Source: an uncultured Bacteroidota bacterium
GTDB taxonomy: Bacteria > Bacteroidota > Bacteroidia > Chitinophagales > Chitinophagaceae
Reading direction: 5' to 3'
NCBI GenBank assembly: GCA_903831575.1
Contig: CAIKYB010000044.1
Span: 1 to 64,000, forward strand
DNA: 64,000 nt
Numbering within the stretch: the stretch's first letter is position 1; every line of letters begins with the position of its first letter. The position numbers and the translations under genes are program-made. Below the pieces are notes generated by a model. The model had not been told where the DNA came from and searched no databases. It saw nothing but the letters and a program-made list of their open reading frames with translations. Below, piece after piece: positions 1 through 64,000 of the stretch.

Positions 1-276
1 ACATTTACATATAGTGCATGGAGTAGTTGTGTATCAGGCCATCAGGCAAGAACAGTTATTGGATCAAGTCCTTTAGGCTGTACGGGAACTCCACCAGCAG
101 ACAGTCTTTCAAGAACATGTACAGCACCAACTACCTGTACCTTTACATATAGCGCATGGAGTACTTGTGTAACTGGCCATCAGGCAAGAACGGTTATTGG
201 ATCAAGTCCTGTAGGCTGTACGGGAACTCCACCAGCAGATAGTCTTTCTAGAACATGTACTTGCCCAACAATAACA
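1..276 (+). repeat. 138-bp tandem coding repeat (two copies)
   Basis: Bases 1-138 and 139-276 encode nearly the same 46 residues. They differ mainly at synonymous or single-residue positions such as SSCVSG versus STCVTG. More copies may lie to the left of the window. Confidence 0.85.
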
Positions 277-1020
277 GTTTCAACAACACCTATAAATCCA
301 ACAAGTGGTGCCAACGGTTCAATAAGCGCCTCTGCAACTGGAGGACTTCCTCCTTATACATATAGTATCAATGGAGGAGCTTATGGTAGTTCAACTTTCC
401 CATCACTTTCTTCTGGTATTTACAGTATTTCTGCAAAAGATGCTAATAGTTGCACTGGCACTTCAAATCAAGTGACTTTAGCCTGCCCAACAATAACAGT
501 TTCTGGAACGCCTACAAGTTCTAAAGTTAATTGTGTAAACAATTCTATTTTAATTACAGCTAGCAATGGCGTTGCTCCTTATACTTATAGTAAAGATGGT
601 ACAACTTTCCAATCTAGTGCCACCTTAACTCCGTTAGCAGGGGGTACTTATACAATAACTGCAAAAGATGCGAAAGGTTGTACAGGTACAAATACAGTAA
701 CAATTTCAGCACCTGCAACTGTTCATTTTGCGACAGATGTAAAACCTACAATTAATAGCTATTGTGGAAGTGCCAATATTAGCTGTCATAACCATAACAA
801 TAACTGGACAACTTATAGTAACATTGTAGGAAGTAGTTCAGGAAGTACATGGTCTAGTAGTCTACTTACATTTATTGGACGAATAAGAGGGACAAGTTCC
901 ACCGGTTGTGTGTATTCTTCAGGTAATCACAATATGCCACCAACAAGCGCTACTGCTTGGAATACTTTTATTCAAGGGGCTTTTACCAATTGGGTCAATC
1001 AAGGATATCCAAATAACTAA
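1..1020 (+). CDS. Surface protein C-terminus: TSP1-like repeats, SprB repeats, cytochrome-like tail (5' partial)
   Basis: The frame of the 472..1020 ORF is open back to base 1, so this is the last 339 residues of a larger protein whose start lies outside. In order it holds two 46-residue tandem repeats (138-bp period) with a thrombospondin-1-like pattern (FTYSAWSxC, HQARTV, a C-G pair and a terminal SRTC), then two SprB-type beta-sandwich repeats with the PYTYS and GTYTITAKDAKGC signatures. It ends in a domain of about 100 residues resembling the haem domains of the lipoproteins at 1139 and 57004 (V.F..D..P..N, a CH, a late MPP and W..QG). In this copy the haem motif reads CGSANISCH, which is CX6CH and not canonical. 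It is probably secreted and surface exposed. No T9SS sorting tail is visible at its C-terminus. Its substrate is unknown. Confidence 0.75.
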   Translation, partial: TFTYSAWSSCVSGHQARTVIGSSPLGCTGTPPADSLSRTCTAPTTCTFTYSAWSTCVTGHQARTVIGSSPVGCTGTPPADSLSRTCTCPTITVSTTPINPTSGANGSISASATGGLPPYTYSINGGAYGSSTFPSLSSGIYSISAKDANSCTGTSNQVTLACPTITVSGTPTSSKVNCVNNSILITASNGVAPYTYSKDGTTFQSSATLTPLAGGTYTITAKDAKGCTGTNTVTISAPATVHFATDVKPTINSYCGSANISCHNHNNNWTTYSNIVGSSSGSTWSSSLLTFIGRIRGTSSTGCVYSSGNHNMPPTSATAWNTFIQGAFTNWVNQGYPNN

Positions 1021-1138
1021 ATGAATATCATTGCTTTTATATTATGGCTTCAATAATTTTGAAGTCATTGTATTCTTTCGAATTTATAAAAATAAAAAAT
1101 AACACAACCCATATTAATTAACCAAGAGAATCAAAATA

Positions 1139-1507
1139 ATGAGTACAAAAAAAATCATTTTATCTATTTTATTTTTAGCAGTTGTTTCTGTAGTTGTAAC
1201 TAGTTGTTATAAGGATAGAGAAGAGTTGCTTTATCAAGCGAAAGCTGCTGATTGCACTAACCCTGACGCACAGGGGCCAAAATTTGCAGCGGTAGAATTA
1301 ATCATGAAAAGCGAATGTGTCGGTTGTCACTCAGCAGGGGGCACTAGCCCAGATTTATCAACAAGCTGTAACATTTTAAGCCAATATGAAGGCATATACA
1401 ATCAATGTGTAGTTCTAAAAAGAATGCCGCAAGTAGCACCATTATCTACAGCATATCAAACAATTATTAAAGATTGGTATGACGCCGGCCATAAACTTAC
1501 AGACTAA
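1139..1507 (+). CDS. Monohaem c-type cytochrome lipoprotein
   Basis: This is a 122-aa protein with a lipoprotein signal peptide (lipobox VTSC near residue 23), so it is probably anchored in a membrane facing the periplasm or outside. A CVGCH haem-attachment motif lies at residues 60-64. A later RMPQ may supply the distal Met ligand. The mature N-terminus CYKDRE matches CYKDRT in the lipoprotein at 57004, and the rest aligns (PDL, MP, a terminal W...G), so the two are paralogues. It is followed by an OB-fold protein, a YceI protein and a DUF5777 barrel on the same strand with short gaps, suggesting one operon. The role is inferred to be electron transfer; the partner is unknown. Confidence 0.75.
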   Translation: MSTKKIILSILFLAVVSVVVTSCYKDREELLYQAKAADCTNPDAQGPKFAAVELIMKSECVGCHSAGGTSPDLSTSCNILSQYEGIYNQCVVLKRMPQVAPLSTAYQTIIKDWYDAGHKLTD

Positions 1508-1522
1508 TTAAATCAACAATTT

Positions 1523-1987
1523 ATGAAAAAGTGGAAAAAAGGTTTACTTGTTCTATTTGTAGTGGGTTTAGTTACAGGAGGATATGTGTTTTATATTGTA
1601 ACCAAAAAGCCACCTACTGCAGCAGATAGTAAGCCAATTAAAGAAATGAAAGCAACTAGTCTTTTTATGGAATTGGACAGCAATTTCAAAAAGGTTGATT
1701 CCTGCTACATTAATCAAAATATTGCTGTATCTGGTAAAATAAAAGAAATAGATACAGTAAGCAAGCATGTGTTCATTGATGCCGGAACATCATGCTCCAT
1801 CAATTGCAGTTTTGATAGCACCGAATTTTCAAAATTGAAAGCATCTCTGAAAGTGGGTAATGCAATAAATATAAAAGGAATCTATTCAGGTTGCGATGGA
1901 TGTGATAAATCAGCAGCTGACGATGGAATGGATATGCTTTCCACCGATAAAATAGCCCAATTAAAAACCTGCACTTTAAACAATTAA
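1523..1987 (+). CDS. Membrane-anchored OB-fold (tRNA_anti-like) protein
   Basis: This is a 154-aa protein with an N-terminal transmembrane anchor (residues about 7-26) and a periplasmic domain resembling the tRNA_anti-like OB-fold family of Bacteroidota (pattern VSGKIKEID, a central CSINCSF, GNAINIKGIYSGC). Despite the family name, no tRNA role is implied for these exported proteins. Several cysteines (SINC, GCDGCDK) could bind metal or form disulfides. It starts 15 bases after the cytochrome stop and precedes the YceI gene, so it is probably co-transcribed. The exact function is unknown. Confidence 0.6.
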   Translation: MKKWKKGLLVLFVVGLVTGGYVFYIVTKKPPTAADSKPIKEMKATSLFMELDSNFKKVDSCYINQNIAVSGKIKEIDTVSKHVFIDAGTSCSINCSFDSTEFSKLKASLKVGNAINIKGIYSGCDGCDKSAADDGMDMLSTDKIAQLKTCTLNN

Positions 1988-2010
1988 TAACATCTAAAAA
2001 ACATACTACT

Positions 2011-2565
2011 ATGAAAAAAATCCTTCTCATTTTATTGGCTCTTTTATCTATAAATGGTATTCATGCACAAAACAAAATTTACACCACAAAAACAGGACAG
2101 GCCTGGTTTGATGCTGGTACTGGCATGGAAGACATCACAGGAACCAACAAGTCGGTATTAAGTGCATTCAATCCTGCAACTGGCGACATGCAGTTCTCTG
2201 TATTAATTAAAGGGTTTGAATTCTGGAGTGCTTTGTTAATGGAGCATTTTAATGAGAATTACATGGAGAGTGATAAATTTCCTAAATCAACTTTTAAAGG
2301 GAAGGTAACTAATATGGATAAAGTCAATATTGCAAAGGACGGCACTTATCCAGTAACGGTTAAGGGTACACTTGAAATTCATGGCGTGAAAAAAGACGTA
2401 GAGACAACTGGAACATTTAAAGTAAAAGGAGAGTCAATAGCAGCGTCTTCAGAATTTACTGTAGTTTTGGATGATTATAAAATTGCTATACCAGGTGTTG
2501 TAAAAGATAAATTATCTAAAACGGCAAAAATAAAAATCAATTGTAATTACACTTTATCAAAATAA
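2011..2565 (+). CDS. YceI family periplasmic lipid-binding-like protein
   Basis: This is a 184-aa protein with a cleavable signal peptide ending HAQ near residue 20. The remainder fits the YceI family: an extended antiparallel barrel that binds isoprenoid-type molecules. Family features visible include FEFWSALLMEHFNENYMES, the FPKSTFKG segment and the GTLEIHGVKKDV hairpin. In Bacteroidota, YceI genes often neighbour DUF5777 barrels and cytochromes, as they do here. It may carry a quinone-like or other polyprenyl ligand, but this is inference. It ends 5 bases before the DUF5777 gene. Confidence 0.8.
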   Translation: MKKILLILLALLSINGIHAQNKIYTTKTGQAWFDAGTGMEDITGTNKSVLSAFNPATGDMQFSVLIKGFEFWSALLMEHFNENYMESDKFPKSTFKGKVTNMDKVNIAKDGTYPVTVKGTLEIHGVKKDVETTGTFKVKGESIAASSEFTVVLDDYKIAIPGVVKDKLSKTAKIKINCNYTLSK

Positions 2566-2570
2566 AAACA

Positions 2571-3467
2571 ATGACTATTAAAAAAACTAAGACAATTTTA
2601 TTTGCATTTGCTTTAAGTGTTTCATCTTCACTTTTTGCACAAGATGATATGTTAGCTGGAATGGATAAAGAAACACCTAGACAATATGTGACTAATGCCT
2701 TCAAATCAAGCAGGGTAATCAATGGCCACTCTATGGAATTTATAGGGAAGGGTGTATTGGATGTAAGAATCTTGCATCGTTTTGGATATGTGAATTCAGG
2801 GTTTGAGAATTTGTTTGGATTAGATCAAGCGTCTATGCGTTTTGGTTTTGATTACGGCGTAACTAAAGATCTTACCATAGGTATTGGAAGAAGTACATTT
2901 GACAAAGAGTACGATGGATTTATTAAGTACAGAGCTATTCCTCAAACTACAGGAGGGAAGCACCCTTCTCCCGTATCGGTGGTATTGGTAACAGGATCTA
3001 CAATCATTGGTACAAAATGGGCTGATCCTTCAAGAAAAAATTATTTTTCCAGCAGAATGGGATATTACAATGAAGTAATTGTAGGTAGAAAATTCAATGA
3101 AAATTTTAGTGCTCAAATTGCGCCTACACATGTACATGTTAATTTAGTTTCTGGGAAAGATTATACTAATGATTTCTTCGCCATAGGCCTAGGTGCGAGA
3201 TATAAAATATCTAAGCGTACAGCCTTTGTAGTAGACTATCACTATCTTATTAAATCAGGGAAAGACCAAACACAATTTGACCTGATGAAAAATCCATTAG
3301 CCATTGGATTTGATATTGAAACAGGGGGGCACGTTTTCCAATTGCATTTCTCTAATTCCAATGGGATGAATGAAAAAGCATTTATCACCAATACAACACA
3401 TAGCTGGGGTAAAGGAGAAATAAGTTTTGGATTTAATTTATCTAGAGTATTTACGGTGAAAAAATAA
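2571..3467 (+). CDS. DUF5777-type outer-membrane beta-barrel protein (copy 1)
   Basis: This is a 298-aa protein with a signal peptide (cleavage after LFAQ, near residue 24) followed by alternating hydrophobic and polar strands with aromatic ends, as in a small outer-membrane beta-barrel. The segment LDVRILHRFGYVNSGFENLFGLDQAS is closely matched by LEFDIQHRFGTVNNGVKDLYGLFGPS in the protein at 56044, which identifies the two as paralogues. In both loci the barrel is coupled to a CYKDR haem lipoprotein. It may be a pore or conduit for a small molecule or a docking site for the cytochrome. No function is established. Confidence 0.7.
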   Translation: MTIKKTKTILFAFALSVSSSLFAQDDMLAGMDKETPRQYVTNAFKSSRVINGHSMEFIGKGVLDVRILHRFGYVNSGFENLFGLDQASMRFGFDYGVTKDLTIGIGRSTFDKEYDGFIKYRAIPQTTGGKHPSPVSVVLVTGSTIIGTKWADPSRKNYFSSRMGYYNEVIVGRKFNENFSAQIAPTHVHVNLVSGKDYTNDFFAIGLGARYKISKRTAFVVDYHYLIKSGKDQTQFDLMKNPLAIGFDIETGGHVFQLHFSNSNGMNEKAFITNTTHSWGKGEISFGFNLSRVFTVKK

Positions 3468-3493
3468 GTATCTCATCAAACTTAATTACTTAG

Positions 3494-3525
3494 AATGCCT
3501 GCTTTTATAGCGGGCATTTTTTATT
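3494..3525 (+). terminator. Rho-independent terminator of the cytochrome/YceI/DUF5777 operon
   Basis: AATGCCTGC and GCGGGCATT form a 9-bp stem with one G.T pair and a 7-base loop, followed by a T-run. It lies 27 bases after the DUF5777 stop. Confidence 0.75.
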
Positions 3526-3910
3526 CTTATACAACAGGAGTTATCTCGTCGTTGTGGTTTGTACCATCAGTTACCAACAAAACCGCCAAAGCTAGTTTTA
3601 GGTTGCTTGGAAAGAGGCTCCGTTGTTGTGTTACGAACCACATATAAAATTCCCCGCTAATAATAAGGCATTGGTAGACGAACCCAATTTTTTTTCTAAG
3701 TCAATTAACCAAGGTTTAACGAGAATGAATACCATAATTTTTTTTAGGTACCCATAGTAGATATTTTACCCTGTTCAATTTGCGAATAATTTGAAGTTTG
3801 AACGAAAGGATAGAATCACTCTGATTGTATTTCACGTGATTCATGCGGACATACGTAACATTTTTTTGTATGTACTGCTATTCAATTAAAGTAAGGATAT
3901 TGCCCTAAAT
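3526..3910. other. Gene-free stretch between terminators
   Basis: No credible ORF was seen. It contains an 11-bp inverted repeat with one mismatch (TGTGGTTTGTA near 3553 and TACGAACCACA near 3634). It also has a 7-bp inverted repeat GAATCAC/GTGATTC (3813-3819 and 3836-3842). It may be the relic of a small element or an untranslated RNA, but nothing decisive is visible. Confidence 0.4.
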
Positions 3911-3940
3911 AAAAAACCTCCGATACTTCGGAGGTTTTTT
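3911..3940 (-). terminator. Strong hairpin terminator after gldJ (bidirectional)
   Basis: AAAAAACCTCCGA and TCGGAGGTTTTTT form a perfect 13-bp stem with a 4-base loop. A-rich and T-rich flanks make it functional on both strands. It lies 11 bases beyond the gldJ stop. Confidence 0.85.
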
Positions 3941-3950
3941 ATAAGTTATT

Positions 3951-5513
3951 TTATTTTCTTTTTGATTTGCTCTTCTGTTTTCTTTTTCCAAAGATATTAC
4001 CTTCTTGGAATCCAGGTCCTTCAGGTGGTCCAAGATAACTTTGGGCACATCTGAAACCTACTGTACTCGCACCTTGATCTTCTTGCATGTAACGACGAGA
4101 ACCTGGAGTTAACCAATAAGCTCTGTCATTCCAACTACCGCCTTTTATTACTCTTGATTTATCGTTGATCAGTGTAGTTGAACCATAGCCATATGAAGCA
4201 CCACTAGCTGAATCTCCATCTAAATAGTTGATAACATTATTACGTTGGTAATTGGTTCTGTTTTTAACCTCTTCATCAGAGATGTCAACTTTCTTTAAAC
4301 GGCCCATGCTGTCTCTTTCATATTCTCCACTACTGTTTTTGTAAAACTTCTGGAATCTGTTACCACGGAAATAGTTGAAATCTTGTCCATCAACAGGAGT
4401 TAAAGGTCTGTAAACATCACCAACCCACTCACTCACATTACCACACATATTATATAAGCCAAACGCATTAGGATAAAAAGCTTTCACATTTCCAGGTATC
4501 GCCGCACGATCATTCAAGCCTCCTGCAACACCCATATTATCTCCACTAGTACGCTTGAAGTTAGCTAAGAATTTCCCCTGGAATGTACCATGTCTGTTAT
4601 CTCTTAAACCATTGATGTTTTTACTCCAAGAATATAACAACTGATTTGAACGTAATTCCTCTCCACTTTTACTTTCGCTTTTACGGGGAGAAGGATTCTG
4701 ATCAACCAAACCATATGCAGCATATTCCCACTCTGCTTCTGTTGGTAAACGATAGCTCATACCAAGAACGCCATCATCCATACGAACCGTACTTCTTGGT
4801 TTATTGTTGATGTCCTTAAGAACTGATTTTTTTGGTTTTGCTTTTCCCTGAATCATTTCAGGATTAGATAAATAAGCATCTGTATTAAAGGAACCATCTG
4901 CACCAGCACCTTTCATCTCTTTTTTTGCAGCATCTTTTTTCAAATATCCTTTCTTAATAAGAGTAAGTTCGTTAACGCGATCTGTTCTCCAAATACAAAA
5001 ATCATGCGCTTGCTGCCAGCTAACACCTACAACTGGGTAATAGTTGTAAGATGGATACCTGAAATAAAACTCTACATATGGTTCATTGTAAGCTAACTCT
5101 TCTCTCCAGCAAAGTGAATCTGGCAAAGCTTTTCTAACGATTGCAGTATCGTTATTGAAAGTGTTTTCCAGCCAATACAAATATTCTCTGTAATGTACAT
5201 TTGCTACTTCTGTTTCATCTATAAAAAATGAAGGAACGGTTACTCTGCGTGGAGTATTGTTCCAATCACCCATAACATCTTCTTCTTTTGCACCCATTAC
5301 AAATGAGCCGCCCTGAACAAAAACAAGCCCAGGACCAGCTTTAGGGTATTTAATTTTGGTAACATGGAAATTCCCCATGTTCTTGTCATCGTAATTCCAT
5401 CCGGTTACAGACGATTGCGCCTTTTTCTTACCCCCAGAACAGGAGATTAAGATTACGGTAGTTAACGATACGATTAAAATGTTCTTGAAACTCATTGTTT
5501 TCTGCATGTGCAT
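3951..5513 (-). CDS. gldJ: Gliding motility/T9SS lipoprotein GldJ (formylglycine-generating-enzyme fold)
   Basis: This is a 520-aa lipoprotein (lipobox LISC) with a SUMF/FGE-sulfatase fold. It shows the GldJ-type start GLVFVQGGSFVMG...DVMGDWNNTPRRVTV, a FFIDETEV segment, the RLPTEAEWEYAA core, GLYNMCGNVSEWVGDVYRP and the closing RVIKGGSWNDRAYWLTPGSRRY...GFRCA. GldJ proteins stabilise GldK and the type IX secretion ring on the periplasmic face of the outer membrane. The WNNTP motif and the long insertion between NVSEWV and KGGSW fit GldJ better than GldK. The tail is very Lys/Arg-rich. It is divergent from porV, a pairing like the gldJ-porU-porV locus of other Bacteroidota, but porU is not between them. 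Confidence 0.85.
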   Translation of the reverse strand: MHMQKTMSFKNILIVSLTTVILISCSGGKKKAQSSVTGWNYDDKNMGNFHVTKIKYPKAGPGLVFVQGGSFVMGAKEEDVMGDWNNTPRRVTVPSFFIDETEVANVHYREYLYWLENTFNNDTAIVRKALPDSLCWREELAYNEPYVEFYFRYPSYNYYPVVGVSWQQAHDFCIWRTDRVNELTLIKKGYLKKDAAKKEMKGAGADGSFNTDAYLSNPEMIQGKAKPKKSVLKDINNKPRSTVRMDDGVLGMSYRLPTEAEWEYAAYGLVDQNPSPRKSESKSGEELRSNQLLYSWSKNINGLRDNRHGTFQGKFLANFKRTSGDNMGVAGGLNDRAAIPGNVKAFYPNAFGLYNMCGNVSEWVGDVYRPLTPVDGQDFNYFRGNRFQKFYKNSSGEYERDSMGRLKKVDISDEEVKNRTNYQRNNVINYLDGDSASGASYGYGSTTLINDKSRVIKGGSWNDRAYWLTPGSRRYMQEDQGASTVGFRCAQSYLGPPEGPGFQEGNIFGKRKQKSKSKRK

Positions 5514-5913
5514 CCTTTTTGCAAATTGGTTAACGAAAGCTTTTATAGTTTATTGTAAACAGTTGGCTCACAATATCCGCGAATATATAAACTTTACTTT
5601 GAACCAACCTCAATTTTGCAAAAAAAATAAGCATGTTTTATTATTTTATTAACATGCAACTTTTTTATTTGTATTCTTGTCTTAACGAAGACATTTAAGT
5701 TTTTTACACCAAACAGGCAATATAAATTGTAACCTACCGTTTTGGAAGCCTTAACTGGTAAAATAGATAATTAAAGAGTAATTTCAAGTTTTTAAAGGAA
5801 GTTTTAAAAAAATCTTGGTGATTTCGATAAATCAGCTATTTTTACACCCTGTTTAATTAAAAAGTATTCAACTATAGAGAAAAACTCTACCTAACCAAGA
5901 CAATTAAATTAGC
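5514..5913. promoter_or_regulatory. Divergent gldJ/porV control region
   Basis: This is a 400-bp AT-rich spacer between divergent T9SS genes, with no ORF. It includes a GCATGTT/AACATGC inverted repeat (5631-5637 and 5651-5657) near the middle and a recognisable porV promoter at its right end. Confidence 0.5.
5815..5844 (+). promoter_or_regulatory. Likely porV promoter (Bacteroidota type)
   Basis: TTG, a 19-base gap, then TATTTTTA, which is one mismatch from the Bacteroidota -7 consensus TAnnTTTG. The implied leader to the porV ATG is about 60 bases. Confidence 0.5.
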
Positions 5914-7032
5914 ATGAAACAAGCAACTTTGAAGCTAACTGCTTTAGTTTTATTATTAGCAGGATCTATTACTGCGAGCCAGGCACAAACAATTAATGTT
6001 GTTACAACAGCAGTGCCATTTTTACGTATTTCTCCAGACGCAAGAGCTGGGGCTATGGGAGATGTAGGTATCGCAACAGCTGCAGATGCAAATGCGGGAT
6101 TTTGGAATTTAGCAAAAACGCCTTTTGCAAGCCAAAAAACGAGTATATCATTATCGTATACTCCATGGTTGAGCGACTTAAAATTAAATGATGTTTATTT
6201 TGTAGCATTAGCAGGTTACCATCAATTAGATGAAACACAAGCTATATCTGCTTCATTGAGATATTTTAGTTTGGGAAATATTGAATTCACAGACGCAAAT
6301 GCGAGTCCTCTTGGAAGTTACAGACCACGCGAGTTTGCATTTGATGCAGGATATTCTAGAAAACTATCTAAAAAAATGGGATTAGGTATAGCTTTACGTT
6401 ATATAAATTCGAGTTTAGCTTCAGGAGCGATTGGAACAACAACATACAAAGCTGGAACTTCAGTAGCAGGAGATGTTCATTTCTACTACAAAGGAACCAA
6501 TGCAAGTGGCAACGGTTTTGATTATGGTGCTACATTAAGTAACTTGGGATCTAAAATATCTTACACAAGTAACGCCAATCAAAAAGATTATATTCCTGCT
6601 AACCTTGGTTTAGGTGTAGCTTACAACAAAGTTTTTGATGCAGATAGTAAAATTACTTTTGCATTGGATTTGAATAAATTATTGGTGCCAACACCTCCAA
6701 GTTCTGGAGATTCTTTAGCAATGGTTTCTTATCATACCAAGAGCGTAGTATCTAGCTGGTTCAGCTCTCTAGGTGATGGTGATGACATGAAAGAAATTGC
6801 TGTTGCTGTTGGTGCTGAATATTGGTACAAAGACCAGTTTGCTTTCAGAGCTGGATATTTCAATGAAAATAAGCAAAAAGGAGATCGTAGATTCTTTACT
6901 TTAGGTGCTGGTTTAAAATATAACACTTATGGATTAAACTTCTCTTACCTATTGCCTTCAGGTTCTGGAGTAAGTCGTAATCCACTTTCAAATACAATGC
7001 GTTTCAGTTTAGTGTTTGATTTGGCTAAATAA
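5914..7032 (+). CDS. porV: Type IX secretion outer-membrane protein PorV
   Basis: This is a 372-aa outer-membrane beta-barrel of the FadL-like PorV/LptO family. The signal peptide ends SQAQ near residue 25. The mature start VPFLRISPDARAGAMGDVGIATAADANAGFWNLAK is the PorV hallmark, and the C-terminus ends with a barrel strand (MRFSLVFDLAK). PorV shuttles T9SS cargo from the SprA translocon to the PorU sortase at the cell surface. It stands alone between a promoter and a terminator, with gldJ divergent upstream. Confidence 0.92.
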   Translation: MKQATLKLTALVLLLAGSITASQAQTINVVTTAVPFLRISPDARAGAMGDVGIATAADANAGFWNLAKTPFASQKTSISLSYTPWLSDLKLNDVYFVALAGYHQLDETQAISASLRYFSLGNIEFTDANASPLGSYRPREFAFDAGYSRKLSKKMGLGIALRYINSSLASGAIGTTTYKAGTSVAGDVHFYYKGTNASGNGFDYGATLSNLGSKISYTSNANQKDYIPANLGLGVAYNKVFDADSKITFALDLNKLLVPTPPSSGDSLAMVSYHTKSVVSSWFSSLGDGDDMKEIAVAVGAEYWYKDQFAFRAGYFNENKQKGDRRFFTLGAGLKYNTYGLNFSYLLPSGSGVSRNPLSNTMRFSLVFDLAK

Positions 7033-7049
7033 TTTTTAATAACATTATG

Positions 7050-7082
7050 AAAAAGCGTTTCTTTAACCGGAAACGCTTTTTT
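7050..7082 (+). terminator. porV terminator
   Basis: AAAAAGCGTTTC and GAAACGCTTTTT form a perfect 12-bp stem with an 8-base loop, ending in T residues, 17 bases after the porV stop. Confidence 0.85.
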
Positions 7083-7131
7083 ATTTTTGCAACGTAAATG
7101 TTATTTCAAAGGTTCAATATGTACCAAATAT

Positions 7132-7163
7132 TATTAGCCCACGGTTTAAACCGTGGGCTAATA
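7132..7163. repeat. 32-bp perfect palindrome (REP-like)
   Basis: TATTAGCCCACGGTTTAAAC followed by its exact complement: 16-bp arms with no spacer and a GC-rich core in an AT-rich spacer. It resembles the REP-like CCCACGG/CCGTGGG hairpins found scattered in many genomes. It lies between the porV terminator and ispF, next to a 9-bp-periodic array. Confidence 0.75.
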
Positions 7164-7170
7164 TAAAAAT

Positions 7171-7215
7171 AACCTTTTAAACCTATTGAACAGATTCAAC
7201 CTATTAAACCTTAAA
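7171..7215. repeat. 9-bp-periodic array upstream of ispF
   Basis: Five consecutive 9-mers: AACCTTTTA, AACCTATTG, AACAGATTC, AACCTATTA, AACCTTAAA. Each begins AAC and is mostly AT. The same pattern occurs before nuoC and beside bshA. It ends 4 bases before the ispF ATG. Confidence 0.7.
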
Positions 7216-7219
7216 TACC

Positions 7220-7702
7220 ATGTCATACAGAATTGGTTCCGGAGTAGATTTTCACCAGCTGGCAGAAGGCAGAGGTCTTTGGATTGGCGGCGTTTGCATA
7301 CCTCACCACAAAGGATCGCTGGGTCATAGCGATGGAGATGTATTGCTTCATGCTATTTGCGATGGCCTTTTGGGTGCTTTATGTTTGGGAGATATTGGCG
7401 TTCATTTTCCCGATACCAATAATGACTATAAAAATATTGACAGCAAAATATTATTGCAACGTACTTTCGAATTGATACAATCAAAAGGATACGAGGTTGT
7501 AAATATAGATAGTACTTTATGTTTGCAGGCGCCTAAGATTGCAGGCTTCATTCCATCAATGCAACAAGCTATTTCCACAATTTTAAAAATAGCTATCACA
7601 GACATTTCAATAAAGGCAACTACTACAGAGAAAATGGGTTTTGTGGGCAGAGAAGAGGGACTCGTTGCGTATGCCACCGTTTTATTAAAACAAGCATCAT
7701 AA
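7220..7702 (+). CDS. ispF: 2-C-methyl-D-erythritol 2,4-cyclodiphosphate synthase
   Basis: This is a 160-aa enzyme, the usual length. It converts CDP-ME 2-phosphate to MEcPP with release of CMP in the MEP isoprenoid pathway in the cytosol. The zinc-site residues are visible as D10 and H12 in SGVDFH and H44 in GHSDGDVLLHAICDGLLGA. DIGVHFPD and the C-terminal ATTTEKMGFVGREEGL are family signatures. The dut start lies 6 bases after its stop, so the two are probably co-transcribed. Confidence 0.95.
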   Translation: MSYRIGSGVDFHQLAEGRGLWIGGVCIPHHKGSLGHSDGDVLLHAICDGLLGALCLGDIGVHFPDTNNDYKNIDSKILLQRTFELIQSKGYEVVNIDSTLCLQAPKIAGFIPSMQQAISTILKIAITDISIKATTTEKMGFVGREEGLVAYATVLLKQAS

Positions 7703-7708
7703 ATACCA

Positions 7709-8149
7709 ATGGAAGCCATAAGCATTAATATTATTAATCTTTCAGCAAATGAACTTCCTGCATATGCTACTGTAGGATCTGCTGGAATGGATATCAGAGC
7801 GTTTTTAAATGACCCTGTAACACTCCAGCCAATGGAAAGGGCCTTGATTCCCACAGGATTATTTGTAGAACTTCCTGACAACTTTGAAATACAAATCAGA
7901 CCCAGAAGTGGTTTGGCATTAAAGCAAGGCATAACTTGTCTGAATACACCTGGTACTATCGACAGCGACTACAGAGGTGAAATAAAAGTGTTGCTTATCA
8001 ATTTAAGTAATGAAAATCAAGTCATTCAAAATAATGACCGAATTGCACAAATGGTTGTAGCAAAAACAGAAAAAGCCCTATTTAATCTTGTTGACAAAAT
8101 TGATGAAACCAAACGTGGAGCCGGAGGATTTGGTCACACTGGAAAATAA
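7709..8149 (+). CDS. dut: dUTP diphosphatase (dUTPase)
   Basis: This is a 146-aa trimeric dUTPase that hydrolyses dUTP to dUMP and pyrophosphate, keeping uracil out of DNA and supplying dTMP synthesis. All five family motifs are present in order: [41 protein letters not shown] and [11 protein letters not shown] (the mobile C-terminal arm). It sits between ispF and the DUF4292 gene with short gaps, an arrangement that suggests an operon. Confidence 0.96.
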
Positions 8150-8169
8150 AATAGAATATCAATATTACT

Positions 8170-8988
8170 ATGGGAAACAAAATATTTATAGGAGGCAGCT
8201 TGATCATCATATTGTTGACAATTGGATGCACTACTACAAAAAAAATAAATAAAGCCATTTCAACTAAACCCAATAGTTCTCTAGTTGCTCAAAAAAATGC
8301 GGCAGATTCTATAAGAATAATTAAAGATGCCTATACTGAATTCAGAAAGCATGAAATTAATTTTTCTACTTTCAATGCGAAAATAAAAGTAGAATCATCG
8401 GGTAAGAATGGAAAAAATCCCGATATCACTGCCGTTGTAAAAATCATAAAAGATTCTGCCATCTGGATTTCATTATCCGCAACATTTTTGAATGTAGAAG
8501 TATTCAGGGTGTTGATTACCAAAGACAGTGTTTTTTTAATCAACAAACAGGAAAAAGAAATTCAACTTCGTTCGCTGGATTATTTGCAAGAAGTAACCGA
8601 AATCCCTTTTGATTATAAAACAGTAGAGAATTTAATTGTGGGTAATCCAATTTTTGTAAGTGATAGTATTTCCTCATACAAGACTTTTGAGAATTATATT
8701 GCCATTTCTACTATAGACAAATTCTTTAAAAATTTACTTACTCTTTCTTCTGATAACAAATTAATGCTGCATAGCAAGATGGACGATGTAGATGCTGCGA
8801 GAAGCCGAACAGCACAAATCGCTTACGGCGATTATCAAAATTACAATGGCTTTCTATTTTCAACGTATCGAGAAATTGATGTTGCGGAAAAAAATAAATT
8901 GAATGTCAAGCTTAATTACAAACAATACGATTTCAATAAAGAGGTGTCGATGGGATTTAATCTCCCCAAAAATTACAAAAGAAAATAA
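8170..8988 (+). CDS. DUF4292 lipoprotein (LolB-like fold)
   Basis: This is a 272-aa lipoprotein with lipobox TIGC near residue 20. The FSTFNAKIKVESSGKNGKNPDITAVVKIIKDSAIWISLS segment and the C-terminal NYKQYDFNKEVSMGFNLPKNYKRK are characteristic of the Bacteroidota DUF4292 family, which has a LolB/LppX-like beta-sheet fold. Its proposed role is outer-membrane lipoprotein or lipid handling, which is inference from fold and envelope context. It starts 20 bases after dut and precedes the EnvC-like gene. Confidence 0.75.
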   Translation: MGNKIFIGGSLIIILLTIGCTTTKKINKAISTKPNSSLVAQKNAADSIRIIKDAYTEFRKHEINFSTFNAKIKVESSGKNGKNPDITAVVKIIKDSAIWISLSATFLNVEVFRVLITKDSVFLINKQEKEIQLRSLDYLQEVTEIPFDYKTVENLIVGNPIFVSDSISSYKTFENYIAISTIDKFFKNLLTLSSDNKLMLHSKMDDVDAARSRTAQIAYGDYQNYNGFLFSTYREIDVAEKNKLNVKLNYKQYDFNKEVSMGFNLPKNYKRK

Positions 8989-9089
8989 TTGTGAGTTATA
9001 ATTCAGGTGGGGGTTGTATTTTTGTCTGCCTATTATAACAAAATCAGTTAGACTAAAAATATAAATCAACCTGTTCTTAAATCCTATAC

Positions 9090-10415
9090 ATGACAAGACT
9101 TATTCTCGTTACTTTTCTTTTTATGACAGTTTCGCTTACTACTTTTGCTCAGCCCCAAACCAGGGAAGAGCTTGAAAAGCAACGATTACAGTTGAAAAAA
9201 GAAATAGAAGAAACCGAAAATCTTCTAAATAGCAATAAGGTCAAGACCAAAGAAAATTTACTTCAATTCAACCTTATTTCGCGAAAAGTTAATTTACAAG
9301 ACCGGGTTATTGACAATATCAACAGAGACCTTGACAGGCTTGATAATAGCATGTTTGTGATTTCTAAAGACATTCATCGGTACAATCGTCTTTTAGACAC
9401 CTTGAAACAAGAGTATGCTAAAAGTATGATTTATGCTTACAAGAATAGAAGTAGTTATGATTTTTTAAATTTCATTTTCTCTGCTTCTAATTTTAATGAT
9501 GCCATCAAGCGGATTACTTATTTAAAAAGCTATCGAACCTATCGAGAAATGCAAGGGGATAACATTACCCGAACTCAGGAATTAAGAAAAAACAGAATCG
9601 TTGATCTAGGTGAAACTAAACAAGAGAAGAATCAAGTTCTGGATGTACAGAGTAAAGAAATGGCCATTCTTCAAACCCAGCAAAAAGAAAAAGATCGAAT
9701 CATAGCGGATTTAAAAAAACAGGGCAAACAATTGAACAAGCAAATTGCAGCCAAGCAGAAACAAATGCAGAAGGTAAATACTGCTATAGCGTCAGCCATT
9801 AAACGTGCTCAGGAAGAAGCCAAAAAAGAAGCCATAGCAAAAGCTGCAGCAGAGAAAGAAAGATTAAGAAAAGAAGCTGAAAAAGCGGAGAAATCTTCCA
9901 CTGGAGATAAGCCCAATACACCAGTAAAATCTGTGCCAATAACTCCTGTAAAAACAACTGCCCCTGCAAGATCTGAGAGTGTATTGTTGAATGCTGATAA
10001 CATTGCACTCAATGCAAGCTTTGAAAAAAATCGCGGCTCCTTGCCATGGCCGTTAGACAGAGGCATTGTGCTGATGCATTATGGCACCAACTCCTTGCCA
10101 AGCGGCACTATTATGGACGTCACCTCAGTAACCATATCTTCTGACATTGGCACATCAGTAAAAGCGGTATTTGATGGAACAGTAAGTGCTGTTCAGCCGG
10201 TAGAAGACATGATAGTGGTGATTATTCAGCATGGTCGATATTTTACCACTTATAGCAATTTGACTGGCGTTACTGTTAAAAAAGGACAGGATATTAGAAC
10301 AGGTCAAACTTTGGGAAGAGTCGCTTCCAATTTTGATGGAATCGGTGCAATTGATTTTTACATCAGCAATGAGTCGAGTAATTACGATCCGGAGAAATGG
10401 TTGAGGAGAAGGTGA
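9090..10415 (+). CDS. EnvC-like murein hydrolase activator (degenerate M23 domain)
   Basis: This is a 441-aa periplasmic protein. It has a signal peptide (to about residue 20), a long coiled coil (about 22-270, rich in Glu/Lys/Gln), a Pro/Thr/Lys linker and a C-terminal LytM/M23 fold (about 310-441, PWPLDRGIVLMHYG...). The catalytic zinc ligands of active M23 endopeptidases are incomplete: the usual terminal HxH is replaced (HGRYFTTYSN). This matches EnvC-type activators that switch on amidases during septal splitting rather than cleaving peptidoglycan themselves. It is downstream of the DUF4292 lipoprotein. Confidence 0.8.
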   Translation: MTRLILVTFLFMTVSLTTFAQPQTREELEKQRLQLKKEIEETENLLNSNKVKTKENLLQFNLISRKVNLQDRVIDNINRDLDRLDNSMFVISKDIHRYNRLLDTLKQEYAKSMIYAYKNRSSYDFLNFIFSASNFNDAIKRITYLKSYRTYREMQGDNITRTQELRKNRIVDLGETKQEKNQVLDVQSKEMAILQTQQKEKDRIIADLKKQGKQLNKQIAAKQKQMQKVNTAIASAIKRAQEEAKKEAIAKAAAEKERLRKEAEKAEKSSTGDKPNTPVKSVPITPVKTTAPARSESVLLNADNIALNASFEKNRGSLPWPLDRGIVLMHYGTNSLPSGTIMDVTSVTISSDIGTSVKAVFDGTVSAVQPVEDMIVVIIQHGRYFTTYSNLTGVTVKKGQDIRTGQTLGRVASNFDGIGAIDFYISNESSNYDPEKWLRRR

Positions 10416-10417
10416 TG

Positions 10418-10453
10418 GGTTGGTTGGTTGGTTGATTGGTTGATTAGTTGGTT
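10418..10453. repeat. GGTT tetranucleotide microsatellite
   Basis: Nine consecutive tetramers, mostly GGTT with two GATT and one AGTT, begin 2 bases after the EnvC-like stop codon. The tract lies between convergent genes. Confidence 0.8.
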
Positions 10454-10479
10454 AGGAGAGTGGAGAGTAATTAAAACTT

Positions 10480-10515
10480 AACTCATTAAACCAGTGAAGC
10501 GATTTAAACTATTAA
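10480..10515. repeat. 9-bp-periodic array at the bshA 3' end
   Basis: Units AACTCATTA, AACCAGTGA, AGCGATTTA, AACTATTAA (one degenerate) run into the last codons of bshA on the other strand. Bases 10470-10490 are identical to 47430-47450 before exbB. Confidence 0.55.
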
Positions 10516-11625
10516 ACTTTTATACAGGGCTTCATATTTCGGCACTATTTTATTAATACCAAACTTTTTTGCTTGTGCTAAGGCATTAGACTTGAAAGTC
10601 AGATAGGTTGATTCATCAGATAATATTCGGACTGCATTTTCACTCATTTCATGAACATCTCCAACATTACTCATATAGCCAGTAACGCCATTGATATTAA
10701 TTTCCGGCAACCCTCCAGCATTTGTAGAAATGACGGGAACTTCAGCCGCCATAGCTTCAAGAGCCGCGAGTCCGAAACTTTCATATTCACTGGGCAAAAG
10801 AAATAAGTCTGCAATAGGAAGAATGTCTTCTATTTGCTCTTGCTTTCCTAAAAATTTAATTTCTCCACAATCATCACAAGAACGAGTAAACGCTTCAATT
10901 TCTGATCTCTCAGGGCCATCTCCAATTAATAAAAGTTTGGAAGGAATTTTTTTATTTAACAACATAAAAATCTCTACCACATCTTTTACCCTTTTTAGTT
11001 TCCTGAAATTTGAAGCATGCACAATTATTTTTTCATGGTTGGGTGCAATTAATTTCTTGAATGCAGCAACCGGTTTTTTGTTAAATCTATGGATGTCTAC
11101 AAAATTATGTATCACTTCAATGGGCTTAGTGATCTTGAAGTTTCGGTAAGTTTCTTCTTTGAGGTTTTCGGATACAGCAGTTAGCACATCACTTTCTTCC
11201 ATAGAAAAAGTAACTACGGGGCTATAAGTTTTATCTCTTCCTACTAAAGTAATATCTGTTCCGTGAAGAGTCGTTATGACAGGGAGTTTTTTTCCTTGCT
11301 TGGCTAAAATTTGTTTTGCCATGTAAGCGGCTGAGGCATGAGGAATGGCATAATGTACATGAAGTAAATCAATATTATTATTGTTCACAACATCTACCAT
11401 TGCACTAGCTAATGCTGTTTCGTAAGGAGGAAAATCAAAAAGGGGATAGGTCGGCACCCTTACTTCATGATAAAAAATATTGGCATGAAATCCACTTAAT
11501 CGAACGGGTTGCTGGTAGGTAATAAAATGTATATTATGCCCTTTTTCTGCTAAAGCTTTTCCAAGTTCTGTAGCTAATACACCACTTCCTCCAAATGTTG
11601 GGTAACAAACGATTGCAATATTCAT
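10504..11625 (-). CDS. bshA: N-acetyl-alpha-D-glucosaminyl L-malate synthase BshA
   Basis: This is a GT4-fold glycosyltransferase (373 aa from the ATG; the longer ORF uses a TTG). It makes GlcNAc-malate from UDP-GlcNAc and L-malate, the first step of bacillithiol synthesis. The BshA-specific N-terminus IAIVCYPTFGGSGVLATELGKALAEKGH and VHYAIPHASAAYMAKQI are present. The C-terminal nucleotide-sugar site reads PSEYESFGLAALEAMAAEVPVISTNAGGLPE, with the EX7E motif. Bacillithiol is the common low-molecular-weight thiol of many Bacteroidota. It is convergent with the EnvC-like gene. Confidence 0.93.
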   Translation of the reverse strand: MNIAIVCYPTFGGSGVLATELGKALAEKGHNIHFITYQQPVRLSGFHANIFYHEVRVPTYPLFDFPPYETALASAMVDVVNNNNIDLLHVHYAIPHASAAYMAKQILAKQGKKLPVITTLHGTDITLVGRDKTYSPVVTFSMEESDVLTAVSENLKEETYRNFKITKPIEVIHNFVDIHRFNKKPVAAFKKLIAPNHEKIIVHASNFRKLKRVKDVVEIFMLLNKKIPSKLLLIGDGPERSEIEAFTRSCDDCGEIKFLGKQEQIEDILPIADLFLLPSEYESFGLAALEAMAAEVPVISTNAGGLPEININGVTGYMSNVGDVHEMSENAVRILSDESTYLTFKSNALAQAKKFGINKIVPKYEALYKSLIV

Positions 11626-11718
11626 ACTTGCCAATTAATTGTGTTGTGCAATTTACTGATAATAAATACAAACTCATTAATACTGTTCACGGCATAAAAA
11701 TTGTTCAGCATTGATGGT

Positions 11719-12420
11719 TTATTTTCCTGCATAAATTAAAAAGATGGCAGGTTCTTTCGGTAATTCAGGTTTTTTTTGTTTCCACTCTGCAATCGATTTG
11801 GTTTTAATAGTTTCGTTTGAAGAAGTGAGGTTAAAGGCAATGCATAATTGTGTTGTATTGTTGCAATGATTGATAAGACTTTCGAGGAGTTGGTTATTTC
11901 GATAAGGTGTTTCAATGAAGATCTTAGTGCTGTTGTTTTTCATTGAACTAGTTTCCAGTTCCTTTATTTTTTTTATTCGCTCACTGTTATCGATAGGGAT
12001 ATAGCCAATGAATTCAAATTGTTGCCCGTTCATTCCAGAAGCCATCAAGGCAAGCAAAATAGAACTTGGTCCTACAAGTGGTTTTATGCTACAATTTAAT
12101 TGCTGTGCTATTGCCACCAACTCCTGACCAGGATCGGCAACGCCTGGACATCCTGCCTCACTCATGATAGCAATGTTTTTATTGGCTGCAATCGCGGATT
12201 TGAAATTCGTAATTTGTTCCCCTTCAACTTTATGAATAGTATGCCATTCAAAGGAATCAATGATGATAGACTTGTCCATTGATTTTAAAAATCTTCTTGC
12301 AGTTCTTTCATTTTCAGCAAAGATTACGGTGCAATTTTTTACAGCATCCATAACATAGGCAGGAATGGTTTCAATGGCCTGTTCAGCTAAAAAAGTAGGT
12401 ATGAGATATACGCTAGACAT
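11719..12420 (-). CDS. Tetrapyrrole-methylase-fold SAM-dependent methyltransferase (RsmI-like paralogue)
   Basis: The protein is 233 aa from MSSVYLIPTFLAE; the track's longer start overlaps the upstream gene, while this ATG lies 1 base after that gene's stop. It has the PF00590 fold of RsmI: an AENERTARRFL segment in the place of ACEDTRHTRKLL, SEAGCPGVADPGQELV, LVGPSSILLALMASGMNGQ and FIETPYRNNQLLESL. It differs enough from RsmI (no GNLGD motif) that it is likely a Bacteroidota paralogue with an uncertain substrate, possibly rRNA. Confidence 0.8.
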   Translation of the reverse strand: MSSVYLIPTFLAEQAIETIPAYVMDAVKNCTVIFAENERTARRFLKSMDKSIIIDSFEWHTIHKVEGEQITNFKSAIAANKNIAIMSEAGCPGVADPGQELVAIAQQLNCSIKPLVGPSSILLALMASGMNGQQFEFIGYIPIDNSERIKKIKELETSSMKNNSTKIFIETPYRNNQLLESLINHCNNTTQLCIAFNLTSSNETIKTKSIAEWKQKKPELPKEPAIFLIYAGK

Positions 12421-12421
12421 G

Positions 12422-13195
12422 TTATAATGCAATGATTTTATTTTTCTTGGCATGATGCAAACTAAGTGTAGCAGCAATTACTGCATAGCTTGGTGCGAAT
12501 ACCCAACCAATAAAGGGTAATGCATGAAACAAATAAAACACGACTCCATTTCCAATAGCTAATCCACGGTGGTGACTAATTACATCTACGCTATTTGCTA
12601 CGCTTAATTTATTTCTTTCCATACTGTAATCCAGCATAGAAAATCCTAAATAAAAACAATCAATAAACAACACAAACATTGGCGCTGCCCATCCAATGAT
12701 TGGAATAAATGAAAAAAGAAATAAGGCAAGAACATAAACGGTTTGCCATGAAAAATTCCGAAATGCCATTTTTGACCCGCGTATGATGTCTTTTAGCAGT
12801 TGAGCATAATCTAGGTTGAATGTTTTATTTTCAATGATGCTTTCCGTTTTTTCACTTAAATAAGCAAATACAGGCGAACCAATAATTAAGAAAATAAATT
12901 TAAAAAGAGAGAAGTAGAAAAACAAGAGCAGCAATCGAATAAAAATTTGTCCGACAATAAAAAAGAAACTCAGCCAGGTGTCTTGCATTTTTTCAAGCCA
13001 GGATTTTGCGCCGGAGTTAATCAACATCCATTCTATTGCTGAATTGCTGGATGTCCAAAAGAAAGATATTCCTGTGATAAATAAAAACGTATAAATTAAT
13101 CCGGGAATCAAAATCCATTTCCACAATTTGTGTTTTTTGATAAATTGATGTGCATCAAAGTAAGATTGTACAGCTATTATGATTTCTTTCAGCAT
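12422..13195 (-). CDS. EI24/CysZ-like multi-pass membrane protein
   Basis: This is a 257-aa inner-membrane protein with several hydrophobic helices (about 25-47, 72-105, 150-185 and 210-240) and the EI24-domain pattern, including GSPVFAYLSEKTE and FFYLFHALPFIGWVFAPSYAVIAATLS. CysZ members transport sulfate, but Bacteroidota EI24 proteins are uncharacterised and no sulfur genes lie nearby. It probably forms an operon with the methyltransferase gene, which starts 1 base downstream. Confidence 0.7.
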   Translation of the reverse strand: MLKEIIIAVQSYFDAHQFIKKHKLWKWILIPGLIYTFLFITGISFFWTSSNSAIEWMLINSGAKSWLEKMQDTWLSFFFIVGQIFIRLLLLFFYFSLFKFIFLIIGSPVFAYLSEKTESIIENKTFNLDYAQLLKDIIRGSKMAFRNFSWQTVYVLALFLFSFIPIIGWAAPMFVLFIDCFYLGFSMLDYSMERNKLSVANSVDVISHHRGLAIGNGVVFYLFHALPFIGWVFAPSYAVIAATLSLHHAKKNKIIAL

Positions 13196-13269
13196 GAATC
13201 GTTGTTTAAAAGAATACTGGTTCTGCCATACAGAAGACCAACTGTATATCTCAATTAGTTTCTCAACAG

Positions 13270-14286
13270 TTAAAATTTAGGACAAGGGATGCCTTTATTA
13301 TCGGGAGGTCGTTGGATGTAAATGATGGAGAATTCAGTACCACCTTTTGATAATGATGCTGATTTTAAACCACTGGTATTGATGTCATAGGTTGCACCTA
13401 TTCTTAATCCGCCAATTTCAAGGCCAACATAAGGAATGATGGCATCTTTTAATCTCATCCAAGATCCTAAATAAACACTTGTTGGTGTTTCTGATTTTGA
13501 ATTGACATTGTAAGCTATTGCACCACCTAAAACAGTCTCACTTGATTTACTTTGAGATTGATGAATTACGGAAACATTCAAATCTAAGGCGTCTGAAAGA
13601 GGGAAAGTACCACCACCATGAACGGTTACACGACTCGACAAGTTCCAATTATTATCTTTAAAACTTACTTTAGGTTTGTTGATATGGTACATAGAAAATC
13701 CAAAGTAGAAATTATTTTCTCCATTGCTGGAACCAGAATATAAAAGGCCCGCATTTACATCCACATAGCTTCTGTTCTTTCCAGTCAGTGGATTTACACC
13801 GATATATTCTCCTGAAGTTCCCTGAGCAAATCCATTTTGCTGCAATTCATCTTCAAAAGTAAGTTTTGTGATATCCAGTGACATGCTAGAGTAAGAGGCC
13901 TGGAATCCTGCTCCAATGGTATTCCATCCATCTTCATCAAGAGCTTTATGATAAGAAAGGGAAAGCGAACCATAGTTGAGCTTTAGTGCATTATTGGCAC
14001 TAGCATCAGATAATCCGGAAACACCTACTCCAAAAATATCTCCCTGAGGCAACATTTTTTGCATAATGGGAAAATCAATTGATGCACTTGTGGTTACATA
14101 TGCTTTTGGTATAGAAGGCCATTGATCTCTATGATTGGCAGCTAATCTCCATAGTCCATCAAACTTACCGGTGAATGCAGGATTCAGAGTTAAAGGTGAG
14201 GCAAAGAATTGAGAAAAGTGTGGATCCTGAGCCGATGCGCTAATAGAAAGCAAGCTGAAACAAAATAGTTGTAATAGTTTTTTCAT
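13270..14286 (-). CDS. PorP/SprF family type IX secretion membrane protein
   Basis: This is a 338-aa outer-membrane beta-barrel. The signal peptide ends SASAQ, followed by the hallmark DPHFSQFFASPLTLNPAFTG, then WRLAANHRDQWPSIPKAYVTTSASIDFPI. The C-terminal RPPDNKGIPCPKF is also common in the family. SprF-type proteins anchor or help secrete large T9SS adhesins such as SprB. Most genomes have several paralogues, each usually next to its own cargo; here no large adhesin gene is adjacent, so it stands alone. Confidence 0.88.
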   Translation of the reverse strand: MKKLLQLFCFSLLSISASAQDPHFSQFFASPLTLNPAFTGKFDGLWRLAANHRDQWPSIPKAYVTTSASIDFPIMQKMLPQGDIFGVGVSGLSDASANNALKLNYGSLSLSYHKALDEDGWNTIGAGFQASYSSMSLDITKLTFEDELQQNGFAQGTSGEYIGVNPLTGKNRSYVDVNAGLLYSGSSNGENNFYFGFSMYHINKPKVSFKDNNWNLSSRVTVHGGGTFPLSDALDLNVSVIHQSQSKSSETVLGGAIAYNVNSKSETPTSVYLGSWMRLKDAIIPYVGLEIGGLRIGATYDINTSGLKSASLSKGGTEFSIIYIQRPPDNKGIPCPKF

Positions 14287-14376
14287 TGTCTTAAAAAATC
14301 AAGTCAGTAAAGATAGTCAAATAGCCTTAAATCTATAGCATATTAATGGAAATTTGGATGTAAAGTCTATTGTTAT

Positions 14377-14398
14377 GGTACGAACCAGGTACGAACCA
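14377..14398. repeat. Tandem 11-mer GGTACGAACCA (two copies)
   Basis: Two perfect head-to-tail copies lie between convergent-side ends of porP/sprF and upp. A third single copy is at 28205-28215, and a diverged form is seen near 3553. Confidence 0.7.
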
Positions 14399-14412
14399 TG
14401 GCATGGTACTAT

Positions 14413-15063
14413 TTATTGTTGAATTTTACTTCCATAGGCCAAATCCCCTGCATCACCCAATCCTGGTACAATATAGCCTTTGGAAGTAAGCTCCTCATCT
14501 ATATCTCCACACCAGATAATCGCCTCAGGGAAAGATTTTTGAACGTGTTCAATGCCCACTGTACATGCGATGGCACAGGCAATATGGAGTTCTTTAAATT
14601 GACCGACTTCTTTCAAATGTTGAATTGATTTTACAAGTGAGGCACCTGTAGCTAACATTGGGTCACTTATAATAATAACCCTGTTTTCCAGATTAGGGCA
14701 ACTTAAATATTCCAGACTGATATCAAAGCTTCCATCTGGATTATGTTTTCTGTAAGCACTCAAAAAAGCATTATCTGCTTTATCGAAATAATTAAGTAAT
14801 CCGTTGTGCATCGCCAATCCTGCTCTTAAAATAGTAGCCAAAACGGGCTGTTGCTTAATAATTTTTGATTTATTTTCTCCTAAGGGTGTCTTGACAATCT
14901 TTTCGGTAGATTCCAGTTTTTTACTGATTTCGTATCCAATCACTTCTGCAATTCTTTCCAGGTTTCTTCTAAAACGAAGTCTGTCATGTTGAACTTCAAC
15001 ATCTCTTAACTCACTTACCCAATTACTTACCAATGAATGCTGAGCGCTTAAATTTATGATCAT
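14413..15063 (-). CDS. upp: Uracil phosphoribosyltransferase
   Basis: This is a 216-aa cytosolic enzyme that converts uracil and PRPP to UMP in pyrimidine salvage. The PRPP-binding loop SDPMLATGASLVKSI is present, as are an N-terminal LVSNWVSELRD segment and the C-terminal GYIVPGLGDAGDLAYG uracil-binding signature. Its length is normal. Adenine deaminase, another salvage gene, lies upstream on the same strand. Confidence 0.93.
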   Translation of the reverse strand: MIINLSAQHSLVSNWVSELRDVEVQHDRLRFRRNLERIAEVIGYEISKKLESTEKIVKTPLGENKSKIIKQQPVLATILRAGLAMHNGLLNYFDKADNAFLSAYRKHNPDGSFDISLEYLSCPNLENRVIIISDPMLATGASLVKSIQHLKEVGQFKELHIACAIACTVGIEHVQKSFPEAIIWCGDIDEELTSKGYIVPGLGDAGDLAYGSKIQQ

Positions 15064-15419
15064 TATTTATGATTTACTTAGTTGACTATTTATTTGTGTA
15101 ATTAGAGTTTTAGCGATCAATTATGATTCGTTGAATGTTATCACACGAAATAGCCATCGGAGTTGGCTCCTGCCAACATAGAACGATAAAAAAGGCTATA
15201 ACATGTGACTAAACTTTAAAAACTATATTAACACATGACTATATTGTAAATGCTTTAAGAGGGTATAAATCAACAAACAAATCTAAAATAAATAAGTTAG
15301 TATTTTCAATTTTGATTCCTTTTTTCAGAAATTATTTTAGCTGAAATAGCCTTGAGTGAATACGTGCAACAAATCAAATACGATAATCAGGGCTAAAACA
15401 GTCTATAAGAACTATATGA
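15064..15419. other. Gene-free AT-rich spacer
   Basis: This 356-bp stretch between two minus-strand genes has no ORF, tRNA signature or strong hairpin. A loosely repeated AACATGTGACTA / AACACATGACTA pair (about 15200-15240) is the only pattern noticed. It probably contains the upp promoter. Confidence 0.4.
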
Positions 15420-17048
15420 TTATATAAAACAAAACTCATCTCCATTAAATAATCCCTTATCGCTTAATTTTAAATGAGGGATTACCAATAAAGCCATAAA
15501 AGATAATGTCATAAAAGGAGCACTCAATTGACTTCCCAGCTCTTTTTTAGAAAACTCATCAATGGCGGTATAAGCTGCGGCAACATCATACCCATTATCT
15601 GTGCTCATTAGCCCTGCGACTGGCAATCCTAATACTTTTTCTGAATGGTTGTCAACAGCACTCACACCACCACCACATTTTATCACTGCATTTATAGCTT
15701 TGCAAAGACTTTCATCATCTGCTCCTACCGCCACAATATTATGACTGTCATGCGCAACAGAGGAGGCCAACGCGCCCTTTTTTATTCCAATATTTTTTAT
15801 AAAAGCCTTAGCGACAGGAGCATTATGGTATCGATTCACTACCACTATTTTTAAAATATCATGTTCAATATCCGACACAATAAAATCATTAATTACTTTA
15901 GGTTTGACCATTAATTTGTTGGTAATGAGTTGACCATCCAACGCTTCAATTACAGGTATTTCTTTTTCGCCATTATAGGGTATTTCGAAATCAGTTATTT
16001 CTTTTTCATTGCAATCAAATTGATTGATGATGCTAGCTGCTTCTGGATTAAGGAATGAAGTGCCATTTTCAGCAACCAGTATTCCATTGATGAAAGTTTT
16101 CTTTACTTCAAAATCCGTAAGATTTTTGATTACAATAAAATCAGCGGGATCATTGGGTTGTAAAAGACCGACCTCCATTTTGTAATGTTCCACTGGATTG
16201 ATGCAAGCAGCTTTTAAAACTTTAAAAACATTGATTCCTTTTTTTATGGCTCTTGCACAAAGCTGATTGATATGTCCAGCAGCAAGACTGTCAGGATGTT
16301 TGTCATCGCTGCAAAACATCATTACATCTGAATATTCGTTCATCAAATCAATTAAGGCTTCAAAGTTTTTAGCGGCACTTCCTTCTCTGATGAGAATTTT
16401 CATACCATATTTTAATTTATCCAAAGCTTCTTCTGCCGTAAAACATTCATGGTCGGTGCTAATTCCTGCGCTGATATATTTTTTAGCAGCATCGCCTCTT
16501 AATCCAGGAGCATGGCCATCTACAGGCTTATTGTATTTTTTCGCGCTAGCAATTTTTTTCATAACCACTTCGTCATCATGCAGCACACCAGGGAAGTTCA
16601 TCATTTCACTCAGGTATTTTATTTCCGGCATTTGCAAAAGCGTATCAATATCTTCAGTATCAATTGTCGCACCTGCAGTTTCAAAAACAGTTGCAGGTAC
16701 ACAACTAGGAGCGCCAAAAGTACATTTGAAAGGAACAGTTTTACTGTTTTCAATCATGTAACGTACGCCTTCCATACCGCATACATTCGCTATTTCGTGA
16801 GGATCACTGATTGTTCCTACTGTGCCATGTACAACTGCAAGTCTTGCAAATTCAGAAGGTACGAGCATGGAACTTTCAATGTGAACATGGCTGTCTATAA
16901 AGCCAGGCAGAATAAAATGTTCTTCTTTTTTTTCTTCTCCTTCTTTTGAAATCGAAACAATTATGCCATCAGCGACTTGTACAGTCCCCCAAAAAATCGT
17001 TTTGGATTTGATATCTACAATATTGCCTTGAATTGAAAAGGTAGTCAT
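15420..17048 (-). CDS. ade: Adenine deaminase
   Basis: The protein is 542 aa from MTTFSIQG, chosen over the 556-aa ORF because the extra N-terminus is not family-like. It is an amidohydrolase-superfamily metalloenzyme that deaminates adenine to hypoxanthine. Metal and substrate motifs visible are [36 protein letters not shown] and [10 protein letters not shown]. The C-terminal domain carries [16 protein letters not shown], typical of bacterial adenine deaminases. It is probably part of a purine/pyrimidine salvage group with upp. Confidence 0.92.
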
Positions 17049-17190
17049 GGTTTGTTTTTTTATAAATACAATGTTAATTGATTTTCGCATTTACTTTATG
17101 AAAAATATTGCTGAACCAGTATAATTGTTTCTTGAATAATTATATTTGCCATTAACAAAGTCATAATAATGGCTTCAATACTCCTGAAAA

Positions 17191-17847
17191 ATGAAACTAA
17201 AGGCTTTTGCATCAACATTTGTATCCAAAATTTCTTTTCTCCAAAAGTCATTTGGCGGCAAATCATTTAGATTATTGGATATTGGAGCCGGAAATCATTC
17301 TGCTACAAAAATAAAAAGTGTTTTTTCGAATTGCGAATACCATGGAGTGGATCTAGAACGTAATTACAATAACAACGACGCTGACTTTGCGTTAATGACT
17401 GGATTTTACGAAATGGATTTAACCAAGCTCGACATGTCTTCTATACCTGATAATTATTTTGATGGCATCTGGATGGTTCATGTCATTGAGCATTTGTATA
17501 ATGGAGACAAAGTAATTGAAGCGCTTTTGCCAAAGTTAGTTTCAGGGGGTTTTTTATATATTGAATATCCTGGCATAAAGAGTACAACATTACCTTCGAT
17601 GCATGGCACGTTGAATTTTAAGGATGATGATACTCATGTAAGGGTTTATTCGGTGAAAGAACTCACTGAATTATTTGAAAAAAATAATTGCAAAGTAATA
17701 AAGGGAGGAATAAGAAGAAATATTTGGTTCATGATGGCCATGCCTTTTAGAATCATTAGCCATATGTTTAGAGGGAAAAAACTACAAGGAAATATTTTCT
17801 GGGATCTTTTAGGATTTGCGGAATATGTATGGGTTCGTAAAAACTAA
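17191..17847 (+). CDS. Class I SAM-dependent methyltransferase
   Basis: This is a 218-aa protein with a Methyltransf_11-type Rossmann core: motif [12 protein letters not shown] near residue 30, the acidic YHGVDLE at the end of strand 2, and [13 protein letters not shown] followed by [12 protein letters not shown]. Its substrate cannot be told from sequence. A TATATTTG box matching the Bacteroidota -7 element lies at 17141-17148 upstream. Its TAA stop overlaps the TAG stop of trmD on the other strand. Confidence 0.75.
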
Positions 17848-18518
17848 TCGAGTAAATCAGGTCTTCTTTGTTTTGTGCGCAGCACAGATTGTTCATAGCG
17901 CCATTCTTCAATGATTTTATGATTGCCACTCATCAATACTTCCGGCACTTTCCACTCTCTGAATACTTCCGGTCTGGTGAATACTGGCGGCGCTAATAAA
18001 TTATCCTGAAAGGAATCACTTAATGCAGAACTTTCATCATTTAAGACGCCTGGAATTAATCGTCCAATCGCATCCGTTAGTACCGCCGCTGCCAATTCTC
18101 CGCCACTTAATACATAATCACCAATTGAAATTTCTTTTGTTACAAAATGGTCTCTAAAACGTTGATCAACACCTTTATAATGCCCGCAAATTAGAAGCAG
18201 GTTATTCTTTAAGGAAAGATGGTTGGCCATTTTTTGATTGAAAGTTTCACCATCAGGGGTCAAAAAAATAATTTCATCATACTTGTTTTTACTTTGTAAA
18301 GCTTCAACAGCATTTACCAAAGGTTCCACCATCATTACCATTCCTGCTCCTCCACCAAATTGATAATCATCCACCTGAGCGCGTGGGTAGGTCGTGTATG
18401 CTCTGAGATTTATCACATTTACTTTAAGCAACTCTTTGTCCTGAGCACGTTTCATAATAGAATGAGAAAATGGCCCACTCAATAAATCAGGAACAACGGT
18501 GATGATATCAATTGTCAT
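17844..18518 (-). CDS. trmD: tRNA (guanine-N1)-methyltransferase
   Basis: This is a 224-aa SPOUT-family enzyme that methylates G37 of tRNAs, protecting the reading frame. The trefoil-knot SAM site shows as [22 protein letters not shown] and [29 protein letters not shown]. An FGGGAGMVM motif lies near residue 53. The C-terminus is short for the family but has [10 protein letters not shown]. Its usual partners rpsP and rplS are not adjacent; rpsP is 13 kb away. Confidence 0.95.
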
Positions 18519-18569
18519 TTTTATTTTTTTAGGTTGAAATAGTTTGATGATTTATAAATAATCATCTTG

Positions 18570-18953
18570 TCAAATCTCCAAAAAATCATCTAAATCTCTT
18601 TTGTTCTTTTTTGTTGGTCTGCCTGATTTGCTCAATCGTTTTCCTGTATGAAATACTGCAGCCTCAAATTTTATTCTGTTCAGTTCTTCAATAGGAGTCA
18701 AATCTGTATAGAAATTAACGGCTTCAGCATACTGAACCCTATTGTGTAAAAGTCCATTTACTTTTATTACCCATTTTTTATTTGGTGTTCTGACTTCATA
18801 TTCATCTCCAACTGCAACATTTCTCGATGCCTTACAACTTTCTTCTTTTAATTTCACTCTTCCTTTTTCACAGGCTTCTGAAGCTATTGTTCTGCTTTTA
18901 AACAAGCGGATTGACCATAAATATTTATCTAAACGAAGTTTTACTTTTTCCAT
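18570..18953 (-). CDS. S4-domain RNA-binding protein (Hsp15-like)
   Basis: The protein is 127 aa from MEKVKLRLDKYLWSIRLFKSR. The N-terminal S4 domain (about 5-65) has the RLDKYLW start and a conserved basic patch, followed by a Lys/Arg-rich tail (RLSKSGRPTKKNKRDLDDF). It is related to HslR/Hsp15, which binds stalled 50S subunits carrying nascent chains. It sits directly upstream of trmD on the same strand, fitting a translation role. Confidence 0.8.
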   Translation of the reverse strand: MEKVKLRLDKYLWSIRLFKSRTIASEACEKGRVKLKEESCKASRNVAVGDEYEVRTPNKKWVIKVNGLLHNRVQYAEAVNFYTDLTPIEELNRIKFEAAVFHTGKRLSKSGRPTKKNKRDLDDFLEI

Positions 18954-19057
18954 TTTACTGTAGCTTGACAAAAATAAGTTTCTTTTTATAGTTAATCGGT
19001 GTTTAAGAAATACTATTTCTTACTTTAGCAATTAATATTAACATCAAATATTGCGTT

Positions 19058-21244
19058 ATGAGATATTGTAAAAGCATAGTATTAATAATTGCCTTCATAA
19101 TTGTTCAACAAGGCGTTGCACAACGAAATAATTTTGTCTGGACCTCAGATGGCTTAGGATATACGAAGATGCTTGATGGCAACTTGGTAAAAATAGATCC
19201 CAAAAAAGAAGCCCAGACTATTTTAATTAAAAAAGAGCAATTGACACCGAATAGTACAAGCAAGCCCTTAAATCCAAAGTCCTATTCCTTTAGCACTGAC
19301 AATGGAAAGTTGCTTCTTTTTGTAAATACGGCGAAGGTCTGGAGGTATAATACCAGAGGAGATTATTGGATTTTTGATGTGGCCAAAAATCAACTTCGTC
19401 AAATAGGAAAAGGGTTGCCTTCTCAATCATTGATGTTTGCCAAATTTTCCCCAAACAGCAAGCTTGTTGCTTATGTAAGTGAACACAATATTTATGCGGA
19501 AGATCTTGAAACCGGCAATATCAAAAAACTAACGGTTGATGGTACACGTAAATTAATTAATGGAACTTTTGATTGGGTTTATGAAGAAGAATTTGGTTGT
19601 AGAGATGGATTCAGATGGTCGCCAGACAGCAGACAAATCGCCTATTGGCAAGTAGATGCCACAAAAACAAGAGACTATTATATGTTGAATAGCACAGATT
19701 CAGTTTATTCCAAAATTATTCCAGTAGAATATCCTAAAGTTGGTGAGTCTCCTTCATCGGTGAGAATTGGTGTAGTATCTCTGGTAAATTTATTTACAAA
19801 GTGGATGAGGATTGAAGGAGATGCACGTCAACATTATTTACCACGAATGGAGTGGAGTAATAATGATGAGTTAATTGTTCAGCAATTGGATAGAAAACAA
19901 CAAGAAAGCAGGTTGATTTATTGCAATACCTTAGATGCAAATTGTCATACTTTTTGGGCAGAAAATGATCTTGCATGGGTAGATTTAAATGCGGAAGATC
20001 CTTCTGGATGGAATTGGATTAACAATAAACAAGATTTTCTTTGGGTGAGTGAAAAAGATGGCTGGCGACATATTTACAAAATCAGCAGAGATGGAAAAAC
20101 TGTTACCAATCTGACAAAAGGTGATTATGATATTGCTCAAATAAAAGCCATAGATGAAGTCAATAATTATATTTATTTTTCCACTACTTCACCTTCAAGT
20201 GCTACCCAGCTCTATTTATCAAGAGTTCATATTAATAATTTAATAAAATCAGCCAAAGAAGAACCAGCTGAATTATTAAGTGCTGCCAACTTGATAGGTA
20301 CACACCATTATACTATTTCTCCAAATGCAAAAATCGCCCTTCATCAGTTTAGTAATCATAACACACCTGAAGTTTCAGAATGGATGAGCTTTCCTGAAAA
20401 TTTGCCTTTAAATAAAGATAATGTCATTACCAAGAACATCAAGACGGATCCAAGTATCAATGTAGAATATCTAAAAATCCAAACAGTCGATAATATTATT
20501 TTAGATGCATGGATACGCAAGCCTAATAATTTTGACCCAACGAAAAAATATCCTTTGGTAGTTTATGTTTATGGAGACCCTGGAGCGACTACGGTTGATG
20601 ATGTTTATGGGAGCCATGATAATTTTTTATTTAATGGAGATATGAGTGAGGAAGGCTACATTCAGTTGGCTCTTGATAATCGCGGAACTCCTTCATTAAG
20701 AGGTGCAGCATGGCGAAAATCAATATATAGAAGAGATGGTCAGATTAATATTAGAGATATGGCAATGGGCGTACGAAAGGTATTAGAAGCGTCCTATATA
20801 GACAAAGATCGAGTAGCCGTTTGGGGATGGAGTGGCGGAGGTTCATCAACACTTCATTTGTTATTTCAATTTCCTGATTTATTTAAAACAGGAGTTTCTA
20901 TCGCACCTATTTCAAATCTGTTATTCTATGATAATATTTATACAGAAAGATATATGGGATTGCCAGAAGCGAATATGGATGATTTTATAAAAGGCTCTGC
21001 ATTGAATTTTGCGAAGAATCTGCAGGGAAATTTATTGCTGATTCACGGAAGCGGAGATGATAATGTGCATTACAGCAATACAGAAGCTTTGGTAAATGAG
21101 TTGGTCAAATACAATAAACAATTTCAATTGATGGAATACCCTAATCGAACACACAATATATCAGAAGGTGAGGGTACGTCGAAGCATTTGTCAACGCTTT
21201 ACTCCAGCTATATCAGAACAAATTGTCCTCCTGGAGCGAGATAA
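19058..21244 (+). CDS. Dipeptidyl-peptidase IV-like S9 serine peptidase
   Basis: This is a 728-aa exported enzyme (signal peptide ending GVAQ). The beta-propeller domain (about 30-470) contains the DWVYEEEF double-Glu motif that binds the substrate N-terminus, diagnostic of S9B DPP-IV. The C-terminal alpha/beta-hydrolase domain carries the catalytic triad Ser592 (GWSGG), the Asp of SGDDNVHY near 667, and His699 (NRTHNI). It is predicted to release X-Pro dipeptides in the periplasm. It is convergent with the aminotransferase, with stop codons adjoining. Confidence 0.92.
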   Translation: MRYCKSIVLIIAFIIVQQGVAQRNNFVWTSDGLGYTKMLDGNLVKIDPKKEAQTILIKKEQLTPNSTSKPLNPKSYSFSTDNGKLLLFVNTAKVWRYNTRGDYWIFDVAKNQLRQIGKGLPSQSLMFAKFSPNSKLVAYVSEHNIYAEDLETGNIKKLTVDGTRKLINGTFDWVYEEEFGCRDGFRWSPDSRQIAYWQVDATKTRDYYMLNSTDSVYSKIIPVEYPKVGESPSSVRIGVVSLVNLFTKWMRIEGDARQHYLPRMEWSNNDELIVQQLDRKQQESRLIYCNTLDANCHTFWAENDLAWVDLNAEDPSGWNWINNKQDFLWVSEKDGWRHIYKISRDGKTVTNLTKGDYDIAQIKAIDEVNNYIYFSTTSPSSATQLYLSRVHINNLIKSAKEEPAELLSAANLIGTHHYTISPNAKIALHQFSNHNTPEVSEWMSFPENLPLNKDNVITKNIKTDPSINVEYLKIQTVDNIILDAWIRKPNNFDPTKKYPLVVYVYGDPGATTVDDVYGSHDNFLFNGDMSEEGYIQLALDNRGTPSLRGAAWRKSIYRRDGQINIRDMAMGVRKVLEASYIDKDRVAVWGWSGGGSSTLHLLFQFPDLFKTGVSIAPISNLLFYDNIYTERYMGLPEANMDDFIKGSALNFAKNLQGNLLLIHGSGDDNVHYSNTEALVNELVKYNKQFQLMEYPNRTHNISEGEGTSKHLSTLYSSYIRTNCPPGAR

Positions 21245-22438
21245 TTAACACCTGCCAGGATATACTTTCAATGCAGCTTCCAGGCAATCCATTGCTTGAT
21301 TAATAGCTTCTGCATTCAATACATAGGCAAGACGAACTTCATTTATACCAAGTCCTTTCGTACTGTAAAATCCTGTTGCTGGAGCAAGCATTATAGTTGC
21401 GCCATTGTGAGAAAATGATTCTAATAGCCACTGGCAAAATTTATCACTGTCGTCTATGGGTAAACGTGCCATTGCATAGAATGCTCCCCCCGGATTAGGA
21501 CAAAAAACACCTGGTATATTATTGAGTCTCTTTACGATAGTATCTCTTCTTAATTTGTATTCCTTTTTTGTGACATCAAAATAATCATCAGGCAAATCGA
21601 CTGCAGCCTCTCCTAATACTTGTGCATAGTATGGAGGACTTAATCTTGCTTGTGCAAATTTCATTGCGGTGTCGAGCACTTGCTTGTTTTTTGTAACAAA
21701 AGCTCCAATTCTTCCACCACAAGCACTGTATCTTTTACTGATGGTGTCCATTAAAACAACATGTTGTTCAGCTCCTTTTAGGTGCATGGCGCTGGTATGT
21801 TTTCCCTCATAGCAAAACTCTCTATATGCTTCATCTGCAAAAAGAAATAAATTATGTTTGATGACAATCTGCATTAAAGTTTCCATTTCTGTTGCACTAT
21901 ACAAATAGCCTGTTGGATTATTTGGGTTGCAGACTACAATTGCTTTTGTTTTTGCAGTTATAGCTTTTTCGAAATCCTCTATAGGCGGCAGGGAAAAACC
22001 CGTTTTGATTTTACTTCCGATGGGTACCACTTTTACATCTGATTGAATCGCAAACCCATTATAATTGGCATAAAATGGTTCAGGTATAATCACTTCGTCT
22101 CCTGCATCCAGACAAGCCATGAAACCGAATAAGATGGCTTCACTGCCTCCGGTAGTTACGATGATTTCATTAGGGGAAACTTGAATATTATTTTTGGCAT
22201 AATATTCAGTTAGTTTTTTTCGATAAGATTCATTTCCTGCGCTGTGGCTATATTCAAGTACGTTGAAGTGGGCATTTCTAACTGCGTCCAAACAAGCTTT
22301 TGGCGTTTCTATATCTGGTTGCCCAATATTTAAATGATAAACATGGACGCCTTTTTTCTTTGCCGCTTCTGCGAAGGGCACCAATTTTCGAATAGGTGAG
22401 GCGGGCATGTCCAGTCCTCTTTTGCTTATTGATAACAT
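21245..22438 (-). CDS. PLP-dependent class I/II aminotransferase
   Basis: This is a 397-aa fold-type I aminotransferase. It shows the LNIGQPDIETP start, TTGGSEAILFGF, CNPNNPTGYLYS, LFADEAYREFCYEG and the PLP lysine in DTISKRYSACGGRIG. A substrate-binding Arg lies near EVRLAYVL. It is most like the aspartate/aromatic aminotransferase group, but the substrate cannot be fixed from sequence. Its stop lies immediately after the DPP-IV-like stop on the opposite strand. Confidence 0.85.
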   Translation of the reverse strand: MLSISKRGLDMPASPIRKLVPFAEAAKKKGVHVYHLNIGQPDIETPKACLDAVRNAHFNVLEYSHSAGNESYRKKLTEYYAKNNIQVSPNEIIVTTGGSEAILFGFMACLDAGDEVIIPEPFYANYNGFAIQSDVKVVPIGSKIKTGFSLPPIEDFEKAITAKTKAIVVCNPNNPTGYLYSATEMETLMQIVIKHNLFLFADEAYREFCYEGKHTSAMHLKGAEQHVVLMDTISKRYSACGGRIGAFVTKNKQVLDTAMKFAQARLSPPYYAQVLGEAAVDLPDDYFDVTKKEYKLRRDTIVKRLNNIPGVFCPNPGGAFYAMARLPIDDSDKFCQWLLESFSHNGATIMLAPATGFYSTKGLGINEVRLAYVLNAEAINQAMDCLEAALKVYPGRC

Positions 22439-22508
22439 CCCGCAAATATAGCATTATGTATTTACTCAAGAAGGCTTACGAGAAGAGAATCTCTGATGCA
22501 TACAAAAA

Positions 22509-22538
22509 ATAAAACCCTGCAAAATGGCAGGGTTTTAT
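22509..22538 (-). terminator. Hairpin terminator downstream of the DUF1573 pair
   Basis: ATAAAACCCTGC and GCAGGGTTTTAT form a perfect 12-bp stem with a 6-base loop and A/T tails on both sides. It lies just beyond the DUF1573 stop on the minus strand. Confidence 0.8.
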
Positions 22539-22560
22539 TAAAATTATGGTTGTACTTATA

Positions 22561-23109
22561 TTATGGTTTTTTTGTTGGAGCGGCTTTTTTAGCAGGAGCA
22601 GCTTTTTTTACTGGCGTAGTTGTTGCTTTTTCAGCTACTACTTCTTTTTTGGGTTCAGCTACAACAGCAGCAGGAGCTGTAGCTTCAGCTGCAGCAGGAG
22701 TTTCTTCTTTTTTTATTACTTCTCCTTTGATAGTAATGCTTTTCATTCCTTCAATGCCGGCAAATTTAACAGTAAGGTGTTTTTCAAACATCCCTACATT
22801 TTTTGCATTATAAGTAGCTTTGATGGTACCTGATTGACCTGGAGCTATTGGCTCTTTCGTGTAATCACTAATGGTACAACCACACGTTGGGTTAGCTTGT
22901 TCAATCAATAAGGGTTCTTTACTAATGTTAGTTACTTCAAAAACTCCAGCAGAAGGATTATCTTGCATGATTTTACCAAGATCTAAAGTTTCAGATTTGA
23001 ATTTGGCAACATCTTCAGTAGTTTTTTTCGGAGCTTCAGCAGTTTTTTCCTGAGCAAAAATTCCAGTTGTTAAAGCTAGAGCTGTAATTGATAAGAGTAG
23101 TTTTTTCAT
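22561..23109 (-). CDS. DUF1573 secreted protein with Ala/Pro/Lys tail
   Basis: This is a 182-aa protein with a signal peptide ending GIFAQ. It has one DUF1573 immunoglobulin-like (ASH/MSP-type) domain, marked by LDLGKIMQDNPSAGVFEVTNISKEPLLIEQANPTCGCTISDYTKEPIAPGQSGTIKATYN. The last 45 residues are low-complexity, rich in Ala, Pro, Lys and Val, and may contact the envelope or peptidoglycan. A paralogue lies 38 bp upstream. The function of the family is unknown. Confidence 0.8.
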   Translation of the reverse strand: MKKLLLSITALALTTGIFAQEKTAEAPKKTTEDVAKFKSETLDLGKIMQDNPSAGVFEVTNISKEPLLIEQANPTCGCTISDYTKEPIAPGQSGTIKATYNAKNVGMFEKHLTVKFAGIEGMKSITIKGEVIKKEETPAAAEATAPAAVVAEPKKEVVAEKATTTPVKKAAPAKKAAPTKKP

Positions 23110-23147
23110 TTTTTTATTTTTTTTAGTTTAAGTGTATAATTGTTTGT

Positions 23148-23621
23148 TTAATCTTTTAATTCATTGGTTCCTGAATTTGCCGGAGCACTTGCTGCAGGAG
23201 TTTTCCATACTTCACCTTTAATTACTATTTGTTTATTTAAATCCTCACCATAAGTAATGGTAATATTTTTTGTAAAAACACCCTCAGCGGCGGCGTTATA
23301 TCCAACTGTTATCGTACTTGTTTCTCCAGGTGAGATTTCTTTTTCTCTTTCCCATTCAGGAGTAGTACAGCCACAGCTAGCTTGAACATTGATTAGTTTA
23401 AAACTTGTATTGCCAGAATTTTGAATTTCAAAATTGTGATGAACAGGTTTGCCTTGTGGAATTTTTCCGAAATTAAACATTTCTTCTTTCAATGTCAATA
23501 CTGGTGCAGCATTGTTTTTTGCAAGGGTGTCAATTTTTGAAACATTACCAGCACTTTGCTTTTGAGCGAAAGATGCGGTAATCAAAAATAAAGCAAATGC
23601 TGTAGCAATTAAGTTTTTCAT
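23148..23621 (-). CDS. DUF1573 secreted protein
   Basis: The protein is 157 aa from MKNLIATAF. This ATG is preceded by GGAAGGAATTC, a purine-rich site, so the longer ORF start is rejected. The signal peptide ends SFAQ. The DUF1573 domain shows FNFGKIPQGKPVHHNFEIQNSGNTSFKLINVQASCGCTTPEW and SPGETSTITVGYNA. It is the paralogue of the next gene downstream; the pair probably arose by tandem duplication and is co-transcribed. Confidence 0.82.
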   Translation of the reverse strand: MKNLIATAFALFLITASFAQKQSAGNVSKIDTLAKNNAAPVLTLKEEMFNFGKIPQGKPVHHNFEIQNSGNTSFKLINVQASCGCTTPEWEREKEISPGETSTITVGYNAAAEGVFTKNITITYGEDLNKQIVIKGEVWKTPAASAPANSGTNELKD

Positions 23622-23700
23622 ATGAATTCCTTCCATAAAACGGAGGTAAATATACAAAATCCTTTTTTAAACAATTATTTTTGCAACTAGTTCACAGTTT

Positions 23701-23732
23701 TTTAACAATCAGCTACTAAAATCATATTTTTG
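23701..23732 (+). promoter_or_regulatory. Likely promoter of the fused E1 gene
   Basis: TATTTTTG at 23725-23732 fits the Bacteroidota -7 element TAnnTTTG exactly; the -33 site (TTTA at 23701) is weaker. The TTG start offered by the ORF track lies inside this box, which argues for the ATG at 23748. Confidence 0.45.
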
Positions 23733-23747
23733 AGTAATATTTTTTTT

Positions 23748-26132
23748 ATGGATCCAATGATAAACGAAATCGATGAGCAGGAAAAACTCAGTTTTGATAA
23801 TTTTAGGCAAGCTGTTTTATTAGATTATCAAACTAGTTGTGAAAGCAGGGAAACGAGTCTTTTAGGCCGCAAAGAAGTACTCACGGGCAAGGCAAAGTTT
23901 GGAATTTTTGGTGATGGCAAAGAAGTTGCTCAGGTCGCTATGTCTAAATTTTTTAAGCCTGGTGATTTCAGGGCAGGCTATTATCGAGATCAAACCTTTA
24001 TGTTTTCAAGTGGTTTGTCGACTATTGAACAATTTTTTTCTCAATTATATGCCGATTCTGATGTGAACAATGATCCATTTAGTGCTGGTAGGCAAATGAA
24101 TGCTCATTTCGCATCAAAATTCGTAGATGAGAAGGGCAAATGGCTTGATCTTGCAAATTTAAAAAATGTTTCAAGCGATATCTCCCCAACAGCAGGACAA
24201 ATGGTGCGAGCGCTTGGATTGGCTTCAGCTTCAAAAATATTTAGAAATATTGAACAATTACATCATCTTAAGGAGTTAAGCGATAAGGGTAATGAAATTT
24301 GTTTTTGTACTATCGGTGATGCTTCCACGAGTGAAGGTCATTTTTGGGAAACGATGAATGCGGCAGGTGTGCTTCAGGTCCCTCTAGCAGTGTTTGTTTG
24401 GGATGATGGATATGGCATTTCGGTGCCTAAAAAATACCAGACTACAAAAGGGTCTATTTCAGAAGCGTTAAGCGGTATGCAAAAAAATGAGGATTCCAAT
24501 GGTATAGATATTTACAAATTAAAAGGATGGGATTATGCAGGGATGTGCGAAGTGCTTGAACATGCTATTCAAAAAATAAGAGACACTCATACGCCAGCAC
24601 TTTTTCATGTAGAAGAACTTACACAGCCTCAGGGACATTCCACTTCAGGTAGCCATGAACGTTATAAAGGAGAAGACAGGCTGAATTGGGAAAAGGAATG
24701 GGATTGTCTTAAACAAATGCGCGAGTGGGTTTTAAAAAATGGATTGGCGGAAGAAGGGGAGTTGAATAAAATAGAACAAACAGCAATTGATTTTGTAAAA
24801 GAAAGCAAACAAACAGCATGGAATAAATACCACCAGCCATTAAAACAATTGGTAGCTGAAACGGTTCAGTTATTAAAAGAAGTAAAAAATAGCCATAGCA
24901 GTATTTCAGTGATTGTTGATGAATTGGTGTTGATTCGTGAACCTATGCTAAGAGATGTGATGAAGGCATTGGCTACAATCATTGATTTGCTGGAAAATGC
25001 CAGAGATTCAAATGTAGCATTAATCAAAAATTATTATCATAAACTTAAGCAAGACGGAGAATTGAAGTACGATTCCTTTCTTTATAATGAAGGCCCAAAG
25101 TCAGCACTTAAAGTTGTTCCAATACCTGCTTATTATGAAAATGAAAGCCTAATTTTAAATGGGTATGAGGTATTAAATAATTATTTCGATCAATTATTTG
25201 AAGCTAATCCCAGCGTTGTTGCATTTGGAGAAGACCTGGGTCATATCGGTGATGTTAATCAAGGATTTAGTGGGCTTCAGGAAAAGTATGGCATTCAGCG
25301 TATATTCGATACCGGTATTAGAGAGCTGACTATTATGGGACAAGGAATAGGCATGGCATTAAGGGGATTGAGGCCAATTGCAGAAATACAATATCTTGAT
25401 TATTTACTTTATGGTTTGCAACCTTTAAGTGATGATGTCGCGACTACACATTTCAGAACTTTCGGTCAGCAAAGTTGTCCGCTCATTGTAAGAACGCGAG
25501 GCCACAGACTTGAAGGCATTTGGCATAGTGGGTCACCGATGGGCGTTATTGTAAATGCATTAAGGGGGATGTATGTTTGCGTTCCTAGAAATATGACCCA
25601 GGCAGTTGGGATGTATAATACATTGCTTCAAAGTAATGATCCTGGATTGGTAATTGAGTGTTTGAATGGGTATCGTCTCAAAGAAAAATTACCTTCTAAT
25701 TTATTAGCATATACAGTAGCGTTAGGTGTACCCGAAATCGTTCAGGAAGGAGAGGATATTACTATTGTCAGCTATGGTTCTACACTTCGTATTGTTCAGG
25801 AAGCGGCAGAAAAACTAGCATTAATAGGAATATCCTGTGAAGTGGTAGATGTGCAAACCTTACTTCCTTTTGATATCAACCATCTTATCTCAACATCATT
25901 AAGTAAAACCAATCGTATCTTATTTGTTGATGAAGATGTGCCTGGAGGCGGTGCCGCATACATGTATAACAAAGTAATGGAAGAGCAAAATGGGTATCGT
26001 TTGCTTGATGTAGGTCCAAGAACTTTACATGCAAAAGCCCATCGACCAAGTTATGGCAGTGATGGAGATTATTTCTCCAAACCAAATACCGAAGATGTGA
26101 TTAGAGTAGTGAAAGAAATGATGGCAGAATAA
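23748..26132 (+). CDS. Fused E1 alpha/beta subunit of a 2-oxoacid (branched-chain-type) dehydrogenase
   Basis: The protein is 794 aa and joins the alpha and beta chains of a thiamine-diphosphate E1. The alpha part (about 25-390) has the ThDP motif GDASTSEGHFWETMNAAG. A variable linker follows (about 390-470), then the beta part with VVAFGEDLGHIGDVNQGFSGLQEKYG, FDTGIRELTIMGQGIGMALRGLRPIAEIQYLDY and the C-terminal transketolase domain. It decarboxylates a 2-oxoacid, most likely branched-chain, and passes the acyl group to an E2. No E2 or E3 gene is nearby. Confidence 0.88.
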   Translation: MDPMINEIDEQEKLSFDNFRQAVLLDYQTSCESRETSLLGRKEVLTGKAKFGIFGDGKEVAQVAMSKFFKPGDFRAGYYRDQTFMFSSGLSTIEQFFSQLYADSDVNNDPFSAGRQMNAHFASKFVDEKGKWLDLANLKNVSSDISPTAGQMVRALGLASASKIFRNIEQLHHLKELSDKGNEICFCTIGDASTSEGHFWETMNAAGVLQVPLAVFVWDDGYGISVPKKYQTTKGSISEALSGMQKNEDSNGIDIYKLKGWDYAGMCEVLEHAIQKIRDTHTPALFHVEELTQPQGHSTSGSHERYKGEDRLNWEKEWDCLKQMREWVLKNGLAEEGELNKIEQTAIDFVKESKQTAWNKYHQPLKQLVAETVQLLKEVKNSHSSISVIVDELVLIREPMLRDVMKALATIIDLLENARDSNVALIKNYYHKLKQDGELKYDSFLYNEGPKSALKVVPIPAYYENESLILNGYEVLNNYFDQLFEANPSVVAFGEDLGHIGDVNQGFSGLQEKYGIQRIFDTGIRELTIMGQGIGMALRGLRPIAEIQYLDYLLYGLQPLSDDVATTHFRTFGQQSCPLIVRTRGHRLEGIWHSGSPMGVIVNALRGMYVCVPRNMTQAVGMYNTLLQSNDPGLVIECLNGYRLKEKLPSNLLAYTVALGVPEIVQEGEDITIVSYGSTLRIVQEAAEKLALIGISCEVVDVQTLLPFDINHLISTSLSKTNRILFVDEDVPGGGAAYMYNKVMEEQNGYRLLDVGPRTLHAKAHRPSYGSDGDYFSKPNTEDVIRVVKEMMAE

Positions 26133-26141
26133 TAGACAATC

Positions 26142-26852
26142 TTACTTTAAATTGTGATATACTTTTTGTACATCTTCATCCTGTTCTAATTTGTCTACGA
26201 GTTTTAAAACATCCTGAGCGCCTTCTTCGCTTAAATCTACTGTGTTCGTTGGGATGCGTGTAAGCTCTGCCGTTATGGCTTCTATTCCTCTTTCTTCAAG
26301 AGCTTTATTCATATTACCGAATTCATTGAAGGCAGTACGAATGATAATGTTTCCTTCGCTGTCTTCTCCGATTTCTTCCAGCCCAAAATCAATTAATTCC
26401 AGTTCAAGATCCTCTATAACTAATCCATTATTCTTTACTTTAAATTCGCCCATTCTGGTAAAACCAAAAGCTACACTTCCACTTGTTCCTAAAGTGCCGC
26501 CACTTTTTGTAAAGTGCATACGTACGTTGGCTACAGTTCTTGTTGAGTTATCTGTTGCAGTTTCTACAAGCAATGCAACACCATGCGGGGCATATCCTTC
26601 ATAAACAATTTCTTCATAATTGGTGGTGTCTTTGCCCATCGCTCTTTTTATAGCAGCTTCCACTCTGTCTTTTGGCATATTACATGCCTTTGCATTCAGG
26701 TAACACCTTCTCAACGCAGGATTATTGTCGGGCTCAGGACCCGCAGCCTTTACAGCAATCGCTATTTCCTTTCCAATACGGGTAAAATTTTTTGCCATTT
26801 TATCCCAGCGGGCAAACATGGCACTTTTACGAACTTCAAATATCCTTCCCAT
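26142..26852 (-). CDS. YebC/PmpR family transcriptional/translation factor
   Basis: This is a 236-aa three-domain protein. It starts [30 protein letters not shown] and includes [14 protein letters not shown] and the [18 protein letters not shown] core with [16 protein letters not shown]-like sequence. Family members have been described as DNA-binding regulators and, more recently, as relieving ribosome stalling at prolines. It starts like the YeeN-type branch ([14 protein letters not shown]). It is convergent with the E1 gene. Confidence 0.92.
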
Positions 26853-26954
26853 GGTATTTTGATTTGATTTGCAGTGGGCAAATGTACGGAAATGATTTTT
26901 TTGTCTATTCTTAAAGATTTATTTTCTGAAATTTCGCTGCATTATCTTCGCAAA

Positions 26955-28031
26955 ATGGGAACAACATATTCTTATCATCAATTATTATCTTTTGCCCAAG
27001 CTGTTTTTTTGAAAATGGGCTGTAGTGAAGCCGATGCTGAAATTGCGGCTAAATCATTGTTGATTGCAGATTTGAGGGGAGTCGATAGTCATGGCGTTGC
27101 TCGCCTGAGTGGGTATGTTAGGCTTTGGGAAGTTGGCAGGATAAATGCAAGCCCATCAATAAAAATAATTCATGAAACGCCCAGCACTGGTGTTGTTGAT
27201 GGCGATAGTGGATTGGGATTGGTAGTGGCTCCATTTGCTATGAATGTGGCGATAGAAAAAGCGAACCAAGTTGGTTCGGGATGGATAAGCGTACAAAACA
27301 GTAATCATTTTGGTATTGCCGGACAGTTTGCGATGATGGCATTGGAGCATGATATGATTGGGATAGCCATGACCAATGCCTCGGCTTTAGTAGCACCAAC
27401 TTTTTCAAAAGAAAGAATGCTGGGAACCAACCCAATAGCTGTTGCCGTTCCTGCGGGAGCGGAGCCAGCCTTTGTTGCAGATTTTGCTACTACTACTGCT
27501 GCTAATGGAAAGCTGGAAATATTACAAAGAAAAAATGAGCAGGTACCAGATGGATGGGTTCAGGATAAAGAGGGATTATCGAGCAATGACGCACATGAAT
27601 TAAAAAAAGGTGGGTCCTTACTTCCACTTGGTGGCGATAGAGAACACAGCAGTCACAAAGGGTATATGCTGGGTTCAATAGTAGATATTTTTTCAGGAGT
27701 TTTAAGTGGGGCAAATTTCGGCCCTTGGGTTCCTCCATTTCCTGCTTATGTTCCAATGCCAGAAAATTTACCTGGAAAAGGAATTGGCCATTTCTTTGGT
27801 GCCATGCGTATAGATGCTTTCAGACCTGCAGAAGATTTCAAAAAAAATATGGATCAATGGATAAGGAGATTCAGATCTGCAACACCTGCCTCAGTTGATC
27901 AACCAGTTGTTGTGCCTGGAGATCCTGAAAGAGAAATAGAAAAATACCGTTTGGAAAATGGGATAGAACTTTTAGCTGATGTCGCAGAAGATTTGATTGC
28001 CTTGGGAAATAAATTTGCTGTCATGTTGTAA
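26955..28031 (+). CDS. Malate/L-lactate dehydrogenase family (LDH2) oxidoreductase
   Basis: The protein is 358 aa from MGTTYSYHQLL; the track's longer start adds an unrelated N-terminus. The Ldh_2 fold is NAD(P)-dependent and distinct from classical MDH/LDH. It shows DLRGVDSHGVARL with the catalytic His, NSNHFGIAGQFAMMAL, MTNASALVAPTF, GTNPIAVAVPAG, DFATTTAANGKLE and a HKGYMLGSIVDIFSGVLSGA segment. It probably reduces or oxidises a 2-oxo/2-hydroxy acid; the exact substrate is unclear. It is divergent from yebC. Confidence 0.87.
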   Translation: MGTTYSYHQLLSFAQAVFLKMGCSEADAEIAAKSLLIADLRGVDSHGVARLSGYVRLWEVGRINASPSIKIIHETPSTGVVDGDSGLGLVVAPFAMNVAIEKANQVGSGWISVQNSNHFGIAGQFAMMALEHDMIGIAMTNASALVAPTFSKERMLGTNPIAVAVPAGAEPAFVADFATTTAANGKLEILQRKNEQVPDGWVQDKEGLSSNDAHELKKGGSLLPLGGDREHSSHKGYMLGSIVDIFSGVLSGANFGPWVPPFPAYVPMPENLPGKGIGHFFGAMRIDAFRPAEDFKKNMDQWIRRFRSATPASVDQPVVVPGDPEREIEKYRLENGIELLADVAEDLIALGNKFAVML

Positions 28032-28101
28032 CTAGAAGATTTTATTTTTAAAAATAATTGCTCCTCAACACAATAAAACCAAAAAGATTGCGTTTCAGCT
28101 T

Positions 28102-28162
28102 TGGTTTTTCATAGGATATTGGATTAATTCGGACTGCGATTTCTATCACGGTCCTTTTTTTT
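28102..28162 (+). repeat. Hairpin-bearing intergenic repeat, copy 1
   Basis: A unit of about 60 bp, TGGTTTTTCATAGGATATTG..., ends in a hairpin (GGACTG with CGGTCC) and T-tract. It matches copy 2 at 28289 with few changes. It could act as the terminator of the LDH2 gene. Confidence 0.7.
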
Positions 28163-28288
28163 GCCTTTTTTGGTGATGAAAGCAACAGGAGTAGAGTATG
28201 CTTTGGTACGAACCATAGCGATTAGCTTCGTTTTAAAAAAATAAAATCCTTTTATGCAATAAATCATTCATAGTGTGCGTTTTACAAA

Positions 28289-28347
28289 TGGTTTTTCATA
28301 GGATATTGGATTAATACGGGCTGCGATTTCTATCATAGCCCCTTTTT
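28289..28347 (+). repeat. Hairpin-bearing intergenic repeat, copy 2
   Basis: This has the same start sequence and loop as copy 1, but the stem is GGGCTG with TAGCCC. The third base pair has changed from A-T to G-C on both sides, keeping the pairing. It also ends in a T-tract. Confidence 0.7.
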
Positions 28348-28387
28348 TATTTTATGACCTTACCTCTTTGCAAATGGACATAAAAAA

Positions 28388-28407
28388 GCACCGATAAAGA
28401 TCAGTGC
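28388..28407 (-). terminator. queA terminator
   Basis: Read on the minus strand, GCACTGAT pairs with ATCGGTGC (8 bp, one T.G) around a CTTT loop and is followed by TTTTTTA. It lies 28 bases after the queA stop. Confidence 0.65.
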
Positions 28408-28434
28408 CTTAATGTATTTAAAATATCTGTTCGA

Positions 28435-29484
28435 TTAGATAATCAGCATCGCATCTCCATAACTGAAAAAACGGTATTTATCTTTAATGGCTTTTTGGTA
28501 AGCTTCAATCATTAAATCATATCCTGCAAATGCACAAGCCATAATCATCAAACTTGTTTTGGGTAAATGGAAGTTTGTAACCAACGCATCTGCAATATTA
28601 AAATTATAGGGAGGATGAATAAAATGATTGGTCCAGCCTTCAGATGGTTTTAATAATTTTTGAGCGGTGTAAGATGTTTCCATAGCTCTCATTGTTGTAG
28701 TTCCGATAGAGCAAATTCTGCGATGTCCTTCTTTTGCTTTATTTACAATGGCGCAGGCTGTTTCGTCAACTTTATAGTATTCTGCATCCATTTTGTGTTT
28801 ACTTAAATCTTCTACTTCAATAGGGCGAAATGTTCCTAAACCAGTATGAAGGGTTACTTCAGCAAATCGTATTCCTTGGATTTCCAAACGCTTAATCAAT
28901 TCTTTGCTAAAATGAAGACCTGCAGTTGGTGCTGCAACAGCTCCTTCATGCTTTGCATAAACGGTCTGGTATCTTTCTTTATCTTCTTCATCTGGTTTGC
29001 GCTTGATGTATTTAGGCAAAGGTGTTTCTCCCATGAAGTCGAGCATTTTTCTGAAATCTTCCTCACTACTGTCCCAAAGGAAACGAATCGTACGACCTCT
29101 GCTGGTCGTGTTGTCAATTACTTCTGCAACCAATTCATCATTTTCTCCAAAATATAATTTATTACCAACCCTGATTTTACGGGCAGGATCTACAATTACA
29201 TCCCACAATCTGTTGGTTTTATTGAGTTCTCTTAATAAAAAAACTTCAATCTTAGCACCAGTTTTTTCTTTACGGCCATACATTCTCGCAGGAAAAACTT
29301 TGGTATTGTTTACTACAAAAACATCCTTGTCATCGAAGTATTCCATGATGTCGGAGAATTGTTTGCTTTCGATCTGGCCTGTGCGACGATGGATAACCAT
29401 CAATCTGCTTTCTTCTCTTTTTTTAGTTGGATTTTGTGCAATGAGATTTAGCGGCAGATCAAAACGGAATTGAGATAATTTCAT
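28435..29484 (-). CDS. queA: S-adenosylmethionine:tRNA ribosyltransferase-isomerase
   Basis: This is a 349-aa enzyme that moves the ribosyl group of SAM to preQ1 in tRNA, forming epoxyqueuosine during queuosine synthesis. Family signatures are [79 protein letters not shown] and the C-terminal [16 protein letters not shown]. Its length is normal. A structured leader may lie upstream. Confidence 0.96.
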
Positions 29485-29516
29485 GTGTATAATTACTGTT
29501 TAAGTTTAATTATTTA

Positions 29517-29596
29517 CATGCCGTAGTACAAAGAAAATGTCAGTTACCCGAGGAAAGCCCTGCCAATTGGTGAGGCACATATCATGTTACGGCATG
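29517..29596. other. Long inverted-repeat element upstream of queA (possible structured RNA)
   Basis: CATGCCGTA and TACGGCATG are perfect 9-bp arms enclosing 62 bases that contain further pairing (TGCC/GGCA around CCAATTGG) and a GAGGAAAGCCC run. The region is clearly more GC-rich than its flanks. Its class is not recognised; it may be a leader RNA, a small RNA or a mobile hairpin. Confidence 0.45.
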
Positions 29597-29686
29597 ATTT
29601 TAAGGTGGCGAAGTTAGCTTAAAAAAAGGGAAATATTTCTTAAGCGCTCAGAAAAATTATGGAATCAAGAAAAATAGATGGTAAGA

Positions 29687-30457
29687 TTAGAATTTCAAAT
29701 GTCTAACTGTTTGTCCGTCATTGATCAATTGTTTTAAGGAATCTATTCCAATTTTCAGATGAGTTTCTACATATTTTGCAGTCACTCCAAGATCACTGGC
29801 TTCGGTTTTTACACCTTCCGGAACCATTGGAGAATCGCTTACTAATAATAAAGCTCCAGTAGGAATTTTATTGTAAAAACCAACTGAAAAAATGGTAGCA
29901 GTTTCCATGTCTATAGCATGAGCTCTTACTTTTTGAAGATAGTCTTTAAAGATTTCATCATGTTCCCACACTCTTCTGTTGGTGGTATAACACACGCCCG
30001 TCCAATAGTCGCATTCATAATCTCGTATAGTTGTGGAAATCGCCTTTTGAAGTGCAAACGCAGGTAAAGCTGGAACTTCAGGTGGAAAGTAATCATTACT
30101 GGTTCCTTCTCCTCGTATTGCAGCTATGGGTAAAATTAAATCCCCGATTTTATTTCTTTTTTTAAGTCCACCACATTTGCCAAGAAACAAGACTGCTTTA
30201 GGATTAATGGCAGTAAGCAAATCCATAATTGTTGCGGAACCTGGACTGCCCATGCCAAAATTGATGATGGTTATATTATTAGCAGTGGCGCATTGCATTG
30301 GTCTTTCTGCTCCAACAATTTCTACCTTATTCCATTCTGCGAACAATTTCACATAATTGGAAAAGTTTGTCAATAAAATATATTGACCGAAGTTGGTTAT
30401 TATTTCACCTGTATATCTTGGCAACCAATTGGAAACGATTTCTTCTTTTGTCTTCAT
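29687..30457 (-). CDS. amn: AMP nucleosidase (Bacteroidota short form)
   Basis: This is a 256-aa protein of the nucleoside phosphorylase (PNP/UDP) fold. It hydrolyses AMP to adenine and ribose 5-phosphate. Visible features are INFGMGSPGSATIMDLL, VLFLGKCGGLKKRNKIGDLILP, AIRGEGTSNDYFPPEVPALPAF, and AHAIDMETATIFSVGF with the ribose-binding ME. LLLVSDSPMVPEGVKTE is typical of the short Bacteroidota enzymes, which lack the N-terminal regulatory domain of E. coli Amn. Confidence 0.85.
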   Translation of the reverse strand: MKTKEEIVSNWLPRYTGEIITNFGQYILLTNFSNYVKLFAEWNKVEIVGAERPMQCATANNITIINFGMGSPGSATIMDLLTAINPKAVLFLGKCGGLKKRNKIGDLILPIAAIRGEGTSNDYFPPEVPALPAFALQKAISTTIRDYECDYWTGVCYTTNRRVWEHDEIFKDYLQKVRAHAIDMETATIFSVGFYNKIPTGALLLVSDSPMVPEGVKTEASDLGVTAKYVETHLKIGIDSLKQLINDGQTVRHLKF

Positions 30458-30743
30458 TTTGAATTATTAAATTTCGTAAAAATACAAAAAATAGCTGTGA
30501 TTCAGTTTAAATAACGATTTGATGAATAAAACCATGGCAGTTGATGGCATTTTAGCTAAGCTAAGCGTTTCCGATTTTAGATATTGCAATATTGCGAATA
30601 CGCATAAAAACAGGCCCCAATAGCTAAATCCGCAGCAGTTCAAAATCATTTAGACAAAATCATCAATCCAACTGCTATAATTTGTAGTTTTGATTCAATA
30701 GCTGAATTAGCTCGATTTCGTTTTTTGTAATAGTTGTTAAAAT

Positions 30744-31181
30744 ATGATTGCAGTAAAATATCCTGATAAGAAACCTTCGATTGCTATTAAAGATGGTACA
30801 GAAAAGATCTTTTGTTTAAGCAGAAAAAAATGGTTGGTGCTGACTCCTGAAGAGTGGGTTAGACAAAATTTTTTATTGTACTTAATAGAAATATTAAAAT
30901 ATCCGATTTCTTTGATTGCAGTTGAAAAACAGATTTCTGTAGGGGAAGTAAAAAAGCGGTTTGATATCGTAGTATTTGACAACTGCGCATTACCCATCAT
31001 TTTGATAGAATGCAAGGAAATGGACATCAACTTAACCCCTTCAGTTTTACAGCAGGCATTGAATTACCATAGTAGTTTCCAGTCTCAGTATATTATCATT
31101 ACCAATGGGCTTCATACCATTGGTTTTGAAAACAAGGGGAGTCATATAGAAGAAATTCATGAATTGGTGGCATTTCAATAG
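30744..31181 (+). CDS. Stand-alone HsdR N-terminal-like (PD-(D/E)XK) protein
   Basis: This is a 145-aa protein resembling HSDR_N_2, the nuclease-like N-terminal domain of type I restriction subunits. [16 protein letters not shown] precedes the catalytic-type core [23 protein letters not shown] (Asp then ECK), followed by [19 protein letters not shown]. It lacks helicase and translocase domains and has no HsdM or HsdS neighbour, so it is not a restriction system. It is common as a single gene in Bacteroidota; the function is unknown. Confidence 0.7.
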
Positions 31182-31205
31182 TAAAGATTCTTTTTTTTAT
31201 TTTTT

Positions 31206-31236
31206 TTGGTCAACTTGTAAATCCGCTTTATATTTG
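31206..31236 (+). promoter_or_regulatory. rpsP promoter (Bacteroidota type)
   Basis: TTG (31206-31208), a 20-base gap, and TATATTTG (31229-31236), an exact match to TAnnTTTG. It predicts a leader of roughly 50 bases before the rpsP ATG at 31297. Confidence 0.7.
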
Positions 31237-31296
31237 TCATCCCTTTTTAAAGGGGATAAACCCTATTGTTCACAACCAAGAAAATTTCTATTTTTT

Positions 31297-31830
31297 ATGG
31301 CTGTTAAAATGAGATTACAAAGACATGGTTCAAAAAAGAGACCATTCTATTTCATCGTTATTGCTGACGGACGTAGTCCTCGCGACGGAAAATTCATTCA
31401 AAAATTAGGTACTTACAATCCTTTGACTGTTCCTGCTACAATTCAGGTTGATCGTCAGAAGGCATTGGATTGGCTACAAAAAGGTGCTCAACCCACTGAT
31501 ACTGTACGTCGTATCCTTTCTTTCAAAGGAGTATTGTATCTAAAGCATCTACTTCGTGGAGTAAGCATGGGCTTATTTGATGAAGCAGCGGCAATGGAAA
31601 AATTTACAAAGTGGAGTGTAGAGCATGATGCTCTTGTTTCAAATCGTCAGAGTGCTCATAAAAAAGCACGTATGGATCGCAGAGACGTTCCTGTTGTTAA
31701 GAAAGTAGAAGCTAAAGTGGAAACACCGGTAGAAGCTGCTGCTGAAACACCAGAAGTTGAAGCACCAGAAGTTGAAGCACCTGTAGTGGAAACACCAACA
31801 ACTGAAGAAGAAACTAAAACAGCAGAATAA
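31297..31830 (+). CDS. rpsP: 30S ribosomal protein S16 with acidic C-terminal extension
   Basis: The protein is 177 aa from [42 protein letters not shown]. The first 80 residues are the conserved S16 core, which binds 16S rRNA early in 30S assembly. A lysine-rich segment follows, then a Glu/Pro/Val/Ala repeat tail ([15 protein letters not shown]). Long S16 tails are usual in Bacteroidota. The 46 extra residues in the ORF track come from reading through the promoter and leader and are rejected. Confidence 0.95.
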
Positions 31831-31855
31831 TACCTCTGTACCGTTAATTCATTTC

Positions 31856-31891
31856 AAAAAGCCGGCTCTACATGTAGAGTCGGCTTTTTTT
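31856..31891 (+). terminator. rpsP terminator
   Basis: GCCGGCTCTACA and TGTAGAGTCGGC form a 12-bp arm pair with one wobble, with flanking A and T runs. It sits 25 bases after the stop. Confidence 0.85.
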
Positions 31892-31916
31892 ATTTCTTAA
31901 TTTATGATTTTCAGCA

Positions 31917-31946
31917 TTGTATATTAAGGTGGCTACCTTATTTTTG
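31917..31946 (+). promoter_or_regulatory. nuo operon promoter (Bacteroidota type)
   Basis: TTG (31917-31919), a 19-base gap and TATTTTTG (31939-31946) match the Bacteroidota consensus. It lies 26 bases before the nuoA ATG and just after the rpsP terminator, so it is the likely start of the complex I transcript. Confidence 0.7.
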
Positions 31947-31971
31947 CATACCAAAATTTAAGCATTACATC

Positions 31972-32364
31972 ATGCCCTTCTATTTACTACAGGCAAATTC
32001 TAATAGTGCAGCCAATTACTTACCCATTGTAATCCAGATTATTTTTGCCTTAGGGTTGGTTTTCACCATTATTTGGGGATCAAATTTATTAGGTCCAAAA
32101 AGAGTCACTTCAGATAAATTACAAAATTTCGAAAGCGGAATTGAAATCAAAGAGAATGCACGCCAGCCAATGGCTATAAAATATTTCCTTATTGCAATTT
32201 TGTTTGTATTGTTTGATGTGGAGGTGATTTTTTTCTATCCTTATGCAGTCAATTTTTGTGAATTGGGATGGGATGGTTTTATTGCGGTAATATTTTTTGT
32301 TGCTTCTTTTTTAGCTGGGTTTATATACATCTTTAAGAAAGGAGCAATGAAGTGGGAAGACTAA
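31972..32364 (+). CDS. nuoA: NADH-quinone oxidoreductase subunit A
   Basis: This is a 130-aa membrane subunit of complex I with three transmembrane helices (about 17-38, 75-97 and 103-122). NuoA motifs include ESGIEIKENARQPMAIKYFLIAILFVLFDVEVIFFYPYAV. It forms part of the quinone-channel junction between the peripheral and membrane arms. It is the first gene of a 14-gene operon. Confidence 0.95.
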   Translation: MPFYLLQANSNSAANYLPIVIQIIFALGLVFTIIWGSNLLGPKRVTSDKLQNFESGIEIKENARQPMAIKYFLIAILFVLFDVEVIFFYPYAVNFCELGWDGFIAVIFFVASFLAGFIYIFKKGAMKWED

Positions 32365-32418
32365 TTTGATTTGAACAATTGAACACTTGAAAATTTTAAA
32401 ATTGATTAATTAAAAAAT

Positions 32419-32982
32419 ATGTCTCGTCCAGTACAATTTAATAATACTATAAAATTCGAAGGCATTCCTGAGGGCTACATGGGTGAGGGATTCATGGCAA
32501 CTAACTTTGAAAAAGTGGTGAGCCTTGCTCGAAAAAATTCTATTTGGCCTTTACCTTTTGCTACAAGTTGCTGTGGGATTGAATTCATGGCAACAATGGG
32601 GAGTCATTATGATTTAGCTCGCTTTGGTTCTGAAAGAGTTGGATTTTCTCCTCGTCAATGTGATTTATTAATGGTGATGGGTACGATTTCAAAAAAAATG
32701 GGACCGGTTTTAAAACAAGTTTATGTACAAATGGCGGAACCCCGTTGGGTAATTGCTGTTGGAGCATGTGCAAGCAGTGGCGGAATTTTTGATACTTATT
32801 CTGTTTTACAAGGAATAGATCAGGTTATTCCGGTTGATGTTTATGTGCCAGGTTGCCCACCAAGACCAGAAGCTATTTTGGATGGGTTTATGAAAATACA
32901 GGAATTGGTAAATGCAGAAGGATTGAGAAGAAGACATAGTGACCAGTATAAAGAGTTGATGAATAGTTATGGAATACAATAA
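32419..32982 (+). CDS. nuoB: NADH-quinone oxidoreductase subunit B
   Basis: This is a 187-aa peripheral-arm subunit carrying the terminal 4Fe-4S cluster N2 that reduces quinone. The ligands are visible in ATSCCGIEFMA, GACASSGGIFDTYSVLQG and VPGCPPRPEAI. DLARFGSERVGFSPRQCDLLMVMGT is a family signature. Its length is normal. Confidence 0.97.
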   Translation: MSRPVQFNNTIKFEGIPEGYMGEGFMATNFEKVVSLARKNSIWPLPFATSCCGIEFMATMGSHYDLARFGSERVGFSPRQCDLLMVMGTISKKMGPVLKQVYVQMAEPRWVIAVGACASSGGIFDTYSVLQGIDQVIPVDVYVPGCPPRPEAILDGFMKIQELVNAEGLRRRHSDQYKELMNSYGIQ

Positions 32983-32984
32983 CT

Positions 32985-33079
32985 GTTTAATAAGTTGAAA
33001 AGGTTGAATAAGTTCAATAGGTTAAATATACACTCTGAATAACCTTTTAAACATCTTGAACTTTTTAAACACTTGAAAC
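32985..33079. repeat. Inverted pair of 9-bp-periodic arrays between nuoB and nuoC
   Basis: The left array is five 9-mers (GTTTAATAA, GTTGAAAAG, GTTGAATAA, GTTCAATAG, GTTAAATAT; 32985-33029). The right array (33041-33079) is AACCTTTTA, AACATCTTG, AACTTTTTA, AACACTTGA and AAC. The two are roughly complementary and could fold into one long imperfect hairpin. Confidence 0.75.
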
Positions 33080-33088
33080 AAAAAAGAA

Positions 33089-33589
33089 ATGTTGACAAAC
33101 GAAATTATAAAACAAAAATTAACTGAGAAATTCGGCGAGCAATTAACGGATTGGCAAGAGCCTTATGGCATGCTTACATTTACAGCAGTAAAAGAAATTA
33201 ATTTAAAAGTGCTGCAGTTTTTATTTGATGATGCTGAATTTAAATTTAATTTTTTAACTGATTTACAAGCGGTTCATTATCCTGATAACAAAGGCGCTGA
33301 ACTTGCTGTTGTTTACCATCTGCACAACTGGACAGATAATGTACGCATTCGTTTTAAAGTGTATGCCGATATTAATCAACCCGACGTTTACAGTGCAACG
33401 GCATTGTACCAATCGGCAAATTTTATGGAAAGAGAAACCTATGATTTTTACGGGGTAAATTTTGTAGGGCATCCCAACTTAATCAGAATCCTTAACGTTG
33501 ATGAAATGGATTATTTTCCGATGAGAAAAGAATTTCCATTGGAAGATCAAACAAGAATTGATAAGGATGATGATATGTTTGGCAGATGA
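33089..33589 (+). CDS. nuoC: NADH-quinone oxidoreductase subunit C
   Basis: This is a 166-aa subunit of the hydrophilic arm (30-kDa type). It contains the signature YQSANFMERETYDFYGVNFVGHPNLIRILNVDEMDYFPMRKEFPLED. It is a separate gene, not fused to nuoD as in E. coli. It helps place cluster N2 near the quinone site and carries no cofactor. Confidence 0.95.
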   Translation: MLTNEIIKQKLTEKFGEQLTDWQEPYGMLTFTAVKEINLKVLQFLFDDAEFKFNFLTDLQAVHYPDNKGAELAVVYHLHNWTDNVRIRFKVYADINQPDVYSATALYQSANFMERETYDFYGVNFVGHPNLIRILNVDEMDYFPMRKEFPLEDQTRIDKDDDMFGR

Positions 33590-33656
33590 TGAGTTGATTT
33601 GAAGAGCTGCAAATTTGAGAATTAATATCGAATTGCAAAATGAACAAATTGAAATT

Positions 33657-34886
33657 ATGAGTGATCACATATTATTACCGGAAGGAAGTATTGAAAAGCA
33701 AACGACCACATTAAATCTGGGTCCTACGCATCCGGCTACGCATGGTGTTTTTCAAAATATTTTGGAATTGGATGGAGAGCGCATCATGAAAGCTACTTCT
33801 ACAGTAGGTTATATCCATCGTGCCTTTGAAAAAATTGCAGAAAGGAGAAATCTTTATCAAATCACACCACTTACTGATCGTTTAAATTATTGTTCTTCGC
33901 CGCTAAATAATATTGGATGGCATTTAACTTGCGAAAAGTTGTTGGGTGTTTCCACTCCTAAACGAGTTGATTATTTAAGAATCATCATCATGGAATTGGC
34001 GCGTATTTCTGATCACTTGATTTGCAATTCAATTGTGGGTGTGGATAGTGGCGCGTACTCTGGATTTTTGTATGTAATGCAATTCAGAGAATTGATTTAT
34101 GAAATCTATGAAGAAATTTGCGGATCAAGATTAACTACAAATATTGGCCGTATCGGCGGTTTTGAAAGAAACTTCACTAATGCAGCATTTGAAAAGTTAG
34201 AAAAATTTCTTGATGAGAAAAGCGGCTATCCGGCACAGTTAAAAGAGTTTGAAAATTTATTCGCAAGGAACAGGATTTTTATGGATCGTACAATTGGTTG
34301 TGGTCCAATTACTGCCGAAAGAGCCATGAACTATGGATTTACTGGTCCAAATCTTCGTGCAGCAGGTGTTGATTATGATGTAAGAGTGCATACGCCATAT
34401 AGCAGTTATCAGGATTTTGATTTTACTGTTCCGGTAGGCACTACGGGTGACTGTTATGATCGCTTCTTGGTACGTAATCAAGAGATGTGGCAAAGCTTGA
34501 GTATTCTCAGACAAGCCTATCAAAAAGTACAGGAGTTTAAAGGTGCGGAAGCTGAAGTGTATCATGCTGATGTGCCTGCTTATTATCTTCCTGAAAAGAA
34601 AGATGTTTATACCAAGATGGAAGCGTTGATTTACCATTTCAAAATCATCATGGGAGAAACAGCTATGCCTGCTGGTGAGGTATACCATTCCATTGAAGGC
34701 GCAAACGGAGAGTTGGGTTATTATTTAATCAGTGATGGAGGAAGAACGCCGTACAGATTGCATTTCCGCCGACCTTGCTTTATTTATTACCAGGCCTATC
34801 CGGAATTAATCGAAGGAGGAATGTTGAGTGATGCTGTGATTACAATGAGTAGTTTGAATTTGATTGCAGGAGAATTGGATGCGTAA
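33657..34886 (+). CDS. nuoD: NADH-quinone oxidoreductase subunit D
   Basis: The protein is 409 aa from MSDHILLPEG; the track's TTG start 14 codons upstream is less likely. This 49-kDa-type subunit lines the quinone pocket. It shows LNLGPTHPATHGVFQNILELDGE, GYIHRAFEKIAERR, the Tyr/His-containing quinone region, DRTIGCGPITAERAMNYGFTGPNLRAAG and ADAVITMSSLNLI-like C-terminal sequence (LSDAVITMSSLNLIAGELDA). Hydrogenase-type Cys ligands are absent, as expected. Confidence 0.96.
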   Translation: MSDHILLPEGSIEKQTTTLNLGPTHPATHGVFQNILELDGERIMKATSTVGYIHRAFEKIAERRNLYQITPLTDRLNYCSSPLNNIGWHLTCEKLLGVSTPKRVDYLRIIIMELARISDHLICNSIVGVDSGAYSGFLYVMQFRELIYEIYEEICGSRLTTNIGRIGGFERNFTNAAFEKLEKFLDEKSGYPAQLKEFENLFARNRIFMDRTIGCGPITAERAMNYGFTGPNLRAAGVDYDVRVHTPYSSYQDFDFTVPVGTTGDCYDRFLVRNQEMWQSLSILRQAYQKVQEFKGAEAEVYHADVPAYYLPEKKDVYTKMEALIYHFKIIMGETAMPAGEVYHSIEGANGELGYYLISDGGRTPYRLHFRRPCFIYYQAYPELIEGGMLSDAVITMSSLNLIAGELDA

Positions 34887-34891
34887 GGACA

Positions 34892-34952
34892 ATTAAAAAT
34901 TAAAAAGTAAAAGTCGAAATTTTGAATTTAAACTTTTGACTTTTGAATTATA
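34892..34952. repeat. AT-rich inverted-repeat spacer between nuoD and nuoE
   Basis: AATTAAAAAGTAAAAGTC and GACTTTTGAATT-type segments face each other. TTTTGACTTTTGAATT is also found in the nuoH-nuoI spacer near 39620-39640, so this is a repeated intercistronic module. Confidence 0.5.
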
Positions 34953-34957
34953 AAAAC

Positions 34958-35449
34958 ATGGTACAGTTTAAAGAAACAAGTCTGGCAAAAGTGAAAGAGA
35001 TTATTGCTCGTTATCCGAGTGGTAAACAAAAGAGTGCCTTATTGCCCGTTCTGCATTTAGCGCAAGTTGAATTTGACGGATGGTTAGATGTTCCTGTAAT
35101 GGATTATGTTGCTGGCTTGCTGAATATTGAGCCAATCGAAGTGTATGAGGTTGCAAGTTTTTACAGCATGTACAATTTAAAGCCTGTTGGAAAATTTGTA
35201 TTCGAAGTTTGTCAAACAGGTCCTTGTATGCTTAACGGCAGCGATGATATTATTGATTACATCAAACAAAAATTAAGCATTGGAGTTGGCGAAACAACTG
35301 CTGATGGATTATTTACTTTGAAAACAGTAGAATGTTTGGGTGCTTGCGGTTATGCACCTTTGATGCAGTTTGGAAAAACGTATCGCGAACATTTAACCAA
35401 ACAAAAAGTAGATACTATTATTGAAGAGTGTAGAGCAAAAGCGAATTAA
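34958..35449 (+). CDS. nuoE: NADH-quinone oxidoreductase subunit E
   Basis: The protein is 163 aa from MVQFKETS, a thioredoxin-fold 24-kDa-type subunit with the 2Fe-2S cluster N1a. Ligands are visible in CQTGPCMLNG and ECLGACGYAPLMQ. VPVMDYVAGLLNIEPIEVYEVASFYSMYNLKPVG is diagnostic. With NuoF it forms the NADH dehydrogenase tip. Confidence 0.95.
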   Translation: MVQFKETSLAKVKEIIARYPSGKQKSALLPVLHLAQVEFDGWLDVPVMDYVAGLLNIEPIEVYEVASFYSMYNLKPVGKFVFEVCQTGPCMLNGSDDIIDYIKQKLSIGVGETTADGLFTLKTVECLGACGYAPLMQFGKTYREHLTKQKVDTIIEECRAKAN

Positions 35450-35453
35450 TATA

Positions 35454-36803
35454 ATGGGAAGAAAATTATTATTAGAAAAACAACATGTAGAAGGTATTCG
35501 TCATTACGATGTGTATCGCCGTGAAGGCGGTTATCGTAGTGTGGAGAAGGCATTGAAGATGCAACCAAATGACATAGTGGAGGAAGTGAAAAAAAGCGGC
35601 TTAAGAGGTCGTGGTGGTGCTGGATTCCCAACTGGTATGAAGTGGAGTTTTTTAGCAAAGCCTGATGGCGTTCCCCGTTATTTAGTTTGCAATGCAGATG
35701 AAAGTGAACCAGGTACTTTTAAAGACAGGTATTTAATGGAATTCATTCCACATATTTTAATTGAAGGAATGATTGTGGCATCATATGCGTTAGGCAGCAA
35801 CGTTAGTTACATTTATATCCGCGGTGAATATGATTGGATTACTGATATTTTAGATCAGGCAATTGCTGAAGCCAAACAAAATGGCTGGTTAGGAAAAAAT
35901 ATACAAGGAAGTGGATTTGATTGCGAAATGTATGTTCAGCGTGGAGCAGGTGCTTATATCTGTGGAGAAGAAACAGCTTTATTGGAATCATTGGAAGGAA
36001 AAAGAGGCAACCCCAGGATTAAACCTCCATTCCCAGCTATTAAAGGATTATGGGGATGTCCAACAGTAGTGAATAATGTAGAAACCTTAGCTGCAGTAGT
36101 TCCTATTATTAATGAAGGTGCTGAAGAATATGCAAAAATTGGCGTGGGTAAATCAACTGGTACCAAATTGATTTCTGCATGTGGAAATATTAATAAACCA
36201 GGTATCTATGAAATAGACATGACTATTTCTGTGGAAGAGTTTATTTATAGTGATGAATATTGTGGCGGCATTCCAAATGGAAAGAAATTAAAAGCTTGTA
36301 TTCCTGGAGGATCATCTGTTCCAATTTTGCCAGCTAATTTATTATTGACTACAGCCAAAGGGGAAAAGAGATTAATGAATTATGAGAGTTTAAGCGATGG
36401 CGGATTTGCCTCAGGAAGTATGATGGGTTCTGGTGGATTTATCGTTTTGGATGAAGACCAGTGTATTGTAAGACATACCTATACTTTGGCGAGATTTTAT
36501 CGTCATGAGAGTTGCGGACAATGTAGTCCTTGCAGAGAAGGAACCGGCTGGATGGAAAAAATATTATTAAGTATTGAAAAGGGAAAGGGGAAGTTGAGTG
36601 ATATTGATTTGCTTTGGGATATTCAAAGAAAGATTGAAGGGAATACGATTTGCCCATTGGGAGATGCTGCGGCTTGGCCGGTGGCAGCTGCAATTAGACA
36701 TTTCCGTGATGAGTTTGAATGGCATGTGAATAATCCTGAAAAGTGTTTGACAGAAAATTTTGGTTTGAGGCATTATGCGGATGCGATTCATGTGCCGGTG
36801 TAG
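35454..36803 (+). CDS. nuoF: NADH-quinone oxidoreductase subunit F
   Basis: The protein is 449 aa from MGRKLLLEKQ, with FMN, the NADH site and 4Fe-4S cluster N3. It shows GLRGRGGAGFPTGMKWSF, CNADESEPGTFKDRYLME, GAGAYICGEETALLESLEGKRGNPRIKPPFPA, CGNINKPG and ESCGQCSPCREGTGWM, plus the fourth ligand region NTICPLGDAAAWP. The start lies 4 bases after nuoE. In the usual order nuoG follows, but a foreign-looking gene intervenes here. Confidence 0.97.
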   Translation: MGRKLLLEKQHVEGIRHYDVYRREGGYRSVEKALKMQPNDIVEEVKKSGLRGRGGAGFPTGMKWSFLAKPDGVPRYLVCNADESEPGTFKDRYLMEFIPHILIEGMIVASYALGSNVSYIYIRGEYDWITDILDQAIAEAKQNGWLGKNIQGSGFDCEMYVQRGAGAYICGEETALLESLEGKRGNPRIKPPFPAIKGLWGCPTVVNNVETLAAVVPIINEGAEEYAKIGVGKSTGTKLISACGNINKPGIYEIDMTISVEEFIYSDEYCGGIPNGKKLKACIPGGSSVPILPANLLLTTAKGEKRLMNYESLSDGGFASGSMMGSGGFIVLDEDQCIVRHTYTLARFYRHESCGQCSPCREGTGWMEKILLSIEKGKGKLSDIDLLWDIQRKIEGNTICPLGDAAAWPVAAAIRHFRDEFEWHVNNPEKCLTENFGLRHYADAIHVPV

Positions 36804-36818
36804 TTTCACGCTAGGTAC

Positions 36819-36871
36819 GCAAAGGAGCAAAGTTTATTGTATTGATTTGATTTCATGCAAGGAGCAAAGTT
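36819..36871. repeat. GCAAAGGAGCAAAGTT direct repeats upstream of the GxxExxY gene
   Basis: GCAAAGGAGCAAAGTT (36819-36834) and GCAAGGAGCAAAGTT (36857-36871) differ by one base. With CACGCTAGGTACGCAAAGG before them, they form a loose 9-bp-phased array that is inverted relative to the TTTGCGTG-bearing repeats downstream of the gene. Confidence 0.6.
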
Positions 36872-36886
36872 GATTAAGTTTTGTAA

Positions 36887-37273
36887 ATGCTAAGTATGAG
36901 AGAGAACGAGATTTCGAAAATAGTATTTGAGTTGTGTTTGATGATTCATAAAAAGTATGGCCCAGGTTTATTTGAAAGTGTTTATGAGGAAATTATCTGT
37001 TTTGAGTTGCATAAACTAGATATTTCTTTTACTCGTCAGCAAGGAATACCGCTGATACATGAAGAGATAAAAATGGATGTAGGATTCAGAGCAGATGTGA
37101 TTATTGAAAATAAAGTTATACTTGAGTTGAAGTCAGTTGAAGTTTTGTCACCGCTTCATCATAAACAACTGTTGACTTATTTAAAACTGACTGATTTGAA
37201 ATTGGGTTTGCTAATTAATTTCAATGTGTCATTGTTGAAAGATGGCATTCATAGAATTGCAAATAAATTATAG
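36887..37273 (+). CDS. GxxExxY family protein (PD-(D/E)XK nuclease-like) inside the nuo operon
   Basis: This is a 128-aa protein with the family-naming motif GLFESVY near residues 26-32, and a nuclease-like core FRADVIIENKVILELKSVE (Asp followed by ELK), matching the PDDEXK_3/GxxExxY family. It ends LLINFNVSLLKDGIHRIANKL, also typical. These proteins occur as dispersed paralogues in many genomes, and their function is unknown. Repeats flank it on both sides and it splits nuoF from nuoG without breaking either, consistent with insertion as a small cassette. Confidence 0.85.
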   Translation: MLSMRENEISKIVFELCLMIHKKYGPGLFESVYEEIICFELHKLDISFTRQQGIPLIHEEIKMDVGFRADVIIENKVILELKSVEVLSPLHHKQLLTYLKLTDLKLGLLINFNVSLLKDGIHRIANKL

Positions 37274-37316
37274 CGCCATTGCTTCGTTGCGAGCTTTGCG
37301 TGAAAAATTGATAAGA
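37261..37316. repeat. 56-bp direct repeat, copy A (overlaps the GxxExxY stop)
   Basis: This begins inside the last codons of the GxxExxY gene (AATAAATTATAG) and reads on through TTGCGAGCTTTGCGTGAAAA. It is identical to copy B at 37365 except for two bases. Confidence 0.85.
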
Positions 37317-37326
37317 GTACATAAAA

Positions 37327-37361
37327 ATGTCGTGATTTTTAAAAGTTGACATTCACGACAT
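37327..37361. repeat. 9-bp inverted repeat between the two direct repeats
   Basis: ATGTCGTGA and TCACGACAT are perfect arms with a 17-base loop, lying between repeat copies A and B. Confidence 0.7.
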
Positions 37362-37364
37362 AAT

Positions 37365-37420
37365 AAATAAATTATAGCGTCATTGCTTCATTGCGAGCTT
37401 TGCGTGAAAAATTGATAAGA
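37365..37420. repeat. 56-bp direct repeat, copy B (nuoG leader)
   Basis: A second copy of the sequence at 37261 with 54 of 56 bases matching, ending 10 bases before the nuoG ATG. It carries a duplicate of the GxxExxY 3' end, including its stop. Confidence 0.85.
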
Positions 37421-37430
37421 AAACACAATA

Positions 37431-38537
37431 ATGGAAGTTGAAATAAACACAATTAAAGTAACCATCGACAACATCACTATTGATGTTGCACCTGGTACAA
37501 CTATCCTTAATGCCGCGAGGCAAATAGGAGGAGATGTAACGCCTCCGGCTATGTGCTATTACAGCAAGCTTGAAGGAAGTGGCGGCAAATGCCGTACTTG
37601 TTTGGTGGAAGTAGCTGCTGGTTCAACGGCTGATCCTCGTCCAATGCCAAAATTGGTTGCAAGTTGCCGCACAGGTGTGATGGATGGAATGGTTGTAAAA
37701 AATATTACCAGCGAAAAAGTGACTGATGCAAGAAATGGCGTGGTGGAATTTTTATTATTAAATCATCCATTGGATTGTCCTATTTGTGATCAGGCTGGCG
37801 AATGTCATTTGCAAGATTTAGGTTACGAACATGGTAAAGAAGGAACTCGTTACCAGTTTGCCCGCAGAACTTTTAAGAAAGAAGATATTGGACCTTATAT
37901 ACAGTTACACATGACAAGATGTATTCTTTGTTATCGTTGTACGTATGTAGCCGATCAAATTACAGATAAGCGTGTACACGGTATCATTGATAGAGGCGAC
38001 CACGCTGCCATATCAACATATATTTCAAAAGCCATCGACAATGATTTTAGTGGAAATATGATTGATGTTTGTCCGGTTGGTGCTTTAACAGATAAAACTT
38101 TCCGATTTAAAAATAGGGTTTGGTTTACAAAGCCGGTAGATGCCCATCGCAATTGTACCACTCCTGGTTGTTGTGGAAAAGCAACATTATGGTTAAGAGG
38201 CGAAGAAGTATTCAGGGTTACTGCAAGAAAAGATGAGTGGGGAGAAGTGCAGAGTTATGATGGTAAGCCAGGATGGATTTGCAATACTTGCAGATTTGAA
38301 ACTAAAAAAACGGAGTCGTGGACAATAGAAGGAGTAACGAAAATTAGCCGTCACTCTGTTATTGGATTAAATAAATATCAAACACTGGAAATGCCAAAAG
38401 AAACAGTGAAAGAAGTGATGAATGGCATTGAACCTAAATTGTTGATGGATATTCACAGCGTAAGTGGCGTCAATAATCCAAAGCTGCATTTAAGCGAAAT
38501 TGAAGGACCGGCAAAATCAAGTGATTTTAAAAATTAA
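37431..38537 (+). CDS. nuoG: NADH-quinone oxidoreductase subunit G (short form)
   Basis: The protein is 368 aa, much shorter than the roughly 700-900 aa of classic NuoG. It keeps the N-terminal 2Fe-2S ferredoxin (PAMCYYSKLEGSGGKCRTCLVEV), the His-bearing N5 motif (HPLDCPICDQAGECHLQDLGYEHG), the 4Fe-4S segment (RCILCYRCTYVAD with MIDVCPVGALTDK) and a zinc/4Fe-4S-like CTTPGCCGKATLW...CNTCRF region. The large non-catalytic molybdopterin-like domain is missing. Electron transfer from N3 towards N2 should still work. Short forms are known in Bacteroidota. Confidence 0.92.
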   Translation: MEVEINTIKVTIDNITIDVAPGTTILNAARQIGGDVTPPAMCYYSKLEGSGGKCRTCLVEVAAGSTADPRPMPKLVASCRTGVMDGMVVKNITSEKVTDARNGVVEFLLLNHPLDCPICDQAGECHLQDLGYEHGKEGTRYQFARRTFKKEDIGPYIQLHMTRCILCYRCTYVADQITDKRVHGIIDRGDHAAISTYISKAIDNDFSGNMIDVCPVGALTDKTFRFKNRVWFTKPVDAHRNCTTPGCCGKATLWLRGEEVFRVTARKDEWGEVQSYDGKPGWICNTCRFETKKTESWTIEGVTKISRHSVIGLNKYQTLEMPKETVKEVMNGIEPKLLMDIHSVSGVNNPKLHLSEIEGPAKSSDFKN

Positions 38538-38538
38538 A

Positions 38539-39582
38539 ATGATGTTACTAGCAATAGATTTAGGAATGGTTATTGAAAAATTGATTTTAATAGTAGTGGT
38601 GGTATCCGCTTCTTTGGTCATAGCGATGTATACTACTTTCGCAGAAAGAAAAGTTGCAGCCATTTTACAAGACAGAAGAGGCCCCAATCGTGCAGGCCCC
38701 TTTGGATTATTACAACCTTTGGCTGATGGATTGAAATTGTTTTTCAAAGAAGAAATTATTCCAGCTTTTTCTTCAAAAACATTATTTATTCTTGGCCCCG
38801 CATTAGCTATGATCACTGCGGTGATGACAAGTGCAGTGATTCCCTGGGGAGATCATGTAGAATTGTTTGGCAGAAATATTAATCTTCAAATTGCAGATAT
38901 TAATATTGGAATTTTATATGTATTTGGTGTGGTGAGTTTGGGTGTTTATGGTATTATGATTGGAGCCTGGGCAAGTAATAATAAATTCTCGCTTCTTGGA
39001 GGCTTGAGAGCGGCCTCACAGATTATCAGTTATGAACTGGCAATGGGAATATCTTTGATTGCATTACTGATGGTAACGGGGACGCTTAGTCTAAAAGAAA
39101 TGGTGGTGCAGCAACAAGCGGGACATTGGAATGTAATTTATCAGCCACTGGGCTTTTTAATATTTCTTATTTGTGCATTTGCAGAATGTAACAGAACCCC
39201 ATTTGATTTGCCTGAAGCTGAAAATGAATTGATTGGAGGATATCATACAGAGTATTCGTCCATGAAATTAGGGTTCTATCTTTTTTCTGAATACATCAAT
39301 ATGTTTATCAGCAGTGTAATTATGGCTACCTTATTTTTCGGTGGTTATGATATGCCCTTTGTAAATGAAGTAAACCTTTCTCCTAATATTGCCGCATTGG
39401 TTGGTATTGCTGCATTAATGGCTAAAGTGATTTGTTTTATATTTTTATTTATGTGGGTACGCTGGACAATACCAAGATTCAGATATGACCAGCTGATGCA
39501 TTTGGGTTGGAGAATTTTAATTCCGCTGGCATTGTTTAATATGCTGGCAACTGGAGGAGTGATTTTATATTTTAGTAAGTAA
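38539..39582 (+). CDS. nuoH: NADH-quinone oxidoreductase subunit H
   Basis: The protein is 347 aa from MMLLAIDLG, 1 base after the nuoG stop. This membrane subunit (about eight helices) forms the quinone chamber and first proton path. It shows AERKVAAILQDRRGPNRAGPFGLLQPLADGLKLFFKEE and FAECNRTPFDLPEAENELIGGYHTEYSSMKLGFYLFSEY. The MWVRWTIPRFRYDQLMHLGWR signature is near the C-terminus. Confidence 0.96.
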   Translation: MMLLAIDLGMVIEKLILIVVVVSASLVIAMYTTFAERKVAAILQDRRGPNRAGPFGLLQPLADGLKLFFKEEIIPAFSSKTLFILGPALAMITAVMTSAVIPWGDHVELFGRNINLQIADINIGILYVFGVVSLGVYGIMIGAWASNNKFSLLGGLRAASQIISYELAMGISLIALLMVTGTLSLKEMVVQQQAGHWNVIYQPLGFLIFLICAFAECNRTPFDLPEAENELIGGYHTEYSSMKLGFYLFSEYINMFISSVIMATLFFGGYDMPFVNEVNLSPNIAALVGIAALMAKVICFIFLFMWVRWTIPRFRYDQLMHLGWRILIPLALFNMLATGGVILYFSK

Positions 39583-39654
39583 AAAGTAATTTTTTCTAGA
39601 AGTCATTTTTGATTTAAAATTTTGACTTTTGAATTTTTAATTTGATAAATAAAA

Positions 39655-40209
39655 ATGCAAGCATTAACAAATAAGGCAAAACAAGTTAGCAGAAAGCCCA
39701 TGAGTTTCATGGAACGTATGTACTTGCCCGCTATTTTTAAAGGCATGATGATTACATTCAGTCATATTTTTAAAAAGAAGCCTACAATAAATTATCCCGA
39801 GAAGAAGCGACCATTTAGTCCTGTATTTCGTGGGTTACAGATATTGAACAGAGATGAAGAGGGTAGAGAGAATTGTACAGCTTGTGGATTGTGCGCCGTT
39901 GCTTGTCCTGCAGAAGCCATTACTATGGAAGCAGCAGAAAGACAAGTAGGGGAAGAACATTTATATAAAGAAGAAAAATATGCAGCTAAGTATGAAATTA
40001 ATATGCTTCGTTGTATTTTTTGTGGATTGTGTGAAGATGCTTGTCCTAAAGATGCCATTTATTTAAGTGAAACATTTACGCCTGCAGATTACCAGCGCAA
40101 ACAATTTATTTATGATAAAAATGATTTGCTCATTCCGCATCCAAAAGAAAATCCAGATGCTTATAGTAAGGCATTAGGTAATAGACCAAAAAGAGAATCA
40201 GTTAATTAA
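39655..40209 (+). CDS. nuoI: NADH-quinone oxidoreductase subunit I
   Basis: This is a 184-aa ferredoxin-type subunit with clusters N6a and N6b. The two 4Fe-4S motifs are CTACGLCAVACPAEAI and CIFCGLCEDACPKDAI. The N-terminal amphipathic region (MTFSHIFKKKPTINYPEKKRPFSPVFRG) binds it to the membrane arm. Its upstream spacer carries the TTTTGACTTTTGAATT module shared with the nuoE spacer. Confidence 0.96.
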   Translation: MQALTNKAKQVSRKPMSFMERMYLPAIFKGMMITFSHIFKKKPTINYPEKKRPFSPVFRGLQILNRDEEGRENCTACGLCAVACPAEAITMEAAERQVGEEHLYKEEKYAAKYEINMLRCIFCGLCEDACPKDAIYLSETFTPADYQRKQFIYDKNDLLIPHPKENPDAYSKALGNRPKRESVN

Positions 40210-40217
40210 TTTATAAG

Positions 40218-40715
40218 ATGAATATTACTACACTTGTTTTTATTTTATTGTCGGTATTAGCCGTAGGAAGCGCTATCATGATGATTACGAGCAAAAGTCC
40301 TGTAAACAGTGTATTGTGGCTGATTGTTGTATTCTTTACTATATCTGGACATTATATTTTATTGAATGCTCAATTTTTGGCGATAGTAAATATCATAGTT
40401 TACGCAGGTGCAATCATGGTGTTGTTTTTGTTTGTGGTGATGTTGATGAATTTAAATAAAGAAACAGAACCTGTAAAAAATTATCGTTTACAATTAATAG
40501 GCATTGTTGCAGGAGGAGCACTTTTGTTACTTATTATTTCAGCAATAATGAAAATTGATGCTCAACAGTTAGTGCAGATGAAAGTCGGTGATGAAGGATT
40601 GATTAAATCTTTAGGTATGAATCTGTTCAAGAATTATGTATTGCCTTTTGAAATCAGCAGTGTGCTATTTTTAAGTGCAATAATTGGCGCAGTGGTCATT
40701 GGAAAAAAAGACTAA
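40218..40715 (+). CDS. nuoJ: NADH-quinone oxidoreductase subunit J
   Basis: This is a 165-aa membrane subunit with five predicted helices. The helix-3 pi-bulge region reads NIIVYAGAIMVLFLFVVMLMNL, diagnostic for NuoJ, and SPVNSVLWLIVVFFTISGHYILLNA precedes it. It takes part in coupling quinone reduction to proton pumping. It lies 8 bases after nuoI. Confidence 0.95.
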   Translation: MNITTLVFILLSVLAVGSAIMMITSKSPVNSVLWLIVVFFTISGHYILLNAQFLAIVNIIVYAGAIMVLFLFVVMLMNLNKETEPVKNYRLQLIGIVAGGALLLLIISAIMKIDAQQLVQMKVGDEGLIKSLGMNLFKNYVLPFEISSVLFLSAIIGAVVIGKKD

Positions 40716-40737
40716 TTAAAAAATTGAAAAAATAAAC

Positions 40738-41070
40738 ATGGATATAAAAGCATACATAGCGCTATCGCTTACCTTATTTACAATCGGGATCATTGGCGTT
40801 TTGGTACGCAGAAATGCCATCATTATTTTTATGTGCGTAGAGTTAATGCTTAATGCAGTGAACTTGTTATTAGTGGGATTTTCAAAAATGCATGCACTGA
40901 GTCCTATAGCAAAAGCTTCTTTAACCTATGCAAGTGACGCGCAAATTTTTGTGTTCTTTATTATGGTTGTTGCAGCTGCTGAAGTGAGTGTAGGCTTGGC
41001 TATTATTGTAATGATGTATAGAAATGTACATACGGTTGATGTAAACTTTTTGAATAGATTAAAAAATTAA
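40738..41070 (+). CDS. nuoK: NADH-quinone oxidoreductase subunit K
   Basis: This is a 110-aa, three-helix membrane subunit. It contains the conserved buried glutamates in [17 protein letters not shown] and in [20 protein letters not shown]. Its length is normal. It lies between nuoJ and nuoL. Confidence 0.95.
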
Positions 41071-41115
41071 AATAAAAATCAGCGTAAATAAAGTTGCGCA
41101 ATTTTTCAATTCGTT

Positions 41116-42999
41116 ATGAATAATATTTTAAAATTAGTTTGGTTGATTCCTGTCTTGCCATTGGTAGGGTTTCTTATTAATGGTCTGGGACGTAAGTTGT
41201 TGTCTAAATCAGCATCAGGGTTTGTAGGAAGTGCAGTTATTTTATTGTCATTTGTATTAAGTTTACTTGTTTTTCTGCAAGTAAAGAATGGCAATACCGC
41301 TACCATCCATCTTTTTAATTTTATCCATCTCGATTCCTTAAACATTGCATTTGATTTTAAAATAGACCAGTTGTCAACGTTGTTTTTATTGATTATTACA
41401 GGCGTTGGTTTTCTAATTCATGTTTATTCCACTGCGTATATGCATGATGAAGACGGCAAGGATTTTGCTAAGTATTTTGCTTATCTCAATTTGTTTGTGT
41501 TTTCCATGTTGTTGTTGGTAATGGGAGGTAATTATGTAATTATGTTTATTGGTTGGGAAGGTGTTGGGCTTTGTTCTTATTTATTGATTGGCTATTGGTT
41601 TAGAAATACTGATTATACAGATGCTGCAAAGAAAGCATTTGTGATGAATAGAATTGGAGATCTGGGATTTTTATTGGCTTTATTCTGGCTGATCTCTAAG
41701 ATTGGTACCGTTCAATATGACGAAGTATTTACCATAGCTAATTTGGCTAAACTTTCTCCAACGGATCTTACAGGAATTACCTTATTGATGTTTGTTGGTG
41801 CTACTGGAAAGAGTGCACAAATTCCATTGTTTACCTGGCTGCCTGATGCGATGGCGGGTCCAACTCCGGTGAGTGCGTTGATACATGCTGCTACAATGGT
41901 TACTGCTGGTATTTACATGATTGCAAGAAGTAACGCATTGTTCTCCTTAGCACCTCAAACGCAAACAATCATTACAATTGTAGGCTTGGCTACTGCTTTA
42001 TTGGCTGCTTCGATTGCCATTAAGCAAAATGATATCAAAAAAGTGCTGGCATACTCTACCGTTAGTCAGCTTGGATTTATGTTTTTGGCTTTGGGAACGG
42101 GTAATTATGTTGCAGCAGTTTTTCACGTTTTGACGCATGCCTTTTTTAAAGCCTTAATGTTCTTGGGAAGTGGTAGCGTTATCCATGCAATGGGTGGCGA
42201 ACAAGATATTCGTAAAATGGGAGGATTGCACAAACACATGAAAATCACCAGCATTACTTTCTTGATTGGATGTTTGGCCATTGCAGGTATTCCAGGGCTA
42301 TCTGGATTTTTCTCTAAAGACGAAATACTGGCAGGAGCTTTTGGACATAGTGTATTGCTTTATTCCATTGCCTTGTTTACTGCACTTTTGACCGCTTTTT
42401 ATATGTTCAGGTTGTACTTTATCACTTTTAGAGGGGAGTTTCGTGGGACACTTGATCAGAAGCACCACTTACATGAAAGTCCAAAAGCGATGACATTCCC
42501 TTTAATCATTTTAGCGATATTAAGCGTTATTGGTGGTTATATCGGTGTACCTGAGGCTTTAGGAGGATATCATGAACTAGCTGCATATCTTTCTCCGGTC
42601 GTAAAATCCGCAGAACATCATCTTACTCACGGCACAGAATACATGCTGATGGGTTTGTCTACAATATTAGTGCTCGCGACAATTTTATTTGCATGGATTA
42701 AATTTAAAAATTATAAAATTGAAGGAGAAGAAAAGGGTCTGGGTAAATTTTTGCAAAACAAATGGTATGTCGATGAATTGTACCAGACTTTGGTGGTGAA
42801 CCCATTTAAATCAGTATCAGCATTTTTTAATCATACTATAGAATCAAAAGTTATTGATGGCTCAGTAAATGGCATTGGAAAATTGGTCAACTATAGCAGC
42901 AGACAACTACGTTGGTTGCAAAGTGGACAAGTCGGAGCTTATGTATTACTGATGGTTATTGGGATGCTTTTATTATTTTTCATTCAATTGTTTTTATAA
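41116..42999 (+). CDS. nuoL: NADH-quinone oxidoreductase subunit L
   Basis: This is a 627-aa antiporter-like proton-pumping subunit with many helices and the long C-terminal lateral helix region. Motifs are FIGWEGVGLCSYLLIGYWF, GATGKSAQIPLFTWLPDAMAGPTPVSALIHAATMVTAG, the KKVLAYSTVSQLGFMFLALG segment and HAFFKALMFLGSGSVIHAMGGEQDIRKMGGL. All key charged residues of the family appear present. Confidence 0.97.
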   Translation: MNNILKLVWLIPVLPLVGFLINGLGRKLLSKSASGFVGSAVILLSFVLSLLVFLQVKNGNTATIHLFNFIHLDSLNIAFDFKIDQLSTLFLLIITGVGFLIHVYSTAYMHDEDGKDFAKYFAYLNLFVFSMLLLVMGGNYVIMFIGWEGVGLCSYLLIGYWFRNTDYTDAAKKAFVMNRIGDLGFLLALFWLISKIGTVQYDEVFTIANLAKLSPTDLTGITLLMFVGATGKSAQIPLFTWLPDAMAGPTPVSALIHAATMVTAGIYMIARSNALFSLAPQTQTIITIVGLATALLAASIAIKQNDIKKVLAYSTVSQLGFMFLALGTGNYVAAVFHVLTHAFFKALMFLGSGSVIHAMGGEQDIRKMGGLHKHMKITSITFLIGCLAIAGIPGLSGFFSKDEILAGAFGHSVLLYSIALFTALLTAFYMFRLYFITFRGEFRGTLDQKHHLHESPKAMTFPLIILAILSVIGGYIGVPEALGGYHELAAYLSPVVKSAEHHLTHGTEYMLMGLSTILVLATILFAWIKFKNYKIEGEEKGLGKFLQNKWYVDELYQTLVVNPFKSVSAFFNHTIESKVIDGSVNGIGKLVNYSSRQLRWLQSGQVGAYVLLMVIGMLLLFFIQLFL

Positions 43000-43012
43000 A
43001 AAATAGAAAATT

Positions 43013-44506
43013 TTGGGTAATTATTTTACATTTCCGGACTTGTTGATTTGGTTGCCTTTATTGGCTGCCGTTTTTTGCTTTATTGCGAAAACAGAGAAAA
43101 ATGCGAAGACAACCGCAATGTTGTTTTCACTTGTAATACTTGCTGTGTCGGTATCCACTTTGTTTTTTGCAAATGATACGAAGTACATCAATTACAATTA
43201 TGTAAATTATGTGTGGCTTAAATATTTAGGTGCGAATTATTTCATTGGGTTGGATGGTCTAGGAAGACTATTAACATTACTCTCTGCTTTAGGGTTCCCC
43301 TTAATTTTTCTTGCCACTTCAAAAAGTAATTTTAAAAATCCTGCAAAATTTTATGGGTTAATGATGTTGACACAAGCCGGTTTAATGGGTGTTTTCATGG
43401 CCTTTGATGCATTGACATTTTATTTCTTTTGGGAATTGGCATTAATACCAGTTTATTTCTTGTCGAGCCAATGGGGCGGAGAAAAAAGAATACAAGCAAC
43501 TTTCAAATTTTTCGTTTACACCTTTGCCGGATCTTTATTAATGTTAATTGGAATTATTTATGTGTATTTACATACAGATGCAAGGGTCTTCGGAGATGGA
43601 ACTATTTCTGCTCATTCTTTTTCTTTAAGTTCATTTTATTCGGCTTCACTTTCTCCTGATGAACAAAATGGGTTGTTTGTATTGTTCTTTTTGGCATTTG
43701 CCATTAAGATGCCAATATTCCCCTTCCACACCTGGCAGCCTGAGGCATATGATCAATCTCCCACGGCAGTAACAATGGTACTAAGTGGAATTATGGTTAA
43801 AATGGGATTGTTTGGTGTCATTCGATGGTTAATTCCAATCTTTCCCGCAGTTTCTCCTGAGCTGAAAAACGGTGTAATTTTCTTATCAGTTATTAGTATT
43901 GTCTATGCTAGTTGTGTCGCCATGATGCAGGATAATATAAAACGTTTGGTTGCCTATTCTTCCATTGCGCATATTGGTCTGATGTGTGCAGCTATTTTTG
44001 CAATGGATCAGATTAGTATCCAAGGTGTAATGCTGCAAATGTTTAATCATGGCATCAATATTATTGGAATGTGGATTGTAGTTGATATTATAGAAAGAAA
44101 AACCGGAGCCAAAAAGATTTCTCAACTTAGTGGACTTGCAGCTTCAGCGCCGGTGCTGACCATATTGTTTTTAATCATTGCTTTTGCAAACATTGCACTT
44201 CCTTTGACGAATGCTTTTACGGGCGAGTTTTTAATGTTTAGTGGATTATACAATTACAACAAGTGGATGGCTGCAATTGCCGGAATCGGCATTATTATTT
44301 CTGCTGTGTACACACTAAATATGGTACAGAAGGTTTTTTATGGCAGTGTTAATGCAGTTACAAAAGAAGTAAATGATGTTTCCCTGAATGAAAAAATGGC
44401 TTTGATTATTATTGTCTGTCTGATATTTTTTATAGGAATATATCCGCAGCCATTAATTGATCTAACAAAAGATGCAGTGAACAATTTGCTTTTAAGAATT
44501 AAATAG
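43013..44506 (+). CDS. nuoM: NADH-quinone oxidoreductase subunit M
   Basis: This is a 497-aa antiporter-like subunit. It shows FYFFWELALIPVYFLSSQWGGEKRIQATFKFFVYTFAGSLLML, FAIKMPIFPFHTWQPEAYDQSPTAVTMVLSGIMVKMGLFGVIRW and KRLVAYSSIAHIGLM. The start is a TTG at 43013: an in-frame TAG lies three codons upstream, and the first transmembrane helix begins right after, so no usable ATG exists. It lies 13 bases after nuoL. Confidence 0.94.
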   Translation: MGNYFTFPDLLIWLPLLAAVFCFIAKTEKNAKTTAMLFSLVILAVSVSTLFFANDTKYINYNYVNYVWLKYLGANYFIGLDGLGRLLTLLSALGFPLIFLATSKSNFKNPAKFYGLMMLTQAGLMGVFMAFDALTFYFFWELALIPVYFLSSQWGGEKRIQATFKFFVYTFAGSLLMLIGIIYVYLHTDARVFGDGTISAHSFSLSSFYSASLSPDEQNGLFVLFFLAFAIKMPIFPFHTWQPEAYDQSPTAVTMVLSGIMVKMGLFGVIRWLIPIFPAVSPELKNGVIFLSVISIVYASCVAMMQDNIKRLVAYSSIAHIGLMCAAIFAMDQISIQGVMLQMFNHGINIIGMWIVVDIIERKTGAKKISQLSGLAASAPVLTILFLIIAFANIALPLTNAFTGEFLMFSGLYNYNKWMAAIAGIGIIISAVYTLNMVQKVFYGSVNAVTKEVNDVSLNEKMALIIIVCLIFFIGIYPQPLIDLTKDAVNNLLLRIK

Positions 44507-44533
44507 TTTTTATTAAATAGCTAGAATTAAATT

Positions 44534-45925
44534 ATGAATGCAATAATATTATCAGCAGTTTGGGGAGTGGTTATGATGTTCTGTGGCGTTTTTATTAAAA
44601 GCAAATCATTGCCTAAATATATTGCTGTCGCAGGGTTGAGCATCATTATTATTGTCAATATCATTGAATTGATCAGTGGGAATTCGTGCTTCCATTTCCA
44701 GACTAACGATATGATTCGTACCAATTCTTTTAATCTTTTATTTATTACTATTGCATTAGGATGTACCTTGATTTATTTTTTATTGAGTGGATCAGAGATT
44801 GAAAAGGTCGGCCCGCATGTCGGCGAATATTTTGCTTTAATCTTTTTTGTGCTTTGTGGTGTTGCTATTGCTGCAACATTCAATACTTTACTCATGCTAT
44901 TCATTGGTATCGAAATTATTTCCATCCCATTGTATATACTAACGGGTAGTGACAAACGAAATTTAAAAAGTAATGAAGCCGCTTTAAAATACTTTTTAAT
45001 GGGAGCTTTTTCCACTGGCATTTTGCTTATGGGTATTGCTTTTATATATGGAGGAAATCCCAATGCCTCTTTTTATATTGATAAAATCCAGATAGGCATG
45101 GGAGAGATGCCTGTTATGATTGCAGTTGGCCTTTTGTTTATTTTAGTTGCTATGTCTTTCAAAGTATCGGCAGCGCCTTTTCATTTTTGGACGCCGGATG
45201 TTTATGACGGAGCACCAACAGTGTTTACTTCTTTTATGAGTACTATTGTAAAAGTAGCCGGATTTTTCGCATTCATACGTTTGTTTGAATATTCATTCGG
45301 AGTTATTCAAGATCAATGGCAACGATTGATTGTGGTTATTACTATCGCAACTTTGCTCATAGGAAACATTACTGCCGTTTTTCAGCAAAGTGTAAAAAGA
45401 ATGATGGCTTATTCCAGTATTGCTCAGGCGGGCTTCATGTTATTAGCATTGTTTGCTTTGAATGACAAAGCTAAAGAGGGGATCTTATTATATTCAGCTG
45501 CATATAGTTTGGCTACAATTGGCTTCTTTGGTATTCTTACAAAAATGGAAGACTATACCATTGACGGATTTAATGGTTTGGCAAAAGAGCAGCCCTTGCT
45601 GGGTTTTGCTGCTACAATTTTTTTATTATCCCTTACAGGTATTCCGCTTACGGCAGGTTTTCAAAGTAAGTTTTTTATGTTGATGGCTGCTGTTCAAAAT
45701 GGGCATCAATTCTGGCTTGTCATTGCTGCTGTATTATTTGCTGCAATAAGTGCGTATTATTATTTCAGAGTCATTCAGGCTATATATTTTAAAGAAGCAA
45801 CGCAACCCGTTACTCAAGCCAATTCGGTAACTACACCATTTAAAATCATGTTAGTTGTCATTGTTGCCCTGATTCTTATTATCGGAATTTACCCTGAGAT
45901 TATTATTGGATGGATGTATCGTTAA
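44534..45925 (+). CDS. nuoN: NADH-quinone oxidoreductase subunit N
   Basis: This is a 463-aa antiporter-like subunit and the last gene of the complex I operon. It shows FIGIEIISIPLYILTGSDKRNLKSNEAALKYFLMGAFSTGILLMGIAFIYG, AMSFKVSAAPFHFWTPDVYDGAPTVFTSFMSTIVKVAGFFAFIR and KRMMAYSSIAQAGFMLLAL. Together with L and M it completes the membrane arm. No clear terminator follows before the ABC permease promoter. Confidence 0.96.
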   Translation: MNAIILSAVWGVVMMFCGVFIKSKSLPKYIAVAGLSIIIIVNIIELISGNSCFHFQTNDMIRTNSFNLLFITIALGCTLIYFLLSGSEIEKVGPHVGEYFALIFFVLCGVAIAATFNTLLMLFIGIEIISIPLYILTGSDKRNLKSNEAALKYFLMGAFSTGILLMGIAFIYGGNPNASFYIDKIQIGMGEMPVMIAVGLLFILVAMSFKVSAAPFHFWTPDVYDGAPTVFTSFMSTIVKVAGFFAFIRLFEYSFGVIQDQWQRLIVVITIATLLIGNITAVFQQSVKRMMAYSSIAQAGFMLLALFALNDKAKEGILLYSAAYSLATIGFFGILTKMEDYTIDGFNGLAKEQPLLGFAATIFLLSLTGIPLTAGFQSKFFMLMAAVQNGHQFWLVIAAVLFAAISAYYYFRVIQAIYFKEATQPVTQANSVTTPFKIMLVVIVALILIIGIYPEIIIGWMYR

Positions 45926-45947
45926 TACCAGCTGATTCTTCACACTA

Positions 45948-45981
45948 TTGACATAAAAGCAATTTTCCTGAGCTATATTTG
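45948..45981 (+). promoter_or_regulatory. Likely promoter of the ABC permease gene
   Basis: TTG (45948-45950), a 23-base gap and TATATTTG (45974-45981), an exact TAnnTTTG match, lie 16 bases before the ATG at 45998. Confidence 0.5.
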
Positions 45982-45997
45982 AGCTAATTATTGAGCT

Positions 45998-47281
45998 ATG
46001 ACTTACAGAGATTCTCTTGCCTTATCGTGGAAAAATATTACAGGAAACAAACTGCGTACCTCTATTACTGTTATTATCATCGCTTTGGGAATCTTTGCCC
46101 TCATACTCATCATTACTGCGATACAAGCTGCGAGCAACAGCCTAACGGCAAGTTTTTCTACGATGGGATCCAATTCTTTTAGTATCAGGTATAAAGAACG
46201 AAGTGTTGGCTTTGGTCACAGAAGACGCGCGAATACCATTAAGACGAATAAAAAAACATTAAATGAAAGGAAATCCAATCTTGGTATTCCTATAAGTTTG
46301 AATGATGCCAAAATGTTCAGAGACAGATTTGATTTCCCCGGATCGAGAGTTAGTATTGCGTTACGTGGTCCATCGGGCATTGTAGTTAATACAAATAGAT
46401 TAAAGACCAATCCTGAGGTAAATGTTTATGGTGGCGACGAAAATTATTTAGAATTGAATGGCTACAATATTTCTTATGGCAGAAATTTCACTAAAACTGA
46501 GATTGAGTCGGGTATAAATGTATGCATGATTGGAAGTGGAGTTGCCAGCAAGTTGTTTCCAGATAATAATGCAAAAGCCATTGATGCACTTGTGAGTGTA
46601 GACCATATTCCTTATCGTGTTATTACTGTTCTTGCAGATAAAGGGTCTAGCGCTTTTTTCAATACAAGCAAAGTGGTTATTACGCCATATAATAATGTGC
46701 GAAGATTATTTGCATCACAAAACAGCACTTATAATATAGCCGTTCAAGTTGATGATTTAAAGAAAATGGATGTAGCGGTGGGAGAGGCTACTGCGGTGTT
46801 TAGGCCAGTCAGACAATTATCCATAAAAGATGCGGATAATTTTTTTATAGACAAAAGTGACAGTATCGCGGAGAGTTTACTCACCAATTTAGGTTTTCTT
46901 GAAAAGGGTACCATTGGGATCGCATTTATTACATTAATAGGCGCAGCGATTGGCTTAATGAATATTATGTTAGTGGCAGTGAATGAACGAACGAAAGAGA
47001 TTGGATTAGCGAAAGCATTAGGAGCTACCCGGAAAACCATTCGGGCACAATTTCTGTTTGAATCCATCATCATTAGCCTAATGGGAGCTGTTGCAGGCAT
47101 TATTTCTGGTGTATTATTGGGTAATCTGGTTGCTATTTTACTACATACAGGATTTGTAATCCCATGGGCCTGGGTGATTGCAGGCATTTTCGTTTGTTTT
47201 GTGGTTGGATTACTGGCGGGTTCTTACCCTGCATACAAAGCTTCAAAACTGGATCCGATTGTCGCCTTGCGTTATGAATAA
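45998..47281 (+). CDS. MacB/FtsX-type ABC transporter permease
   Basis: This is a 427-aa membrane protein. It has an N-terminal helix (about 18-42), a MacB_PCD periplasmic domain (about 45-260), and an FtsX domain with three C-terminal helices: FITLIGAAIGLMNIMLVAVNERTKEIGLAKALGATRKTIRAQFLFESIIIS, ending GSYPAYKASKLDPIVALRYE. This architecture belongs to type VII ABC mechanotransmission systems for lipoprotein, peptide or antibiotic export. Its ATPase and adaptor partners are not adjacent, so the substrate is unknown. Confidence 0.85.
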   Translation: MTYRDSLALSWKNITGNKLRTSITVIIIALGIFALILIITAIQAASNSLTASFSTMGSNSFSIRYKERSVGFGHRRRANTIKTNKKTLNERKSNLGIPISLNDAKMFRDRFDFPGSRVSIALRGPSGIVVNTNRLKTNPEVNVYGGDENYLELNGYNISYGRNFTKTEIESGINVCMIGSGVASKLFPDNNAKAIDALVSVDHIPYRVITVLADKGSSAFFNTSKVVITPYNNVRRLFASQNSTYNIAVQVDDLKKMDVAVGEATAVFRPVRQLSIKDADNFFIDKSDSIAESLLTNLGFLEKGTIGIAFITLIGAAIGLMNIMLVAVNERTKEIGLAKALGATRKTIRAQFLFESIIISLMGAVAGIISGVLLGNLVAILLHTGFVIPWAWVIAGIFVCFVVGLLAGSYPAYKASKLDPIVALRYE

Positions 47282-47388
47282 TTTTTTCCTCAAAAAGCCC
47301 TCATTTAGTGTTAACAAATTGAAAATTTAAGTTAAACTATTCATAGCTAAGTTTTTTTTATTAACTTGTTGCCTCGTTGTAAAAACCT

Positions 47389-47402
47389 ATGACTCAGGTC
47401 AT
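47389..47402. promoter_or_regulatory. ATGAC-N4-GTCAT palindrome upstream of exbB
   Basis: ATGACTCAGGTCAT is a dyad with 5-bp arms and 4-base spacer, the geometry of Crp/Fnr-family operators. It is followed by TAATTTGC, a near -7 element. It lies 60 bases before the exbB start. The operator role is inferred. Confidence 0.35.
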
Positions 47403-47461
47403 TAATTTGCAATTTCATTATCAATAAAAATTAAAACTTAACTCATTAAAATCAGATTGTT

Positions 47462-48307
47462 ATGGCAGAAACAAAATCAACTGCAAATTCAGTACAAGAA
47501 AACAAACTCAATAGCATGATTTCATTGCTAGCACCAATTGTATGTGTACTAGCTGGTTACATCATTTGGAGATTTATTTTGGGCGCAGGGTCCAATTTTA
47601 ACGTAGGAAGTGAAAATAGTGGATTCTGGCCTGAAAGAGAAGGGCCAAAAACTGCTTTGAGTAAAATGTATTTAGGAGGTATTATTGTACCGATTCTAAT
47701 TGGAACTTTTTTAACCATGATCACTTTTGTTGTTGAAAGATACATGACGATCAAAAAAGCAAATGGAACAGGAAGCAATGCTGATTTTGTTCGTAAAGTA
47801 CAATTTCATTTAGCTAATAAAAATGTTGATGCTGCTTTGGCAGAATGCGACAAACAAAAAGGTTCTGTTGGGAATGTAATGAAAGCAGGATTACGTCGCT
47901 ACAAAGAAATGATTACTGATAATCAATTAAGCACAGAACAAAAAGTTATGGCTATTCAAAAAGAAGTGGAAGAAGCTACTTCATTGGAGTTGCCCATGCT
48001 GGAGAAGAACTTAGTTTTCTTGTCTACAATTGCTTCTATTGCTACGTTAATGGGGTTATTAGGAACTGTATTAGGGATGATTCGTTCTTTCTCGGCTTTA
48101 GGAGAAGATAGCGGTGGCGGTGCAGCAGCAAGTAAACTTTCTGTTGGGATTTCTGAGGCTTTGTATAATACAGCTTTGGGAATTGGTACTTCAGCATTTG
48201 CTATTGTATTTTATAATATTTTCACCACTAAGATTGATGGGATTACTTATGGTATTGATGAGTCAGGATTTACTTTAACACAATCATTTGCTTCTCAATA
48301 CAAATAA
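47462..48307 (+). CDS. exbB: MotA/TolQ/ExbB proton channel family protein
   Basis: This is a 281-aa inner-membrane protein with three helices plus an extra N-terminal one: about 20-38, 72-92 and the conserved C-terminal pair (about 185-207 and 230-250). Motifs are LPMLEKNLVFLSTIASIATLMGLLGTVLGMIRSF and GISEALYNTALGIGTSAFAIVFYNIF. It forms the proton-driven motor with ExbD to energise TonB. It is the first gene of a four-gene operon. Confidence 0.9.
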   Translation: MAETKSTANSVQENKLNSMISLLAPIVCVLAGYIIWRFILGAGSNFNVGSENSGFWPEREGPKTALSKMYLGGIIVPILIGTFLTMITFVVERYMTIKKANGTGSNADFVRKVQFHLANKNVDAALAECDKQKGSVGNVMKAGLRRYKEMITDNQLSTEQKVMAIQKEVEEATSLELPMLEKNLVFLSTIASIATLMGLLGTVLGMIRSFSALGEDSGGGAAASKLSVGISEALYNTALGIGTSAFAIVFYNIFTTKIDGITYGIDESGFTLTQSFASQYK

Positions 48308-48366
48308 TCTTTGTAAGCGAACGAAATAAGTATTTTAAAGTAACATCAAAAAAATAATTTCATCAT

Positions 48367-49017
48367 ATGCCTAAAGTAAAAATACCACGGAAGAGCACGA
48401 CTATCGATATGACTGCGATGTGTGATGTGGCGTTTTTATTGTTGTCTTTTTTCATTCTGGCAACAAAACAAAAACCACCAGAAGTGCTTTCGGTTGCACC
48501 ACCGAGTTCTATTTCTGCTAAAGCGGCTCCAGACAAATCAATATTAATCACATTGACTAAAGATGGCAGAGCTTTTATCATGTTGGGAGATGAGACAAAA
48601 AAAGCAGATATTCTCAGTAATATCAACTTGACAAAGGGCTTGAATCTTTCTCCTGCAGAATTAAAGAAATGGGAAAAATCGCCTTTCATTGGATTGCCAT
48701 TGAATCAAATAAAAAGTTCATTATCATTAATATCAGAAATCCCTGCTAATAAAATGCCGGGGATTCCTACAGACAGTTCAAGAAATGAAATGATTGATTG
48801 GGTGAAAAGTATATCTAATGTATATGCGGGTACTGATCAACGTAAGTTGCAGGAAATGCTGCTTGTTAAAGGAGATAATGAAGCGCTTTATCCTACATTT
48901 AAAAATATCAAACAAGCTTTCAAGAAAAATGAGATTTATAAATTTAGAATTGTTACGAATGGCGAAGCTGTTCCTGTTGGTTCTGAATTGTATTTAAATC
49001 CACCGAAAGCCAATTAA
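48367..49017 (+). CDS. exbD: ExbD/TolR family protein (first copy, long)
   Basis: This is a 216-aa protein with a single N-terminal helix carrying the proton-binding Asp in TAMCDVAFLLLSFFILA. The periplasmic part is longer than in typical ExbD (about 140 aa) and includes an inserted segment (about 90-150). It is likely one of two non-identical subunits of the TonB motor, with the next gene. Confidence 0.88.
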   Translation: MPKVKIPRKSTTIDMTAMCDVAFLLLSFFILATKQKPPEVLSVAPPSSISAKAAPDKSILITLTKDGRAFIMLGDETKKADILSNINLTKGLNLSPAELKKWEKSPFIGLPLNQIKSSLSLISEIPANKMPGIPTDSSRNEMIDWVKSISNVYAGTDQRKLQEMLLVKGDNEALYPTFKNIKQAFKKNEIYKFRIVTNGEAVPVGSELYLNPPKAN

Positions 49018-49040
49018 TTAATTAAAATAAACATACCGAT

Positions 49041-49592
49041 ATGGCAGAAATGGATACTTCGTCGGGTGGCGGACATCATAAGAAAGGACCCGGCGTAAAA
49101 AAAGCAAAGAAATTATCTACCAGAGTTGATTTAACTCCAATGGTTGATTTGGGATTTCTGCTTATTACGTTCTTTGTATTCACTACAACAATGAGCCAGT
49201 CTACGGCTATGAATATGAATGAACCAAAAGATGATTCCACTCAGGTAATGAAAGTAAAGAACTCTGGTGCGATGACTATCTTATTGGGCAAAGGAGATCA
49301 AGTATATTATTATTATGGTCAGTTGGAAGTAGATAAACTCAGTGAGCAATTCAAGAGCACCACATTCAAACAAATCAGAGATTTAATCGTTACAAAAAAG
49401 AAGGCTACCAACATTGACGACTTGATGTATATTATCAAATCTGATAAGCAATCAACCTTCAAAAATGCTATCGATATTCTTGATGAGATGAGTATTTGTG
49501 CAGTTCCTCCTGGTCATTATGCAGAAGTAGATATGACTGCAACAGAAGAGTTGTTAATTAGAAAAACAGAGGAAGCGAATGGTATAAAATAA
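49041..49592 (+). CDS. exbD: ExbD/TolR family protein (second copy)
   Basis: This is a 183-aa protein. A Gly/His/Lys-rich cytoplasmic start (SSGGGHHKKGPGVKKAKKL) precedes the single helix LTPMVDLGFLLITFFVFTTTMS with the motor Asp. Two different exbD genes in tandem are usual in Bacteroidota exb operons. It sits between exbD copy 1 and tonB. Confidence 0.88.
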   Translation: MAEMDTSSGGGHHKKGPGVKKAKKLSTRVDLTPMVDLGFLLITFFVFTTTMSQSTAMNMNEPKDDSTQVMKVKNSGAMTILLGKGDQVYYYYGQLEVDKLSEQFKSTTFKQIRDLIVTKKKATNIDDLMYIIKSDKQSTFKNAIDILDEMSICAVPPGHYAEVDMTATEELLIRKTEEANGIK

Positions 49593-49643
49593 TTTGAGAA
49601 ATAATTATTTAAAATTCCGATCTAAACAAACAAACAGATTATT

Positions 49644-50459
49644 ATGGATGTAAATAAAATTTTAAACGCCGATTTACTTGATATCATTTTTGATGGCAGG
49701 AATAAATCATACGGAGCTTATGATTTAAGGAGAAACTATAATTTAAGATTAAAAAAAGCGTTGATTTTTACTGGCGCATTATTGCTATTGATATTTCTTG
49801 GAGCAGTATTTGCAAACATTATTGATAAGTACAAAAACAAAAGCACCATAGATGTGGTAGATACACAAATGGCGGAAATTAAAAAAGACGAACCACCACC
49901 GCCACCACCGCCACCACCACCAACACCACCACCACCACCAGAAGTAAATCAGGTAAAATTCACCCCTCCAAAAATCGTAAAAGATGAAGAGGTAAAACCT
50001 GACGAAAAAATAGAAGAAATTAAGGAAGATCAGGTTATTAGTACCAAGACGGTAGAGAGTGACAATAAAGATCAAATTGTGCAGGCGCCAGTAGAGTCTA
50101 CTAATAGTGACTTACCTAGAGATGATGATGAAAATAAAATTTTTACAAAAGTAGAAGTAGATGCTGCATATCCGGGCGGTGAAGGTTCTTGGAGAAGATA
50201 CCTGTCAAATAATTTAGATAGCGAAACACCTGGGAATAATGGAGCTCCTGCAGGTACTTATACTGTTGTGATTCGATTTGTAGTTGCGAAAGATGGATCT
50301 GTAAGTGATGTGGTTGCCGAAACTTCTCATGGTTATGGAATGGAACAGGAATCAATCAGAGTAATAAAAAGATCAGGTAAGTGGACACCAGCAATACAAA
50401 ATGGTCGTAACGTCACTGCCTACAAACGCCAGCCCATTACTTGGGTTGTGCAGGAATAA
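49644..50459 (+). CDS. tonB: TonB energy transducer
   Basis: This is a 271-aa protein. The N-terminus NADLLDIIFDGRNKSYGAYDLRRNYN is typical of Bacteroidota TonB and is followed by one transmembrane helix (about 38-58). A proline-rich spacer follows (PPPPPPPPPPTPPPPPE, about 84-100), then a Glu/Lys/Asp-rich region and a C-terminal TonB fold (about 170-271; VVIRFVVAKDGSVSDVVAETSHGYGMEQESIRVIKRSGKWTPAIQNGR). It transmits energy to outer-membrane SusC/TonB-dependent receptors. Confidence 0.93.
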   Translation: MDVNKILNADLLDIIFDGRNKSYGAYDLRRNYNLRLKKALIFTGALLLLIFLGAVFANIIDKYKNKSTIDVVDTQMAEIKKDEPPPPPPPPPPTPPPPPEVNQVKFTPPKIVKDEEVKPDEKIEEIKEDQVISTKTVESDNKDQIVQAPVESTNSDLPRDDDENKIFTKVEVDAAYPGGEGSWRRYLSNNLDSETPGNNGAPAGTYTVVIRFVVAKDGSVSDVVAETSHGYGMEQESIRVIKRSGKWTPAIQNGRNVTAYKRQPITWVVQE

Positions 50460-50480
50460 CTTTTTAAAAACTTTCAAAAG

Positions 50481-50512
50481 AAACCTCTCAATTAAATGGG
50501 AGGTTTTTTGTT
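50481..50512 (+). terminator. exb/tonB operon terminator
   Basis: AAACCTCTC and GGGAGGTTT form a 9-bp stem with one wobble and an 8-base loop, followed by a T-run. It starts 21 bases after the tonB stop. Confidence 0.8.
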
Positions 50513-50627
50513 TTTGCAAGTTTAAAATTGTTTCAAAAGTTGAATAGGTTTCATTTAGTTTTGTGGCCATTGTCATTTATTTCATAATAATTTACTATGC
50601 TGTATTTATCATTTATATCTTTGACAA

Positions 50628-52001
50628 ATGAACAATAAACTATCGGGATGGGATGATACTATTGTTGCTTTGGCTACTGCCCCTGGCATTGCTGCTATTG
50701 GTGTAATTAGATTAAGTGGCAAAAACACTTTTGAAATCGTCTCCAAAATTTTCCCCTCTAAAAATATCACGGTTCAACAATCACATACTATTCATGTAGG
50801 GTTATTAAAAGATAATCACGAGGTTATTGATGAAGTTGTTTTGTCTTTATTCAGAGGGCCCAAAAGTTATACTGGTGAGGACACGATAGAAATTAGCGGT
50901 CACGGTAGTCCATATATTCAGGAGCAAATTATTAATACCTGTATAAAATATGGTGCAAGATTGGCGAAGCCAGGAGAGTTTACCCAACGTGCTTTTTTAA
51001 ATGCAAAACTTGATCTTACACAAGCAGAAGCAGTAGCTGATTTAATTGCATCTAATACAAAAGCATCGCAAAAAACAGCGTTACATAATATTAGAGGAGG
51101 ATTTTCTCATGAGTTAAAAAGCATGAGAGAACAGCTTATTCAATTTGCTTCTTTGATAGAGTTGGAGCTGGACTTTGCAACTGAGGATGTAGAGTTTGCC
51201 GATCGTACCAAGTTTTATGCTTTGATTAATGAGATAGAAAATTCAACACAACAACTCATCACTTCTTTTCAATTGGGAAATGTGATTAAAAATGGAGTAA
51301 GTGTAGCCATTATTGGCAAACCCAATGCGGGGAAATCTACCTTATTAAATTGCTTACTAAATGAAGAAAGGGCCATCGTCAGTGAGATTGCGGGAACAAC
51401 AAGAGATACAATAGAAGAAACGATTAACATTAATGGCATACTTTTTCGATTAATTGATACGGCCGGTATTAGAACACAGAGCAAGGATATTATTGAAAAT
51501 CTTGGGATAGAGAAGAGTCTTGAGAAAATGAATAGCGCTGATATTGTCTTGTATATTTTTGATAAGAATACAACATCTGCGGAAGAGTTATCAACTCAGA
51601 TAAAATTATTTGAAGATGCCGCAATCAAATATTTATTGGTTGGAAATAAAGCTGATCTAAGTAATTCTTTTTCAACAGATAAAGATGATGTAATATTGTC
51701 GATTTCAGCGAAAGGAAATATAGGCATTGAGGAACTAAAAGAAGCATTATATCAATCAACTGTTAATAAATCAGTAAATACAGACAATACTATAGTCACT
51801 AACTCCAGACATTTACAAGCGCTGCTACAAATCAGCACTTCACTGGTCTCCATAAAATCCGCTTTGGATAATAATATTTCTGGCGATTTGTTATCCATAG
51901 AAATAAGAACCTGCTTGTTTCATTTGGGAGAAATTACAGGAGAGATAACGAACGAGGATAAGTTGGATTATATTTTTTCGAAGTTTTGTATCGGAAAGTA
52001 A
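50628..52001 (+). CDS. mnmE: tRNA modification GTPase MnmE
   Basis: This is a 457-aa protein. An N-terminal folate-binding domain (DTIVALATAPGIAAIGVIRLSG) precedes a helical domain containing the G domain with GKPNAGKSTLLN (P-loop), the DTAGIR switch II and NKAD. The C-terminal CIGK motif is intact (FCIGK). With MnmG it installs the cmnm5 group at wobble U34 of tRNAs. It stands alone with its own spacer. Confidence 0.97.
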   Translation: MNNKLSGWDDTIVALATAPGIAAIGVIRLSGKNTFEIVSKIFPSKNITVQQSHTIHVGLLKDNHEVIDEVVLSLFRGPKSYTGEDTIEISGHGSPYIQEQIINTCIKYGARLAKPGEFTQRAFLNAKLDLTQAEAVADLIASNTKASQKTALHNIRGGFSHELKSMREQLIQFASLIELELDFATEDVEFADRTKFYALINEIENSTQQLITSFQLGNVIKNGVSVAIIGKPNAGKSTLLNCLLNEERAIVSEIAGTTRDTIEETININGILFRLIDTAGIRTQSKDIIENLGIEKSLEKMNSADIVLYIFDKNTTSAEELSTQIKLFEDAAIKYLLVGNKADLSNSFSTDKDDVILSISAKGNIGIEELKEALYQSTVNKSVNTDNTIVTNSRHLQALLQISTSLVSIKSALDNNISGDLLSIEIRTCLFHLGEITGEITNEDKLDYIFSKFCIGK

Positions 52002-52130
52002 TCAAAATTTTTGCTGCAAATCAATTAGAGAAATTACAATAAAAAACCGTTTATAGTTGAACCGATTTAATAAATTACTATAAAAGAAGTACTTAAAAAT
52101 ATTACAAAGTGAAGGAGGCTGCGGTCTTCT

Positions 52131-53012
52131 CTATTTTCCTATTTTTATTGTTTTAATTAATTGCAATATCAAATAAATAAGGGTGCTATAAACGCCAATA
52201 ATAATTGCATAAGCCATAAAAAGAAGCCAGTAGGGGCTTCTAAATCTTGTTGACCACAGTTCTCTTTTACTAAAAAAATCTTCGCCTGCTACTGTAGGAA
52301 CTCCCCAGCTAGCTTTTTTTTCTACAATAATATTTCCTAGGATTTCGTTATCCTCAATTTTTGCAATAAGAATGAGATTCCCCAAACTATCTCCAGGCAT
52401 ATTGATTTTTGTAAACGGCACAGTAACCAACCCCGTGGAATCCGATGTATATGTTTCTTCGTCTCCACCAGAAAGAATTCCGACAAGACGTTTTATTCCA
52501 ACTTTCATTTCAATATCAGGCGCTGCAATTAATTTCCCGTTATCGTCTTTAAAAATTTTTACACTAATATTTTTAATGTCGTCAATCGTAGCCGTGTCAA
52601 TTTCGAGTCGTGCTTTTGTAATAGAATAATCAGATGACACTTGCTCGTCTCCCTTCATTACAATAAATAAATGAGTGGAGGACTTATCCCAAATTGATTT
52701 TAAATTGGGTGGAATAAACATTTTAGCTTTTCCAGACTCATTGGTTTTTACTTCAGAAATAAAATTTCCGGAGCTTACGCTATCCAAATAGACTTTATAT
52801 GAAATGTTTTTTTGTGCAAGGAATACTTTGTTTTTCTTAGTAGAACTTTCGAGTAATAAATATTGAACACTATTATTTATATTAAAGTATTGGAGTTTTA
52901 AAATAGGTGTTCCATCCGATGCATCTTGTGCGTCAACAATATTTGGCATTAATATGCTTATTACTAAAACAAGCAATAAACTATAGCGAATGGTCTTTTT
53001 GGCTTTCTTCAT
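52131..53012 (-). CDS. Unknown exported protein with Ig-like regions and C-terminal membrane anchor
   Basis: The protein is 293 aa from the ATG at 53012; the ORF track's first codon is a TTG. It has a signal peptide (ending VDAQ), two beta-sandwich-like stretches of the type found in transthyretin/CNA-B or Ig-like domains (KVYLDSVSSGNFISEVKTNESGKAKMFIP; IEMKVGIKRLVGILSGGDEETYTSDSTGLVTVPF) and one C-terminal helix (about 265-287) with a basic tail. So the bulk is periplasmic and held in the inner membrane. It is the last gene of the redox operon and overlaps the NrfD gene. No known family was recognised. Confidence 0.55.
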   Translation of the reverse strand: MKKAKKTIRYSLLLVLVISILMPNIVDAQDASDGTPILKLQYFNINNSVQYLLLESSTKKNKVFLAQKNISYKVYLDSVSSGNFISEVKTNESGKAKMFIPPNLKSIWDKSSTHLFIVMKGDEQVSSDYSITKARLEIDTATIDDIKNISVKIFKDDNGKLIAAPDIEMKVGIKRLVGILSGGDEETYTSDSTGLVTVPFTKINMPGDSLGNLILIAKIEDNEILGNIIVEKKASWGVPTVAGEDFFSKRELWSTRFRSPYWLLFMAYAIIIGVYSTLIYLILQLIKTIKIGK

Positions 53013-54360
53013 TTTGTTCAATTATTGTTTCATAGATTGGAATGATTGGTAGAATTCTCACAAAAAATGTTATAATCAATAGCGCGCCAGCTAAAGATCC
53101 GATTGCTATTGCCCATTCTTCCCAACTTGGAAAATAATGTTTATAGCTTTCTGGCACATTCTGCATTGGTAAAAAAGGGTGTAATAATGTGGGTGTTACA
53201 ATGAGATATCTTTTAAACCAGGCGCCAACAACAACCATTATTCCCGCAATAAACATGGGTAATGGCTTTCTTCCTTTTTTTGTAATGAGAATAAAAATAG
53301 GAATTAACATGCCTACAAAAATGGCGAACCAAAACATGATAGCATATGAACCCGAAAACAGTTCTCTTAAATGTTCCTCTTCTGCTTTCTTCATTTTAAA
53401 TGCAGGAATTAAATATTCATTGATGTTAAAATACAAATAAAGTAAACCAAGCATTACAACAATTTTGCCCATTTTTTCGAAATGTAATTCAGTAATGTAT
53501 TTTTCTAATTTGTAGTATCTCCTGAATACATACATTGCTACAACAACAGCGCCTGCTCCAACTAGAAATGCACCAGAAATAAAATAAGCTCCAAAGTTTG
53601 TGCTGTCCCAACCTGGTCTGTATGTGGTAGCAAAAAGCCATGAAGTAACTGTATGTATACAAAAAGCTACAGGAATAATCATCACGCAAAGAATATTTAT
53701 CGACTTGTCATTTATTCGAAATTGATCTTTGTGTCCTTTCCAGAAGGAGCCTAAAAAAACATATAGTTTATGAAATTTATTTACGGAAGGTTTTCTGTGT
53801 AATATCAATATTTTCAGATCGGGAAGCAAGGGCAAATATAGAAGGAATAAGCTAATGAGAAAATATGTGCTGATAACGGTAACATCCCAAATAATGGGTG
53901 ACTGTAATCTCCCATGTAAAAATAAATTCATGAACCTCTCTGGCCTTCCCATATCTACAATAATAATTAATGATGCGAATACAATTGCAGATACAGCAAT
54001 AATTTCTGCGATTCTGGTAAGTGGAGTGCTCCAATGTACATCTGCAAGTCTAAGTATTGCCGTTATTAAAGACCCCACTAAACTTATTGCAACAAAAAAC
54101 ACAAAATTAGAAATATAAATACCCCACGAAACATAATCTCTCATATTGGTTACAACCAAGCCTTGTGTTAGTTGTCTGTAATAAGCATATGCTCCAGCCA
54201 AACAAAAGATAATTAAAATTGAAGTCCAGATCATGCCTCGTTTCCCGAATCTTTTTGGAACAAGGTCGTTAATAATACGATCTCTTGAAATTGGATTATT
54301 GTTTTCCACGTTATAATATTTATTTGGTTTCCTTGGTTTGATTTTCCAAACCAGATTCAT
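52981..54360 (-). CDS. NrfD/polysulfide-reductase-type quinol-interacting membrane subunit
   Basis: The protein is 459 aa from the ATG at 54360, which overlaps the ferredoxin gene by 41 bases; a GTG at 54309 would avoid overlap. It is a multi-pass protein (about 8-10 helices) of the NrfD/PsrC family: YAYYRQLTQGLVVTNMRDYVSWGIYISNFVFFVAISLVGSLITAILRL and ISGAFLVGAGAVVVAMYVFRRYY. Such subunits exchange electrons between quinones and a periplasmic ferredoxin. Paired with the next gene upstream, it could form a PsrBC- or ActBC-like module. Confidence 0.85.
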   Translation of the reverse strand: MNLVWKIKPRKPNKYYNVENNNPISRDRIINDLVPKRFGKRGMIWTSILIIFCLAGAYAYYRQLTQGLVVTNMRDYVSWGIYISNFVFFVAISLVGSLITAILRLADVHWSTPLTRIAEIIAVSAIVFASLIIIVDMGRPERFMNLFLHGRLQSPIIWDVTVISTYFLISLFLLYLPLLPDLKILILHRKPSVNKFHKLYVFLGSFWKGHKDQFRINDKSINILCVMIIPVAFCIHTVTSWLFATTYRPGWDSTNFGAYFISGAFLVGAGAVVVAMYVFRRYYKLEKYITELHFEKMGKIVVMLGLLYLYFNINEYLIPAFKMKKAEEEHLRELFSGSYAIMFWFAIFVGMLIPIFILITKKGRKPLPMFIAGIMVVVGAWFKRYLIVTPTLLHPFLPMQNVPESYKHYFPSWEEWAIAIGSLAGALLIITFFVRILPIIPIYETIIEQNEESQKDHSL

Positions 54361-55258
54361 AAGGAAAGTTTCTATTGACAGGAGGCAGATAATATACACT
54401 TGGTTTTGTTCCGAGATCTTCCATCAATCTATACCCTGCTTTATCTTTTATTAAATCACTGAATCGAAAGGTCTCAGAACCATTTGTAACAGAATCTTCA
54501 TTTAAATCGCCAAACATAAAAACACCATTAGGGCAAGCCTGAACACAATGTGGCAGTTCTCCTTTTCTACTCATATCAGGACAAAAATCACATTTACCAA
54601 CAGTTCCTTTTTTTTGAGGCATACTGGATTCGCAGGAATAATGCTGTTCTGCAACCTGAGGATCTAATTGTGGTTCTTCCCAATTAAATACCCTTGTTGA
54701 ATATGGACATGCTGCCATACAAAATCTGCATCCAATGCAACGGTCACTATCAATTAATACAATCCCATCCTGTCTTTTAAAAGTGGCATCGACCGGACAA
54801 ACTTTTACACAAGGCGGTTCGTCGCAATGCATACAAGTTGTGGGCTGCCAATAAGGAGCAGAATGAATGCTGTCTTCCATTCCTAAAACTTTTATCCAAT
54901 TTTGTCCTGGATGTACCTGATGCATATGATTACAGGCGCTCTGACATTTACGAAGATTTTTGCAACGAGCCAGATCAATAACCATTACAAATTTCTTTCC
55001 AGCAATTCCTTTCCGTTCTTCATCATTAGTCAATGTAGGCAAATCGGGAACTGGTTTTAGAAAAGCACGATCAATTTCAATAACATCACCATTAACAGAA
55101 AGTAATTTTACTTTTTCTCCAGTGAGGGCAATAGATTCTTCCGTATGGAATGGGTGGCTGTTGTCAAGACATCCGGTAAGTACAGCTGTTGTTGCTGCAA
55201 TTCCACCGAATAGAAAATTACGTCTGGAATTATTATTTTCATTATTATTTAAACTCAT
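54320..55258 (-). CDS. Four-cluster ferredoxin-like subunit with Tat/lipoprotein signal
   Basis: This is a 312-aa protein starting with a twin-arginine signal (SRRNFLFGG) that also contains a lipobox (TGC), so it is probably exported folded and lipid-anchored. Four cysteine groups are visible: CKNLRKCQSAC (an expanded first spacing), CMHCDEPPCVKVCP, CIGCRFCMAACP and CDFC...HCVQACP. This resembles NrfC/PsrB/ActB-type electron carriers. A segment before the first cluster (KVKLLSVNGDVIEID) is shared with the 79-aa protein next door. Its catalytic partner is missing from the operon. Confidence 0.88.
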   Translation of the reverse strand: MSLNNNENNNSRRNFLFGGIAATTAVLTGCLDNSHPFHTEESIALTGEKVKLLSVNGDVIEIDRAFLKPVPDLPTLTNDEERKGIAGKKFVMVIDLARCKNLRKCQSACNHMHQVHPGQNWIKVLGMEDSIHSAPYWQPTTCMHCDEPPCVKVCPVDATFKRQDGIVLIDSDRCIGCRFCMAACPYSTRVFNWEEPQLDPQVAEQHYSCESSMPQKKGTVGKCDFCPDMSRKGELPHCVQACPNGVFMFGDLNEDSVTNGSETFRFSDLIKDKAGYRLMEDLGTKPSVYYLPPVNRNFPYESGLENQTKETK

Positions 55259-55283
55259 TGAATGTTAATTTAAAGGGTACGGA

Positions 55284-55523
55284 CTATTTTTTCTTAACCC
55301 ATTTTTTCAATTCTTCATCTGAAATCTTCTTAGCAGAATACATATTTAAATGAGCTGCATCTATTTCAACCAGGGTTCCATCCTGAGCAAGCATTTTTAC
55401 TTTTTTATCATCCTCGCTATTTTTTTTGTTTTTCAAAAATTTAAAAAATGTTGCAGAAGCTATGGCAATCGTCCCCCAGAGCAGAAATGTTTTTCTTGAA
55501 GTATTATTTTTATAAGAGTCCAT
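55284..55523 (-). CDS. Small anchored protein sharing a segment with the ferredoxin
   Basis: This is a 79-aa protein. An N-terminal SRKTFLLWGTIAIASATFF helix resembles a Tat-like signal or anchor, followed by KKVKMLAQDGTLVEIDAAHLNMYSAKK and a charged tail. The KVK.L..(D/N)G...EID.A.L stretch parallels residues about 47-66 of the ferredoxin encoded directly downstream. It may be a paralogous fragment kept as an assembly factor or small subunit. No named family was recognised. Confidence 0.6.
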   Translation of the reverse strand: MDSYKNNTSRKTFLLWGTIAIASATFFKFLKNKKNSEDDKKVKMLAQDGTLVEIDAAHLNMYSAKKISDEELKKWVKKK

Positions 55524-55606
55524 TTTTATATTATTAATTAGCCGTAATCAATTACAATATTTGAATGGAGAGAAAATAACTTCGTCCAATCAAATATACC
55601 CCATGC

Positions 55607-56011
55607 TTATTTTTTTAATGTCCTGATATAACATACCAGATCCCAACGATCTTCTTCGTCAGCTATTTTCTTTTTAAAACTTGGCATATCATCACGGCCT
55701 TCAGAAAGTTTATAAAACAATGCCCCATCTGTTTGTGCTTGTACATCTGCTTTTGAAAAATCACCAGGCTCTGTTTTCAATTGAGCGGCTTTGGTGCCAT
55801 CTCCCAATCCTTTAGTCCCATGACAAGATTTACAGTGTGTTCCCCATAATATTTTACCTGCAGCGATAGACTCTGTATTATTTGCAACAGCATTTTTTTT
55901 ATTTTTTGCGGCATCTGGAACCGGCCAAGGTTTTCGGTCTTGCATTTTGATAGTGAATCCCATGATTAATAAACCTGAAATCAACGCAATTATTATTCTA
56001 TTTACTTTCAT
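55607..56011 (-). CDS. Monohaem cytochrome c
   Basis: The protein is 134 aa from MKVNRIIIA; the 149-aa ORF start overlaps the upstream gene. A signal peptide or anchor (about 5-20) precedes a class I cytochrome domain: AAGKILWGTHCKSCHGTKGLGDGTKA with CKSCH at residues 60-64 and a GRDDMPSF Met ligand. Its length and motifs are standard. It is probably the soluble or anchored electron carrier for the NrfD/ferredoxin module. Confidence 0.9.
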   Translation of the reverse strand: MKVNRIIIALISGLLIMGFTIKMQDRKPWPVPDAAKNKKNAVANNTESIAAGKILWGTHCKSCHGTKGLGDGTKAAQLKTEPGDFSKADVQAQTDGALFYKLSEGRDDMPSFKKKIADEEDRWDLVCYIRTLKK

Positions 56012-56043
56012 CTTTTTTGTTTTATAGTTATTAAATAAATGTA

Positions 56044-56943
56044 TTAAAAATTCCAAAGTCGTGTGATGTTAAATCCTATTACGTATTGACTTTTAGTAAA
56101 ATCATTTTGATTAAACATATTATTGCTTTGTGGGACTATATTTCCGTAATTGCCAGCGAAAACCTGGAACGCATGAGAACTGGTATTTGTTTCAAATCCA
56201 AAGCAAATATTTGGGTGTGGGTTGTTTGTTGGATGTTGAGTAAGAGGCTGATCATAACCAAGAATTACAGCAGATTTCGCTGAGACTTTATATCTACCAA
56301 GTAATGAAAATGCAAGATGTCCATTATTCATTTTGTTACTGATCTCACCTTTGCTATTTACATATCCTTCAATATTATTAAACCATGAAAAGCTTGTACT
56401 TGCTTCAGCAGAAAACTTTTTATTTATTTTTCTTGCAACAATTAATTGATTAAAATATGAAAAACGATGTGCATTGTAAGTAAAGTTTGATTTATCTCTG
56501 CAATCAATAACCATGTTAGTAAAATAGGTAACACTTACAGGTATTTTTTTTGGAGCCTGTTTTAAAATAGCATACTTGGCATTAATATCAAATTGCATTC
56601 TTTCTTTTGTAATGCCAATTCCCGCAAATAAATTTTTAATTGGAGCATAGTTAATGCCAAGTCTGATATTGGATGGACCAAACAATCCATACAAATCCTT
56701 TACTCCATTATTTACTGTCCCAAATCTATGTTGGATATCAAATTCTAAGGTTCCTTTTATCGGCACCATTACAGTTTGATTATCCATTAACCAAACACTT
56801 TCAAAAGTATTTTTAACCGGCTTTACTTTCAAAGTTGGCGCCATTACTGTTGAAGAATCCTGAGCAAATAAATTATTATTAATAAGAACAAGAATCAATA
56901 AGTGAGCAACAATTAAAAACAAGTATTTTATATATTTTTTCAT
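56044..56943 (-). CDS. DUF5777-type outer-membrane beta-barrel protein (copy 2)
   Basis: This is a 299-aa protein with a signal peptide ending LFAQ, followed by barrel-like strands. LEFDIQHRFGTVNNGVKDLYGLFGPSNIRLGINYAPIKNLFAGIGITKE aligns with the copy at 2571. Both end in an Asn-rich loop and a final strand (YVIGFNITRLWNF here, ISFGFNLSRVFTV there). It sits between the haem lipoprotein and cytochrome c genes. It may be the outer-membrane component of the redox module. Confidence 0.72.
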   Translation of the reverse strand: MKKYIKYLFLIVAHLLILVLINNNLFAQDSSTVMAPTLKVKPVKNTFESVWLMDNQTVMVPIKGTLEFDIQHRFGTVNNGVKDLYGLFGPSNIRLGINYAPIKNLFAGIGITKERMQFDINAKYAILKQAPKKIPVSVTYFTNMVIDCRDKSNFTYNAHRFSYFNQLIVARKINKKFSAEASTSFSWFNNIEGYVNSKGEISNKMNNGHLAFSLLGRYKVSAKSAVILGYDQPLTQHPTNNPHPNICFGFETNTSSHAFQVFAGNYGNIVPQSNNMFNQNDFTKSQYVIGFNITRLWNF

Positions 56944-57003
56944 AATATTTTTTTTAATTTTTTAATAACAAAGTGTAGCCACAGAATATCATTTCTGTTC
57001 TTG

Positions 57004-57399
57004 TCAATTATTTTTGGCGCCTTGTTTTATCCATGCAATTACAAGTGAATTATAATCTTTATTAATTCCCGTTACTGGCATTGGAGTTCCTTTTTTCCCA
57101 GTAAGTTTTAAATACAATAAACTATTTATTGCATTGTTATGATCTATATAATTTCCAATAGTTAATGATTTGAAAGCATTAGCAGGTGTCAAATCAGGCA
57201 CTTGTCCACTTTTAGCATGACAACCACTTAGGTTACAACTCTTATTGAAAATAGGGATGATATCGTTTGAGAAGCTAACTGTTCTTGTTATTTCAGGACC
57301 GGATTCCAAAATAACTGTTCTGTCTTTATAACAGCCAGACAAGAAAGCAAAACTACTCAGTAAAATTAACAGCGGAGTTTTGATTTTAATATGTAACAT
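57004..57399 (-). CDS. Haem lipoprotein with CX4CH motif
   Basis: This is a 131-aa lipoprotein (lipobox LSGC near residue 22) whose mature start CYKDRT parallels the lipoprotein at 1139. The domain VSFSNDIIPIFNKSCNLSGCH has a CX4CH spacing (C55, C60, H61), known in some Bacteroidota and multihaem cytochromes. PDLTP, TPMPV and a terminal IAWIKQGAKNN complete the fold. It may bind haem c through the widened motif. Confidence 0.75.
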   Translation of the reverse strand: MLHIKIKTPLLILLSSFAFLSGCYKDRTVILESGPEITRTVSFSNDIIPIFNKSCNLSGCHAKSGQVPDLTPANAFKSLTIGNYIDHNNAINSLLYLKLTGKKGTPMPVTGINKDYNSLVIAWIKQGAKNN

Positions 57400-57443
57400 A
57401 ATTTGATGTTTTAAAATGAATGACTTAAATACAAGACCATTGA

Positions 57444-58775
57444 TTATTTAAACTTCAAAACTAAGTTTGGCTGAATGGCATGTTGATTATTAGAACCATC
57501 CCAAATTGCAAATCCAAATGGGAAATCCTCTTTACTTGTAAAGTCAACATCTTGTTTTAAAACATCACTAGTTTTTATTAATCTTTTATATTCTACAATC
57601 CATCCAGAGCCTGTATGAACAGCTGCGCAAGTAATATCTGCTCTTCCATTTATTAGAGGAGAAGCAATGAAACTAGGAAAACATTTTGAACCTACACTAC
57701 CCGTAACAGAGTTGCCTGTTCTAAGATAATCGTTTCCTAAATTCGGATTTATTGAATCATTAACACCATAATACAAAATACCTGTTGATGATACTCCGGT
57801 TATTTTTACCACATTAGCAGCAGAAAGTGTATCCGTAGCTAAAATGTAATTGTAATTAGTTGCATTTACTTTAATCCATAATGGTACAGTTACTGTTGCT
57901 CCGGTGCCATCCAATTTCAATGATTGTCTATTGTTAGAACTTCCCTGAGTTGCTGTTGTTGAATAGACGGGTCTGTATGGCCAAGTTGCTGAATTACTTG
58001 TTACAGTAATGTCATCTACGTGTCTTCCATTAGCGTTTCCACCTGTTAAGTTTGTAATGCCAGGACCTCCTGCCCAATCCTGATAATTATCATCCATCTG
58101 ATTAAAAACTAAATCTTTGCTCAAATGTCCCCACCACATATCTATTTTTTCATTTGCTCCATTCGTATAGTGGTTACCGCTATTGGAATTAGATTTATAT
58201 ACAGAAGGTGTTACTGAATAGTCCATATAAGGTGAGAATACATGACAACTTGCATAACAAGTTTGACTTATAAATTTGGGAGTAGACTTATCAATATTCC
58301 AAAGCATGGCCATTTTATCTTCCCCAAATCCTACTCTTGTTAATGCTCCGTTTACATCATAGGTTTTACTTGACCCTTCTTGATTCCAACGTTTAGTAGT
58401 TGAATCAAAATACCATGGCGTTACATTTGTGTTTTTGGTATTATCATTATATTCTGCTAAAAAATAAACATATTGATCGTCGTACATACAACGAAGTGAT
58501 GCTTTATAAACATCACCAATATATCCGGAGAAAAGGCCGTTGCCTGGATCAGGAACTGTTGGTTGGAAATTTAATGTTGTAGCATTTTGCCATGCAGCAT
58601 CTATTGTGCCATCTATGACAGGTGCTGTACTAGCTTTACTTGCGATTAAATCTGTTGAATTGTCTGTCTGAGCTACATCTAAAATTTGATCATCTTTCGT
58701 ACAACTAACTACATAGCCAATAGCTAAAAGAAAAGTAATTGTGATCAAAGAGAGGTTTGTTTTTAAAATTTTCAT
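57444..58775 (-). CDS. Ethylbenzene-dehydrogenase-related haem-binding lipoprotein
   Basis: This is a 443-aa lipoprotein (lipobox VVSC near residue 25). The region from about 50 onwards (APVIDGTIDAAWQNATTLNFQ, YVYFLAEYNDNTKN, KIDMWWGHLSKDL) fits the EB_dh/cytochrome c-552-DMSO-reductase-like haem-binding beta-sandwich found in gamma subunits of Mo enzymes. CYASCH at 173-178 is CX3CH, the variant seen in Bacteroidota members. The usual alpha and beta partners are absent. It is the first gene of the operon, with Fnr-like boxes upstream. Confidence 0.8.
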   Translation of the reverse strand: MKILKTNLSLITITFLLAIGYVVSCTKDDQILDVAQTDNSTDLIASKASTAPVIDGTIDAAWQNATTLNFQPTVPDPGNGLFSGYIGDVYKASLRCMYDDQYVYFLAEYNDNTKNTNVTPWYFDSTTKRWNQEGSSKTYDVNGALTRVGFGEDKMAMLWNIDKSTPKFISQTCYASCHVFSPYMDYSVTPSVYKSNSNSGNHYTNGANEKIDMWWGHLSKDLVFNQMDDNYQDWAGGPGITNLTGGNANGRHVDDITVTSNSATWPYRPVYSTTATQGSSNNRQSLKLDGTGATVTVPLWIKVNATNYNYILATDTLSAANVVKITGVSSTGILYYGVNDSINPNLGNDYLRTGNSVTGSVGSKCFPSFIASPLINGRADITCAAVHTGSGWIVEYKRLIKTSDVLKQDVDFTSKEDFPFGFAIWDGSNNQHAIQPNLVLKFK

Positions 58776-58834
58776 ATGAAAGTGTTTTGGTGAGAAATAT
58801 ATTTTTAAATTAAATATGTTTCAATATATAATTG

Positions 58835-58855
58835 ATGATCATTCTCAAAGATCAT
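58835..58855. promoter_or_regulatory. ATGATC-N9-GATCAT inverted repeat
   Basis: Perfect 6-bp arms, 60 bases upstream of the EB_dh-type gene start. It could be an operator; no regulator family can be assigned. Confidence 0.35.
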
Positions 58856-59021
58856 GAGTGATTAATTGCATAAGTTTTGGTTGATTTAATCAGCCTAATT
58901 GCTTGATTGTTTTTATGCTTAGAATTACAAAAACATGATATTGACAACATAACAATCGATTTATTTTACAAAACTACAAAATTAATTTAAAGATAATAAG
59001 ACTTTTTTATCTTTTATTTTA

Positions 59022-59035
59022 ATGACATTAATCAT
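59022..59035. promoter_or_regulatory. Fnr/Dnr-like box 1
   Basis: ATGACATTAATCAT fits TGAC-N4-ATCA, close to the Crp/Fnr consensus TTGAT-N4-ATCAA. The same core recurs at 59471. Function is inferred. Confidence 0.4.
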
Positions 59036-59470
59036 TTGGCAGATTCAAGTTTTTTTTGTAAAAGACTTTTCTCAGTAATGGCACAGAAAGAAATACTATA
59101 TGAGCTAGGGCAATATCCGTAACTTCTATGTTTTATTTATATTAGTTTGTATTAATGTAAATTGACTTTAGTAGTAAAAGTGAAAACTATTTTATCGATT
59201 TTCTGAATTGAATTTTGAAACTGATTGAGTAGCAGAATTTACATGTAATTTTTTATAAATATTTTTAAAGTTGATTAGTTGAATTAGGACAAAATCGATC
59301 CCTTTCAACAATTCAATCTCTCACAAATTAGACTTCACTTTTTATTCTTGTGCTCTATTCGTGTATCGTCGCTGAAAGTAATTCGCCTGCTTCAAAACCC
59401 ACTTCTTGCTCTTATTTGTTATTAAAACTAATGAAGAGAAAACGCGCTGCATATCAATTTATTTTTGTTG

Positions 59471-59484
59471 ATGACTTTAATCAT
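59471..59484. promoter_or_regulatory. Fnr/Dnr-like box 2
   Basis: ATGACTTTAATCAT differs from box 1 by one base. It lies about 117 bases before the membrane-protein gene at 59601. Confidence 0.4.
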
Positions 59485-59600
59485 CCGCTCTAAAAAGGCA
59501 TATCATATTGTTAAAAAAAGGAACAATTTATTTTCGCTTTTTTATGCCTCTGTGTTGTCATTTAGACTTGTCTTTTATTAATGAGTAATCAAATATAGCG

Positions 59601-60374
59601 ATGATAAAGAAGTATGCTGCAGAAATAAAGCACTTGAAATTTTATATTATTACTATTCCTTTCGTAATATTTTTTAGCTATGCTATTTATTTTTTTTGCG
59701 GAGATGTTATTATTGAAAAAATGAAAGATGAGAATCAATTTTTCGAATTAGGCACTTCTTTTTTATTTTTATTAACGTCAATATTATTTTTAAAGTCATA
59801 CCTATACAATAAAAATATTTTTCTATTGCTTTTATCTATTTTATTGTTTTTTGGAGCTGGAGAAGAATTAAGTTGGGGACAAAATTTACTAGGATTTAAA
59901 ACTCCTGTAGAATTAAGTAAAATTAATGTACAGAAAGAATTCAACTTACATAATATAGAAATATTTAACACCAATAATTTCGATCTTACTCATAAAAAGG
60001 GTTGGCATAGGTTATTGGAAATAAATTTTCTTTTTCGAATTTTTATTATGTTTTTTGGAATTGTTTTACCCTTTTCAGTAGCTCACAATACCTGGGCAAA
60101 AAATCTACTTTACAAAACTAAAATCCCTATTCCTCCGATATCCTTAGGAATATTTTTTTTAGTAAGTTGGATTGTTCTTGAAATACTTCTTAAATATCTT
60201 CCAGCAGGGAAAAGTGAGAATTATTATGCAAGTGCTGTTGAAATATTTGAATTTCTTACCTCATATGTTTTTTTTACAATAGGAATTTATTTTTTCCGAA
60301 TGAGAAAAATAAATATCATGGGATTAGGCATCATAGATTATTTAAACCACATTAATAATAGATATAAACAGTAA
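59601..60374 (+). CDS. Uncharacterised multi-pass membrane protein with EELSWGQ motif
   Basis: This is a 257-aa protein with about six hydrophobic helices (17-36, 48-64, 73-88, 132-155, 170-196 and 220-240). The stretch FGAGEELSWGQNLLGFKTPVELSKINVQKEFNLHNIEIFN contains two glutamates followed by an NLHN motif. I associate this with a widespread, unnamed membrane-protein family; the E-E...H set could line a membrane active site or metal site. It is very AT-rich with many Phe/Ile/Lys codons. It shares no obvious operon with neighbours. Confidence 0.6.
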   Translation: MIKKYAAEIKHLKFYIITIPFVIFFSYAIYFFCGDVIIEKMKDENQFFELGTSFLFLLTSILFLKSYLYNKNIFLLLLSILLFFGAGEELSWGQNLLGFKTPVELSKINVQKEFNLHNIEIFNTNNFDLTHKKGWHRLLEINFLFRIFIMFFGIVLPFSVAHNTWAKNLLYKTKIPIPPISLGIFFLVSWIVLEILLKYLPAGKSENYYASAVEIFEFLTSYVFFTIGIYFFRMRKINIMGLGIIDYLNHINNRYKQ

Positions 60375-60509
60375 TTGGAATTGAACTAATCGTTATTAAT
60401 GAAAATGTTGAATCGATTTAACATAGATAAAAACAATTTAAATTGCAACTACGGGGTACTCTAATTTATAGAATGAAAATTTATTCCCGATTTTCATTAC
60501 TTTGCAGAA

Positions 60510-61169
60510 ATGAATGATCAAGTCCTCGCTTTGTTGAAAAAAGATATTTTGCTTGAATTCAGGCAGAAACATACTTTTTATGGGATAATATTATATATAG
60601 CATCTACCATTTTTCTAATTTATCTCTCTTTACCTGAAAGTCCGGATGCACAAGTATGGAATAGTCTTTTCTGGGTAATTCAATTGTTTGTTTGTGTAAA
60701 TGCTGTAGCAAAGAGCTTTTTGCAGGAAAATAAAGGAAGAATGCTTTATTTTTATTCGATTTCAAGCCCCGTTCAATTTATTCTTGGAAAATTGATATTT
60801 AATGTGTTTTTAATGTTGTTTATGAGTGCCATTAGCTTGGTCCTCTTTTTTGTCTTTCTTGGTAACCCAACTATCAATACTTTGCAATTCCTGGGAATTG
60901 TCCTCCTAGGAGGAACTGGTATAAGTCTCGTATTTACATTAATGAGTGCTATTGCAGCAAAAGCTCAACAAAATGCTGCCCTGATTGCTATTCTGGGGTT
61001 TCCTGTCATTCTCCCTCAATTGATGTTGTTAATAAAATTGAGCAAAGCAGCATTTGCCGAGGTGTTTAGGGATGGTGCTATTACCCAATTAGTAGGGCTG
61101 ACTGCCCTTATGGATGTTTTGGTTGTTGTTCTCGCTATTGTATTGTTCCCCTATTTGTGGAAAGATTAA
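60510..61169 (+). CDS. ccmB: Haem exporter protein CcmB
   Basis: This is a 219-aa inner-membrane protein with six helices. It has the CcmB start ALLKKDILLEFRQKHTFYGIILYIASTIFLIYL and FLQENKGRMLYFYSISSPVQFILGKLIFN. It is part of the CcmABCD ABC-type system that delivers haem to CcmE for cytochrome c maturation. ccmA is not in this window. Its presence fits the several c-type cytochromes encoded nearby. Confidence 0.92.
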   Translation: MNDQVLALLKKDILLEFRQKHTFYGIILYIASTIFLIYLSLPESPDAQVWNSLFWVIQLFVCVNAVAKSFLQENKGRMLYFYSISSPVQFILGKLIFNVFLMLFMSAISLVLFFVFLGNPTINTLQFLGIVLLGGTGISLVFTLMSAIAAKAQQNAALIAILGFPVILPQLMLLIKLSKAAFAEVFRDGAITQLVGLTALMDVLVVVLAIVLFPYLWKD

Positions 61170-61207
61170 ATTGACAAATAGATCCCCAATTTGAATATTA
61201 TTTTTTA

Positions 61208-61235
61208 TTGTGTGGCACACTTCTCCTTAACTTTG
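61208..61235 (+). promoter_or_regulatory. ccmC promoter (Bacteroidota type)
   Basis: TTG (61208-61210), a 17-base gap and TAACTTTG (61228-61235), an exact TAnnTTTG match. The implied leader is about 20 bases. Confidence 0.65.
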
Positions 61236-61261
61236 CGCCACTTAAATAAATACCCCGATTG

Positions 61262-61960
61262 GTGTATAAAAACTGGTGGAAAATATTATCCTTTTTATTA
61301 TTGGTCTATACCATAACTGCAGGCTTATTGCTTGATGTTCCAAAACTGCCCATTTTAAATGAAACGATCCGCAACTTATACTTTCATGTTTGCATGTGGT
61401 TTGGCATGATGATCTTATTCATCATAAGTTTTGTTTACAGCGTTAAATACTTAAAAGACTTCAATTACCGACATGATGTTTATGCTACGAACTTTGCTGC
61501 AGTTGGCTGTTTGTTCGGCATTCTTGGTTATCTCACAGGGGTGTTATGGGTTAACGTTACTTGGCTCACTGATCAGAGACAATCTTTAGGTAGTGTATTG
61601 AAAGAACCTAAATTAATTGGAGCCGCAATTGCACTGCTTATTTATGGCGCCTATTTTGTATTGAGAGGATCTTTTACAGACATCGATAAAAGAGCAAGGG
61701 TAAGTGCGGTGTATAATATTTTTGCTTTTGCTATGCTATTTCCCAGCATATGGATTATACCAAGAATTGTAGGAAGCCTGCATCCCGGCGCCCCGGGAAG
61801 TGATAGCGGGAATCCTGCTTTGGACAGAAAAGATTTAGATGGCGCCATGAGAATGGTTTTTTATCCTGCCATAATAGGTTGGACTTTACTGGGTGTTTGG
61901 ATCGCCACTTTAAAAATCAGAATAGATTTAATTAAAAATAAAAATATAATCAATGAATAG
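61262..61960 (+). CDS. ccmC: Cytochrome c biogenesis protein CcmC (CcsA/CcmC family)
   Basis: This is a 232-aa protein from a GTG (a TTG lies one codon upstream). It has six helices and the tryptophan-rich WWD-like region LTGVLWVNVTWLTDQRQSLGSVLKEPKLIGAAIALLIYGAYFVLRG. HVCMWFGMM and the later SLHPGAPGS give the conserved haem-ligand histidines. CcmC loads haem onto CcmE. It overlaps the CcmD-like gene by 8 bases. Confidence 0.9.
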   Translation: MYKNWWKILSFLLLVYTITAGLLLDVPKLPILNETIRNLYFHVCMWFGMMILFIISFVYSVKYLKDFNYRHDVYATNFAAVGCLFGILGYLTGVLWVNVTWLTDQRQSLGSVLKEPKLIGAAIALLIYGAYFVLRGSFTDIDKRARVSAVYNIFAFAMLFPSIWIIPRIVGSLHPGAPGSDSGNPALDRKDLDGAMRMVFYPAIIGWTLLGVWIATLKIRIDLIKNKNIINE

Positions 61961-62165
61961 ATTATTACTTATAATAGTTGGATTGTGTTGTTCATTTATA
62001 GCTTCTGCTCAAGACAAAATAGAAATGGCAGATGTTATGCGCAGCAATGGAAAAATTTACACGGTGGTAGCTGTTTGTTTAACTATCCTAACCGGCTTAT
62101 TCATTTATGTTTTTATGATTGATAGAAAGATAAATAAATTAGAAAAAGAACATTCTATTAAGTAA
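61953..62165 (+). CDS. CcmD family small membrane protein
   Basis: This is a 70-aa protein with a signal-like N-terminus (ending SASAQ-type IASAQ), a central helix (about 35-57, IYTVVAVCLTILTGLFIYVFMID) and a charged tail (RKINKLEKEHSIK). Position after ccmC, size and topology fit CcmD, which helps release holo-CcmE. Sequence alone is too short for certainty. Confidence 0.75.
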   Translation: MNRLLLIIVGLCCSFIASAQDKIEMADVMRSNGKIYTVVAVCLTILTGLFIYVFMIDRKINKLEKEHSIK

Positions 62166-62197
62166 GTATTGCCCTTGTTAAAATAAAAACCTAAAAT

Positions 62198-63619
62198 ATG
62201 TCAACAAATCAACACTACAGTTTTTTTCAAAGTGTAGAAAAAAGCTTCGACAAAGCATCAAAATTTACAAAATGGGATCTCGGCATTTTAGAACAAATAA
62301 AAGCTTGTAATAGCGTTTATCAAATGCGTTTCCCAGTAAAACTCGATAATGGAAAGATTGAAGTTATCGAAGCGTATCGTGTTCAACATAGTCAGCATAA
62401 ATCTCCTTGCAAAGGAGGTATTCGTTTTAGTGACGAAGTTAATCAGGATGAAGTGATGGCATTGGCTTCTTTAATGACTTATAAATGCGCCATTGTAAAT
62501 GTTCCTTTCGGGGGTGGTAAAGGCGGGATTAAAATTAATCCACGTAACTATTCTACTTATGAATTGGAAAAAATCACACGTCGTTATACCGCAGAGTTGG
62601 TGAAGAAAAATTTTATTGGTCCTGGTATTGATGTACCCGCTCCGGATTATGGAACAGGCCCAAGAGAAATGGCTTGGATTGTAGATACCTATGCTTCATT
62701 GAAACCAGGAGAAATTGATGCCGCTGGTTGTGTAACTGGAAAGCCGGTAACACAAGGTGGTGTTCGTGGCAGAACGGAAGCAACTGGTTTAGGTGTGTTT
62801 TTCGGTATTCGTGAAGTGTGTAATATGGAAGACATTATGAAAAAGCTAGGTCTGGCTGTTGGAATAAAAGAAAAGACTGTTGTGGTTCAAGGATTAGGAA
62901 ATGTGGGCTATCATTCTGCAAAATTTTTCAGAGAAGCAGGTGCGAAAGTTATTGCTCTTGCTGAATTTGAAGGGGCTATATATAATGCTGATGGATTAAA
63001 TGAAGATGAAGTTTTTCAACACAGAAAAAAAACAGGATCAATTTTAAATTTTCCTGGAGCCACCAATTTGGCAAAAAATTCCGATGCGCTGGAATTGGAA
63101 TGTGATATTTTAATTCCTGCTGCATTAGAGAATGTAATCAATGGAGAAAATGCGCCAAGGGTTAAAGCAAAAATAATTGGGGAAGCTGCGAACGGTCCGT
63201 GTACACCTGAAGCTGATGAAGTGTTTACACAAAAAGGAATATTGTGTGTGCCTGATATGTATCTGAATGCAGGAGGTGTTACCGTAAGTTATTTTGAGTG
63301 GTTGAAAAACCTTAGCCATGTACGTTATGGTCGTATGGAAAAACGTTTCACAGAAAATTTGAACACTCATATTCTTGGTCAGATTGAAGAATTGACAGGT
63401 AAAAGGGTAGAAGACCATGAGCGTAAATTTATCATGCATGGTCCGGATGAACAGGATTTGGTTCATAGTGGTTTGGAAGAAACAATGATCAGTGCTACAA
63501 GAGAAATTATGGATATCTGGAAAGAAAATCCGGAAATACCTGATATGCGTACTGCCGCTTATGTAAGCGCGATTAATAAAGTTGCGACCAGTTATTTGGA
63601 ACTTGGGATATTCCCATAA
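62198..63619 (+). CDS. Glu/Leu/Phe/Val-type glutamate dehydrogenase
   Basis: This is a 473-aa NAD(P)-dependent amino acid dehydrogenase, most likely glutamate dehydrogenase. It shows QHSQHKSPCKGGIRFSDEVNQDEVMALASLMTYKCAIVNVPFGGGKGGIKINPR (catalytic lysine region), GPGIDVPAPDYGTGPREMAWIVDTYAS, the GGVRGRTEATGLGV segment and the nucleotide-binding VVVQGLGNVGYHSAKFF. It interconverts glutamate and 2-oxoglutarate with ammonia. It follows the ccm genes; this is a Bacteroidota neighbourhood habit rather than a functional link. Confidence 0.93.
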   Translation: MSTNQHYSFFQSVEKSFDKASKFTKWDLGILEQIKACNSVYQMRFPVKLDNGKIEVIEAYRVQHSQHKSPCKGGIRFSDEVNQDEVMALASLMTYKCAIVNVPFGGGKGGIKINPRNYSTYELEKITRRYTAELVKKNFIGPGIDVPAPDYGTGPREMAWIVDTYASLKPGEIDAAGCVTGKPVTQGGVRGRTEATGLGVFFGIREVCNMEDIMKKLGLAVGIKEKTVVVQGLGNVGYHSAKFFREAGAKVIALAEFEGAIYNADGLNEDEVFQHRKKTGSILNFPGATNLAKNSDALELECDILIPAALENVINGENAPRVKAKIIGEAANGPCTPEADEVFTQKGILCVPDMYLNAGGVTVSYFEWLKNLSHVRYGRMEKRFTENLNTHILGQIEELTGKRVEDHERKFIMHGPDEQDLVHSGLEETMISATREIMDIWKENPEIPDMRTAAYVSAINKVATSYLELGIFP

Positions 63620-63694
63620 TCAGAGCTGATTCATTGGCCATTGTTGTTGTTACCAACGGTAATAAGAAAGATTTACTCTAGATCCTTTATAACT

Positions 63695-63720
63695 CATTGT
63701 TGGTCTTAATACCAACAATG
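63695..63720. repeat. 10-bp perfect inverted repeat downstream of the glutamate dehydrogenase
   Basis: CATTGTTGGT and ACCAACAATG are separated by CTTAAT. A related TTACCAAC motif lies just before at 63650. Confidence 0.65.
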
Positions 63721-63740
63721 GTAAAATTCATTAAAATACA

Positions 63741-63775
63741 AAAAATGGCTGCTCGTTTGAGTAGCCATTTTTTAT
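63741..63775. terminator. Bidirectional terminator between the dehydrogenase and TPR genes
   Basis: AAAAATGGCTGCTC and GAGTAGCCATTTTT form a 14-bp stem (one wobble) with a 4-base loop and A/T tails, between convergent genes. Confidence 0.8.
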
Positions 63776-63799
63776 GTATTCAAGTACTGATATTTTTTG

Positions 63800-64000
63800 T
63801 TAAGGTTTTGTTGGTTGTTTTGTTGCTGGAACTTTTTTAGGAGGATTTTTCGGATCGTTTTTCATAATAAAATCCTTATTGGTAATCATTTGTGTATCAG
63901 TAGGATCTAATGCCATGGCTTTGTCTACATAGATAAGTGCATTTTCCTGGTCTTTCATTTTGTTGTAATAATACTCAATCAAATATTGATAAGAGCCCAT
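63800..64000 (-). CDS. TPR-repeat protein C-terminus (5' partial)
   Basis: The last 66 residues are visible; the frame is open to the window edge, so the true start probably lies outside. The sequence YQYLIEYYYNKMKDQENALIYVDKAMALDPTD fits one tetratricopeptide repeat (ALIYVDKAMALDP). It ends with a Pro/Lys-rich tail (KNPPKKVPATKQPTKP). Function cannot be assigned from this piece. Confidence 0.65.
   Translation of the reverse strand: MGSYQYLIEYYYNKMKDQENALIYVDKAMALDPTDTQMITNKDFIMKNDPKNPPKKVPATKQPTKP

Follow-up and report, generated by a model that had tools for sequence, protein, structure and literature searches.

We analysed a 64,000-nucleotide stretch of DNA (the window) from an uncultured member of the Chitinophagaceae with a Ferruginibacter-like genome. 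An earlier note, made from the sequence alone, had described a minus-strand run of eight genes, and we found all eight open reading frames between positions 52131 and 58775 of that strand (Table 1). In operon order they encode an EB_dh lipoprotein, a CX4CH haem lipoprotein, a DUF5777 barrel, a cytochrome c, a 79-residue protein, a Tat-signal NrfC, an NrfD, and an anchored protein. Pfam searches bore out the identities given earlier to the EB_dh, DUF5777, cytochrome c, ferredoxin, and NrfD products. Alignments led us to revise the start codons of NrfD (GTG 54309, not 54399) and of the cytochrome c (ATG 56011), and the last gene probably starts at ATG 53012. After these corrections, the intergenic distances are about -32 to +83 nt, matching the short gaps and overlaps noted before, and no terminator-like site above chance was found in the gaps between the eight genes. 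There are three c-type haem motifs in the whole operon, which is few.

Table 1. Features of the operon region, with positions in the window
Feature	Position	Strand	Basis or remark
Inner-membrane-anchored periplasmic protein ("Ig-like")	52131..53012	-	C-terminal TM helix
NrfD-type quinol-binding membrane subunit, ActC-like, about 442 aa	52981..54309	-	Pfam 3.9e-36; ActC 6f0k_C 1.8e-71; trees
NrfC-type Tat iron-sulphur protein, 312 aa	54320..55258	-	Pfam 4Fe-4S 1.2e-21; Tat signal; DsrO 190 bits, cut-off 200
79-aa Tat-like protein (SRKTFL)	55284..55523	-	Paralogue of NrfC N terminus, truncated
Periplasmic monohaem cytochrome c (CKSCH), 134 aa	55607..56011	-	Pfam Cytochrom_C 4e-10
DUF5777 outer-membrane beta-barrel, 299 aa	56044..56943	-	Pfam 1.6e-67; 12 strands in model
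Monohaem lipoprotein, 131 aa, CNLSGCH (CX4CH)	57004..57399	-	PSCyt1-like MP...WI.QGA pattern
EB_dh head lipoprotein (type II DMSO reductase gamma-like), 443 aa	57444..58775	-	Pfam EB_dh 2.6e-20 plus CBM9_1; lipobox SCTKDDQ
Crp/Fnr-type palindrome ATGACATTAATCAT	59022..59035	.	Upstream of operon
Second palindrome ATGACTTTAATCAT	59471..59484	.	Same intergenic region; ~115 nt before divergent gene at 59601

Conservation of the gene set, a check proposed in the earlier note, was clear. Our genome scan found 552 NrfD relatives and detected the operon core in 108 loci of several Bacteroidota families, with identical order in related genomes; the set is present in other genomes of the same genus and in other families. 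Named strains carrying the core are Limnovirga soli KCS-6, Niastella vici DJ57, Chitinophaga costaii A37T2, Pontibacter ramchanderi LP43, and Chryseolinea serpens. Neighbouring genes are tightly paired: NrfD and the anchored protein in 89 loci (median gap, -23), NrfC and NrfD in 88 loci (+12), and the haem lipoprotein and DUF5777 in 82 cases (+11). The recurrence of the gene order in relatives and these tight pairs indicate that the arrangement is beyond chance.

The closest solved relative of the operon NrfD is ActC of alternative complex III (ACIII), as judged by profile match. At the quinol-site positions, which we took from PMC8076601, NrfD retains Ser167, Asp149, and Asp172 (numbering of the longer open reading frame); the equivalent of ActC Asp253 is not retained. 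A tree that left out very long branches and a DsrP row in the wrong frame did not settle how ActC, DsrP, and the operon NrfD clade branch from one another. Therefore, the link between NrfD and ActC stands mainly on profile scores. In NrfC, the first motif has a Leu in place of the second Cys, and a Cys was found at this position in 0 of the 107 homologues scored. One of the clusters is thus likely to be [3Fe-4S] or to have a different ligand. The 79-residue protein resembles the NrfC N terminus (32% over 75 aa; BLASTP E value, 4e-5) and is encoded in 77 of the 108 loci. The anchored protein, a putative Ig-like protein in the earlier note, matched no family in Pfam or NCBIfam; by eye, its sequence shows a signal peptide and a transmembrane helix at the C terminus, and its gene immediately follows NrfD in 105 of 108 loci. 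The cytochrome c CXXCH motif is kept in all 86 relatives compared.

The products assigned to the outer membrane form a second module, and most loci carry this module linked to the inner one. The EB_dh head has a c-haem motif that was overlooked in the earlier note, CYASCH (CX3CH; Cys173, Cys177, and His178). In the quinol oxidase ImcH, a CX3CH is likewise accepted as a site for c-type haem (PMC6295460). The CX3CH columns and His432 of the head are invariant in an alignment of 38 relatives. The head matches the folds of NxrC (7b04) and EbdC (2ivf_C). One idea is that His178 and His432 could together provide bis-His haem ligation, in a region where the alignment to NxrC is ambiguous. The optimal Bacteroidota surface-export signal is C-X-K-(D/E)2 after the lipobox cysteine (PMC5080379), and the CTKDD(Q) of the head in the window fits this lipoprotein export signal (LES) exactly. 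The exact two-acid form is present in 6 of 24 relatives; in most, K at +3 is accompanied by a single D.

The 131-residue lipoprotein has no Pfam family match, and its CX4CH is kept in 67 of 69 relatives. The AF2 model of DUF5777 (mean pLDDT, 87.6) has NanC porin (2wjq) as its nearest solved fold, and the modelled barrel, in contrast to MtrB-type conduits, probably leaves too little room for a cytochrome, which counts against the proposed crossing of the outer membrane. Two invariant histidines, His72 and His257, appear to face the lipid by strand alternation, and we claim no haem role for them. The slot beside the haem lipoprotein-DUF5777 pair is filled by EB_dh, YceI, six-haem, or two-haem lipoproteins, depending on the genome. 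Judged from this gene content, the outer heads are exchangeable between genomes. Because the head type varies, the electron acceptor probably differs between genomes as well. No redox cofactor is known for the YceI heads.

The intergenic region upstream of the operon holds two of the 18 Crp/Fnr-type palindromes in the whole host genome. Among the other sites, one lies before a universal-stress/PNPOx-like pair and one adjoins FixH/SafE-type genes. The motif TGAYWNNWRTCA was found upstream of 23 of 42 EB_dh heads versus 30 of 597 control genes; the palindrome enrichment has a p of about 1e-16 for EB_dh genes and about 1e-8 for YceI genes. The operator precedes all head types, often as two copies 22 bp apart. 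Neither the canonical FNR box TTGATN4ATCAA nor the CRP box was enriched upstream of EB_dh genes. From its Crp/Fnr-type palindromes, the operon looks oxygen-regulated.

The earlier note considered the operon to lack a catalytic partner, a claim that our data do not support. NrfD is closest to ActC, and alternative complex III hands electrons from quinol on to cytochromes with no need of a Mo cofactor; EB_dh, for its part, is just one of the heads that can fill the same slot. The note also raised the prospect that the operon always lies next to a Mo alpha subunit and was relocated in this genome. A profile search found no Mo-enzyme gene next to the system in any of the 108 loci, and the same profile recovered the genes of four Mo-linked loci. 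Two complete genomes (G064 and G017) have the system and lack any Mo-oxidoreductase (PF00384). Therefore, the "missing" partner is not missing. EB_dh gamma subunits and NrfC/NrfD do belong to Mo enzymes, and a search of the host genome, also proposed earlier, found one Mo-oxidoreductase. However, this FdhF/YdeP-like enzyme is encoded beside fdhD and mobA, with no Fe-S or anchor subunits alongside. We reject a Mo-enzyme partner encoded elsewhere on these grounds, and the reading of the operon as a relocated or degenerate accessory part of such an enzyme is largely refuted and scarcely credible.

Several known systems share parts with the operon. Like ACIII (ActABCDEF), it has an ActC-type NrfD, an Fe-S protein resembling ActB domain B2, and a monohaem cytochrome c, and it needs no Mo cofactor. 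However, its Fe-S protein stands alone, with no fused Mo-like ActB B1 domain; there is no pentahaem ActA, ActD, or ActF among the eight genes; and it carries an outer-membrane module. The ACIII of the host is encoded separately, on contig C16. NrfC falls just below the DsrO cut-off, and NrfD scores 140 bits to DsrP, also below the cut-off (350). NrfC lacks a Cys in the first Fe-S motif, the operon has no triheme DsrJ, and a DsrM-like membrane cytochrome b (PF02665) is absent from the host genome; we reject membership of DsrMKJOP. Against the NrfABCD nitrite reductase, NrfC scored 119 bits (cut-off, 378), and no pentahaem NrfA gene was found in the operon. The window head shares fold and family with the type II DMSO reductase gamma subunits EbdC and NxrC, but it is a lipoprotein with a c-haem motif and a surface-export signal and has no Mo alpha subunit nearby.

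The barrels of Mtr-type conduits are large. The operon shares with the porin-cytochrome conduits (MtrCAB, MtoAB, PCC3, and Cyc2) a quinol oxidase, a periplasmic cytochrome, an outer-membrane barrel, and a predicted surface haem lipoprotein, and the joint encoding of a barrel and a c-type cytochrome is seen in DUF5777 and the CX4CH lipoprotein. It differs in its 12-strand model, in a monohaem rather than decahaem cytochrome, and in unrelated barrel and lipoprotein families. Geobacter CbcSTU would likewise use NrfC/NrfD-like subunits and has the role proposed here for the operon. That role is also the one of the extracellular electron transfer (EET) quinol oxidases CymA, CbcL, and ImcH (PMC6295460), which are multihaem cytochromes, whereas the inner-membrane part of the operon is haem-free.

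We suggest that the operon encodes an electron route across the cell envelope that is driven by quinol at low oxygen and has swappable heads at the surface, a proposal we see as evenly balanced between right and wrong. The earlier note had proposed a route from quinol through ferredoxin and cytochrome to an outer-membrane haem lipoprotein and barrel. This is still the reading that best fits the parts: Tat NrfC, ActC-like NrfD, periplasmic cytochrome c, outer-membrane haem lipoprotein and barrel, and the export signal of EB_dh. The subunit contacts, the direction of flow, the reaching and crossing of the outer membrane, and the acceptor we infer as follows. The operon would be made when oxygen is low. 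NrfD would oxidise menaquinol on the periplasmic side, like ActC in ACIII, and pass electrons to the NrfC clusters, with the 79-residue and anchored proteins as accessory inner-membrane subunits. NrfC may then reduce the cytochrome c, which in turn may reduce the CX4CH lipoprotein paired with DUF5777 at the outer membrane, and this pair would serve the surface head. In the EB_dh head, the haem pocket may have been turned into a c-type site. A possible further reading, offered tentatively, is a Bacteroidota-specific new class of outer-membrane conduit, with a haem-free NrfCD quinol oxidase, a monohaem relay, a 12-strand DUF5777 with a monohaem lipoprotein, interchangeable heads (EB_dh c-haem, YceI, and two- or six-haem), and a Crp/Fnr-type low-oxygen regulator.

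The operon may instead encode a compact quinol:cytochrome c oxidoreductase of the ACIII type, supplying a periplasmic acceptor such as cbb3 oxidase or N2O reductase when oxygen is low. In that case the barrel and lipoproteins would have some envelope task, for example letting substrate in or docking the cytochrome, and electrons would not cross the outer membrane. This agrees with the ActC-like NrfD, the 12-strand barrel model, the operator site adjoining FixH/SafE genes, and the resemblance of the operon cytochrome c to that of the host ACIII cluster (31%). It also agrees with the co-occurrence of NosZ, found in 19 of 25 core-bearing genomes versus 39 of 123 without the core (p 7e-5, uncorrected for phylogeny and genome size). 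However, the host already possesses ACIII, the outer module is tied to the inner one in most loci, the heads bear haems, and the window head has a surface-export signal. NosZ is also missing from the host genome and its closest relatives. We consider this explanation unlikely, though a serious contender. We reject a specific role in reducing nitrite or N2O, given the lack of NosZ in these genomes and a NirK association with the core that was not significant.

That unrelated folds (EB_dh, YceI, and multihaem) occupy one slot suggests substrate choice, and the six-haem head matches the NrfA family weakly. On this view, the heads might reduce or bind particular substrates at low oxygen, NO, a quinone-like shuttle, and an organic acceptor being examples, with NrfCD only supplying electrons. 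Yet the EB_dh proteins described to date are subunits for electron transfer, the analysis identified no catalytic residues, and YceI has no known redox centre; we regard this as distinctly improbable. An inward chain, in which the head oxidises extracellular donors and electrons pass to the quinone pool or cytochromes, is very improbable in our view. Direction is not fixed by sequence, and NrfCD-type modules can run towards quinone, as described for QrcABCD, a cytochrome c3:menaquinone oxidoreductase (PMC13059093). The low-oxygen-type operator and the ActC relationship, however, favour quinol oxidation.

A survey of 4,545 NrfD-like proteins includes no such complex among those listed (PMC8076601). 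The literature searched held no description of the eight-gene system and nothing on NrfD with EB_dh or YceI in Bacteroidetes or on electroactive Chitinophagaceae, and the searchable literature made no mention of DUF5777. The carriers of the gene set are freshwater and soil Bacteroidota. Fresh water and soil abound in Chitinophagaceae and their relatives, which are commonly regarded as aerobic polymer degraders. If the proposed trans-envelope route is correct, functions could be assigned to DUF5777, to the family of CX4CH lipoproteins, and to the surface YceI lipoproteins, and these bacteria would have an unrecognised respiratory outlet that carries electrons from menaquinol to the cell surface at low oxygen.

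We found all eight genes of the minus-strand run that the earlier note had described, and the intergenic gaps were as short as it had claimed. Family searches confirmed EB_dh, DUF5777, cytochrome c (class I), the Tat 4Fe-4S protein (NrfC), and NrfD, and returned no Pfam family for the CX4CH lipoprotein, the 79-aa protein, or the last operon gene. Alignments shortened three of the genes, whose revised starts are tabulated. Terminator-like sites within the operon did not exceed the chance level. Two features had been overlooked: the EB_dh protein contains a CX3CH motif, CYASCH, whose columns do not vary among 38 relatives, and the 79-aa protein is paralogous to the NrfC N terminus but shorter. 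CX3CH is accepted as a c-haem motif, for example in the quinol oxidase ImcH (PMC6295460).

Coordinates of the operon, revised gene starts, and other features in the window or in compared loci (L) and genomes (G)
Feature	Location	Strand	Remarks
Eight-gene operon	window 52131-58775	minus	
NrfD, revised start	window 54309	minus	GTG
Cytochrome c, revised start	window 56011	minus	ATG
Last operon gene, revised start	window 53012	minus	ATG
ccmB, ccmC, and small ccmD-like gene	window 60510-62165	plus	cytochrome c maturation, by eye; near operon
Second module without NrfCD	window 472-3467	plus	consecutive PSCyt1-like haem protein, haem lipoprotein (CVGCH), 154-aa protein, YceI, DUF5777
Cytochrome c and CcoN/NorB-like haem-copper subunit	L171 (G290) 16161-17907		downstream of system
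MauG/MbnH-like di-haem enzyme with T9SS tail, and YceI lipoprotein	L034 463-3071		adjoin system
Two consecutive NrfC-NrfD-anchor-cytochrome c units	L174 5053-15089		behind single EB_dh/haem lipoprotein/DUF5777 module

The full or partial gene set recurs across genomes. Among 148 relatives searched, 12 genomes of the same genus (own genome included) encode the EB_dh protein, and 25 carry the NrfC core. In a sample of 346 Bacteroidota, NrfC relatives at E < 1e-90 occurred in 8 genomes of five families (f1, f23, f25, f28, and f44); its distribution is therefore patchy. Scanning named genomes with NrfD yielded 552 relatives, from which 80 loci were retained. The 108 loci with both NrfC and NrfD, many of them cut by contig ends, contained the anchored protein in 105 cases, cytochrome c in 95, DUF5777 in 90, the haem lipoprotein in 85, the 79-aa protein in 77, EB_dh in 41, YceI in 34, and a six-haem lipoprotein in 2. 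Neighbouring gene pairs were constant and closely spaced.

The earlier note considered a catalytic partner to be missing, and the operon might have been relocated from beside a molybdopterin alpha subunit. However, a profile built from three Mo-oxidoreductases, which recovers them in four other NrfCD loci (L175 to L178) and the control L020, matched nothing in the system loci. A Mo enzyme does exist elsewhere in the own genome, but this sole PF00384 protein is FdhF/YdeP-like and lies beside fdhD and mobA. The system occurs without any PF00384 match in two genomes whose completeness is rated 100%: G064, with the full operon, and G017, with the core. The system is thus short of no catalytic partner. 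A distinct NrfC/NrfD pair, whose NrfD scores over the DsrP cut-off, occurs alongside a Mo enzyme and two multihaem cytochromes in two f25 genomes (L175 and L176).

Among solved structures, the operon NrfD is closest to ActC proteins (E 1.8e-71), which belong to the quinol:cytochrome c oxidoreductase alternative complex III (PMC5928083). At the quinol site, NrfD keeps the conserved Ser and Asp as Ser167 and Asp172, and Asp149 occupies the protonatable position in TMH2. The own genome also encodes a separate alternative complex III. NrfC resembles DsrO of DsrMKJOP (190 bits, with a cut-off of 200), but the own genome lacks a DsrM-like protein. The second Cys of the first NrfC motif is missing in 107/107 homologues scored, which predicts one altered cluster.

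In most of the complete loci, an EB_dh or YceI lipoprotein gene (the head) precedes those of the haem lipoprotein and DUF5777. In two distant genomes (L173 and L174), a collagen-linked lipoprotein carrying six CXXCH motifs takes its place or accompanies it. A second arrangement (L189 to L197) has the core transcribed divergently from the genes of a PSCyt1-like lipoprotein with two domains, a longer haem lipoprotein, and DUF5777. Several versions of one outer module are thus combined with a single inner module.

The optimal surface-export signal in Capnocytophaga was defined experimentally as C-X-K-(D/E)2-X (PMC5080379). The lipobox of the EB_dh protein is followed by T-K-D-D-Q; 6/24 relatives match the signal exactly, and the remainder have K at +3 with a single acid close by. 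Most YceI heads are rich in acids at this position, and the haem lipoprotein has an incomplete signal, C-Y-K-D. The EB_dh fold is similar to NxrC and EbdC. Most DUF5777 copies end in an aromatic residue, and the structure model is a 12-strand barrel (mean pLDDT, 87.6) nearest to NanC. His72 and His257 (window protein numbering) are invariant in 53/53 aligned barrels.

The palindrome TGAYWNNWRTCA lies within 400 nt upstream of 23/42 EB_dh, 12/27 YceI, and 2/2 six-haem heads, compared with 30/597 other genes in the same loci; the p values (1.3e-16, 1.5e-8, and 0.003, respectively) are optimistic because some of these upstream regions had also served to discover the motif. Even so, the initial hit was conspicuous among about 36,000 patterns tried (12/79 versus 5/626, p 7e-9). 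Many upstream regions hold two copies exactly 22 bp apart, whereas the genes for DUF5777, NrfD, and the anchored protein showed no upstream enrichment. The TGA-N6-TCA core is that of Crp/Fnr sites. Two of the 18 extended sites in the own genome fall inside the 825-nt intergenic region of the operon; others precede a universal-stress/PNPOx-like pair or adjoin FixH/SafE-type genes. REC-CRP regulators (7 loci) and PAS kinases (8 loci) occur near the system. Together, the operator, the genes beside its other sites, and these regulators point to oxygen limitation. NosZ co-occurrence points the same way (19/25 genomes with the core versus 39/123 without, p 7e-5, and p 0.003 inside the genus; uncorrected for phylogeny), although the own genome is an exception.

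For the quinol-to-surface conduit proposed in the earlier note, composition, conservation, cofactor motifs, head exchange, the shared operator, and the absence of Mo enzymes are established; the subunit contacts, electron direction, outer-membrane crossing, and acceptor are what we infer. Most likely, NrfD oxidises menaquinol and NrfC hands the electrons on to the periplasmic cytochrome c, from which they reach the haem lipoprotein at DUF5777 and finally the surface head, where the acceptor is met. The crossing is the weak point, because a 12-strand barrel leaves little room for a cytochrome and the operon encodes no membrane-spanning haem protein. No such complex is named in a review covering 4,545 NrfD-like proteins (PMC8076601), and DUF5777 is not mentioned in the searchable literature, which excludes most subscription journals and all bioRxiv preprints. 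The operon parts are members of known families; as a whole, the system may be a new class of outer-membrane conduit, which we consider possible but somewhat unlikely.
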